Source of the DNA: Gammaproteobacteria bacterium
GTDB taxonomy: Bacteria; Pseudomonadota; Gammaproteobacteria; GCA-001735895
Assembly: GCA_024638385.1 (NCBI GenBank)
Contig: JAHEKJ010000016.1
Location: 1 to 44,690, forward strand
Reading direction: 5' to 3'
DNA: 44,690 nt
Shown here: in pieces, positions 1 to 44,690 of the stretch
Position numbering within the stretch: the stretch's first letter is position 1
Layout of the letters: each line of letters begins with the position of its first letter
Position numbers and translations under genes: made by a program
The notes under the pieces: generated by a model
Databases searched by the model: none
The model's input: only the letters and a program-made list of their open reading frames with translations
Told to the model about the DNA's origin: nothing

Positions 1-2568
1 CGAGTGCAGCAGGTAGGCGAGCGCGGTTTGCCGGGCGTGACCATCGGAGCGAGAAGCGCCGGCGTTGCCCCAGGCGAGGTAGACCCGCGCGCGCGCGCGC
101 GTCAACGCGACGTAGAGCAGCCTGACGTCCTCGGCCAGTCGCTCGCGGTCGGCCAGCAGGCGGTGGCGCTCGAGTTCGGCCGAGCCGATATCGGCGCAGG
201 CCTCGAGCGCCGGGTCGTGAAACAGCACCGGCAGGTCGGAAGTCGCCGGTTTGCAGCTCCACAGAAACGGCACGAACACCACCGGGTACTGCAAACCCTT
301 GGCCTTGTGGATGGTCACGATCTTGACCAGCGACTCGTCGCTTTCGAGCCGCAGCTCGGCTTCCTCGTCGCGGTTGTCCTCGATTTGCTCGCGCAGCCAC
401 GCGAGCAGCGGTTCGATCCCGGTTGCGCTCGCCGATTGCCGGTGCAGGAGTTCGGCCAGATGCAGCAGGTTGGTCAGGCGGCGTTCGCTGGCGTCGCGCG
501 CGGCAAGTCCGGGCGCGAGTCGCAGGCGTTGCAACAGGCGCTGGAACATCGCGATGAAGCCGCGCTGTTCCCAGGCCTCGCGCAGGCTCGCGAGATCCTC
601 GAGCCAGGCTTGCCAGGCATCGTCGGCGTCGACGATGGCCGCGATGCGGCGATAGTCGAAGCCGAGCAGCGAGGAGGCCAGCGAACGCCGCGCGTAACCC
701 GGGTCGTGAAAGTGCGCGATCGCGAGCAGCAGGTCGTAGAGCCCCCGGGCTTCGTCGCTCTCGAACACCGAGTCGCGGCCGATCGTCACCGCGCGGATAC
801 CCTGGCGGCGCAGCTCGCGGGCCAGCGCCTGGCCTTCGAAAGCCCGGCGCACGAGGATTGCGATGTCGCCGCTCGCGAGCCTCCGGCCATCGAACTGCAC
901 GCCGCCACGAGCGGCGCCGTCGAGCAGCGCCGCGATCTCGCCGACCAGCGCGCGATTGATCCGTTCGCGCATGCGCTCGCGGCTGAACGGTCGGCCCTGC
1001 TCGTCGAGCGGCAGCTGCCACAGCGTCAGTGCCGGCGCCGGGCGGCCGTCGAGCAGCAGCCCGAAAGCCGCGTTGTCGGGCGCCGCGTCGATCGGGTTAT
1101 AGGCGATCGCGTCGCCGTAGACGAACGGAGCCTGGCGCCGCGTGAACAGCGTGTTGACCGCGCGTACCAGGTCCGGTTGCGAGCGCCAGTTGGTCAGCAG
1201 ATCGTAGTGTCGCGCCGTCGGCAGCCGGCGGGCCTGCATGTAGGTGAAGATATCGCCGCCGCGAAAGCTGTAGATGGCCTGCTTCGGATCGCCGATCAGC
1301 GTCAGGCTCGCGCCACTGTCGGGGGGATAGATATGCTCGAAGATGCGGTATTGCACCGGGTCGGTGTCCTGGAATTCGTCGATCATCGCCGCCGGGTACT
1401 GGCGCCGCAGCGCCGCCGCGAGCTGCGCGCCGCCCGCGCCGTCGAGCGCGTCGCGCAGCAGCGTCAGCTGGTCCTGGAAACTGTAGGTCGCGCGCGCCCG
1501 CTTGACCTCGGCCACGCGCCGCGCGGCGTCGCGGTAGGCATCGGCGATCAGCCACGGCCCGAGTTGCGCATCGAGCCCGGCCCAGTCGGCGGCCAGCGGA
1601 TCGAGCGCGACGAAGAATTCATGCTCGAGCTCGGGGTCGCGACCGACCTGGGTCGGTTTCGAGTGCGCGCGCAGCGCGGTCGCGGCAAGCTGCTCGAAAC
1701 CGGCGAAGGGCATCGCTGCGGGGTGCGCGAAAAAATCCCCGGCAGCGGCCAGCAGCCGCGCGCAGCCGTCGGCGTGAAACGGCGAAGTCTTGCGGTTCCG
1801 GCTCAGGGCCTTCGACTGCGTGAGGATGCGCTCGAGCGCATCGCGATGCTGCCGCCATTGCGGCGCCAGCGCGGCGAGCTGGCGGCCGATGCGACGCGCA
1901 TCGGCAACCCGCTCCGCGAGCCCGCCGGCGACTTCGGGCAAAAGTCGCAGCATCGGCTTGCGGCGGAGTTCGAGCAGGATTTCAAGCAGCGCGTCGGGCG
2001 TCCTGAGATGCGGCTCGACGAGTCGCCAGGCGTCTGCGTCGAGCGGGTAGATGCGCGCTCGCCACCAGTCCTTCAGCGCCGCCTCCCACAGGTCGTCGTC
2101 GCTGGCGACGAGTTCGCTGTCGAAAAACTGCTTGCCGGCGACGGCGTGATCCTGCAGGCAGCGTTGGCAGAAAGCGTGAATCGTCGAGATCGCCGCCTCG
2201 TCCATCGTGCGCAGCGCGTAGCGCAGCCGGTTCAGCCAGAGCTCCCCGGTCGCGGCGTCTTCGTCGCCGAAACGCGCGCGCAGCAGCGCGTCGAAATCGG
2301 TCGCCGGCGCGGCCCGATCCTCGAGCAGCTCGAGCATCGTGTACAGGCGTGCGCGCACCCGGCCGCGCAGCTCCTCGGTCGCCGCGTTGGTGAAGGTCAC
2401 GACGAGGATTTGCTCGGGACGGTGGCCGGCCAGGACCTGCCGCAGGTAGAGGTCGGCCAGCGTATGCGTTTTGCCGGTGCCGGCGCTCGCCTCGATCAGC
2501 CGAATCCCGTCGAGCTCGAGCTCGAGCAGGGTCGTGGCGTCGAGCGCGATCGCGCGCGGGCTAGCCAC
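1..2568 (-). CDS. recB: RecB, exonuclease V beta subunit (C-terminus off window)
   Basis: ATP-dependent 3'-5' helicase and nuclease subunit of RecBCD, which processes double-strand ends for recombination. The reading frame is open to the left edge, so 856 codons of a protein usually near 1,180 residues are visible. SF1 helicase motifs appear in order: Walker A EASAGTGKT (Lys about 33), motif II IDEFQDTD (Asp about 397), motif III LIGDPKQAIYSFRGGD, motif IV NWRSQPDLVRAVN, motif V TIHKAKGLQYP (about 750) and motif VI YVALTRARARVYLAWG (about 820). The C-terminal nuclease domain would lie outside. The GTG at 2568 gives an N-terminus close in length to E. coli RecB; a GTG at 2580 is an in-frame alternative. 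Either start overlaps the recC stop, so translation is probably coupled. recD, if present, would be off window. Confidence 0.95.
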   Translation of the reverse strand, partial: MASPRAIALDATTLLELELDGIRLIEASAGTGKTHTLADLYLRQVLAGHRPEQILVVTFTNAATEELRGRVRARLYTMLELLEDRAAPATDFDALLRARFGDEDAATGELWLNRLRYALRTMDEAAISTIHAFCQRCLQDHAVAGKQFFDSELVASDDDLWEAALKDWWRARIYPLDADAWRLVEPHLRTPDALLEILLELRRKPMLRLLPEVAGGLAERVADARRIGRQLAALAPQWRQHRDALERILTQSKALSRNRKTSPFHADGCARLLAAAGDFFAHPAAMPFAGFEQLAATALRAHSKPTQVGRDPELEHEFFVALDPLAADWAGLDAQLGPWLIADAYRDAARRVAEVKRARATYSFQDQLTLLRDALDGAGGAQLAAALRRQYPAAMIDEFQDTDPVQYRIFEHIYPPDSGASLTLIGDPKQAIYSFRGGDIFTYMQARRLPTARHYDLLTNWRSQPDLVRAVNTLFTRRQAPFVYGDAIAYNPIDAAPDNAAFGLLLDGRPAPALTLWQLPLDEQGRPFSRERMRERINRALVGEIAALLDGAARGGVQFDGRRLASGDIAILVRRAFEGQALARELRRQGIRAVTIGRDSVFESDEARGLYDLLLAIAHFHDPGYARRSLASSLLGFDYRRIAAIVDADDAWQAWLEDLASLREAWEQRGFIAMFQRLLQRLRLAPGLAARDASERRLTNLLHLAELLHRQSASATGIEPLLAWLREQIEDNRDEEAELRLESDESLVKIVTIHKAKGLQYPVVFVPFLWSCKPATSDLPVLFHDPALEACADIGSAELERHRLLADRERLAEDVRLLYVALTRARARVYLAWGNAGASRSDGHARQTALAYLLHS

Positions 2569-5500
2569 GACTTCCGTCACCGGCGACGGCGACGCCGTAG
2601 ACTCGCTCGGCGAGGCTTTGAAAACGCGGTTCGGCCAGCGGGTCGGCGAGTCCGGGCGGCAACGCGAGGCGGATATAACGATCCTCGACCTCGCCCGCCG
2701 GTGCGCCCCTGTGTTCGCGCGTATACCAGGCGCCGGCCGCGGACTTGCGCGCCTCGTCGGCGTCTTTGCCCTTTGCCCACGCGAGGCTGGTCTCGGCAAA
2801 CAGCGGTAATGGGCAGGCCTGGCCGGCGCGATAAATCTCGAGGTATTCGTCGAGCAGCGCGCGTGCGTCGTCGCGCTCGAGCGGCGCGAAGCACGGACCC
2901 GCGCCGTCGCGCAGTATCAGCCGGCTGACCTCGCCCGGCGCGAGCCGGTCGGCGGCACACAGGACCAGGTGTTCGAGCCACAGCGAAACCAGCGCGCGGC
3001 CGCGCAGTGACCGGCTGGCGCTGTAGCGCAGCAAACCGCCGCCGGCGATGCAATCCGCGATCTCGCCGCGCAGGCGCGAGCCGTCGTCGAGCCGGCATTC
3101 GATCTGGCGTACTTCGAAGCTGCTGCCACGGTAGGGCTCGAGGCATTCGAGTAATTCGCCGAACTCGTCGAGCAAGCCGTCCCACGCCCAGTCCGCGGCG
3201 CGGCCGTGCGGCAACAGGCCCTCTGCGCGATAGGGATCCGGCGCGATTTCGGCGCCGGCCATCCAGTCGCGGCTGACGCGCCCGCCGAGATCCCATTTCT
3301 GCAGCGCCGACAGGACGAAGCATTCCTCGTCTTCGGCGACCGGTTCGTCGGGCAGCCAGATGCCGAGTCGCTGCTGGAAGAAATAGCGTACCGGATGGGC
3401 GAAGAAACGGCAGAGGCTGTCGACGTCGATCTCGGTCGGCGCAGGAGCGGTTTCCAGCGCCTGCTCGGGCCAGCCGGCGGCCGACGGCCGCGGCAGGACC
3501 GCCGCCTCCGCGAGCCGGCCCGCGGTGGCGTGCCAGTAGCCATCGTAGGCCCGCGCCGGCGGCGTGAAATTATGCGCCGCGAACGGCTGCATCGGATGCT
3601 CGCGAGTTATCGACCGGCTTGCGCGGACGTCGCCTTGCGCCGGCTCGAAATTCCGATCGACGTAGTCGAGCAGCTCGCGCAGCAGCACCGACGGCTGGCG
3701 CTCGCTGTCGTCCTTGAGACTGCGGCCGCTATAGCTGAAATAGAGATGCCGGCGCGCGCACAGCAGGGTTTCGAGCATCAGGTAGCGGTCTTCGTCGCCG
3801 CGCCGCGGGTCGCCCGGACGCCAGTCGCGTCGCATCAGGTCGAACTCGAGCGGGCGCTCGACGCGGGGAAAGGCGCCGTCGTCGAGGCCGAGTACGCAGA
3901 TGACCGGAAACGGGATATTACGCAAGGGTTGCAGCCCGCAAAACGTGATGCCGCCCGAGTACAGGCGCCCGGGGCGCAGCGTGGTCGCGAGATGCTGCGT
4001 CAGCCAGTAACGCACGAGCGCCGGCGACAACTCGCCGTCGCCGGCTTCGGCAAGGGCGTTGACCGCGTCGCGCAACGGATTGCGAAGGTCGTCGACCGCG
4101 GGCGCGGGCACGAAGAAATCGTCGAGTAAGCGGTGCAGCCGCCGTTGCCATTCGGCGGCAATCGCGTCACGGCCGAGCTCGTCTCGCCAGGCGACGAGGC
4201 GGTCGAACAACAAGCGCAGACGCGCCAACGCGATGCCCTCGTCCGTGCCCAGCGCCGCCAGCGGCGCGATGCCCTGCCAGTGCCTGTCGCCGGTCATCGC
4301 GAAACCGGCGAGCATCCGGTCCCAGCCCTGCTGCCAGGTATTCTGCGCGATCGCCGGCAGGCCGAGCGCCTCGCGCTGGCCCGCGTCGACACCCCAGTGG
4401 ACGCGCGCCCGTTCGAGCAGGTCGCGCACCGTATCGAGCATCGCAGCGCCGATCTCGAAGTGCTCGCGCAATTCGTCGCAATCGAGCAGCGCGAGAATTT
4501 CGGACCGCGTGAAGCGGCTGCGCGGCAAGTCGAGCAACTGCAGGAAGGCGCCGACCTGTGGGTGGCCGTTGGCGACGCTGACGTCGGACAGGTTCCACGG
4601 CAGATAAGGCCGCTGGCTGTCCGCGTCGACCTGGAACACGGCCTCGATATAGGGCGCGTAGCGACCGATCTCCGGCACCATGACGAGGATGTCCTCGCAG
4701 CCGAGATCCGGGTGCCGGTCGAGCAGCGCGGCCAGTTCGTCGTGCAGCACCTGGCATTCGCGCAGCGGGCTATGGCAGACGTGCACCGACAGCGATTCAT
4801 CGACCGCGCGCGACGACGGCGATTCGTCGAGCCGGAACAGGCTCGCCTGTAACGCCGCGAGCGTCGATCCGTCGCTCGGCGGCAGGCTGGCATCGATCTC
4901 GCTGGCGGTCACCGGACCGAGATCGAGCAACAGATCCTGCATCGCCTGGCCCTGCCGGCCCCAGGACGTCAGCAGGCTGTTGCGCGTCTCGAAATAGGCC
5001 GTCTGCGACGGATTTTCGAGGCGTCGCCGGGCGCGCTGTTTCTCGCTGACGAGATCGGCCCAGTACTGGTCGGTCGGGCTGTGCAGATAAAGGCGGACGT
5101 CGGTCGCGCGCGCCAGCGCGTGCACGAACTCGATGGCCAGCGGCGCCAGGCTCGACGGCGCGAACAGCGAGATGCGCGCCGCCAGGGCCGCGTCGGCGGT
5201 GTCCGATTCGAGCGCCTCGATCGCGTCGCGAATGACTCCGACGCGATGGCGCGAATCGCCGCCTTCGAGCAGCGCGCGCCACAGCCGGGCCTGCCAGTGA
5301 TCGTCGCCGCCCTTTGCCCAGCGTTCGATCCAGCGCGGCCGGTAGAGCTGGTAGCGATCGAACAGGACGGCGATGCGTTGCGCCAGTTGCCAGCGTTTGA
5401 TGCCGTCGCCGTCGTCGGCGAGATAGGCCGCGAGCGGCGCGAATTCGCGCCGTCGCCGTTGTCGTCCCAGCAGTTCGAAGACGCGCCAGGCCAGCGTATC

Positions 5501-5767
5501 GATCGCGAATGGATCGGCGCGCTCGGACTTTCCGCCGAGCTTCGCCGCGAGGCCCCAGATCCATTCGGCCGGCTGCAGATACTCGATGTTGGCGGCAATG
5601 CCCTGTTGCTGCGCGATCCGCAGGTTGAGCCAGCGGCCCATCGCGTAGGTCGGGACGACGATCACCTCGGGCGCGAACGGGTCGGCGAGCGGCGCCGCGG
5701 CGAGCTGCTCGACGAGTCGCGCCTGCAGGATCTCGACGCGATTGGAGGTTAGAACGGTTAGCGCCAT
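2561..5767 (-). CDS. recC: RecC, exonuclease V gamma subunit
   Basis: Chi-recognising subunit of RecBCD. The protein is 1,068 residues from the ATG at 5767, slightly shorter than E. coli RecC (about 1,120). Family-typical segments are visible: VVPTYAMGRWLNLRIAQQQGIAAN near the N-terminus, LSVHVCHSPLRECQVLHDELAALLD mid-protein, and GGITFCGLQPLRNIPFPVICVLGLDDGAFPR. The frame is open further upstream to 5989, but that extension looks unlike RecC and contains the candidate promoter, so the MALTVL start is preferred. The stop lies inside the start of recB. E. coli has ptrA between recC and recB; here the two genes are directly adjacent. Confidence 0.95.
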   Translation of the reverse strand: MALTVLTSNRVEILQARLVEQLAAAPLADPFAPEVIVVPTYAMGRWLNLRIAQQQGIAANIEYLQPAEWIWGLAAKLGGKSERADPFAIDTLAWRVFELLGRQRRRREFAPLAAYLADDGDGIKRWQLAQRIAVLFDRYQLYRPRWIERWAKGGDDHWQARLWRALLEGGDSRHRVGVIRDAIEALESDTADAALAARISLFAPSSLAPLAIEFVHALARATDVRLYLHSPTDQYWADLVSEKQRARRRLENPSQTAYFETRNSLLTSWGRQGQAMQDLLLDLGPVTASEIDASLPPSDGSTLAALQASLFRLDESPSSRAVDESLSVHVCHSPLRECQVLHDELAALLDRHPDLGCEDILVMVPEIGRYAPYIEAVFQVDADSQRPYLPWNLSDVSVANGHPQVGAFLQLLDLPRSRFTRSEILALLDCDELREHFEIGAAMLDTVRDLLERARVHWGVDAGQREALGLPAIAQNTWQQGWDRMLAGFAMTGDRHWQGIAPLAALGTDEGIALARLRLLFDRLVAWRDELGRDAIAAEWQRRLHRLLDDFFVPAPAVDDLRNPLRDAVNALAEAGDGELSPALVRYWLTQHLATTLRPGRLYSGGITFCGLQPLRNIPFPVICVLGLDDGAFPRVERPLEFDLMRRDWRPGDPRRGDEDRYLMLETLLCARRHLYFSYSGRSLKDDSERQPSVLLRELLDYVDRNFEPAQGDVRASRSITREHPMQPFAAHNFTPPARAYDGYWHATAGRLAEAAVLPRPSAAGWPEQALETAPAPTEIDVDSLCRFFAHPVRYFFQQRLGIWLPDEPVAEDEECFVLSALQKWDLGGRVSRDWMAGAEIAPDPYRAEGLLPHGRAADWAWDGLLDEFGELLECLEPYRGSSFEVRQIECRLDDGSRLRGEIADCIAGGGLLRYSASRSLRGRALVSLWLEHLVLCAADRLAPGEVSRLILRDGAGPCFAPLERDDARALLDEYLEIYRAGQACPLPLFAETSLAWAKGKDADEARKSAAGAWYTREHRGAPAGEVEDRYIRLALPPGLADPLAEPRFQSLAERVYGVAVAGDGSRG

Positions 5768-5800
5768 AGTGTACGGCAAGACGGTCGTTGCTGGCGCCTG

Positions 5801-5833
5801 ATTATAAGCCGAGCGCGGCTCACCGCATGAGCC
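5801..5833 (-). promoter_or_regulatory. Candidate recC promoter with adjacent inverted repeat
   Basis: On the minus strand a perfect TATAAT lies at 5806-5801, placing a transcript start about 27 bases before the recC ATG. No good -35 hexamer is seen at 16-18 bases. A perfect inverted repeat, GGCTCA-CCGCA-TGAGCC (5817-5833), covers the spacer/-35 area and could be an operator. The -10 call is moderate and the operator role is inference. Confidence 0.35.
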
Positions 5834-5945
5834 TTCCCGGCGGCTGGATTGAAAATTTTTATCAAATACCCCGACAGATTGCATGGCATTGTAGCGGGAT
5901 TGGATTATCATTGGCATCGAACCGAGTAATTCCTCCGCGGACCCG

Positions 5946-6872
5946 ATGGAAACCGCAGCCGACAAGAAATCGCAACAATCCCACGACAACGGCGATCGCC
6001 GCCTTATCGATTCGATAGAGCACGTCTACTACGACGGCTACTGGATACGCTATTACGCGCCGCTCGAGGATTCGCTCGCCAATCGCAAGCGCCTGATCGA
6101 CAGCCTGACGCGCCGTGCCTTTCACCATACCGAGGCCGGCATCAATACGCCCGGCAGAAGCCTCGACCTCGCGCGCGAGGCTTACGAGACCGAGACCGAC
6201 CCGCGGCGCAAGCGGGTCAACGCGGCGATGCTTGCCGGGGCCTTGTTCAATCGCGCGACCGATTTGTTCACGTCGATCGTGGATCTCGGCGAACTCGGCG
6301 TGCAGGTCAGCCACAACAACGAACTGATGCGCGAATGCTCGGATTGTTTCCAGGAGGCGCTGAAGCTCGGCCAGCAGGTCAAGCATTCGAGCGGTTGCGA
6401 GGGAATCGACGAGGTCTGGGGTGAGCCCTTCAAGGCGTTCACGATGCCGATCGCCGATTTTTACCAGTCGCGCTTCGTCAAGATCGCGCAGAGCATGCGC
6501 GACATCGACCGCATCGCCGACTGCATGATCGACGTTTTCTGTCGCCACGAGTTATTTGCCGAGCTGAAGTCGCTGATCGTCGATTACGCCGCGGCCGCGC
6601 GCCACACCGCGGAAACCATGAAGAAGGATCCGATCATCTTCCGAATCTGGCCCGACTTCGTCGCGCTCGGCGAGCAGCTCGATGCATTCGCACCCAAGGC
6701 GCCGGCCGATGCCAGCGAGATCCTGGGGATGCGGCTTGCCCAGGGCCGCGACCTGATTCAGGAAGGGCGCCTGCTGTTGAGCTATATCGCCAGCGCGCGC
6801 GTGCCCATGCCGAAGAGTACCGGCAGTTACATCGAAAAATGCCAGGCGTTCAACGACCAACCGCTGGCATAA
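5946..6872 (+). CDS. Unrecognised soluble helical protein, 308 aa
   Basis: I do not recognise the family. The protein has no signal peptide or membrane segment and is rich in charged, helix-forming stretches. Visible features are a Tyr-rich N-terminal segment (HVYYDGYWIRYYAPLED), HHTEAGINTPGRS, and scattered cysteines (RECSDCF, HSSGCEG, ADCMIDVFCRHE). It reads as an all-alpha domain. Codon use matches its neighbours, which supports a real gene. The ATG at 5946 has only a weak upstream purine run. It ends 38 bases before the 2OG-Fe(II) oxygenase gene on the same strand, so the two probably share a transcript. That could mean a partner or substrate role, but nothing in the sequence proves it. 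Confidence 0.75.
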   Translation: METAADKKSQQSHDNGDRRLIDSIEHVYYDGYWIRYYAPLEDSLANRKRLIDSLTRRAFHHTEAGINTPGRSLDLAREAYETETDPRRKRVNAAMLAGALFNRATDLFTSIVDLGELGVQVSHNNELMRECSDCFQEALKLGQQVKHSSGCEGIDEVWGEPFKAFTMPIADFYQSRFVKIAQSMRDIDRIADCMIDVFCRHELFAELKSLIVDYAAAARHTAETMKKDPIIFRIWPDFVALGEQLDAFAPKAPADASEILGMRLAQGRDLIQEGRLLLSYIASARVPMPKSTGSYIEKCQAFNDQPLA

Positions 6873-6910
6873 TGTCGGGCCCGGTCACGACCTGAATTCG
6901 ACGACGAGAA

Positions 6911-7618
6911 ATGGCAAAGAAACCCAAGTCGGGGGATAACCCGAACATCGTTCGCCTGTGGCCGACGACGCTGCTGGTCAAGCGCTTCGCGCACTATCAG
7001 AAAGTCAACCCGGCGTTGCTCGAACTGTTCTACGCGCACTGCGAACGCGACCGGGGCGGCCCGGTGCATGCCTATGCCAGCAAGGACGATCTGCTCAGCC
7101 AGTACCCGATGCACGCCGAGCTCGGCGAGCTGGCCGAGTTCATCGGCCAGGCGGTCGTCGAGGTCGCGCGCGAAGCCAATCGCGGCCTGTGGCCCGACGA
7201 CGACCGCGTCCGCGTCACGCTGACCGGCCTGTGGTTCCAGATATCCAACCGGCACGCGTTTCACGAGGTACACGTGCACGGCAATGCGTCCTGGTCGGGG
7301 GTTTACTACGTGCAGGCCGGCGATAGCGGCGCGTCGGCGGACGGCGAAGCCGGCGGTCAGCCGAATGGCGTGACGCGGTTCTACGGCCCGCACCTCGAGC
7401 ACATGGCCGGCGGCTTCGGCGACTACGGCAATCTGTACCTGCACCGGAACAGTTGGGATTCTGTCCCGCAGGACGGCAAACTTTGCATCTTCCCGGCGCA
7501 CATCAAGCACATGCCGTTTCCCTACGACGGGGAGCGTGACCGCGTCATCGTGTCCTTCCACGCCCAGGTCTTCGACTCGAGTGGCAACATGAGCTACAAC
7601 TACGGCTTCCAGAATTAA
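6911..7618 (+). CDS. Putative 2OG-Fe(II) oxygenase (TIGR02466 / 2OG-FeII_Oxy_5 type)
   Basis: A 235-residue cytosolic protein of the TIGR02466 type. The double-stranded beta-helix core shows FHEVHVHGNASWSGVYYV, with His118, His121 and His123 in the metal-binding strand region. FPAHIKHMPFPYDGERDRVIVSFHA follows, where His197 or His200 would be the distal ligand and Arg211 the 2-oxoglutarate anchor. A Gly/Ala/Ser-rich insertion (about residues 137-150) separates the core strands. Substrate is unknown for the family; protein or small-molecule hydroxylation is possible. It probably forms an operon with the preceding gene. A REP-like hairpin begins just after the stop. Confidence 0.85.
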   Translation: MAKKPKSGDNPNIVRLWPTTLLVKRFAHYQKVNPALLELFYAHCERDRGGPVHAYASKDDLLSQYPMHAELGELAEFIGQAVVEVAREANRGLWPDDDRVRVTLTGLWFQISNRHAFHEVHVHGNASWSGVYYVQAGDSGASADGEAGGQPNGVTRFYGPHLEHMAGGFGDYGNLYLHRNSWDSVPQDGKLCIFPAHIKHMPFPYDGERDRVIVSFHAQVFDSSGNMSYNYGFQN

Positions 7619-7620
7619 TC

Positions 7621-7700
7621 GGGGGACAGCATACCCGTTTCGCTTCGTTCCCCCGGGCGCTCGAACGGCTCGCGGTAGCGAAACAGGTATACTGTCCCCC
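7621..7700. repeat. REP-like long hairpin between convergent genes
   Basis: Two 24-base arms, 7621-7644 and 7677-7700, are inverted copies matching at 22 of 24 positions, around a 32-base loop. The arm tips read GGGGGACAG and CTGTCCCCC, followed by a TATAC or CATAC core and GTTTCGCT. From memory, GGGGACAGTATAC tips are common in gammaproteobacterial REP/MITE elements linked to Y1 (REP-associated) transposases. It lies 2 bases after the oxygenase stop and 4 bases before the stop of the convergent small membrane gene, so it may also stop transcription from both sides. No transposase is in the window. Confidence 0.75.
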
Positions 7701-7704
7701 TGAC

Positions 7705-7899
7705 TTAGTCGATGACGTAGACGATCCCCGCGCAGGCGAGCACGACGCTGCCGAAGATCAGGTAGTAGTGCAGCCCGACCCGCAGGATGCGCGCGCGGGT
7801 CGACTCGGTGCAGAAGGCGAAGTAAAAGCTCAGCGGCAGCGCGAACAGCAGCAGCGCCGCGAGGTCGGGCAGCGCCAGCCACAGGCTGATCCAGTGCAA
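7705..7899 (-). CDS. Small membrane protein, start uncertain
   Basis: A short frame downstream of mmsA ends at 7705. The TTG at 7899 gives 64 residues with two hydrophobic helices (LWLALPDLAALLLFALPLSF, then YYLIFGSVVLACAGIVYVI) separated by a basic ESTRARILR linker. The frame stays open and hydrophobic further upstream (about GPALSFVATLALLGFALTL), into the mmsA stop, without an ATG or GTG. The true protein may therefore have three helices and begin at a non-standard or distant start. The coherent membrane pattern argues for a real gene; function is unknown. Confidence 0.45.
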   Translation of the reverse strand: MHWISLWLALPDLAALLLFALPLSFYFAFCTESTRARILRVGLHYYLIFGSVVLACAGIVYVID

Positions 7900-7976
7900 C
7901 AGCGTGAGCGCGAACCCCAGCAGCGCGAGGGTCGCGACGAACGATAGCGCCGGACCCAGGACGGCCGCGGGCGCGC

Positions 7977-9503
<1,527 letters not shown>

Positions 9504-9584
9504 GATGACACCTGCATCCTGTCCTGACGGAAAAGGCGACCAGTATAAATCATTCGTTCGCCTTGGTGACAGCCCCGCGCCGGC

Positions 9585-11456
9585 TCAGCGCCGGTCGCCG
9601 CGCAGTTCGCGCACGCGGGCTTCGAGGCCCTCGAGGGTGACCGCATCCGCGGCGAGCGCGACGCCGGCGACCAGTTCGATGCGCGAAAACCAGCCGCGCG
9701 GAAACAGGCGCGACATCGCGTTGCCGTGCGCGCGGCTGAAGAAACTGCCCCACAAGCCGCGCAGTGCAAGCGGGATTACCGGCACCGGATAGCGCTCGAT
9801 AATGCGCGTGACGCCCGGGCGAAACGAATTCAGCCGACCGTCGTCGGTGATGCGGCCCTCGGGAAAGATGCAGACCAGCTCGCCCGCGCGCAAGGCATCG
9901 TCGATACGGTCGAAGGCTCGCTCCATCATTGCCGGATCCTCGCGCGCGCCGGCGATGGGTATTGCGCCGGCGGTGCGAAACACGAACGACAGCAGCGGCA
10001 GGTCGAAGATCTTGTAATACATCACGAAACGGATCGGTCGGCGCACGCAGCCGGCGAGCACCAGCGCGTCGACGAAACTGACGTGGTTGCAGACCAGCAG
10101 GGCAGGCCCCTCGTCGGGTATCCGTTCGAGCCCGACCTTGTCGACGCGGTACATCGTGTGAATCAACAGCCACACCAGCAGGCGCATGATGAACTCGGGC
10201 ACGAGCGTAAAAACGAAGCCCGCCACCGCCGCGTTCATCAGCGCGAGGATCAGGAACAGCATCGGGATCGTTACGCCGGCGGCCAGCGCAAACAGCGCGT
10301 AGAGCGACGCCGCGACCATGAACACCGCGTTGAGCAGATTGTTGGCCGCGATCACGCGCGCGCGCTTGCGCGGATCGCTGCGCTGTTGCACCAGCGCGTA
10401 TAGCGGCACGATGTAGACGCCGCCGGAGATCCCGAGCATGACGATGTCGAAGCAGACGCGCAGGCTCGACGCCTGCGCGAGGAACGCGGCCGGGCCGATC
10501 AGTTCACCGGCGCCGGGTGATCCCCGGTTGAAATAGATGTCGATACCGAAGGCGGTCAGACCGAGCGCGCCGAGCGGCACCAGGCCGAGTTCGACGATGC
10601 GCCCCGACAGGCGCTCGCAGAGGAACGAGCCGGCGCCGATGCCGAGCGAGAACAACGCCAGCAACAGTACGTAGACCTGCTCGTCGGCGCCGAATTCGAA
10701 GCGCACGTAGTTCGGTAATTGCGTCATGTAGGTAACGCCGAGGAACCAGAACCACGAAATGCCCATGATCGAATAGAACACGCTGCGGTTCTCGCCGGCG
10801 TCGCGCAGGATGTTGAAGGTTTCGCGCGGCAGATTGAAGCTGATCCGCAGGTCCGGCGCGCCGGGCGCGAGCGCCGGGATGCCGCGGCTCGCGAGGTAGC
10901 CGGCAACCGCGACGGCGACCACCGCGACGCCGAGCGCGGCGCTGCCGAAACCGATGATGTAGACGCTCGCGATCAGTCCGAGCAGGATCGCAAGAAAGGT
11001 GCCGAACTCGACCATCGCGTTGCCGCCGACGAGTTCGCGGGGCTCGAGCGCCTGCGGCAGCAGGCTGTACTTTACCGGGCCGAACAGAGTTGACTGTGTC
11101 CCCATTAAAAAGAGGATGGCGATCAGCAGCCCGGGGCTTTGCAACAGGAACGCGGCCGCGCCGAGCAGCATGACGGCGATTTCGAGCAGCTTGATGCGAC
11201 GGATCAGCATCGATTTTTCGTACTTGTCGGCCAGCTGTCCCGCCAGCGGCGAAAACAGGAAGAAGGGCAGGATGAACAATCCTGCGGCCAGGTTGACGAG
11301 ACGATTGCTGTCGTCCTGGCTCATGCCGGCGACCTGAAAAGCGATGAAGATCGTCAGACCGTTCTTGTACAGGTTGTCGTTGAACGCGCCGAGCAACTGG
11401 GTTATGAAAAACGGCCGAAAGCGCCGCGTCGTCAACAGTCTCAGGGAATCGGGCAT
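9585..11456 (-). CDS. MFS (LplT-like) transporter fused to PlsC-type acyltransferase
   Basis: A 623-residue inner-membrane protein from the ATG at 11456 (PDSLRLLTTRRFRPFFITQLLGAFNDNLYKN); upstream codons look non-coding. The first 400 residues form an MFS domain of the lysophospholipid-transporter type, with GAFNDNLYKNGLTIF and GTQSTLFGPVKYSLLPQ. The C-terminal 200 residues form a glycerolipid acyltransferase: NHVSFVD (His458, Asp463) and FPEGRITDDGRLNSFRPGV. In E. coli, LplT and Aas together flip and reacylate lysophospholipids. Related fusions often add an acyl-ACP synthetase domain; here the protein stops after PlsC. The role is inferred as lysophospholipid recycling, with acyl donor unknown. 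Confidence 0.85.
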   Translation of the reverse strand: MPDSLRLLTTRRFRPFFITQLLGAFNDNLYKNGLTIFIAFQVAGMSQDDSNRLVNLAAGLFILPFFLFSPLAGQLADKYEKSMLIRRIKLLEIAVMLLGAAAFLLQSPGLLIAILFLMGTQSTLFGPVKYSLLPQALEPRELVGGNAMVEFGTFLAILLGLIASVYIIGFGSAALGVAVVAVAVAGYLASRGIPALAPGAPDLRISFNLPRETFNILRDAGENRSVFYSIMGISWFWFLGVTYMTQLPNYVRFEFGADEQVYVLLLALFSLGIGAGSFLCERLSGRIVELGLVPLGALGLTAFGIDIYFNRGSPGAGELIGPAAFLAQASSLRVCFDIVMLGISGGVYIVPLYALVQQRSDPRKRARVIAANNLLNAVFMVAASLYALFALAAGVTIPMLFLILALMNAAVAGFVFTLVPEFIMRLLVWLLIHTMYRVDKVGLERIPDEGPALLVCNHVSFVDALVLAGCVRRPIRFVMYYKIFDLPLLSFVFRTAGAIPIAGAREDPAMMERAFDRIDDALRAGELVCIFPEGRITDDGRLNSFRPGVTRIIERYPVPVIPLALRGLWGSFFSRAHGNAMSRLFPRGWFSRIELVAGVALAADAVTLEGLEARVRELRGDRR

Positions 11457-11741
11457 CAGTCGCTCATCGTCGCGTGGCGGCGTGTCGAGCGGGCGTCGCA
11501 GGGCCGTCGAAAACGCCGGATTCGAGCGCCCGCGATGCGCCCGTGTCCGACCGTAGACGGGCGGGCAGGCGCGCTCGTGTCGCGCTCGGGGAAAAAGCCG
11601 CAAACTCAGTATTTACGGCCCTCAGAGCGTTATTTGACGGGGTCCTCAAAGTGCTCGCAAACTGTGAATCAGAACAGGCATTCTGGCCTGAATAAGCTAT
11701 ATATCACACATTGGCTGCGTGGTTTGAATAGCATCGCTTGA

Positions 11742-14267
11742 ATGTCCTTTAATAAAACCTGGTTAAAACAAGACTGGTTCATCGGGCTGGTACTGATTCT
11801 GCTGTTTCTGATCTTCGCGGAAGCCGGCATGTTCGTGACGTTCGATCGCGGCGCCTACAATCTCGGCGTCAAGCTCGCGTCGGCGCGCGACCCGCACGAA
11901 GACATCGTCGTCGTCGCGGTCGACGACAAGTCGCTGCAATCGCTCGGCGCCTGGCCCTGGTCGCGCGACGTCCTCGCCGAGACCACGCAATTGCTGGCCA
12001 AGGCCAAGCCCAGCGTGATCGGTTTTACGATGCCGTTCGATACGCCACAGTACGAGGCCGGGCTGGCGTCGCTGGCTAATCTGCGCGAAACCCTGCGCAA
12101 GGAAAGAAAGCTGAGCCGACGCGTCAATCGTGCATTGCGCCACACCGAATCGACGCTGCACGGCGACGACAATCTCGCCGGCGCGTTCCGCAAGGGCGGA
12201 CGCATCGTGCTGGCCATGCCCTACATTTCGACCGCCAAGCCGATGCCGGGTATGACGACGTCGCTGCCCAAGTACATGCAGAAGTTCTCGCTCCCCAACG
12301 TGCGCATCAACGGCGCCGACGGCTGGAGCCTGAGCGCGCCCGACATCGTCCGCGCCGAGAAAATCTTTCCGCCGATCGAGAAGCTCGCGCGCCAGGTCGG
12401 CGGCATCGGCGTGATCGGCCACGGCGAGCACTTCGGTCGCGAGCCGTTGATCGTTCGCTATGGCCAGGAATTCCTGCCGTCGTTCGCGCTGATAATGTCG
12501 ACCCGCAGCAAGGGCCTGTCGATGCAGCATATCGAATCGCGCGCCAGCCTGAGCCCGGTGCTCGGCGGCAAGGACCTCGGCGCCGACCGTCATTTCCATA
12601 TCTATCCGCGCTTCTACGAGGATCGCGGCGGCAAGTCGGCCTTCAAGATCTATTCGCTGATCGACGTGCTCGACGGCAGCGTATCGTCGGTCTTCTTTCG
12701 CAACAAGATCGTGCTCGTCGGCCTGACCTCGCCGCGGCTTGCCCAACCGATGCTGACGCCGGCGGGCGATCGAATCTCGCCGACCGTCGCGACCGCGCAT
12801 GCGGTTTCGAGCCTGCTCAACGGCGAGGTCTTTCGCCTGCCGGAGTGGGCCGGCTGGGCGCTGCGCGGCCTGCTCGTCGGTGTCGGCCTGTACCTGATGT
12901 TCGTTCTCGGTCGTTTCCGCGCCAACACCGCCTTCTTCCTGAGCCTGTTTCTCGCCGTCATGATTCTGAACATGCACTTCGTGCTGATGAGTTCGCAGGC
13001 GCTGTGGGTGCCGATGATGAGCGCGATCGCGATGCTGCTGGTCGGACACCTGGTTCTCGGTCTGCGACATTTCGTAGACAACCGCCTGAGCCCGGTGCGG
13101 GCCGAGTTGACGGCGGCGAATCGCCAGCTCGGCCAGGCGCTGCACGCGCAGGGTCAGCTCGACCAGGCATTCGAGAAATTTCGCAGCTGCGAGCCCGACG
13201 CATCGCTGCTGAGCCAGGCCTACAATCTTGGTCTCGACTACGAGCGCAAGCGCCAGTTCAACAAGGCCGTATCGGTCTTCAAGTTCATCGAGGAAGTCGA
13301 TCCGAAATTCAATGACATCGGCGAACGCATCGAGCGCAACGAGCAAGCGTCGAAGACGGTCGTGCTCGGCGGCAACAAGAACAGCAACCTCGGCGAGACG
13401 CTGGTCGCCAGCAAGGCCGGCCTGCAAAAGCCGAAACTCGGCCGCTACGAGATCGACAGCGAGATCGGCCGCGGCGCGATGGGCATGGTCTACATGGGCC
13501 ACGACGACAAGATCGGGCGCAAGGTCGCGATCAAGACCATGGTCATCTCCGACGAGATCGAGGACGACATGCGCGACGAGGTGCGCACCCGCTTCTTCCG
13601 CGAGGCCGAGGCCGCGGGACGCCTCGATCACCCGAATATCGTCACCGTCTACGACGTCGGCGAGGAACAGGAACTCGCCTACATCGCGATGGACTATCTC
13701 AAGGGCAAGGATCTGACCGCCTACACCACGCAAAAGGCACGGCTGCCGGTCAGCGAGGTCTTCGATGTGATACACGACGTCGCGCTGGCGCTCGACTACG
13801 CGCATTCGCAGCACGTCGTGCATCGCGACATCAAGCCGGCCAACATCATTTACGACCGGGACAAGGGCACGGCCAGCCTGACCGACTTCGGCGTCGCCTG
13901 TCTGACCGACGCCAGCAAGACCAAGACCGGCACCGTGCTCGGCAGTCCGTACTACATGTCGCCCGAGCAGCTGGCCGGCAAGAAGGTCGACGGCCGCGCC
14001 GACCTGTTCTCGCTCGGCGTGACGCTCTACCAGATGATTACCAGCGAGTTGCCGTTCAAGGGCGACTCGATCGCCAACCTGATGTACAACATCGCCAACG
14101 AGCAGCACCTCGACGTGCGCCGCTACCGACAACTGCCGGCCTGCGTCGCCAACCTGATCAACAAGTCGTTGCAGAAAGATGCCGGCAGCCGCTACCAGTC
14201 GGGCAAGCAAATGGCCGCGGCGCTGAAACGTTGCCAGCCGCAAATACAGGAGATGGAAGCCGCCTGA
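11742..14267 (+). CDS. CHASE2-domain transmembrane serine/threonine protein kinase
   Basis: An 841-residue receptor kinase. An N-terminal transmembrane helix (about 15-35) precedes an extracytoplasmic CHASE2 sensor (about 45-370, with DIVVVAVDDKSLQSLGAWPWSR and KIVLVGLTS). Three membrane helices follow (about 375-440), then a short TPR-like region (LGQALHAQGQLDQAFEKF, FNKAVSVFKFIEEVDP), and a cytoplasmic kinase from about 567 to 835. The kinase looks active: glycine loop IGRGAMGMVY, Lys598 in VAIKTM, HRDIKPAN with Asp696, DFGVA (715-717) and GSPYYMSPEQL. The signal is unknown. The 285-base divergent gap before it holds AT-rich sequence but no promoter I would name, and no partner phosphatase gene is adjacent. 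Confidence 0.92.
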   Translation: MSFNKTWLKQDWFIGLVLILLFLIFAEAGMFVTFDRGAYNLGVKLASARDPHEDIVVVAVDDKSLQSLGAWPWSRDVLAETTQLLAKAKPSVIGFTMPFDTPQYEAGLASLANLRETLRKERKLSRRVNRALRHTESTLHGDDNLAGAFRKGGRIVLAMPYISTAKPMPGMTTSLPKYMQKFSLPNVRINGADGWSLSAPDIVRAEKIFPPIEKLARQVGGIGVIGHGEHFGREPLIVRYGQEFLPSFALIMSTRSKGLSMQHIESRASLSPVLGGKDLGADRHFHIYPRFYEDRGGKSAFKIYSLIDVLDGSVSSVFFRNKIVLVGLTSPRLAQPMLTPAGDRISPTVATAHAVSSLLNGEVFRLPEWAGWALRGLLVGVGLYLMFVLGRFRANTAFFLSLFLAVMILNMHFVLMSSQALWVPMMSAIAMLLVGHLVLGLRHFVDNRLSPVRAELTAANRQLGQALHAQGQLDQAFEKFRSCEPDASLLSQAYNLGLDYERKRQFNKAVSVFKFIEEVDPKFNDIGERIERNEQASKTVVLGGNKNSNLGETLVASKAGLQKPKLGRYEIDSEIGRGAMGMVYMGHDDKIGRKVAIKTMVISDEIEDDMRDEVRTRFFREAEAAGRLDHPNIVTVYDVGEEQELAYIAMDYLKGKDLTAYTTQKARLPVSEVFDVIHDVALALDYAHSQHVVHRDIKPANIIYDRDKGTASLTDFGVACLTDASKTKTGTVLGSPYYMSPEQLAGKKVDGRADLFSLGVTLYQMITSELPFKGDSIANLMYNIANEQHLDVRRYRQLPACVANLINKSLQKDAGSRYQSGKQMAAALKRCQPQIQEMEAA

Positions 14268-14277
14268 GCGGCCCGCG

Positions 14278-15705
14278 CTAATCCAGCCGTTTGAACCGTT
14301 CGAGCGCGCGCTCGCGCGTCGCCTTCAGATCCAGCATCGGCTCGGGATAATCGACGCCGAGTTCGATACCGGCCTCCTCGAGCACTTCCGGCTTCGCCTC
14401 CCAGGGTTTATGCCGGTATTTTTTCGGCAAGCCCTCGAGTTCGGGGCAATAGCGCACCAGGTAGTCGCCGTCGGGATCGAACTTCTCGCTTTGCAGTACC
14501 GGATTGAAAATCCGGAAATAAGGAGCCGCGTCGGCGCCCGAACCCGCGACCCATTGCCAGCTCGCGCTGTTATTGGCGAGGTCCGCGTCGACCAGACAAT
14601 CCCAGAACCAGTCCTCGCCGTGATGCCAGTGCACGAGCATGTTCTTGATCACAAACGAGGCCACGACCATGCGCACCCGATTGTGCATGTAGCCGGTTTG
14701 CCAGAGCTCGCGCATGCCGGCGTCGACGATCGGGAAGCCGGTGCGGCCGCGCTGCCAGGCCGGGATGTCGGCCTCGCTGGTGCGCCACTCGAAGCCGTCG
14801 AACTTCGAGTTGAAGTTTTTTCGCGGCAGCGTCGGGTTGTGGTAGAGCAGGTGATAGGAAAACTCGCGCCAGCCCAGCTCGCGCAGGAAATGCGCGGCGT
14901 TGCCGCCGGAATCGCGCAGGCCCTCGTGGTCGACGCGCTGCCAGACCTGGTGCGGCGATATCTCGCCGTGGTGTAGATGCGGCGACAGTCGCGAAGTCGT
15001 CGCCAGCGCCGGGAAGTCGCGGCCGTTCTTGTAGTCGCTGAGATTTTCCTCGCAGAAGCTGTCGAGCGCGGCCGCCGCGGCATCCTCGCCGACCCGCCAA
15101 TGGCGCATCATCGACGCATGCCAGTCGTGATCCGGCAACAGTTCGAGAGCATCGATCGAAGCGGCATAATCGACGTCGGCATCGGCATAATCGAGCCGCG
15201 CAGGGGGCTCGAGCGGGGCTCGCGGGGGCGTGCGCGGCAGGCAGCCCTTCTCGTAGAACGGCGTAAAGACCCTGTACGGCGTGCCGTCCTGCTTGCTGAC
15301 CTCCCACGGCTCCCACAGCAGCGATGCGTTGAAGCTGCGCACCTCGACGCCGCCCTGCTCGAGTTCGCGCTTGATGCGCGTATCGCGCTCGACGCGCCAG
15401 GGCTCGTAGCAGCGGTTCCAGAACACCGCGCGCACCGGCAGCTCGTCGGCGAGGCGCTCGAGAATCGCGCGCGCGTCGCCGTGGAACAGGCGCAGTTTGC
15501 CGGCGAGCGACGCATCGAGCGACTTCAGGGAATGATGCAGCCAGACGCGGCTCGCGGCGCCGGGCTTCCACTCGCCCGCGTCGTCGTCATCGAGGATGTA
15601 GATCGGCAGGATGTTGCCGAGTTCGGAGGCCGCCTTGAGCGCCGGGTTGTCGGCGCGACGCAGATCCTGGCGAAACCAGACGATGGTGATGGCCGAATCG
15701 GACAC
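14278..15705 (-). CDS. phrB: Deoxyribodipyrimidine photolyase, class I
   Basis: Light-dependent repair of cyclobutane pyrimidine dimers using FAD and an antenna chromophore. The protein is 475 residues, usual for class I. The N-terminal photolyase domain starts IVWFRQDLRRADNPAL. The FAD domain shows LGWREFSYHLLYHNP, GRTGFPIVDAGMRELWQTGYMHNR, MVVASFVIKNMLVHWHHGEDWFWD and DADLANNSASWQWVAGSG. Translation starts at a GTG (15705). It is the last gene of the minus-strand operon headed by the ECF sigma factor, 12 bases after the DUF523-DUF1722 gene. E. coli also pairs phrB with a DUF1722 gene (ybgA). Induction by the sigma factor is inferred from this placement. Confidence 0.94.
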   Translation of the reverse strand: MSDSAITIVWFRQDLRRADNPALKAASELGNILPIYILDDDDAGEWKPGAASRVWLHHSLKSLDASLAGKLRLFHGDARAILERLADELPVRAVFWNRCYEPWRVERDTRIKRELEQGGVEVRSFNASLLWEPWEVSKQDGTPYRVFTPFYEKGCLPRTPPRAPLEPPARLDYADADVDYAASIDALELLPDHDWHASMMRHWRVGEDAAAAALDSFCEENLSDYKNGRDFPALATTSRLSPHLHHGEISPHQVWQRVDHEGLRDSGGNAAHFLRELGWREFSYHLLYHNPTLPRKNFNSKFDGFEWRTSEADIPAWQRGRTGFPIVDAGMRELWQTGYMHNRVRMVVASFVIKNMLVHWHHGEDWFWDCLVDADLANNSASWQWVAGSGADAAPYFRIFNPVLQSEKFDPDGDYLVRYCPELEGLPKKYRHKPWEAKPEVLEEAGIELGVDYPEPMLDLKATRERALERFKRLD

Positions 15706-15717
15706 GATGGCGGCGGT

Positions 15718-16674
15718 TCAGAGCGAATTCAGCAGCATCAGCTCGTCGGGATGCGGCTGCATGTAATACGAGCGCTGAATGTATTCGTTCGGGCACTTGC
15801 GGAAATGGTGTCGCAGCAGCGTGATCGGCACGATCAGCGGCAGGCGGCCGAGGCGATAATTTTCGATACTCTCGCCGAGCTCCTGCTTGTCGTCGCGATC
15901 GAGGTCGTGCTTGAGGTAGCCGCGGATGTGTTCCAGCACGTTGACGTGGTTGGAGCGTTTGGCGAAGACTCTCAGAATTCGCATCATCTCGTCGAGGTAG
16001 CGCGGTCCGAAATCCTCGATGGCCCCGGCCTTGTGGGCTTCGGACAGCTCGCGGCCGAGCGCGCGCGCGCGGTTTTGATCGTGACTCATCAGGATTAGTT
16101 TGTGGCGCGCGTGGAAGTCGGTCAGCCCGGCCCAGTCGAGCCCGCTCGCGACGAGGTCGTGCCAGCGTTTGTTGATGTAGACTCGCTTGACGAAGCTTTC
16201 GCGCAACACCGGGTCGCCGAGCCGGCCCTCCTCTTCGACCGGCAGGGTCGGGAAATTCTGCATCATCGTCGCCGTGTAGAGACCGGCGCCATCGCGCTGC
16301 GCCATGTCCCCCCGATAGACCTTGACCCGCTCCATGCCGCAGCTGGGCGAATCTTTCTTGACGATATAGCCGAAGATGTCGCGCTGCCAGTCGCGCTGCG
16401 CGTGGGCGATCTCGATCAGCGGTTGCGTCACGTCGAGCTCGGCCGTCTTGTTGCCGACGGCGCGGATGGCGTCGCCGTCGGCAACCAGGCGAATCGTCTC
16501 GCGCGGAACCCCGAGCCCGATCGCGAGCTCCGGGCAGAACGGCCGGAAGCTGAAGTAGCGGCCGAGGGTGTCGAGGACGTACCGGTTTTGCTTGTGGCCG
16601 CCGTCGAAGCGCACCTTCTCGCCGAGCAGGCAGCTCGAAATGCCGAGCGGAATCTTCTCCGGTTGAACCGCCAC
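15718..16674 (-). CDS. DUF523 (TudS-like desulfidase) fused to DUF1722 (YbgA-like)
   Basis: A 318-residue, two-domain protein. The N-terminal DUF523 domain carries the conserved cysteine segments SSCLLGEKVRFDGGHK, FCPELAIGLGVPRE and KKDSPSCGMERVKVY. In TudS thiouracil desulfidases, family knowledge places a [4Fe-4S] cluster on three such cysteines. The C-terminal DUF1722 domain (about 190-315) shows DFHARHKLILMSHDQ and ends IVPITLLRHHFRK and QSYYMQPHP-like sequence. The start is a GTG at 16674 with AAGGG upstream. It sits between chrR and phrB in one operon. The DUF1722 function is unknown; a role in repairing or clearing photodamaged thio-nucleobases is inference. Confidence 0.88.
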   Translation of the reverse strand: MAVQPEKIPLGISSCLLGEKVRFDGGHKQNRYVLDTLGRYFSFRPFCPELAIGLGVPRETIRLVADGDAIRAVGNKTAELDVTQPLIEIAHAQRDWQRDIFGYIVKKDSPSCGMERVKVYRGDMAQRDGAGLYTATMMQNFPTLPVEEEGRLGDPVLRESFVKRVYINKRWHDLVASGLDWAGLTDFHARHKLILMSHDQNRARALGRELSEAHKAGAIEDFGPRYLDEMMRILRVFAKRSNHVNVLEHIRGYLKHDLDRDDKQELGESIENYRLGRLPLIVPITLLRHHFRKCPNEYIQRSYYMQPHPDELMLLNSL

Positions 16675-16684
16675 TGCGCCCTTG

Positions 16685-17341
16685 TCAGGCGTAGCTGCGG
16701 CGAACCAGCGGGTTCAGCAAGCGGGCGAAGAAACCGGTAAATCGGGGCGGCCCCTCGGTCACGGCGAGGCAAATACATTCGCGATCCTGCGTCGCGACCG
16801 GCGAGTGGTGATGATTGCCGTCGTTGAAGACGAAATCACCCTTTTGGTAAACGCCACGCTCGTCGGAAAAACTGCCCTCGAGGATGACCGTGTACTCGTC
16901 ACCGTCGTGGGTATGCGCCGGCGAGACGCCGCCGGGACGAATCCGGATCAGTTCGACCTTGGCGCCGTTGCTGTCGCGACACAGCTCGACGCTGTGGATA
17001 TCGGGCGAGACCCGCTTCCAGTCGAGGTGCGCGAAGTCGCTGGCGACGAACTGGCGCAGGCAGCGCGGCACCGACGGGTCGGTCGTGACCGCCGGCGGTT
17101 CTTCGTCGACCAGCGAATCGAGCCGCGCGAGCAGGTTCTCCTTGAGGCGCGACGAGGCCGGCGCCGGCTCGAGTTGCTGCATCAGCTCGCTACCGACGCG
17201 GTTGAGTCGTTGCAGTTTTTGTACGCAACCGGCGCAATGCTCCAGATGCGCCGAAACGCAAAGGGCCTGGCTCAGCGGCAGGCTGCCCGCCGAGTAGGCG
17301 GCCAGCAATTCATCTACAGGATGTTTCAATACTTGTTCCAT
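16685..17341 (-). CDS. chrR: ChrR-type zinc/cupin anti-sigma factor
   Basis: Binds and inactivates the ECF sigma factor until singlet oxygen or organic peroxide triggers release. The 218 residues match the two-domain ChrR plan. The N-terminal anti-sigma domain has zinc ligands His7, His32, Cys36 and Cys39, the same spacing as Rhodobacter ChrR. The C-terminal cupin has HTHDGDEYTVILEG with His143, His145 and Glu149, and NHHHS with His179 as the fourth ligand. All sensing ligands are therefore present. The start is 2 bases after the sigma stop, with GAGG as ribosome site, so the pair is tightly coupled. Confidence 0.95.
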   Translation of the reverse strand: MEQVLKHPVDELLAAYSAGSLPLSQALCVSAHLEHCAGCVQKLQRLNRVGSELMQQLEPAPASSRLKENLLARLDSLVDEEPPAVTTDPSVPRCLRQFVASDFAHLDWKRVSPDIHSVELCRDSNGAKVELIRIRPGGVSPAHTHDGDEYTVILEGSFSDERGVYQKGDFVFNDGNHHHSPVATQDRECICLAVTEGPPRFTGFFARLLNPLVRRSYA

Positions 17342-17343
17342 AA

Positions 17344-17922
17344 TTACCTCGCAACCAGTGCTTCGAGCTTTTTCAGCGCAAGCCGAACGCGGGACTTGAC
17401 GGTCCCGAGCGGCAGCTGCAGCTCTTCGCTGGCCTGTTGATGGCTTTTACCCTCCAGATAAACCTTGGTTAGAATTTCTGCTTGTTCGCGCGGCAGTTGT
17501 TTTAGACCTGCTCTTATCGTTTCCTCGGCCCGGCTTTGCTGAACCAGCTGAAACGGGCTCGGGCCTTCATCCTCGATGTCATCGAAGATGTGTGTCGGAT
17601 CGATCTCGCTGACGTAACGGCTGTTGCGCCGCAGGTAGTCGATTCGACAATTCCGCGCCAGCGTAAAGATCCACGTGTTAAGGTTGGCAAGCCGTGGATT
17701 GTATTTATCGGCTTTGAGCCAGACCCGGGTCATTACTTCCTGCACCAGTTCGTCGGCGACCAGGTCGGCACCGGGTTCGCGCGCCAGGCTGTAGGCGCGC
17801 AACATCGGCGCGTAATGATCGAAGAGCTCCGCGAACGCGGCCTTGTCGCGATCGGCGGCCACTTTCGCAATGTGCTGACTGAGGGTCGCGAGTTTCTCGC
17901 TCTTTGCTTTGGTAGTTTCCAT
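17344..17922 (-). CDS. ECF sigma factor of the ChrR-linked (RpoE/ECF11-like) group
   Basis: A 192-residue group IV sigma factor. Region 2 spans AFAELFDHYAPMLRAYSL through DELVQEVMTRVWLKADKYN and NTWIFTLARNCRIDYLRR. Region 4 is LKQLPREQAEILTKVYLEGKSHQQASEELQLPLGTVKSRVRLALKKLE. An upstream in-frame ATG at 17958 overlaps the predicted -10 element and could not be on the transcript, so the ATG at 17922 is chosen. It heads the operon sigma-chrR-tudS/DUF1722-phrB and is probably autoregulated through the promoter at 17986-17959. The partner ChrR strongly implies a singlet-oxygen or photo-oxidative regulon. Confidence 0.95.
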   Translation of the reverse strand: METTKAKSEKLATLSQHIAKVAADRDKAAFAELFDHYAPMLRAYSLAREPGADLVADELVQEVMTRVWLKADKYNPRLANLNTWIFTLARNCRIDYLRRNSRYVSEIDPTHIFDDIEDEGPSPFQLVQQSRAEETIRAGLKQLPREQAEILTKVYLEGKSHQQASEELQLPLGTVKSRVRLALKKLEALVAR

Positions 17923-17958
17923 AGTCCGATGTCGTTGGCCGTTTGGCTTGGTCGTCAT

Positions 17959-17986
17959 TATACGCTTGCGCGCAGGCCGTGGATCA
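17959..17986 (-). promoter_or_regulatory. ECF (ChrR-sigma) autoregulatory promoter
   Basis: On the minus strand, TGATCC (17986-17981), 16 bases, then CGTATA (17964-17959). The same architecture occurs at 17994 and 21836, all within this island. It agrees with the TGATCC / CGTA-type motif remembered for ChrR-linked sigma factors. Transcription would start near 17952, about 30 bases before the chosen sigma-factor start. Confidence 0.8.
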
Positions 17987-17993
17987 CTCGATT

Positions 17994-18021
17994 TGATCCA
18001 AAATCGCGCGGACGCCGTAGA
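17994..18021 (+). promoter_or_regulatory. ECF promoter for divergent lipid-modification operon
   Basis: On the plus strand, TGATCC (17994-17999), 16 bases, then CGTAGA (18016-18021). It lies 7 bases from the opposing sigma-operon -35 element, so the two promoters are back to back. The -10 differs by one base from the other two copies. The leader to the methyltransferase start at 18126 would be about 100 bases. Confidence 0.7.
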
Positions 18022-18096
18022 CTCACGGTGAAACGCGGGCGGTCTGCAGCACGCACAGCGTAAATCAGGCTTTGAATATAACCTTAGGGTCAGTTT

Positions 18097-18129
18097 ATGA
18101 ATTTATTGAAATACGGAGTCGGCCGATGA
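18097..18129 (+). CDS. Possible 10-codon leader ORF
   Basis: ATG at 18097 opens a 10-codon frame (MNLLKYGVGR) preceded by AGGG at a suitable distance. Its TGA overlaps the ATG of the methyltransferase (CGATGA). The frame lies in the leader of the predicted ECF transcript and is AT-rich compared with the flanks. It could couple or tune translation of the first gene, or be chance; only the sequence arrangement supports it. Confidence 0.3.
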   Translation: MNLLKYGVGR

Positions 18130-19190
18130 GCGCGGTTCAGCAGCGCGCGCTGGGTTGGGTCGAACAGGGCCTGGTTCCCGATCCGGTCGTTCGCGCCGGA
18201 ATCCGGCGACTGCTGGCGCAGCGCCTCGACGAAATCGAAAGCAACAGCGTCGATGCCGCGGCGCTGCGCACCGACGCATTTATCGAAATGATGGACGCGA
18301 GCCCGGCCGCGCTCTTGCCCGACAAGGCCAACGAGCAGCATTACGAGGTGCCGGCCGAATTCTTTGCCGAGGTTCTCGGCGATCACCGCAAGTACAGTTG
18401 TTGCTACTGGCCAGACGGCGTTGCGACGCTCGGACAGGCGGAAGCGGCGGCGCTCGAGGCGACCTGTGAACGCGCCGGCCTCGCCGACGGCATGCGAATT
18501 CTCGAGCTGGGATGCGGCTGGGGCTCGCTGACGCTGTGGATTGCGAGTCGCTACCCGCGCTCCGAGGTGACCGCCGTATCGAACTCCTCGGGGCAGCGGC
18601 AGCACATCGAGGCCGAAGCCGCGCGCCGCGGACTGGACAATCTGCGCGTCATTACCGCTGACATGAACGATTTCGACATCGACGAGCGGTTCGACCGCAT
18701 CGTGTCGCTGGAAATGTTCGAACACATGCGGAACTATCGCAGGCTGTTCGCACGCGTCCGCGACTGGCTCGTTCCGGGCGGACGTTTCTTCATGCATATT
18801 TTTTGTCACCGCCTGGTACCCTATGAATTCGTCGATCGCGATGCCAGCGACTGGATGAGCCGCTACTTTTTCAGCGGCGGAATCATGCCGAGCGACTCGC
18901 TGCCGTCACGCTTCCAGGACCATCTGCGGCTTGTGCGTCAATGGCGCTGGGACGGCCGGCACTACGAACGGACATTGAACGCGTGGCTGGCGCGCATGGA
19001 CGACCGTAAATCGACGGTCATGCCAATTCTCGAGCGCACTTACGGCGCCGAAGCCGACCTCTGGTGGGTTCGCTGGCGGCTGTTCTTCATGGCCTGTGCC
19101 GAGCTGTTCGGCTACCGCGACGGCCAGGAGTGGTGGGTCAGCCATTACCTGTTCGAGCGCCCGCCCGCGGCGGCGGGCGAGACCGCATGA
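18126..19190 (+). CDS. SAM-dependent methyltransferase, cyclopropane-fatty-acid-synthase-like
   Basis: A 354-residue class I methyltransferase of the CFA-synthase/coclaurine-N-methyltransferase-like branch. Family features are EQHYEVPAEFFAEVLGDHRKYSCCYW, SAM motif LELGCGWGS (126-134), and VSLEMFEHMRNYRRLFARV. The branch differs from true CFA synthase, which is also present at the end of this gene set. The ATG at 18126 has GGAG seven bases upstream; an in-frame extension to 18072 is rejected. It is the first gene of the divergent operon, directly behind the ECF promoter. The substrate is probably a phospholipid acyl chain or small amine; which one cannot be told here. Confidence 0.88.
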   Translation: MSAVQQRALGWVEQGLVPDPVVRAGIRRLLAQRLDEIESNSVDAAALRTDAFIEMMDASPAALLPDKANEQHYEVPAEFFAEVLGDHRKYSCCYWPDGVATLGQAEAAALEATCERAGLADGMRILELGCGWGSLTLWIASRYPRSEVTAVSNSSGQRQHIEAEAARRGLDNLRVITADMNDFDIDERFDRIVSLEMFEHMRNYRRLFARVRDWLVPGGRFFMHIFCHRLVPYEFVDRDASDWMSRYFFSGGIMPSDSLPSRFQDHLRLVRQWRWDGRHYERTLNAWLARMDDRKSTVMPILERTYGAEADLWWVRWRLFFMACAELFGYRDGQEWWVSHYLFERPPAAAGETA

Positions 19191-19735
19191 GGCTGCTGGC
19201 GAACATCGTCATCTACCAGGTCTGCTGGCTCGCCTGCATTCTAGGCGGCGCCAACGACCTGCCGCTCGCCGGCGTGGCGGCGGTCGCGCTCGCGGTCGCC
19301 TGGCATCTACGCCTCGCCGACGCGCCGCGGGCCGAAATCGCATTGCTCGTCGTGGCCGGGCTCGCCGGCGCGGTCTGGGATAGCCTGCTGGTTGCCGCCG
19401 GCTGGCTGGTTTATCCGTCCGGCACGCTGATAGCCGGCACCGCGCCTTACTGGATCGTCGCGCTGTGGGTCGGTTTCGCGACGACCTTCAACGTCAGCTT
19501 GCGTTACTTCAAGCCGCGGCTGGCGCTCGCGGCAATGCTCGGCGCCATCGGCGGTCCGCTGGCGTTTCTCGCCGGCGAGCGGCTCGGCGGCGTGACGTTT
19601 ACCGACACGACCACCGCGATGGTTGCGCTCGCGCTCGGCTGGGCGACGCTGATGCCGGCGATGATGCTCGCCGCGCGTCGCCTCAACGGTTTTCGCGACG
19701 ACGATATGCCGGTGGCTGCGGTCGCCGAAAATTGA
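19187..19735 (+). CDS. DUF2878 inner-membrane protein
   Basis: A 182-residue integral membrane protein starting at the ATG at 19187, which overlaps the stop of the preceding gene (ATGA). Five or six hydrophobic helices fill most of its length, with YQVCWLACILGGANDLPLAGV near the start and APYWIVALWVGFATTFNVSLRYF mid-protein. This matches the DUF2878 pattern. From memory, DUF2878 proteins accompany Cfa, DUF1365 and FAD genes in ChrR-type clusters, and that is the context here. Biochemical function is unknown; a role in acyl-chain or membrane modification is inferred. Confidence 0.8.
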   Translation: MRLLANIVIYQVCWLACILGGANDLPLAGVAAVALAVAWHLRLADAPRAEIALLVVAGLAGAVWDSLLVAAGWLVYPSGTLIAGTAPYWIVALWVGFATTFNVSLRYFKPRLALAAMLGAIGGPLAFLAGERLGGVTFTDTTTAMVALALGWATLMPAMMLAARRLNGFRDDDMPVAAVAEN

Positions 19736-19742
19736 GGAAATC

Positions 19743-20552
19743 ATGTTCGATCTGACGAGTTATGTAATCGGCCTCGGCGTCATTCTGACGGCGGCCACTG
19801 GCTTTTGGCTGGTCAGCCTGCTCAAGCGCGACGTCAGCATCGTCGACAGCCTCTGGTCGCTGATGTTTCTGTTCGCCGCGCTGACTTATGCGATCACGTT
19901 GCCGGAACCCGGGCCGCGCTCGACGCTGGTGCTGATTTTGGTCGCGCTGTGGGCGCTGCGCCTGGGCGGCTACATCACCTGGCGCAACTGGGGCGAGGAC
20001 GAAGACCGGCGCTACCGGAAAATCCGCGCCGACAACGAACCCAACTTCGAGCTCAAGAGCCTGTTCATCGTCTTCCTGCTGCAGGGCGTCATCGCCTGGG
20101 TCGTGTCGTTGCCGTTGCTGGTTGCGCAGGCGAGCGCCGCGCCGTTCGGGCTCGTCGATTACGCCGGCATCGCGCTGTGGGTCATCGGCATGATCTTCGA
20201 GGCGGGCGGCGATTTCCAGCTGGCCCGCTTCAAGTCGGATCCGGAAAACCAGGACAAGGTCATGGACCAGGGCCTGTGGCGTTACACGCGGCACCCGAAT
20301 TACTTCGGCAACGCGTGCCTGTGGTGGGGATTCGGCCTGATCGCGCTCTCCGCCGGCGCCTGGTGGGCGCTGGTCTCGCCGGTCATCATGACGATCCTGC
20401 TGCTCAAGGTGTCGGGTGTTTCGCTGCTCGAACAGGATATCGGCGAGCGCCGGCCGAAATATGCCGACTACGTCGAGCGTACCAGCGCGTTCTTCCCACT
20501 GCCGCCGAAGGGCGTCGCCGATGGCAAAAAGGAGCAAACCCAAAATGGTTAG
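19743..20552 (+). CDS. DUF1295 membrane protein (steroid 5-alpha-reductase-like)
   Basis: A 269-residue polytopic membrane protein. The C-terminal motif GLWRYTRHPNYFGNACLWWGFG, followed by YADYVERTSAFFPLPPK, is the hallmark of DUF1295 and the steroid-reductase/isoprenylcysteine-methyltransferase superfamily. LKRDVSIVDSLWSLMF and LGGYITWRNWGEDEDRRY are also conserved-looking. It starts 7 bases after DUF2878. Members are thought to act on lipid substrates in the membrane with NADPH or SAM; the reaction here is not known. Its place in the island suggests reduction or modification of oxidised or unsaturated acyl chains. Confidence 0.85.
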   Translation: MFDLTSYVIGLGVILTAATGFWLVSLLKRDVSIVDSLWSLMFLFAALTYAITLPEPGPRSTLVLILVALWALRLGGYITWRNWGEDEDRRYRKIRADNEPNFELKSLFIVFLLQGVIAWVVSLPLLVAQASAAPFGLVDYAGIALWVIGMIFEAGGDFQLARFKSDPENQDKVMDQGLWRYTRHPNYFGNACLWWGFGLIALSAGAWWALVSPVIMTILLLKVSGVSLLEQDIGERRPKYADYVERTSAFFPLPPKGVADGKKEQTQNG

Positions 20553-21288
20553 TCGAAACTTGATACGGACAATTCTCGTTACCGGTATGCTCGCGCTGCC
20601 CGGTCTGGCGGCCGCGACCACCGGGAGCGCCGACGAGTTGCTGTTCCGGGTAATGCTGGATGACAAGGATATCGGCGTGCACCGCTTCAGCGTCGACCGT
20701 CGTGACGATGGCGAACGGGTCGATATTCAGGCCGACTTCGACGTGACCTTCTTCGCCATCCCGGTGTATAGCTACGATCATCGAAACCGCGAGGTCTGGC
20801 GCGATGGCTGCCTCGCGCGCATCGAATCGACGACCGACGACAATGGCGACGAATTCCGCGTCGACGGCGAGGACGTCGGCGACCGCTTCGTTGTCTCGAC
20901 GCGAAGCGAGCGGGTCGAGCTCGACGCCGAATGCGTCATGTCGTTTGCCTACTGGAACCGCGACTTCCTGACCCAGGGCCGCCTGCTGAACGCGCAAACC
21001 GGCGAGTACCTGCCGGTCAGCCTCGAGGATCTCGGCACCGAGCAACTTCGCCTCGGCGAAAACTCGGTAACGGCGCAGGGCTACCGGCTGTCGAATCGCG
21101 ACGAGGAAATCGACATCGATGTCTGGTACGAGTCCGGAACGGGACGCTGGCTGTCGCTCGAATCCCGCGTCGGCGGTGAGCGCACCCTGCGCTACCTGCC
21201 GCTCGCCGGTGCCGCCGCCGAGCGCGCGCGGCAGCGGCTGGCGTCGAACTCGAAGGTGGCGGCGACGATGCAGGAACGGCGGAAGTAG
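20545..21288 (+). CDS. Secreted protein of unknown function (DUF6134-like)
   Basis: A 247-residue exported protein from the ATG at 20545, which follows a strong AAAAAGGAGC ribosome site and overlaps the DUF1295 stop. An ATG at 20521 in frame is an alternative. A signal peptide is evident (RNLIRTILVTGMLALPGLAAA). The mature part is predicted all-beta: LLFRVMLDDKDIGVHRFSV, FDVTFFAIPVYSYDHRNREVW, and QTGEYLPVSLEDLG. Two cysteines (DGCLAR, DAECVM) could form a disulfide. The look is that of periplasmic beta-barrel lipid-interacting proteins such as DUF6134/DUF3108; the assignment is tentative. It lies in the island between DUF1295 and the lipocalin. Confidence 0.75.
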   Translation: MVSRNLIRTILVTGMLALPGLAAATTGSADELLFRVMLDDKDIGVHRFSVDRRDDGERVDIQADFDVTFFAIPVYSYDHRNREVWRDGCLARIESTTDDNGDEFRVDGEDVGDRFVVSTRSERVELDAECVMSFAYWNRDFLTQGRLLNAQTGEYLPVSLEDLGTEQLRLGENSVTAQGYRLSNRDEEIDIDVWYESGTGRWLSLESRVGGERTLRYLPLAGAAAERARQRLASNSKVAATMQERRK

Positions 21289-21291
21289 ACG

Positions 21292-21819
21292 ATGCAAGCG
21301 ATCATCCGTGCCGGAATGCTTGCGCTCGCGGCCGCGCTGTTGGGCGCCTGTGCGACGCCGGCGCCGATTCGCACCGTCGACCACGTCGATCTCGAGCGTT
21401 TCATGGGCGACTGGTACGTCATCGCCAACATCCCGACCTTTCTCGAAAAGGGCGCGCACAATGCGGTCGAATCCTACCGGCTCGACGACGACGGCACGAT
21501 CGCGACGACGTTTACTTTCAGGGACGGCGGCTTCGATGGCGAGGTCGAAACCTACCATCCCCGTGGCTTCGTCCGCGACGACGAATCCAACGCGGTCTGG
21601 GGCATGCAATTCATCTGGCCGTTCAAGGCCGAGTACCGCATCGTCTACTTGACGCCGGATTACACCCAGACCATCATCGGCCGCAGCCAGCGCGACTACG
21701 TCTGGATCATGGCGCGTACCCCCGTGATACCTGCGGCCGATTTGGAAGCGATGCTTTCGTTGCTCGCCGACGAAGGCTATGATGTTTCGCGCATCCAGAG
21801 AGTCCCGCAGCGCTGGTAG
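21292..21819 (+). CDS. blc: Blc-type bacterial lipocalin lipoprotein
   Basis: A 175-residue lipoprotein. The N-terminus has a lipobox (LLGAC) with Cys20 as the lipidation site. The lipocalin start motif FMGDWYVIANIPTFLEKGAHNAVE is clear, and EYRIVYLTPDYTQTIIGRSQRDYVWIMARTP matches the Blc C-terminal strands. Blc proteins in the outer membrane bind fatty acids or lysophospholipids. The gene starts 3 bases after its neighbour. In this setting it probably handles lipids released or altered during photo-oxidative damage. Confidence 0.92.
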   Translation: MQAIIRAGMLALAAALLGACATPAPIRTVDHVDLERFMGDWYVIANIPTFLEKGAHNAVESYRLDDDGTIATTFTFRDGGFDGEVETYHPRGFVRDDESNAVWGMQFIWPFKAEYRIVYLTPDYTQTIIGRSQRDYVWIMARTPVIPAADLEAMLSLLADEGYDVSRIQRVPQRW

Positions 21820-21835
21820 CGCGCGGATTACGGGC

Positions 21836-21864
21836 TGATCCAACACGCTTGTCGGGGCGTATAA
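21836..21864 (+). promoter_or_regulatory. Internal ECF promoter before the NTF2-like gene
   Basis: TGATCC (21836-21841), 16 bases, then CGTATAA (21858-21864). The elements and spacing match the sigma-operon promoter exactly. It lies 16 bases after the lipocalin stop and 37 bases before the next gene, so the second half of the island should have its own ECF-driven transcript. Confidence 0.8.
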
Positions 21865-21901
21865 CCATGCCAACAGCTTCGACAGCGAGATACCAGTAGA
21901 G

Positions 21902-22330
21902 ATGAACTCCGAACAGGCCATGATCGAGCGCTTCAAGGAATACTTCCGCGTCCTGCACCGCGCGGACCTGTCACGCTTGCGTGAATTTTACGCTGCCAAC
22001 GTCGTGTTTCGCGATCCGGTGCACGAGATTCGCGGGATCGTCGAGCTCGAGGACTACTACGCCGGGCTCTGCGCCGACCTCGGCGAATGCCGCTTCGAGT
22101 ACCTCGACGAATTTGTCGGCGAGGGTTCGGCCTACATCAAGTGGATCATGCACTTCAGGCACCCGAAACTACGCAACCGCCCGATCAGCGTGCGCGGCGT
22201 CAGCCACCTCAAGTGGAGCGACAGGATCGAGTTTCAGGAGGATTTCTACGACATGGGCGCCATGCTCTACGAGCAGCTACCGGTGCTCGGTAACGTCACG
22301 CGCTGGCTGCGGCTGCGGCTGGCCAGCTAG
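21902..22330 (+). CDS. NTF2-like / SnoaL-like protein
   Basis: A 142-residue cytosolic protein with the NTF2-like fold pattern: an N-terminal helical pair (FKEYFRVLHRADLSRLREFYA), the strand ANVVFRDPVHEIRGIVELEDYYAGL, and a curved sheet ending GVSHLKWSDRIEFQEDFYDMGAMLYEQLPVLG. Such domains serve as small isomerases, dehydratases or binding modules; no catalytic role can be read here. It is first in the second ECF-driven unit. Relatives are regular members of ChrR-linked clusters, from memory. Confidence 0.85.
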   Translation: MNSEQAMIERFKEYFRVLHRADLSRLREFYAANVVFRDPVHEIRGIVELEDYYAGLCADLGECRFEYLDEFVGEGSAYIKWIMHFRHPKLRNRPISVRGVSHLKWSDRIEFQEDFYDMGAMLYEQLPVLGNVTRWLRLRLAS

Positions 22331-22339
22331 GAAGGGCCG

Positions 22340-22486
22340 GTGCGCGAGGGCAATATCGTCCGGATTTCCGGCGCGAACAGCGGCGCCGGCGGCTGCCTTG
22401 CGGTCGAGGCCGGCGCGCGCGGCGGCCAGGTCTTCGCGTCGGGTCGCAGCCAGGCGGCGCCGCGCCTCCCGGGAGGCTGCCGATGA
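22340..22486 (+). pseudogene. Remnant of a short-chain dehydrogenase/reductase
   Basis: GTG at 22340 opens 48 codons whose first 37 read like an SDR N-terminus: NIVRISGANSGAGGCLAVEA, then GARGGQVFASGRS. This parallels the usual TGASSGIG glycine motif, helix, and strand ending in an Arg-Ser cofactor site. After that the frame ends in a few low-complexity residues and a TGA overlapping the start of the FAD gene (ATGA). An intact SDR has about 250 residues, so most of the gene is gone. SDR genes are expected next to the FAD gene in related clusters. A chance frame or a retained short peptide remains possible. Confidence 0.6.
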
Positions 22487-23772
22487 AGATCGCGATCGTC
22501 GGCGCCGGCATCTCCGGCCTGGCCGCCGCCTGGTATCTCGACCCGCACCACGAGATCACCGTCTACGAGTCGGCGCCGCGCATCGGCGGGCACACCGCGA
22601 CGATCGACGTGCGCCACGACGGTCGCGATTACGCGATCGACACCGGCTTCATCGTCTACAACGACTGGACCTACCCTCAATTTATCGAGCTGCTCGACGC
22701 CCTCGGCGTCGCAACGCAGCCGACCGAAATGAGTTTCAGCGTGCGCTGCGACGCGAGCGGGCTCGAGTATGGCGGCAACAACCTCAACACACTGTTCGCG
22801 CAGCGGCGCAACCTGCTGCGGCCGTCCTATTACCGTATGCTGGCCGATATCCTGCGCTTCAACCGCGAAGCGGTGCGTGATCTCGACGCCGGCCGCATCG
22901 CGCGGGCGACGACGCTCGGCGGGTACCTGCGCGCCAATGGCTACGGCGACGGTTTCGTCTACCAGTACCTGTTGCCGATGGGCTCGGCGATCTGGTCGGC
23001 GTCGACCGACGGCATGCTCGATTTTCCGCTGCTGTTCTTCGTCCGCTTTTTCAAAAACCACGGTCTGCTCAGCGTCAACGATCGACCGCAATGGCGCGTC
23101 ATCAAGGGCGGTTCGGGGCAATACCTCGATCCGCTGACGCGCGGTTATGCCGACCGCATCGTCTGCAACGCCGACCTCGCCGCGGTGCGGCGCCGCAACG
23201 ACGGCGTCGAGCTGATCATGGGCGACGGCCATCGTGCGCACTTCGACGAGGTCGTGTTCGCCTGTCACAGCGACCAGGCCCTGGCGTTGCTGGCCGACGC
23301 GAGCGCCGCCGAGCGGCAGTCGCTGGCTGCGATTCCGTATCAGCGCAACGAGGTCGTGCTGCATACCGACACGAACCTGCTGCCGCGCAAGCGGCTGGCG
23401 TGGTCGAGCTGGAACTACTGGTTGCGCCAGCGGTTCCAGGCGCGCGCGGTGCTGACCTACGACATGAATATCCTGCAGGGCATCGAGTCGCAAACGACCT
23501 TTTGCGTGACGCTCAATGCCTCCGAGGCGATCGCCCCCGAAAAGGTAATCGACACCTTCGAATACAGCCATCCGGTATTTTCGCTGGCGTCGGTCGACGC
23601 CGCGCGCCGTATCGACGAGTTCAACGGGCTCAACCGCACCTGGTTTGCGGGCGCCTGGCTCGGCAACGGGTTTCACGAAGACGGCGTGCGCAGCGCGCGC
23701 CGCGTGGCCGACGCGATCGCGCGCCGCGAAGCCGCCGCGCCGGCCACGGAACGGAGGCCCGTGCATGCATAG
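22483..23772 (+). CDS. FAD-dependent amine-oxidase-type oxidoreductase
   Basis: A 429-residue flavoprotein. The Rossmann motif is at the N-terminus (IVGAGISGLAAAWYL, Gly7, Gly9, Gly12), followed by YESAPRIGGHTATID and DTGFIVYNDWTYPQF. The C-terminal FAD contact is WFAGAWLGNGFHEDGVRSA. The family is the 'NAD/FAD-binding protein' placed beside DUF1365 and Cfa. Relatives act as lipid desaturases or oxidases; in Rhodobacter the ChrR regulon leads to furan fatty acids through a methylase, a desaturase and an oxygen-inserting enzyme. Whether this protein is that desaturase cannot be settled here. Its start overlaps the SDR remnant stop. Confidence 0.9.
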   Translation: MKIAIVGAGISGLAAAWYLDPHHEITVYESAPRIGGHTATIDVRHDGRDYAIDTGFIVYNDWTYPQFIELLDALGVATQPTEMSFSVRCDASGLEYGGNNLNTLFAQRRNLLRPSYYRMLADILRFNREAVRDLDAGRIARATTLGGYLRANGYGDGFVYQYLLPMGSAIWSASTDGMLDFPLLFFVRFFKNHGLLSVNDRPQWRVIKGGSGQYLDPLTRGYADRIVCNADLAAVRRRNDGVELIMGDGHRAHFDEVVFACHSDQALALLADASAAERQSLAAIPYQRNEVVLHTDTNLLPRKRLAWSSWNYWLRQRFQARAVLTYDMNILQGIESQTTFCVTLNASEAIAPEKVIDTFEYSHPVFSLASVDAARRIDEFNGLNRTWFAGAWLGNGFHEDGVRSARRVADAIARREAAAPATERRPVHA

Positions 23773-24556
23773 CGCGATCTACCAGGGCTTCGTGCGTCAC
23801 CGCCGATTCGTGCCGCGCGCGCACCGCTTTTGTTACTCGGTGTTCATGATGTATCTCGATCTCGACGAGCTCGACGAGGTCCTCGCGCTGTCGCCGCTGT
23901 GGTCGGACCGGCCGTGGCGGCCGGCGCGCTTTCGCCGCGCCGACTTTCTCGGCGACCCGGCGGTGCCGCTCAAGCAGGCCGTCGGCGAGCGCATCTTTGC
24001 GGCGACCGGCGAGCGTCACGACGGCCCGGTGCGGCTGCTCGCCAACCTGCGCTACCTGGGGTACCTGATCAATCCGATCGCCGTGTACTATTGCTACGAC
24101 CGCGGCGGGCAATTGCGTTACATGATTTCCGAGGTGACCAATACGCCGTGGGGCGAGCGGGTCAGCTACGTTTTACGTTGCGATCCGGGGCAGCGCTTTC
24201 AGCGCATCGAGTTCCAGAAGGAAATGCATGTTTCGCCCTTCAACCCGATGACGATGACCTACCAGTGGTGCAGCAACGATCCGGCGCGCACACTCAGCCT
24301 GAATCTCGAGGCTTGCCGCGACGGCGAGACCCATGTAGACGCGACGCTCGCGCTACGGCGGCACGAAATCGATCGCGCCAGCCTCAACCGGACGATACTG
24401 CGCTACCCGTGGATGACGGCCAAGGTGGCCGGCACGATTTACTGGCAGGCCTTGAAGCTCTGGCTCAAGAAAACCCCCTTTTTCGACCACCCGGCGACCG
24501 CAGGAGGCGCGTCGTTCGACGAGACCGATATCACCCGACTGAAGACCAAGCCATGA
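23765..24556 (+). CDS. DUF1365 protein
   Basis: A 263-residue protein starting at the ATG at 23765, inside the end of the FAD gene. DUF1365 features are AIYQGFVRHRRFVPRAHRFCYSVFMMYLDLDEL, VRLLANLRYLGYLINPIAVYYCYD, EVTNTPWGERVSYVL and FQKEMHVSPFNPMTMTYQW. No signal peptide is seen. DUF1365 genes almost always lie between a FAD oxidoreductase and Cfa, as here, and are thought to act with them on membrane acyl chains. The reaction is unknown. Confidence 0.92.
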   Translation: MHSAIYQGFVRHRRFVPRAHRFCYSVFMMYLDLDELDEVLALSPLWSDRPWRPARFRRADFLGDPAVPLKQAVGERIFAATGERHDGPVRLLANLRYLGYLINPIAVYYCYDRGGQLRYMISEVTNTPWGERVSYVLRCDPGQRFQRIEFQKEMHVSPFNPMTMTYQWCSNDPARTLSLNLEACRDGETHVDATLALRRHEIDRASLNRTILRYPWMTAKVAGTIYWQALKLWLKKTPFFDHPATAGGASFDETDITRLKTKP

Positions 24557-25809
24557 CCACGATTCATCAATCCGCCATCGGCGGCAACCCCAAGCCGGGG
24601 CTGCTCGAAAATTTTGCCCGGCGCCAGCTGCAAAAGCACCTGCGCCTGCTCGCGCGCGGCAGCCTCGTGATCGAGGATGGCGACGAGCGACTCGAATTCG
24701 GCCAGGCACCCGGCGAATCCGACATCAATGCGCACATCGTCGTTCACGACTCGTGCGCCTATCGCGATTTCGTCTTCGGCGGTTCGATCGGCGGCGCCGA
24801 GGCCTATATGCTCGGCAAGTGGAGCACGCCCGACCTGCTCGAAGTCGTGCGCGTGATGACGGCCAACCTCGACGTACTCAACGGCGTGGACGATACGCGC
24901 TTCGTCGGTCGCCAGCTCGTCGACAAGGTACTTCACTGGCTCAACCGCAACAGCGCGCGCCGGGCGCGCGAGAATATTTCCCGTCATTACGATCTCAGCA
25001 ACGATTTCTTCGCGCTGTTTCTCGACCCGGAGATGATGTATTCGGCGGCGATTTATCCGAGTGACGGGACCGGTCTCGACGAGGCCGCGGTGCACAAGCT
25101 CGACGTCATCTGCCGCAAGCTCGAGCTCGAACCCGCCGATCACCTGCTCGAGATCGGCACCGGCTGGGGCGGACTCGCGATTCATGCCGCGCGTCACTAC
25201 GGTTGCCGCGTGACGACGACGACGATTTCGCGCGCGCAGTTCGAGGCCGCCAGTCGGCGGGTGCGCGAAGCCGGGCTCGACGACCGCGTAACGGTGCTGT
25301 TCGAGGATTACCGTGATCTCGAGGGCCGGTTCGACAAGCTGGTGTCGGTGGAGATGATCGAGGCAGTCGGCCACGAGTACTACCGGCAGTATTTCAGCGG
25401 TTGCGCGTCGTTGTTGAAAGACGACGGCCTGATGTTGTTGCAGGCGATTACGATTCCGGAACAGCGTTTCGAGTACGCGCAGAAATCGGTCGATTTCATC
25501 CAGAAATACATCTTTCCGGGCGGCTCGCTGCCGAGCCACGAGGCCATACTCACGGCGATGCGCAAGCATACCGACCTGGTCATGGTCGGCATGCAGGAGA
25601 TCGGCCTCGACTATGCGCGTACGCTCGCCGACTGGCGCGGACGATTCCTCGCACGGCTCGACGAAGTGCGCGCGCTCGGCTTCGACGACAGCTTCATCCG
25701 CATGTGGCACTACTACCTGTGTTACTGCGAGGGCGGCTTTCGCGAGCGCGTCATCGGCACCGCGCAAATCCTGATGGCGAAGCCGAGCTGGCGCCCGGCG
25801 TCCGCCTGA
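24553..25809 (+). CDS. cfa: Cyclopropane-fatty-acyl-phospholipid synthase
   Basis: Adds a methylene group from S-adenosylmethionine to cis double bonds of phospholipid acyl chains at the inner membrane. The protein is 418 residues. Family features: NISRHYDLSNDFFALFLDPEMMYS, SAM motif LEIGTGWGG (199-207), SVEMIEAVGHEYY, QKYIFPGGSLPS, and YYLCYCEGGFRERVIG, where Cys392 aligns with the active-site cysteine of E. coli Cfa. It overlaps the DUF1365 stop (ATGA) and closes the island. Induction of Cfa by ChrR-linked sigma factors is known in Rhodobacter. A related branch (UfaM) methylates without ring closure, so a methyl-branched product is also possible. Confidence 0.92.
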   Translation: MTTIHQSAIGGNPKPGLLENFARRQLQKHLRLLARGSLVIEDGDERLEFGQAPGESDINAHIVVHDSCAYRDFVFGGSIGGAEAYMLGKWSTPDLLEVVRVMTANLDVLNGVDDTRFVGRQLVDKVLHWLNRNSARRARENISRHYDLSNDFFALFLDPEMMYSAAIYPSDGTGLDEAAVHKLDVICRKLELEPADHLLEIGTGWGGLAIHAARHYGCRVTTTTISRAQFEAASRRVREAGLDDRVTVLFEDYRDLEGRFDKLVSVEMIEAVGHEYYRQYFSGCASLLKDDGLMLLQAITIPEQRFEYAQKSVDFIQKYIFPGGSLPSHEAILTAMRKHTDLVMVGMQEIGLDYARTLADWRGRFLARLDEVRALGFDDSFIRMWHYYLCYCEGGFRERVIGTAQILMAKPSWRPASA

Positions 25810-25825
25810 TCAGCCCGAATCCCGT

Positions 25826-27988
<2,163 letters not shown>

Positions 27989-28016
27989 GGGGCGGCGATC
28001 CTAGCAGATATCCGGG

Positions 28017-29378
28017 TTAAATGTGCAGCCAGTCGCGCAGCCGCCAGGCCGCGAGCCCGGCGCGCAGGTATTGCCGGCGCAGAAAGGCGAGCGGGAAGCG
28101 CGGCGGCCGGCCGCGAATGATCGCCGGCAGATGCCGCGGCAGGACATCGTCGCCGGCCGCGGGATCGGCCAGCCAGCGCGCGACTTCACGCCCGCTCCAG
28201 GTCGCGGTGTTGACGCCGTTGCCGTGGTAGCCGAAAGCGAAGTAGACCGACGGGTCCTCGGGCATCCGCCCGATCGACGGCCGCAGGTTGGCGGCGAAGC
28301 AGACCAGCCCGCGCCACCGGTGGGTGTAGTCGAGATCGGCGAACTGCGGCCACAGCCGGGCGATGCCGCGCCTGAGCTCGGCAAAGGCAAGCTCGGCGCG
28401 GTCGGCCCGGCCGGTGTGGTCGGCGCGGCCGCCGAGCATGAAGCGGCCGTCGCCGAGTACGCGGTAGTAATAGAACATGTGGCGCGCGTTGAACGCCGGG
28501 TTCTGCGTATGCCAGCCGCGCGCCCGCAGCTCGTCGGAGCTCATCGGGCGGCTGGTGACGATCGCGCTCTGCAGCGGCAACGGGCGGCCGTAGACGCCGG
28601 CATGCAAGTGTTCCGGCATGAAGCCGTTGCCGGTCAGGATGACGCGCGGCGCGCGCAGCGAACCGCGCGCGGTTTCGAGCCGGTGCTGTCCGCCGTCGCG
28701 TCGCCACGCGCGTACCTCGCTGTGCGCGTGCAGCGTCGCGCCGTGGCGTATCGTCGCGGCGGCGAGCCCGCGCACGTAGCGCAGCGGGTGCAGGCCGAAG
28801 CCCGGCCGGATCGATATCGCGCCGTGCTGGTGTGGCGCGTCGTAGCCGATCTCGCGAAACTCGTCGCGCGGGTGGGCCCCGGTCTCGAGGCCGAGCGATT
28901 GCAGCATTTCGGCCTCGTCGAGCAGCGCGCGATAGCCCGCATCGCTCTCGGCGACCGCGAACTCGGCGTCGCCCTGCGGCTGAAAGTCGATGCTCTCGCT
29001 TTCGCCGAGCTCGCGCACGAGTCGCACTGCGTCGGCCTGGCAGCGGTAGTAGCGACGGGTCTCGTCGCGACCGAAGCGCCGGATCTGGGCCGCCGGCGAC
29101 AGCTTGGTGCCGCCGATGCAGCAAAACCCGCCGTTGCGGCCGGAGGCGCCCCAGCCGATGTGGCCGGCTTCGAGCACGCGCGCGTCGAGGCCGAAGTCGC
29201 GGGCGAGAAAATAGGCCGCGGCGAGCCCGGTGTAGCCGCCGCCGACGATCGCGACGTCGCAGGACGCGTCGCCTTCGAGCGGCGGCGCGTCGAATTCGGC
29301 CGGCGGCGCGCTCGCTTCCCAGTAGGATGGTTGCGCTTCGTCGAAGCGGTAGAGGCTTGCGTCGAACAGATGTTTCAT
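28017..29378 (-). CDS. FAD-dependent amine oxidoreductase (DadA/PuuB-like)
   Basis: A 453-residue flavoprotein of the DAO family. The Rossmann fold starts near residue 42 (DVAIVGGGYTGLAAAYFLARDFG), followed by EAGHIGWGASGRNGGFCC. The C-terminal half shows RWRGLVCFAANLRPSIGRMPEDPSVYFAFGYHGNGVN, typical of gamma-glutamylputrescine oxidase-like proteins. It overlaps the end of the BenE-type gene (ATGA) and belongs to the long minus-strand hut operon. The likely substrate is a secondary or primary amine or amino acid; the setting does not say which. Confidence 0.85.
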   Translation of the reverse strand: MKHLFDASLYRFDEAQPSYWEASAPPAEFDAPPLEGDASCDVAIVGGGYTGLAAAYFLARDFGLDARVLEAGHIGWGASGRNGGFCCIGGTKLSPAAQIRRFGRDETRRYYRCQADAVRLVRELGESESIDFQPQGDAEFAVAESDAGYRALLDEAEMLQSLGLETGAHPRDEFREIGYDAPHQHGAISIRPGFGLHPLRYVRGLAAATIRHGATLHAHSEVRAWRRDGGQHRLETARGSLRAPRVILTGNGFMPEHLHAGVYGRPLPLQSAIVTSRPMSSDELRARGWHTQNPAFNARHMFYYYRVLGDGRFMLGGRADHTGRADRAELAFAELRRGIARLWPQFADLDYTHRWRGLVCFAANLRPSIGRMPEDPSVYFAFGYHGNGVNTATWSGREVARWLADPAAGDDVLPRHLPAIIRGRPPRFPLAFLRRQYLRAGLAAWRLRDWLHI

Positions 29379-30541
29379 GCGTTCCTCGGCTGCAGGATCA
29401 GCAGGGTCGCGCCGCCGGCGACCAATCCCCAGAAGGCCGCGCCGATGCCGAACAGCTCGAGGCCCGACGCGGTCACGACGAAGGTGATCACCGCGGCCTC
29501 GCGCGAGCCGTCGTCGGCGACCGCCATCGCCAGGCTCGAGCCGATCGTGCCGAGCAGCGCGAGCCCGGCCAGCGCGAGGATGAACTCGGCCGGGAAGGCC
29601 GCGAACAGCGCCGCGACCGCGCCGCCGCCGAGTCCCAGCAACAGGTAGAACACGCCGGTGCTGACGCCGGCGACGTAGCGCCTTTCCTTGTCCGCGTGCG
29701 CTTCGGGGCCGGTGCAAATCGCCGCCGTGATCGCCGCCAGGTTCAACGCAAAGCCGCCGAATGGCGCGGTGATCAGCGTCGCCGCGCCGGTCGCGCCGAC
29801 GATCGGCGAAATCGGCGCGGCGTAGCCCGAGGTTCGCAGGACCGCGAATCCCGGAATGTTCTGCGACACCATCGTCACGACGAACAGCGGAATGCCGACG
29901 CCGATCAGCACCTGCGGTGAGAACCCCGGCATGACGAACTCGGGACCGCCGAGGTCGACGCGAAAGCGCGTGAAATCGAGCAGGCCCATGATCTGGCAGA
30001 GGACGAACCCGACGGCCAGCACGGCGATAATCGTATAACGCGGCAGCCATCGGCGCGCGCCGAGGTAGGTCGCCAGCATCGCCAGCACCAGGGTGAACTC
30101 GGATTGCAGCGCGCCGAACGCGTTGACGCCGAACTGGAACAGGATCCCGGCGAGCATCGCCGCGGCGAGCGCCAGCGGGATGCGGTCGATGATGCGTTCG
30201 AACCAGCCGCTCGCGCCCGCCAGCGTGATCAACAGCGCGCTGAAGACGAATGCGCCGATCGCGTCGGCGAGCGCGACGCCGTCGAGCGAGGTCGCCAGCA
30301 GCGCGCCGCCCGGCGTCGACCAGGCCGTGATGATCGGCATGCGGTAGCGCAGCGACAGGCCGATCGTCGTCGCGCCCATGCCGAGGCCGAGCGCCATCAT
30401 CCACGAGCCGGCCTGCGCCGCGCTCGCGCCGGCCGCGCTGGCGGCCTGGAACACGATTACCGCCGACGAGCTGTAGCCGATCAGCACCGCGGCGAAGCCG
30501 GCCGCGATTGCCGGCGGATGCAGGAAATCTTTCAGGGCCAA
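29375..30541 (-). CDS. BenE-family benzoate/H+ symporter-like transporter
   Basis: A 388-residue membrane protein with about 11-12 hydrophobic helices. BenE-family features: FLHPPAIAAGFAAVLIGYSSSAVIVFQAA at the N-terminus, ITAWSTPGGALLATS, and APFGGFALNLAAITAAICTGPEAH. The family is known for benzoate uptake, but no aromatic-degradation gene is near, so the substrate may differ, for example a histidine-pathway compound or an amine used by the adjacent oxidoreductase. It is 22 bases after the DMT gene and is translationally coupled to the flavoprotein. Confidence 0.9.
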   Translation of the reverse strand: MALKDFLHPPAIAAGFAAVLIGYSSSAVIVFQAASAAGASAAQAGSWMMALGLGMGATTIGLSLRYRMPIITAWSTPGGALLATSLDGVALADAIGAFVFSALLITLAGASGWFERIIDRIPLALAAAMLAGILFQFGVNAFGALQSEFTLVLAMLATYLGARRWLPRYTIIAVLAVGFVLCQIMGLLDFTRFRVDLGGPEFVMPGFSPQVLIGVGIPLFVVTMVSQNIPGFAVLRTSGYAAPISPIVGATGAATLITAPFGGFALNLAAITAAICTGPEAHADKERRYVAGVSTGVFYLLLGLGGGAVAALFAAFPAEFILALAGLALLGTIGSSLAMAVADDGSREAAVITFVVTASGLELFGIGAAFWGLVAGGATLLILQPRNA

Positions 30542-30563
30542 TCCGGGGTCTCCGTTGCCGTTA

Positions 30564-31439
30564 CTAGCGTGCGCGCCAGGCGAGGGCGACGCCGAGCATG
30601 ATTATCAGCGAAGCGGCGGCGAAGGTCAGCGACAATTTTTCGCCGAGTACGAGCCAGGCGAGGATCACGCCCGAGACCGGTTGCAGGAATTGCAGCAAAC
30701 CGATGCGCGCGATGCCGCCGCTGCCGAGCGCCCAGTACCACAGGATATAGGCGACGATCGTGACGCCGACCGCCTGGTACAACAAGCCCGACCACGGTCC
30801 GGCGCCGGCCACTGCGAGCGCCGGCGCGTCGACGACGAACGGCGCGAGCGGCAACAACAGCAGCGCGAACAGGCCGACGCCCCAGAAGGTCGTGCCGCGC
30901 GCCGAATAACCGCCGCGCTGCAGGCGCGCACCGGCGACGTAGCCGAGCGAGCCGAAAACGGTCGCGCCGAGCACCAGCAGGTCGCCGTCGAGGCTCGCGA
31001 CGCCGGGCCCGGCGGCCGGCTCGTACAGCAGCACGATTTCGCCGGCGAAGGCCAGCGCCGAGCCGAGCCACCAGGCCGCGCGCGGCCACTGTCGATCCCA
31101 GGCCATCGCGATCGCGCCGGTGGTCACCGGCAGGATCGCGAGCACCATGGTCGCGTGGTTGGCGCTGGTCAGCCCGACACCGAAGGTAAACAGCAGCGGG
31201 AAGGCGATGAAGCCGCAAAAACCGGAAACCAGCAGCAGGCGGCGCTCACCGGCACTCCGCGGCAAGCCGATACCGAGCGCGAGTGTCAGCGGCAGCGCCA
31301 GCAGCCCGCCGATCACGGTGCGCAGCACGGCGACGTCGAGCGCGGCGATACCGGCGACCGCGACCTTGGTCGCGACCGCCGAACCGCCGAAGATCACGAC
31401 CGCGCCAAGCGCCGCGGGAATGACGGCCCAGCCGCTCAA
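30564..31439 (-). CDS. DMT-superfamily (EamA) transporter
   Basis: A 291-residue membrane protein with two EamA repeats and about 10 helices. It starts WAVIPAALGAVVIFGGSAVATKVAVAG and the second half has LQFLQPVSGVILAWLVLGEKLS, the usual EamA signature. The best start is a TTG at 31439 that overlaps the yrbL stop; no ATG or GTG fits the first helix. The frame is open far upstream but that part is antisense-like, non-membrane sequence. It is probably a metabolite exporter; substrate is unknown. Confidence 0.82.
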   Translation of the reverse strand: MSGWAVIPAALGAVVIFGGSAVATKVAVAGIAALDVAVLRTVIGGLLALPLTLALGIGLPRSAGERRLLLVSGFCGFIAFPLLFTFGVGLTSANHATMVLAILPVTTGAIAMAWDRQWPRAAWWLGSALAFAGEIVLLYEPAAGPGVASLDGDLLVLGATVFGSLGYVAGARLQRGGYSARGTTFWGVGLFALLLLPLAPFVVDAPALAVAGAGPWSGLLYQAVGVTIVAYILWYWALGSGGIARIGLLQFLQPVSGVILAWLVLGEKLSLTFAAASLIIMLGVALAWRAR

Positions 31440-32035
31440 TCCGCGCGGCCGGCGCCGGGCCGCGTCTCGTCCGCCTCGTGCTCGGTCTGCGCCGCGCGCG
31501 CGAACTCGGCGTCGAGGCGCAGGCGACGCCAGCGGCGGTCGATCTTGCGCCGCGCCAGCAGCGGGATGCGGTCGAGCCAGCCGTCGTCGCCGAGGCCGGC
31601 GGTCGCCACCAGCCGGCCGCGGGTCAGCGACGTGCGGCGAAACAGCAGCGCGTCGAGCGTCAGGCCTTCGTCGAACAGGATCAGGTCGCGCAGGAACAAG
31701 GCCCGCAACTCGTCGAGCGCGGGCTCGAAGTCGTCGAGCGGATAGCCGGCGTCGAGATACTCGCTGAGCGCGCGCGACGCCTGGCCATCGAAATCGCGCA
31801 CCAGGTCGAACACCAGGCCGCGGCCGAGACTGGTCTCGCAAACCCCGTGAAAGCGTGGCAGGTAATCGGCGTAATCGACACCGCGGCGGTCCAGCCGGCG
31901 ATAGAATCCGACCTCGCGCCGGGTGCGCGCCGCCTGCCCGGGGGGAGGTATCCGGATCGCGCGTGTCGGATCTTCCGGGTGCACGTAGCTGGCGCGGGCG
32001 CGGCCAATCGCGATCGGCTCGGTGAGCTGCAACAT
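31436..32035 (-). CDS. yrbL: YrbL-like kinase-fold protein
   Basis: A 199-residue protein matching the E. coli YrbL pattern. It starts with LTEPIAIGRARASYVHPEDPTRAIRI, aligning with the YrbL LSEQSPLGTGRHRKCYAHPEDAQRCIKI type of sequence. It continues EVGFYRRLDRRGVDYADYLPRFHG and GRGLVFDLVRDFDGQASRALSEYL. YrbL belongs to the lipopolysaccharide-kinase/protein-kinase-like fold and is PhoP-regulated in enterics, with no settled activity. Its position between hutG (7 bases away) and the DMT gene (overlapping) is unusual. Confidence 0.82.
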   Translation of the reverse strand: MLQLTEPIAIGRARASYVHPEDPTRAIRIPPPGQAARTRREVGFYRRLDRRGVDYADYLPRFHGVCETSLGRGLVFDLVRDFDGQASRALSEYLDAGYPLDDFEPALDELRALFLRDLILFDEGLTLDALLFRRTSLTRGRLVATAGLGDDGWLDRIPLLARRKIDRRWRRLRLDAEFARAAQTEHEADETRPGAGRAD

Positions 32036-32042
32036 CGGCCGC

Positions 32043-32825
32043 TCAGTCCAGCGCCAGGGTCAGCCGCTCGAGGATGCGCCGCAGCACGGCGCGCAGTCGC
32101 TCGGCGCGCTCGGCGAGATAATCCCAGGGCGCTTCCTCGAGCATGTAGTTGCGTTGCGTGAGTTCCATCTGGATCGCATGGAAGCCCCGCGCGGGCTCGC
32201 CGTAATGGCGCGTCGTCCAGCCGCCCTTGAAGCGGCCGTTGACGATCGATGTATAGACGCTCGCCGTGGCGCAAGTTTCGGCGACTTGCCGCTCGATCGC
32301 AGGGTCGCAGCTCGTCGTGCCGTTGCTGCCGATGTTGAAGTCGGGCAGACGGCCGTCGAACAGGAACGGGATATGCGAGCGAATCGAGTGGCAATCGTAG
32401 AGGATCGCGTAGCCGTGGCGCTGGTGGATGCGCTCGAGTTCGGCGCGCAGCGCGTCGTGGTAGGGCTGATGGTAGCGCAGCTGGCGTTCGCCGATCTCGT
32501 CGGCCGACGGTTCCTGGCCGGCGCGGTAAACCGGCTCGCCGTCGAAGGTCGTCGTCGGGCACAGCCCGGTCGTGTTCTGTCCCGGGTAGAGCGATTCGTC
32601 GGCCGGGTCGCGGTTGGCGTCGACGACGTAGCGGTGAATCGGCGTGCTGACGACGCTCGCGGCCGGCGCGAGACCGGCGTAGAGTTCGCCGATGTGCCAG
32701 TCGGTATCGGCCTTCGCCCGGCCGGCCGCGTTCAGCCGCGCGACTATCGATTCGGGAATCTCGAGCCCGCCGTGCGGCTGCCCGAGCAGCAGCGGGCCGT
32801 CGCCGCGAATGACACCCGGAGTCAC
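32043..32825 (-). CDS. hutG: N-formylglutamate deformylase
   Basis: Last step of the five-step histidine pathway: N-formyl-L-glutamate to glutamate and formate. The protein is 260 residues, usual for the family. Visible motifs: [14 protein letters not shown] (His of the zinc site), [36 protein letters not shown] (His ligand in DCHS) and [15 protein letters not shown]. It overlaps the hutH stop. Its presence with HutF shows the deiminase/deformylase route rather than direct formimidoylglutamase. Confidence 0.95.
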
Positions 32826-34369
32826 GGATCGATCTCCGGCAGCAGGCCGATTTCGCCGAGCGACGCGATGACCGCGCGCTCGCTGACCAGCTCCGTTATC
32901 GCCGCGATGTCGTCGGCGAGGTAACGGTCGTCGGCGAGCGGCGCAACCGCGCTGCGCACTTTTTGCATGACTTTCTGCAGGCGCGCGCTGGTCTCGACCG
33001 GCGCGCGAAACTCGACGCCCTGCACGCCGATCAGCAACTCGATTGCGAGGATGTTCGCGAGATTGCGGTTCATTTCGGCGAGCCGGCGCGCGGCGTGACA
33101 GGCCATCGACACGTGGTCTTCCTGGTTGGCGCTGGTCGGCGTCGAGTCGAGCGAGCAGGGCATTGCGCGCTGCTTGTTCTCGGCCATCAGCGCGGCCGCG
33201 GTGACCTCGGCGATCATGAAGCCGGAATTGAGCCCCGGGTCGGGCGAAATGAAAGCCGGCAAGCCGTAATTCTGCGCCGGGTCGACCGCGATCGCGACGC
33301 GCCGCTGGCTGATCGCGCCGATCTCGGCGATCGCGAGCGCGATCTGGTCGGCGCCGAAGGCGACCGGCTCGGCGTGGAAATTGCCGCCCGACAGGATTTC
33401 ACCGCTGGCGATGTCGACGATCGGGTTGTCGGTGACCGCGTTGGCCTCGGTCTCGAGCATCTGCGCGACCGCGCGCAGCTGGTCGAGACAGGCGCCGAGG
33501 ACCTGCGGCTGGCAGCGGAAGCTGTACGGATCCTGCACCCGCTCGTCGCCCTCGCGGTGCGATTCGCGAATCGCCGAGCCGTCGAGCAGCAGCCGCAGGC
33601 TGTGGGCCGCGTCGATCTGGCCGCGGAGGCCCCGCAAGGCGTGAATTTCCTCGCGAAACGGCTGGGTCGAGCCCATCAGCGCATCGGTCGACAGCGCGCC
33701 CGAGATCAGCGCGGTCTGCGCCAGGCTCCAGGCGTCGAACAGGCCGGCGAGCGCCAGCGCGGTCGACACCTGGGTGCCGTTGATCATGCCGAGGCCTTCT
33801 TTCGGCCCGAGCTCGAGCGGTTCGAGTTTGGCCGCTTTGAGCGCGGCGGCGGCGGGCATACGTTCGCCCTCGTAGTCGACGTGACCTTCGCCGATGAGTA
33901 CCGCGGCGAGATGCGCCAGCGGCGCGAGATCGCCCGACGCGCCGACCGAACCCTGCGCCGGGATGACCGGCAGCAGGTCGAGCTGCAGCAGGCTCTGCAG
34001 GCGCAGGATGACGTCCCAGCGCACGCCCGACGCGCCGCGGCCGAGCGATAACATCTTCAGCGCGATGATCAGCCGGACGACCGCGCGCGGCAGCGCCGGG
34101 CCGACGCCGCAGCAGTGCGACAGCACGAGGTTGCGCTGCAGGCGCGAGGTCTGGTCGGCGGGAATGCGGGTGTTGGCGAGCTTGCCGAAGCCGGTGTTGA
34201 CGCCGTAGACCGCGGCTTCGCCGCGCGCCGCCGTGGCGACGATCTTCGCCGCCGCGTCGACGTCGGCCTTACAGGCGTCGTCGATGCGCACCGGGAGGTT
34301 GTTGCGGTAAACCCGGCGCAGGTCGGCGAGCCGCGTCGCGCCCGGGGTCAGCAGCAATGCCTCGGACAA
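32822..34369 (-). CDS. hutH: Histidine ammonia-lyase
   Basis: Converts histidine to urocanate and ammonia. The protein is 515 residues. The self-forming MIO cofactor tripeptide Ala144-Ser145-Gly146 lies in [15 protein letters not shown]. The N-terminal [11 protein letters not shown] and the C-terminal [13 protein letters not shown] are also diagnostic. It begins 11 bases after the hutF stop and overlaps hutG. The sequence appears intact. Confidence 0.97.
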
Positions 34370-34380
34370 TTCGGTTCCTC

Positions 34381-35748
34381 CTAGCTGGCGAGATCGTCGA
34401 GCGCCGCGCGGTAAGCCTGCGCGATGCGCGCCTCGTCGGCGTGATGTCCGGCGTCGATGACCTTTCTACCACCGATGTAGACGTCGCGCACGAGATTTTC
34501 GTTGCCGGAAAAAATCCAGCTGTCGAGCAAGTCGTCGCGCGCGCGGCCGTAGAGTCGCGGGTGGTCGGCGTCGAGCGCGACGAAATCGGCGCGATAACCG
34601 ACCTCGATTCGACCGCAGCGGCGACCGCAGGCCTGCGCGCCGCCGGCCCAGGCGCCGTCGAGCAGGCGGCGGCCGGTATTCGGCGTGGCGGCGTCGCTGA
34701 TCAGGTTGCGGCGGCGGGTCTGCAGGCGCAGGCCGTACTCGAGCCAGCGCAGTTCCTCGACCGGGTCGATCGATATGTGGCTGTCGGAGCCGATCGCCCA
34801 CGCGCCGCGCGCGGCGAGGTAGCGCTCGGCGTCGAAGAACCCGTCACCGAGATTGGCTTCGGTCGTCGGGCACAGGCCGGCGACGGCGCCGCTGGCCGCG
34901 GCCCGCGCGGTCTCGCTCTCGGTCATGTGGGTCGCGTGGATCAGGCACCAGCCGGCGTCGACGTCGAAATGATCGTAAAGCCAGTCGACCGGGCGCGCGC
35001 CGCTCCAGGCGACGCAGTCGTCGACCTCCCTGGTCTGCTCGGCGATATGAATATGAATAGCGGCGAGATCGTCGTGCGCGCCGAGCACTTCGCCGAGCAG
35101 GTTCGCGTCGATCGCGCGCAGCGAGTGCGGCGCGATGCCGACGTTGGCGTCGGCGTCATCGGCGGTAGCCTGTTGCAGGCGCGCGACGATTTGACCGAAA
35201 CCGTCGGCGTCGTTGATGAAGCGCTTCTGGCCGGCGAGGGGCTCGGCGCCGCCGAAGCCGCCATAGCGATAGAGCACCGGCAGCGCGGTGAAGCCGATGC
35301 CGGCGGCGCGCGCCGCGGCCAGGCATTGCAGGCTCATTTCGGCGCGGTCGGCGTAGGGCTTGCCGTCGACGTCGTGATGCAGGTACTGGAACTCGCCGAC
35401 GCAGCCGTAGCCCCGCTTGAGCATCTCGACGTAGAGCTGCGCCGCGATCGCGTGCAGGTGGTCGGGCCGGATGCGTTCGAGGTAGTGGTACATGACCCGG
35501 CGCCAGGTCCAGAAGCTGTCGTCGGCGTCGCCGCCGGCGCGCTCGCCGAGGCCCGCCATCGCGCGTTGATGCGCGTGCGAGTGAACGTTGGGCAGCGCCG
35601 GGATCAGCAGCGCCGCGCTGATACCGTCGGAAACCTGCGAGTTCGGCGTGACGGACTCGATCGCGCCGTCGGCGTCGATCGCAATCGTGACATCGTCGGC
35701 CCAGCCGCTCGCAAGCAGAGCCGATGCGGCGTGGATTTCGTGGGTCAT
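34381..35748 (-). CDS. hutF: Formimidoylglutamate deiminase
   Basis: Converts N-formimidoyl-L-glutamate to N-formyl-L-glutamate and ammonia. A 455-residue amidohydrolase. Metal and substrate motifs are [54 protein letters not shown] and [20 protein letters not shown]. The ATG at 35748 gives the family N-terminus; the frame extends upstream through the operator and is rejected there. It is first in the minus-strand hut operon, divergent from hutI, under the HutC site. Confidence 0.95.
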
Positions 35749-35796
35749 GGTAAAAGTTTCCGTTACCGGTTGCGCCGGTGAAAAATTCAGCGTAAC

Positions 35797-35816
35797 ATAC
35801 TTGTCTATACAAGTAT
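35797..35816. promoter_or_regulatory. hutC box: HutC operator between hutF and hutI
   Basis: A 20-bp near-perfect palindrome, ATACTTGTCTATACAAGTAT, with 8-base arms around CTAT. It contains the CTTGT-n4-ACAAG core of known HutC sites. It starts 49 bases before hutF and ends 17 bases before hutI, so one bound repressor dimer could block both divergent promoters. A TATAGT at 35814-35819 overlaps its edge and may be the hutI -10. Urocanate is the known HutC inducer. Confidence 0.85.
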
Positions 35817-35833
35817 AGTGTGCAGCGAGCGGA

Positions 35834-37057
35834 ATGCCGTCAACCCTGTTTACCAACGCCACCCTGGCCTGCTTCGACGCCGCCGACGGCTACGGCTTGC
35901 GCGCGCAAGCCGCGCTGCGGGTCGACGAAGGCCGCATCGCCTGGCTCGGCGCGGCGAGCGACTGCGAGCCGGCCGGCGGCACCGAGGTCGTCGATTGTGG
36001 CGGGCGGCTGCTGACGCCGGGGCTGGTCGATTGCCACACGCACCTCGTCTACGGCGGCGATCGCGCCGACGAATTCGAGCAACGACTCGAGGGCGCGAGC
36101 TACGCCGAGATCGCCGCCGCCGGCGGCGGTATCCGCGCGACGGTCGCCGCGACCCGCCGCGCGAGCGAGGAAGAACTCTTCGCGCAGGCGCGCCCGCGCG
36201 TGCAGGCCCTGCTCGCCGAGGGCGTGACCACGCTCGAGATCAAGTCGGGCTACGGCCTCGACTGCGAAACCGAGATCAAGATGTTGCGGGTAGCCGCGCG
36301 ACTTGGCGACGAACTCGGTGTGCGCGTGCAGAAAACCTTTCTCGGCGCGCACGCGCTGCCGCCCGAGTTCGACGGCCGCGCCGACGCCTACATCGATCGG
36401 GTCTGCGACGATATGCTGCCGCGTGCCGCCGCCGAAGGGCTGGTCGACGCGGTCGACGTATTCGTCGAATCGATCGCGTTTTCACCCGCGCAAGCCGAAC
36501 GCGTCTTCGATTGCGCCGCGCGGCTGGGCCTGCCGATCAAGGCGCACGCCGAGCAATTGTCCGATCTCGGCGGCGCGGCGCTGGCGGCCGCCCGCGGGGC
36601 CCTGTCGGTGGACCATCTCGAGTACCTGAGCGAGACCGACGTCGCGCTGCTGGCCGCCAACGGCACCGTCGCGGTGCTGTTGCCGGGCGCATTCTACGTG
36701 CTGCGCGAGACCCGGCTGCCGCCGCTCGAAGCGCTGCGCGCACACGGCGTGCCGCTGGCGCTGGCGAGCGACGGCAACCCCGGCAGTTCGCCGTTGCATT
36801 CGCTGTTGCTGATCCTGAACCTCGGCTGCACGCTGTTTCGCCTGACGCCGGCCGAGGCGCTGCGCGGGGTCACGCTCAACGGCGCAAAAGCGCTCGGGCT
36901 CGAGGACGAAATCGGTTCGCTGGAAGTCGGCAAGCAGGCCGATCTCGCGCTGTGGGACGTCGACCGCCCGGCGATGCTGGCTTATCGCGTCGGCATCAAC
37001 CCGTGCCGCGCGGTCATGCAGGGCGGCGCCTGGCGGCGCCGGCCGGAGACGTCATGA
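35834..37057 (+). CDS. hutI: Imidazolonepropionase
   Basis: Hydrolyses imidazolone-5-propionate to N-formimidoyl-L-glutamate. A 407-residue metal amidohydrolase: [75 protein letters not shown] and [10 protein letters not shown] are all present. It starts 17 bases after the HutC box and heads the plus-strand unit hutI-hutC-hutU. The stop overlaps the hutC start (ATGA). Confidence 0.97.
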
Positions 37058-37836
37058 ACGCGATTCTCGACGGTTTCGATGCGATCAGCAAGGCCGCGCC
37101 GGTGCCCATTTACCTGCAGATCAAGAATCGGATCGAGCAGCGCATCGACAGCGGGGAATGGCCGGCCGGGCAGAAACTGCCGTCGGAGAACGAGCTCGTC
37201 GCCGCGCTCGGCGTCAGCCGCATGACGATCAACCGCGCGTTGCGCGAGCTGACCGAGGCCGGTTTCGTGCGCCGCGTGCACGGGCTCGGCTCGTTCGTCG
37301 CCGAGCGCCCGCGCCACGCGAGCCTGATCGAACTTAAGGATATCGCGCTCGAGATCGAGCGCGACGGCAAGACCCATCGCTCGAAGGTGCTCAGCCTCGA
37401 TCGCGTCGACGCGAACCCGGCGCTGGCGGCGCGCATGGAGGTCACCGCCGGCGCCGAACTCTATCGCCTGCGCGCGGTGCATTACCAGGACGACACGCCG
37501 ATCCAGTTCGAGATGCGCTTCGTCAATCCCGTGGTGGTTGCGGATTTCATCGCGCAGGATTTTTCGCGCACGACCGCGACCGCCTATTTGCTGCAGCAGG
37601 TCAAGCCGGACGAGATGGAGCATCGCGTGCGCGCGGTATTGCCGGACGCCGATTGCCGGCGTCACCTCGAACTCGCGGCCGAGCTGCCGTGTCTCGAACT
37701 TGTCAGGCGCACCTGGAAAGACGGCCGCGTCGTGACCTGCGCGACCCTGACTTACCCCGGTGATCGTTACGCGCTCGGCGCACGTTACGCCACCGACGAA
37801 TACCGGCTGCGCGAGCAGCCTGGCGGAGGAAACTGA
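37054..37836 (+). CDS. hutC: HutC, GntR-family repressor of histidine utilisation
   Basis: A 260-residue HutC-subfamily GntR regulator. The winged-helix domain spans [51 protein letters not shown] and [13 protein letters not shown]. The C-terminal UTRA effector domain includes [24 protein letters not shown]. It is encoded inside the operon it controls and so is likely autoregulated through the palindrome at 35797-35816. Confidence 0.95.
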
Positions 37837-37837
37837 C

Positions 37838-39511
37838 ATGCCCCTGGACCGAATCGATACCAACCGCAAGATCCGTGCGCCGCGCGGCAGCGAGCTCGCC
37901 TGCAAGAGCTGGTTGACCGAAGCGCCCTACCGGATGATCCAGAACAACCTCGACCCCGAGGTCGCGGAGAAACCCGACGAGCTGATCGTCTACGGCGGCA
38001 TCGGCCGCGCCGCGCGCAACTGGCAATGCTTCGACAAGATCCTCGAATGCCTGCGCGAACTCGACGACGACGAGAGCCTGCTGATCCAGTCGGGCAAGCC
38101 GGTCGGCGTGTTCAGGACGCACCCGGACGCGCCGCGCGTGCTGATCGCCAATTCGAACCTGGTGCCGGCCTGGGCCAACTGGGAGCATTTCAACGAGCTC
38201 GACCGCAAGGGGCTGATGATGTTCGGCCAGATGACCGCCGGCTCGTGGATCTATATCGGCAGCCAGGGCATCGTCCAGGGCACCTACGAAACCTTCGTCG
38301 AGGCCGCGCGCCAGCACTTCGACGGCGACCCGACCGGCAAGTGGATCCTGACCTCGGGCCTCGGCGGCATGGGTGGCGCGCAGCCGCTGGCGGCGACCAT
38401 GGCCGGCTACAGCATGCTGTGCGTCGAGTGCGACCCGAAACGCATCGACTTCCGCCTGCGCACGAAATATCTCGACAAGCAGGCCGAAAACCTCGACCAG
38501 GCGCTCGAGATGATCGACGCGGCCTGCGCCAAAGGCGAGGCGGTTTCGGTCGGTCTGCTCGGCAACGGCGGCGAGATCCTGCCCGAGCTGGTCAGGCGCG
38601 GCGTCAAGCCGGATCTCGTGACCGACCAGACCTCGGCGCACGATCCGGTCAACGGGTACTTGCCGATCGGTTGGACGCTCGACGAGTGGCAGACGCGCCG
38701 CGAGAACGACCCCACGCGCGTCGCCGCCGAGGCGCGCAAGTCGATGGCGGTGCACGTGCAGGCGATGCTCGATTTCCACGCGCAGGGCATCGCGACCGTC
38801 GATTACGGCAACAATATCCGCCAGGAGGCGTTCAACCAGGGCATCAAGAACGCGTTCGACTTTCCCGGCTTCGTGCCGGCGTATATCCGCCCGCTGTTCT
38901 GCCGCGGCGTCGGCCCGTTCCGCTGGGTTGCGCTGTCGGGCGATCCGGAAGACATCTACAAAACCGACGCCAAGGTCAAAGAGCTGATCCCCGACGATCC
39001 GCATCTGCACAACTGGCTCGAGATGGCACGGAGCCGCATCAGTTTCCAGGGCTTGCCGGCGCGCATCTGCTGGGTCGGCCTCGGCGACCGCGACCGGCTC
39101 GGCCTGGCGTTCAACGAGATGGTCAGAAACGGCGAGCTCAAGGCGCCGGTCGTGATCGGCCGCGATCATCTCGATTCGGGTTCGGTGGCGAGCCCCAACC
39201 GCGAGACCGAGGCGATGCGCGACGGTTCCGACGCGGTTTCCGACTGGCCGCTGCTGAACCTGATGCTGTCGACCGCCGGCGGCGCGACCTGGGTGTCGTT
39301 CCACCACGGCGGCGGCGTCGGCATGGGTTACGCGCAGCACGCCGGGGTCGTCATTTGCTGCGATGGTACGGACGCGGCGGCGGCGCGAATCAAGCGCGTG
39401 CTGTGGAACGATCCGGCGAGCGGCGTCATGCGCCACGCCGACGCCGGCTACGACGAGGCGAAAGCCTGCGCCCGCGAGCACGGCCTGAATCTCGGCGCGA
39501 TCGAGTTGTGA
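37838..39511 (+). CDS. hutU: Urocanate hydratase
   Basis: NAD-dependent conversion of urocanate to imidazolone-5-propionate. The ATG at 37838, seven bases after GGAGGA and 1 base after the hutC stop, gives 557 residues, the standard length. Signatures: [26 protein letters not shown], the NAD segment [50 protein letters not shown] and [24 protein letters not shown], where the active-site cysteine is expected. Confidence 0.98.
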
Positions 39512-39879
39512 GCGCGCGCTGGCTCGCCGTCGCCGCGCTCGTTAGCGCGTCGGCGGGGGCGATGGAGCTCGGCGATGCGCGGCCGCCGGCGCCGGCGCTA
39601 CTGATCGAACTGCTGCGCGGCAACACGATCGTCGCCGAATGGGACGGTCGCCCGTTCACGCAGTACTTTGCGCCGAACGGCACGACGCGCTACCGCGAGA
39701 GCGATGGGCCGGCGAGCGACGGCAGCTGGCGCGTCAATTCCGGCGGTCAGTATTGTTCGATCTGGCCGCCGTCGCCGACCGAGGCCTGCTACGACGTACG
39801 CGTCAAGGGCAACGCGATCCTGTGGCTTTCCGGCGGCAAGGTCCACCCGTCGGAGGTCGTCCGCGGCAACGCTTTCTAA
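39508..39879 (+). CDS. Small secreted protein of unknown function
   Basis: GTG at 39508 overlaps the hutU stop (GTGA) and opens 123 residues. A signal peptide is evident ([16 protein letters not shown]). The mature part has [45 protein letters not shown] and [20 protein letters not shown]. Two cysteines probably pair in the periplasm. The repeated Gly-Trp and Tyr-rich strands resemble DUF995-type secreted proteins; the assignment is tentative. It would be co-transcribed with the hut genes, although a link to histidine use is not evident. Confidence 0.75.
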
Positions 39880-39918
39880 TCCGGCCGGCCCGGACGCCGC
39901 ACCCGATGGCTTTCGAAG

Positions 39919-39960
39919 AGTAACTTTTTCTCGGAGTTATTACCCCGAGAAAAAATTACT
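39919..39960. repeat. AT-rich inverted repeat, possible terminator or operator
   Basis: Arms 39919-39934 and 39945-39960 are inverted copies (15 of 16 matching) around a 10-base loop. They carry CTTTTTCTCGG and CCGAGAAAAA. A shorter repeat, GTAAC to GTTATTAC, overlaps the left half. It ends the hut plus-strand unit and precedes the redoxin gene by 100 bases. The base of the stem is A/T rather than G/C and no separate T-run follows, so a terminator is only one reading; a regulatory site for the redoxin gene is another. Confidence 0.5.
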
Positions 39961-40060
39961 GCGAATATTTCGGTTGCGCGTTCGTTCATATCCTTACGGG
40001 AGTGAACTATTGCTGCGCCGATCGGGTCTTCCAACAAGGCTCGTTGCGTCGGAGACGTCC

Positions 40061-40630
40061 ATGTTGAGCAGGAGAAAAGTCGTCAAAACCGGGATCGCCG
40101 CGCTCGGTGCGGCCGCGCTGGGCAAGTCAGGCCTCGGTTTCGGAGCCGATCCGCGCTACGGCATCGTCGGCCGCAAGGCGCCGGAACTCGAGGTCGGCTA
40201 CTGGATCGACCGGTTCGGCGAGCCGACGCGGTTCCGTCTCGCCGAGCACGCGGGCAAGTGGATCTTTCTGAAATGCTGGCAGAGCTGGTGCCCCGGCTGC
40301 CATTCGCACGGCTTTCCGGCGCTCAAGCAGATCTCGGACGCGCTCGTCGGCAACCCGCGAATTGCGATCGCCGGCATCCAGACCGTGTTCGAGGGCCACA
40401 CCACCAATACCGTCGACAAGGTTCGCGAGATCCAGCTGCAATACGATTTGCAGATTCCGATGGGTCACGATCCGGGATTCGAGCAGGGCGCGCCGCAAAC
40501 CATGCGCGATTACCGCACCGGCGGCACGCCGTGGATGATCCTGATAGACCCTGGGCGCAGCGTCGTGTTCAACGACTACGGCATAGATGCCGACAAGGCC
40601 ATCGAGTTTTTACGTCGACAAACCGCCTGA
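40061..40630 (+). CDS. TlpA-like redoxin with Tat-type signal
   Basis: A 189-residue exported thioredoxin-fold protein. The N-terminus SRRKVVKTGIAALGAAAL resembles a twin-arginine signal. The active site is CWQSWCPGCHSHG, with Cys77 and Cys80 as the CxxC pair. GGTPWMILIDPG carries the cis-proline of the fold. GGAG precedes the ATG. Substrate and partner are unknown; TlpA/ResA-like proteins reduce or protect periplasmic thiols. It stands alone between the hut block and the convergent lipoprotein gene. Confidence 0.88.
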   Translation: MLSRRKVVKTGIAALGAAALGKSGLGFGADPRYGIVGRKAPELEVGYWIDRFGEPTRFRLAEHAGKWIFLKCWQSWCPGCHSHGFPALKQISDALVGNPRIAIAGIQTVFEGHTTNTVDKVREIQLQYDLQIPMGHDPGFEQGAPQTMRDYRTGGTPWMILIDPGRSVVFNDYGIDADKAIEFLRRQTA

Positions 40631-40766
40631 CCGCGCCTGCGCGTAAGAATTTTTCCGATCAATATCTCCCGGGTTCCCGATCGAACCAAATTTTGCACCA
40701 AGGAACTGATCCCGGCGAAGCAGGGACCCTCCCCGGGTTAGCCGAATTGATACCCGGACCCGAAAT

Positions 40767-41612
40767 CTACCCGCATTCGTTCATGATTCGAGCCCGACCC
40801 ACGATCTCGGACCATTTACTCAAATCGGCCGCGTTGAACTCGGAGGTGCGGGCGTAGGACACTTCGGTCATCGTCCGGGGGCCGCGAATAACCTTCCTAA
40901 CCGAGTATTCGTCGCGTAGCGGGGCACAATCCGAAAGCGCCTGCCGAAAGAGCACTTCGGTTGGACCGGAATCCAGGATTTCATGCCTGACGACGGCGCA
41001 GCGGGGCGTATTCGATTGATGCGCTGCGGCGATACTCTCGAAGAAATCGGCGGCGCTGACGTCGAGACTTGCGTTCGACAGAATCTGCACGCTCACCAGC
41101 TCGGACCAGTTTTGAACAGTCTCGCCGGGCAAGACGTATTCCAGCAGGACTCGATTACCGCCGCCGTCGGAATGGCCCTGCTGCCAATCACGATCGTCCT
41201 TCGGAAAAGGCCCTACCGCTTCCTTGATACGTAGCGTTTGAAGCTGCCACGGCGCAATCTTCTTGACCAGCGTGCCATTGTAAAACATGAAACCGTACAG
41301 CTGCTTCCCGTCCGTTGGCGCGGGACCGAAAGTCTGTTCGGCCGTAACCGGCACGAGATAGCCGGCGTAGAGATTTCCACCTTCCACCGGAGTCGCTTTG
41401 AACCAGTATTTTTGCGGTGGCCAGATTAGCAGCTCGTCGGCGTACCGGGTAAGCAATCCTCCTTTGAACTGGGCTTTGATTGTCGTCTCGTGATTACTCG
41501 GACAGGTTCCATAGTCGAGTGTGGCGAGCTCTTCCTGGGTCGGAGGGGTTGCGCAGGAAGCGAGAAAAAGAACCCCCCAATAGATGGTGAAACGAAACCG
41601 CGAGTAATTCAT
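40767..41612 (-). CDS. Lipoprotein of unknown function
   Basis: A 281-residue protein from the ATG at 41612, with AGAGGC as ribosome site. An alternative in-frame start exists at 41636. The signal and lipobox (YWGVLFLASC, Cys20) mark a lipoprotein. The mature part has IKAQFKGGLLTRYADELLIWPPQKYWFK, YGFMFYNGTLVKKIAPW and LLEYVLPGETVQNW. I do not recognise the family. Base composition and codon use are visibly less GC-biased than the neighbours, so recent acquisition is possible. Neighbours give no functional clue. Confidence 0.75.
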   Translation of the reverse strand: MNYSRFRFTIYWGVLFLASCATPPTQEELATLDYGTCPSNHETTIKAQFKGGLLTRYADELLIWPPQKYWFKATPVEGGNLYAGYLVPVTAEQTFGPAPTDGKQLYGFMFYNGTLVKKIAPWQLQTLRIKEAVGPFPKDDRDWQQGHSDGGGNRVLLEYVLPGETVQNWSELVSVQILSNASLDVSAADFFESIAAAHQSNTPRCAVVRHEILDSGPTEVLFRQALSDCAPLRDEYSVRKVIRGPRTMTEVSYARTSEFNAADLSKWSEIVGRARIMNECG

Positions 41613-41659
41613 GGAATCGCCTCTGGATGATGCCATCCGAAAATTGTTGTTGGAGACTA

Positions 41660-41688
41660 TTTATATTCCTAAAAACAATTCTTGTCTA
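41660..41688 (-). promoter_or_regulatory. Sigma-70-type promoter for the lipoprotein gene
   Basis: On the minus strand, TAGACA (41688-41683), 17 bases, then TATAAA (41665-41660). Each hexamer differs from consensus by one base. Transcription would start about 41653, some 40 bases before the lipoprotein ATG. The tract is markedly AT-rich for this window. Confidence 0.6.
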
Positions 41689-41807
41689 TCGATTCCGGAG
41701 TCGGGTGCAGCGCCGAAAAACGGGCGACAAATCGATACGATTGCCGGCGTCCGGGGACTGCGACGAAACCACCACTCGACGGCGTGGCGAGCCGGTCGGG
41801 CTGCCGG

Positions 41808-42596
41808 TCAGTGACCGGCAGACTTCAGGTATTTACGGATCGCGTGGGACGCGGCGGCGAAGCCGAAGCACGCGGTGACGCCGACGAACGAGCCGATGCC
41901 GGTCGCGCAGTCGAGCGTCGTGCGCTCGGGCGCGACCGGCTTGGCGAAGCTGACCGTGCCGTCGCCGACCGGGTAGCGCGGCTGCTCGGTCGAATAAACG
42001 CAATCCATGGCGTAGCGCCGCTTCGGGTTGCGGCTGTAGCCGAGCCTTTGCCGCAGCGTCGCGCGCACCTTGGCGAGCAGCGGATCGTTGAACGCGTGGG
42101 TGATGTCGCGGACCTCGATCTGGATCGGGTCGAGCAGGCCGCCGGCGCCGCCGGTCGAAACGATGCGGATCTTGTTGCGCCGGCAGTGATGCATCAGCGC
42201 GACCTTGTGGCTGACCTGGTCGATCGCGTCGATCACGTAGTCGTACTGCCCGAACTCGAAGTCGTCGACGTTACCGTGAGTGACGAGGTCATCGATCGCG
42301 CGGCAGTCGCATTCGGGGTTGATCGCGAGCACGCGCTCGCGCAGTACCTCGACCTTGGCGCGATCGATCGTGTCGGCGAGCGCGTGCAGCTGCCGGTTGG
42401 TGTTGCCGAGCTGGATGTCGTCGTGGTCGATCAGCGTGAGCGCGCCCAGACCCGAGCGCGCGCAGGCCTCGACCGCCCACGAGCCGACGCCGCCGAGGCC
42501 GACGATGCAAAAATGCGCGCGCGCGAGCGGCTCGAGCGCCGCCTCGCCGAAGACGCGCGCAAGTCCGGCGAAACGCTCGCGGTAGTCGGGGCTCAT
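41808..42596 (-). CDS. tcdA: tRNA threonylcarbamoyladenosine dehydratase (TcdA/CsdL)
   Basis: ATP-dependent cyclisation of t6A37 to ct6A in ANN-decoding tRNAs. A 262-residue E1-like (ThiF/MoeB) protein from the ATG at 42596. Features: [42 protein letters not shown] with the nucleotide-binding glycines, [38 protein letters not shown] and [11 protein letters not shown]. The C-terminus ends in a hydrophobic helix typical of TcdA. It is divergent from gmk. Confidence 0.95.
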
Positions 42597-42629
42597 TGTG
42601 AACGGGTTCGCATCGATGCGCGCAGTGTA

Positions 42630-42658
42630 TTGGTCTCGCCCCGATCTGTCATTACAAT
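42630..42658 (+). promoter_or_regulatory. Candidate gmk promoter
   Basis: TTGGTC (42630-42635), 17 bases, then TACAAT (42653-42658). The -10 has five of six consensus bases and the -35 only three. Transcription would start near 42665, about 29 bases before the gmk GTG. Confidence 0.45.
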
Positions 42659-42693
42659 AGGCGGCCGCGACCAACCCTGGACTCGAGTACCCC

Positions 42694-43323
42694 GTGACCA
42701 CTGCCTGCCTGTTTACGATCTCCGCGCCTTCGGGCGCCGGCAAGACCAGCCTGGTCAAGGCGTTGCTGGAAAAAAGCGGCAACGAGGTTGCGGTCTGCGT
42801 CTCGCATACGACCCGGCCGATGCGCCCGGGCGACGTCGACGGCCGCGACTATCACTTCGTCGCGCGCAAGGCCTTCGAGCAGATGATCGCCGCCGGCGAG
42901 TTTCTCGAGCACGCGCAGGTTTTCGACAATCTCTACGGCACCGCGCGGGCGTCGGTCGACGCACTGCTTGCGAGCGGCCGCCACGTGATCCTCGAGATCG
43001 ACTGGCAGGGCGCGCGCCAGGTCAAGGCGCGGTTGCCGGAAACCGTTGCCGTCTTCATCCTGCCGCCGTCGCGCGCGACGCTCGAGCAGCGCCTGCGCGC
43101 CCGCGGCACCGACGACGACACGACCATCGCGCGGCGCATGCGCGACGCCGACCGGGAAATGTCGCACTACGGCGACGCCGAGTACCTCGTCGTCAATGCC
43201 GACTTCGACCAGGCGCTCGCCGACCTCGAGGCCATCGTCCGCGCCCAGGGCCTCCTGCTCGCGCGCCAGGTGGAGAAACACCGCGCCCTGATCGACTCGA
43301 TACCGCCGCCCGACGACGCCTGA
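42694..43323 (+). CDS. gmk: Guanylate kinase
   Basis: Phosphorylates GMP to GDP with ATP. A 209-residue protein starting at GTG 42694. The P-loop is [10 protein letters not shown] (Lys17). GMP-binding and lid segments [35 protein letters not shown] and [12 protein letters not shown] are intact. It precedes rpoZ and spoT as in other gammaproteobacteria. Confidence 0.98.
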
Positions 43324-43400
43324 TTAAATCGCCGAAATCCCTTCAGGTTTGGGCATTTTTTGGCTATCATTGCGCGCCTTTCGACAACCGGAACCCGTTC

Positions 43401-43694
43401 ATGGCGCGAATCACCGTAGAAGACTGCCTCGAGCACATCGAAAACCGCTTTGACCTCGTGTTGCTGGCGTCGCGGCGTGCGCGGCAGATCGCCCAGGGCG
43501 CCGATCCGCTGGTGCCGCCGGAAAACGACAAGCCGACCGTCATCGCGCTGCGTGAAATCGCCGAGAACCTGATCAATTCGGACAAGATGGACGAAATGGA
43601 GGCGCAGGCCGAGATCGAAAAGATCGCGACCGACGACGACCTGATCCGGCAAATCGCGCAAGCCAGTCTCGAAGCCGACGACCAGCCCGAGTAA
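43401..43694 (+). CDS. rpoZ: RNA polymerase omega subunit
   Basis: The 97-residue omega subunit, with the family N-terminus [30 protein letters not shown] and [15 protein letters not shown]. The acidic tail is typical. It follows gmk by 77 bases; that gap contains TATCAT at a plausible -10 position but no convincing -35. The order gmk-rpoZ-spoT is conserved in gammaproteobacteria. Confidence 0.97.
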
Positions 43695-43762
43695 GCCGCT
43701 CTTTTTAAAACGCTTTTTCGCTTCCGGGCGCGCTTTGCCGCGGCCGGCATTTGGCTGTGCCC

Positions 43763-43789
43763 GGGTCTTGCAAATGTGTTATAAGACCC
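43763..43789. repeat. Inverted repeat between rpoZ and spoT
   Basis: GGGTCTT (43763-43769) and AAGACCC (43783-43789) form a perfect 7-base stem around a 13-base loop in the 131-base gap. A TTGACA follows at 43794. It may weaken read-through from rpoZ or be an operator for a separate spoT transcript. No strong T-run follows, so it is not a standard terminator. Confidence 0.35.
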
Positions 43790-43825
43790 TATTGACATAG
43801 AGATAATTGCTAGCCTGAAAACCCG

Positions 43826-44690
43826 ATGGGGGCGAACTACGCCAATCTGTTCGAAGTCATCGCCGGTGACGCCGCGATCGACGACGACGCCACCCGCATC
43901 ACCGAGCTTTGCCGCGAACTGCATGCTTACCTCGAACCGCAACAGGTCGAGGACGTCTACCGTGCCTACCTGGTAGGCGCCGAGGCGCACGAGGGCCAGA
44001 TCCGGGTCTCGGGCGAGCCCTATATCAGCCACCCGGTCGAGGTCGCGTTCATCCTCGCCGAGATGCGCATGGACGCCAACAGCATCATCGCCGCGATCCT
44101 GCACGACGTCATCGAGGACACGCCGACGCGCAAGGAGCAAATCGCCGAGCAGTTCGGCGAGGAAGTCGCCGAGCTCGTCGACGGCGTCAGCAAGCTGACG
44201 CAGATCGATTTCCGCAGCAAGGCCGAGGCTCAGGCCGAGAATTTCCGCAAGATGATGCTGGCGATGGTCAAGGACATCCGCGTCATCATCATCAAGCTCG
44301 CCGATCGCCTGCACAACATGCGCACGCTCGACGCGATGCCGCCCAACAAGCGCCGCCGAATCGCGCGCGAGACGATGGATATCTACGCGCCGATCGCGAA
44401 CCGTCTCGGTATCTTCAAGATCCGCCACGAGCTGCTCGACCTGTCGATCAGGGCGGCCTACCCGATGCGCTACCGCGCGCTCGTGGCCGCGGTCAGCCAG
44501 GTGCTCGGCAACCGCAAGGAGATCTTCAACACGATCGAGGCCGGAATTCGCCAGCGGCTCAAAGAGGTCAATATCGACGCCGAGGTCAAGTACCGGCAAA
44601 AGAACATCCACAGCATCTACCGCAAGATGAAGGAGAAGAAGCTCAGCTTCAAGGAGCTCACCGACGTCTTCGGCGTGCGCATCACGACGC
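43826..44690 (+). CDS. spoT: SpoT, bifunctional (p)ppGpp synthetase/hydrolase (N-terminal part)
   Basis: Controls (p)ppGpp levels in the stringent response. The frame runs off the right edge after 288 codons of about 700. The HD hydrolase domain is visible: GEPYISHPVEVAFILAEMRMDANSIIAAILHDVIEDT (the His-Asp pair), EEVAELVDGVSKLT, NFRKMMLAMVKDIRVIIIKLADRLHNMRTLD. The RelA/SpoT synthetase domain is just beginning (VKYRQKNIHSIYRKMKEKK, DVFGVRITT). Gene order and an intact hydrolase domain favour SpoT over RelA. Confidence 0.96.
   Translation, partial: MGANYANLFEVIAGDAAIDDDATRITELCRELHAYLEPQQVEDVYRAYLVGAEAHEGQIRVSGEPYISHPVEVAFILAEMRMDANSIIAAILHDVIEDTPTRKEQIAEQFGEEVAELVDGVSKLTQIDFRSKAEAQAENFRKMMLAMVKDIRVIIIKLADRLHNMRTLDAMPPNKRRRIARETMDIYAPIANRLGIFKIRHELLDLSIRAAYPMRYRALVAAVSQVLGNRKEIFNTIEAGIRQRLKEVNIDAEVKYRQKNIHSIYRKMKEKKLSFKELTDVFGVRITT

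Follow-up and report, generated by a model that had tools for sequence, protein, structure and literature searches.

A predicted ECF11 sigma factor–ChrR switch and its promoters in an uncultured gammaproteobacterium

The window, a 44,690-base stretch of gammaproteobacterial DNA, contains a sigma factor gene that faces away from a block of five genes, and the same promoter-like string precedes both of these and a third gene further on. This raises the question of whether the three strings are promoters read by the neighboring sigma factor, and whether the regulon that they would define is confined to this locus, as the first-pass annotation had claimed in describing an island with its own regulator, sensor and three output promoters.

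The sigma factor pair and its three matching sites

An exact-motif scan of all 44,690 bases for TGATCC-N16-CGTA yielded three sites, at 17961-17986 on the minus strand and at 17994-18019 and 21836-21861 on the plus strand, compared with a mean of 0.04 and a maximum of 1 in 100 dinucleotide shuffles. The positions, the identical 16-base spacing and the -10 strings reported in the first-pass annotation were all reproduced, as was its statement that the other TGATCC copies it checked in the window lack CGTA at that distance, with zero further sites detected. Read as ECF11-type promoters, P1 (17959-17986, minus strand) combines a -35 box TGATCC at 17986-17981 with a -10 box CGTATA at 17964-17959 and is predicted to drive the sigma operon; P2 (17994-18021, plus strand) has TGATCC at 17994-17999 and CGTAGA at 18016-18021 and would drive the block beginning with cfa1; and P3 (21836-21863, plus strand) has TGATCC at 21836-21841 and CGTATA at 21858-21863, ahead of a SnoaL/NTF2-like gene that it would drive. 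In each case the two boxes are separated by 16 bp.

The first gene behind P1 encodes a 192-residue ECF11 sigma factor of the RpoE/SigE type (17344-17922, minus strand), identified by Pfam r2/r4 matches, by alignment with relatives and by a best PDB match to 2q1z_A (RpoE/SigE) at E 8e-29, with the runner-up at 2e-13. The longest open reading frame for this protein begins with an ATG at 17958, abutting the P1 -10 box; since this codon directly follows the -10 box, it could not be translated from a P1 transcript, and the true start is most likely at 17922, an ATG that lines up with the relatives' starts. Separated from this gene by 2 bp, in one operon, is the gene for a ChrR anti-sigma factor with an N-terminal zinc domain and a cupin domain (16685-17341, minus strand), which scored 183.7 bits against TIGR02451 (cut-off 124.5), matched Cupin_7, and aligned over residues 6-204 of 218 with PDB 2z2s_B (E 3e-30). 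Its H, H-x3-C-x2-C, cupin H-x-H-x3-E and H residues align with those of Rhodobacter sphaeroides ChrR, where we take them to be the zinc ligands. By domain match, the operon continues on the same strand with a 2-thiouracil desulfurase (TudS)-like gene carrying DUF1722 (15718-16674), which follows chrR in most relatives' loci (not L130), and a DNA photolyase gene (14278-15705), whose position is likewise kept in most (not L129 or L130). Together, the protein matches and motif positions bear out the earlier reading of an ECF sigma factor that regulates its own gene, together with its ChrR sensor and three promoters of the same kind. The count of three promoters also stands, while their description as output promoters needs amending for P1, which drives the sigma gene itself and thus serves feedback as well as output.

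The motif is of a known kind. In the accessible part of PMC5507510, ChIP-seq of a Pseudomonas syringae ECF11 factor gives TGATCC-N16-CGTA with the same spacing of 16, and the portion of PMC4336711 available gives TGATCC-N16-CGTATT with a mapped start for RpoE2-ChrR of Shewanella oneidensis MR-1. Because the published P. syringae consensus is identical, the core interpretation holds, as a case of something already known, and the three signals are very probably real promoters of a light- and oxygen-stress ECF regulator of known kind. The additions to that known core suggested by the present sequences are a wider regulon, a head-to-head promoter arrangement, a displaced P3, a promoter before rpoH and a motif residing within the DUF1365 gene.

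Reach of the motif beyond the locus

The host genome (4.25 Mb, 91% complete) contains 16 exact TGATCC-N16-CGTA sites. Across spacings N10 to N24 there are 80 sites in total, and the 16 at N16 compare with a mean of 4.57 for the other 14 spacings, the largest of which is 9 at N15 (Poisson P 2e-5). Using gene positions from a home-made gene caller, 11 of the 16 sites lie upstream of genes, and eight of these are outside the window, preceding rpoH and genes for a GST-like protein, a superoxide dismutase (SOD), a SOUL protein, a fasciclin protein, an SDR at the head of a GPx-pterin operon, an esterase and a 104-residue protein with zero Pfam matches. With these eight sites, the proposal of a regulon contained within the locus is not supported; the regulon is predicted to extend to at least eight units elsewhere, rpoH among them.

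The same pattern was apparent across genomes. In six genomes bearing the sigma gene, 42 of 82 N16 sites lie upstream of genes, compared with 0 of 34 in six genomes without it (Fisher 6e-9); one of the 42, at L245, belongs to a truncated DUF1365 gene and should count as in-gene, making the total 41. The refuting condition named in the first-pass annotation, a random scatter of the motif without enrichment before genes, is thus not what these counts and the N16 excess show. Another 35 of the 82 fall within genes, many of them probably by chance, and five were unplaced. Across all 31 congeneric genomes, the N16 excess tracks the presence of the sigma gene (Mann-Whitney P 1.5e-5, although the genomes are related and such tests are not fully independent): the 19 congeners that have it hold 305 sites, compared with 92.3 per control spacing. 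The 12 congeners without the gene hold 66 against 53.5, a chance-like number which, like the in-gene sites, might suggest that the three window sites are themselves products of chance or base composition, a reading that we regard as scarcely credible given the shuffled expectation for the window, the retention of the sites at the same places in relatives and the difference in upstream placement. There were two exceptions to the correlation. G016 has N16 sites, including one before rpoH, and the congener search found no sigma gene there, reflecting either a loss or an assembly gap; G020 carries the sigma gene and has an N16 ratio of 0.77 (zero excess), and neither an exact P1 nor a site before rpoH was present. 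Sister genomes that have or lack the sigma gene offer a natural control for this ECF11 regulon of uncultured gammaproteobacteria, which is statistically well supported.

The promoters could also be real and serve a different ECF factor, such as the ECF02 sigma-E, with the ECF11 gene a passenger. ECF02 RpoE does occur in 29 of the 31 congeners, including the window genome; however, the N16 excess follows the ECF11 gene and not this near-universal factor, ECF02-type sites (GAACTT...) differ from TGATCC-N16-CGTA, and the latter equals the consensus of studied ECF11 factors in the published portions consulted. We consider this explanation very improbable, and retain the ECF11 factor as the predicted reader of the sites.

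Several of the genes concerned recur in known systems. The ECF11 core regulon, as listed in the part of PMC5507510 consulted, comprises photolyase, amine oxidase, RSP1090, Cfa, an SDR and an RSP1088-like lipoprotein; photolyase, amine oxidase, DUF1365 and Cfa genes lie behind N16 sites here, matched to that list by description only, and the SDR has decayed in the window. R. sphaeroides RpoE-ChrR, an ECF11 system associated with furan fatty acids, photolyase and an RpoHII cascade, has the same type of sigma/anti-sigma pair and, by description, would share the photolyase, amine oxidase, DUF1365-type and Cfa targets and a link to RpoH. Unlike in that system, most targets here are gathered in one locus, the SDR is decayed, and the rpoH that is wired in is an ordinary sigma-32 gene and not a second paralogue. 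P. syringae DC3000 PSPTO_1043/1042 shares the consensus and has a phrB-to-cfa operon among its main targets, but the sigma and effector genes occupy three separate loci there, according to the same partial source, whereas here they stand face to face; the word rpoH is absent from the main text of PMC5507510. In Shewanella, the available portion of PMC4336711 assigns sites to both SO_1986 (rpoE2) and SO_1987 and includes a periplasmic GPx among the targets, which parallels the second site cluster of the window genome; in contrast to the present case, it lists rpoH under ECF02 RpoE, and a cfa1-type block beside the sigma gene was not seen in that portion.

Layout and history of the locus

All genes of the right-hand arm lie on the plus strand and, unless otherwise noted, were assigned by domain match. 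The five-gene block behind P2 (18126-21819) consists of cfa1, a cyclopropane-synthase-like methyltransferase gene (18126-19190, PF02353; alternative start TTG at 18072), DUF2878 (19187-19735) and DUF1295 (19743-20552) membrane protein genes, a DUF6134 gene of uncertain start (20536-21288) and a Blc-type lipocalin gene (21292-21819). Behind P3 are the SnoaL_2/NTF2-like gene (21902-22330), which in relatives is divergent from the sigma gene; a remnant (22340-22482) where relatives have an SDR gene, recognized from three-frame translation with stops beside the intact SDR of L112; a flavin amine oxidase gene (22483-23772), of RSP1091 type by description only; DUF1365 (23765-24556), of RSP1090 type by description; and cfa2 (24553-25809), of cyclopropane fatty-acyl-phospholipid synthase type with a profile match below equivalog cut-offs.

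The locus is present in 19 of the 31 congeners and is flanked by CHASE2-kinase and radical-SAM genes in all eight relatives' loci with both sides visible, ruling out its being a mobile or acquired island. The earlier term "island" does not hold, the only part foreign to the genus being the five genes of the cfa1 block. An exact P1-type site precedes the sigma gene in 18 of the 19 relatives' loci with the upstream region on the contig (missing in L129; L131 ends at a contig end and is outside this count). SnoaL is present in 18 relatives' loci of the genus, each of which has an exact site ahead of it; in 17, the distance from that site to the sigma promoter is 3-6 bp. In the window, 3.8 kb now separate P3 from the sigma promoter, with the five-gene block in between. 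Judging from these positions, P3 is the ancestral SnoaL promoter and the displaced partner of P1.

The block itself is absent from the other 30 congeners, 18 of them with the sigma gene, where cfa1 has two matches only, both in G024 and at 32-35% identity. Type-B loci of another family have the same block, and there too a site stands at the corresponding place ahead of cfa1. In gene trees, cfa1 and cfa2 group with type-B loci (support 1.0 and 0.999), whereas the sigma factor and DUF1365 group with the genus (0.90 and 0.97), suggesting that the window locus is a mosaic of two related locus layouts. Alternatively, the three-promoter layout might be ancestral and the block lost from the other genomes. 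Block loss is always possible, the chrR and amine-oxidase trees are unresolved, and cfa1 relatives exist in 32 other genomes of a 398-genome phylum sample in addition to the type-B loci; nevertheless, the absence of the block from every other congener and the split between the gene trees make this history rather unlikely compared with insertion.

The P1 and P2 -35 boxes are 7 bp apart, with the promoters facing away from each other, so that each promoter, when occupied by a polymerase, should obstruct the other; simultaneous binding of two polymerases is probably impossible at this distance. Such tight spacing may also be mere compaction with zero regulatory effect, a serious competitor that we rate somewhat below mutual blocking. 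The gap is wider in five other ECF11 loci (26, 31, 33, 70 and 309 bp), and four others lack a second exact site. Against compaction, 18 loci within the genus keep divergent promoters with -35 boxes 3-7 bp apart, and five from elsewhere (L157, L158, L159, L162, L167) have gaps of 1-8 bp, despite changing surrounding sequence. Whether head-to-head ECF promoters compete and thereby set the balance of feedback and output is now testable.

From the observed motif, its enrichment and conservation, the protein identities and the locus types, we propose a stress switch for which the signal, the binding of the sigma factor, the transcript starts, the mutual exclusion and the insertion history are inferred. 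In the resting state, zinc-bearing ChrR would restrain the sigma factor; loss of ChrR in response to singlet oxygen or organic hydroperoxides, as described in the available part of a review (PMC6852236), would free it. The freed factor would fire P1 (sigma gene, chrR, the TudS/DUF1722 gene and photolyase), P2 (cfa1-DUF2878-DUF1295-DUF6134-lipocalin), P3 (SnoaL, amine oxidase, DUF1365 and cfa2) and eight or more units outside the locus, rpoH among them, with mutual blocking of P1 and P2 splitting output between feedback and effectors. The five-gene block, from the other ECF11 locus type and with its own promoter P2, would have been inserted between P1 and P3. We hold this combined account of an ECF11 sigma factor–ChrR switch with three cognate promoters, its locus, regulon and block insertion, with high confidence.

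rpoH and the motif within DUF1365

In sigma-bearing congeners, rpoH usually has a TGATCC-N16-CGTA promoter, and two predicted promoters lie upstream of its start, one of ECF11 type at about 173 bp and one of sigma-E type at about 80 bp. A second, ECF11-dedicated RpoH paralogue was ruled out, as the protein is an ordinary sigma-32 by TIGR02392; further matches to the RpoH search in congeners are at most 33% identical. We lean modestly towards a reading in which a single rpoH was captured by the ECF11-ChrR system to form a node with two inputs, photo-oxidative stress and envelope stress, as an independent repeat of the Rhodobacter RpoE-to-RpoHII cascade, and in which an ECF11 promoter within DUF1365, before cfa2, shaped amino acids and codons in many relatives and was lost from the window genome while P2 was gained. 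No report of ECF11 control of a gammaproteobacterial rpoH, or of an in-gene ECF11 promoter, was found among the portions of open-licence PMC literature consulted. Two further questions become testable, namely whether rpoH links photo-oxidative stress to the heat-shock regulon in gammaproteobacteria, and whether a promoter is kept within coding sequence at the expense of codon and amino-acid freedom.

The second of these concerns a further N16 site that relatives have some 3 kb away from the sigma gene. Its candidacy as a conserved intergenic third promoter was rejected, as it sits within DUF1365. The window DUF1365 gene keeps the peptide CDPGQRFQRI without the in-gene motif that many relatives have. 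A control of 29 DUF1365 loci was drawn from a class sample, from which L289 and L290 were excluded because they are type-B ECF11 loci, both with the motif. The motif occurred in 0 of the 27 control loci; where the site could be placed (n=25), C-D-P occurred in 0 of 25 and D-P in 1 of 25 (L291), and the 1.5-kb flanks yielded no sigma or chrR gene. Within ECF11 loci, 16 of 31 distinct DUF1365 genes carry the motif, compared with 1.09 expected from codon usage, which speaks against a coding coincidence.

A very probable ECF11 regulon and its promoters

Three sites of the form TGATCC-N16-CGTA (N16 sites) lie where the first-pass annotation had placed them, at 17961-17986 (minus strand; P1, before the sigma operon), 17994-18019 (plus strand; P2, before cfa1) and 21836-21861 (plus strand; P3, before a SnoaL/NTF2-like gene). 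Its remark that the remaining TGATCC copies lack CGTA at the 16-base distance is correct for the window, which holds no further N16 site (shuffle expectation 0.04). The minus strand carries the genes for the ECF sigma factor (17344-17922) and its anti-sigma factor ChrR (16685-17341), with a TudS/DUF1722 gene third and a DNA photolyase gene fourth. Upstream of P3 on the plus strand lie cfa1, DUF2878, DUF1295, DUF6134 and lipocalin genes (18126-21819); downstream of it are the genes for the SnoaL/NTF2-like protein, a flavin amine oxidase, DUF1365 and cfa2. R. sphaeroides SigE and ChrR are the nearest solved structures to the two regulators, the window ChrR scores above the TIGR02451 cut-off, and the pair is an ECF11 system. 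The first ATG of the longest sigma ORF abuts the P1 -10 box; as the alignment of relatives begins at the ATG at 17922, this is the likely translation start.

The whole window genome contains 16 exact N16 sites among 80 sites at spacings N10 to N24, the mean of the other 14 spacings being 4.57; the gene caller placed 11 of the 16 ahead of genes, P1-P3 included, and five inside genes. The sigma gene is present at 67% identity or more in 19 of the 31 genomes of the genus, and searches of the other 12 yielded only approximately 30% matches or none. With N17-N26 as control spacings, the 19 sigma-bearing congeners held 305 N16 sites vs 92.3 per control spacing, and the 12 sigma-less congeners 66 vs 53.5 (Mann-Whitney P 1.5e-5). 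A home-made gene caller was used to read the surroundings of 82 of the 95 sites found in the sigma-bearing genomes G000, G001, G003, G004, G005 and G013, and of 34 of the 36 found in the sigma-less genomes G007-G012. The 13 sigma-bearing sites outside this count belong to the sigma loci in five of the six genomes: 10 are paired promoters and three are DUF1365 sites. Sites stood ahead of a gene in 42/82 vs 0/34 cases, though a truncated DUF1365 gene (L245) accounts for one of these and belongs to the in-gene count; 35/82 vs 27/34 lay inside genes, with 5 vs 7 unplaced. The published P. syringae ECF11 consensus matches the window motif in string and spacing (PMC5507510), and the Shewanella RpoE2 promoter, whose start was mapped, resembles the window sites in having TGATCC at 16 bases from CGTA (TGATCC-N16-CGTATT; PMC4336711). 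Judged from these sequence comparisons, the ECF11 regulon is very probably genuine, and the first-pass annotation was right to recognise it in the bare sequence. Its family, motif and core targets were known before; the apparent additions are a mosaic locus, head-to-head promoters, an rpoH link and a putative in-gene promoter in relatives.

In the ECF11 family, the sigma factor is held by ChrR, and exposure to singlet oxygen or hydroperoxide triggers ChrR degradation (Donohue 2019, PMC6852236). Once free, the sigma factor would be predicted to fire P1, P2 and P3. Given the footprint of the holoenzyme, overlap is expected at -35 boxes 7 bp apart. This is the distance between the P1 and P2 boxes, and the two arms should compete because their holoenzymes would overlap.

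Locus layout and a proposed mosaic history

The sigma gene directly faces the SnoaL gene in 18 of 20 sigma loci, which come from 18 relatives within the genus; the exceptions are L116, where the SnoaL arm is missing, and L131, which stops at a contig end. Longer loci continue after SnoaL with an SDR (identified in L112 only), amine oxidase, DUF1365, cfa2 and a distant DUF2878. The two promoters occur together in the window and, among the 19 relatives' loci with the upstream region on the contig, in 17 from 16 genomes (two of these loci being from G026); in all 18 the -35 boxes are 3-7 bp apart. L116 has the sigma promoter only and L129 the SnoaL promoter only. With TGATCT and N17 also allowed, the -35 boxes outside the genus are 1-8 bp apart in L157, L158, L159, L162 and L167; in L163, L164, L166, L168 and L169 the gap is 26-309 bp, and L161, L165, L170 and L171 yielded no second site. 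Between SnoaL and amine oxidase, the window retains an SDR gene remnant at 22340-22482 (frame with NIVRISGANSGAGGCLAVEAGARGGQVFASGRS), the SDR being intact in L112. A CHASE2-domain serine/threonine protein kinase (window 11742-14267) adjoins the locus in most sufficiently long relatives' loci.

In the window, the five-gene block from cfa1 to lipocalin separates the sigma promoter from the SnoaL promoter, and P3 would therefore be the old SnoaL promoter, which the insertion would have freed from competition with the sigma promoter; P2 may have arrived with the block or arisen at it. A search for the block in the other congeners found it in none, with two weak matches in G024, a distribution for which loss of the block elsewhere is the rival explanation. 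The block adjoins the sigma gene in identical gene order in type-B loci (an ECF11 locus type of another family) of two genomes (L158 and L159, also L136 and L135). Gene trees group the window sigma factor (0.90) and DUF1365 (0.97) with the genus, whereas cfa1 (1.0) and cfa2 (0.999) fall with their type-B counterparts. Neither chrR nor amine oxidase had a resolved placement. Our reading is that two ECF11 locus types were combined into a mosaic at the window locus. Related cfa1 genes, often adjoining DUF1295, occur in 32 other genomes of a 398-genome phylum sample. Among 19 such loci, cfa1 is preceded by an N16 site in one (L172:2581-2606), from genome G756 of another family.

A motif inside DUF1365

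In 11 of the 20 relatives' loci, an N16 site lies within DUF1365, approximately 350 bp before cfa2. The peptide at this site is C-D-P-x4-Q-R, and the motif requires the codons TGT, GAT and CGT. Counting distinct DUF1365 genes of ECF11 loci, window included, 16 of 31 carry the motif (L112, L113, L115, L117, L119, L120, L122, L123, L125, L128, L129, L158, L159, L166, L170, L171), a figure inflated by shared ancestry, vs 1.09 expected from each locus's codon usage. With L160 placed among the congeners, these are 11/16 from relatives of the genus and 5/14 from outside it. The 27 control DUF1365 genes, drawn from elsewhere in the class, all lack the motif, and C-D-P was found at 0 of their 25 placeable sites. 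The window DUF1365 keeps the peptide but, at about 24181-24206, lacks the motif because codons TGC and CGC replace TGT and CGT. An occurrence far above codon expectation points to an embedded ECF11 promoter in DUF1365 of relatives.

rpoH and other predicted targets

Eight N16 sites outside the P1-P3 set precede genes in the window genome: rpoH (L001), an esterase (L006), an SDR (L007), a SOUL protein (L008), a 104-aa protein without a Pfam match (L009), a fasciclin protein (L012), a glutathione-S-transferase-like protein (L013) and an Fe/Mn superoxide dismutase (L015).

The rpoH assignment scores 391 bits against TIGR02392 (cut-off 323). Of 15 sigma-bearing congeners whose rpoH upstream sequence exceeds 200 bp, 13 carry an N16 site 172-177 bp before the gene (two of the 13 as TGATCT), vs one of 10 sigma-less congeners, G016 (Fisher, 2e-4). 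In addition, sigma-bearing L090, with only 197 bp upstream, has the site, and L083, counted as a miss, has CGATCC-N16-CGTATA, one base off. G016 (L086) has N16 sites, including that before rpoH, and its sigma-gene search was negative, which may reflect recent loss or an assembly gap. A sigma-E-type GAAC-box match lies 77-108 bp upstream of rpoH in 12/12 regions tested (of 27 full upstream regions), with the ECF11 gene present or absent, and ECF02 sigma-E occurs in 29 of the 31 genomes. The rpoH of the window genome itself has both an ECF11-type and a sigma-E-type site upstream (L284:8341-8366, minus strand; L082). Searches of 15 ECF11-bearing genomes outside the genus recovered rpoH from 14, and no ECF11 site preceded it in 13; the sole bearer (L318, TGATCT form) is congener G023 again, at the same coordinates. 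As the site was thus not seen outside the genus, the ECF11-rpoH wiring looks particular to it.

By Pfam, in the window genome only, the L007 SDR leads a run of glutathione peroxidase, DUF3429, FolB/FolX-type, FolM-like SDR and GTP cyclohydrolase I genes. A similar run, recognised by N-terminal sequences, contains two N16 sites in G005 and three in each of G001 and G003. This second site cluster may place pterin synthesis under a photo-oxidative regulator. At L280:1059-8628 (also L281, L282 and L283), the cluster also includes methyltransferase, PLP decarboxylase, EamA and esterase genes.
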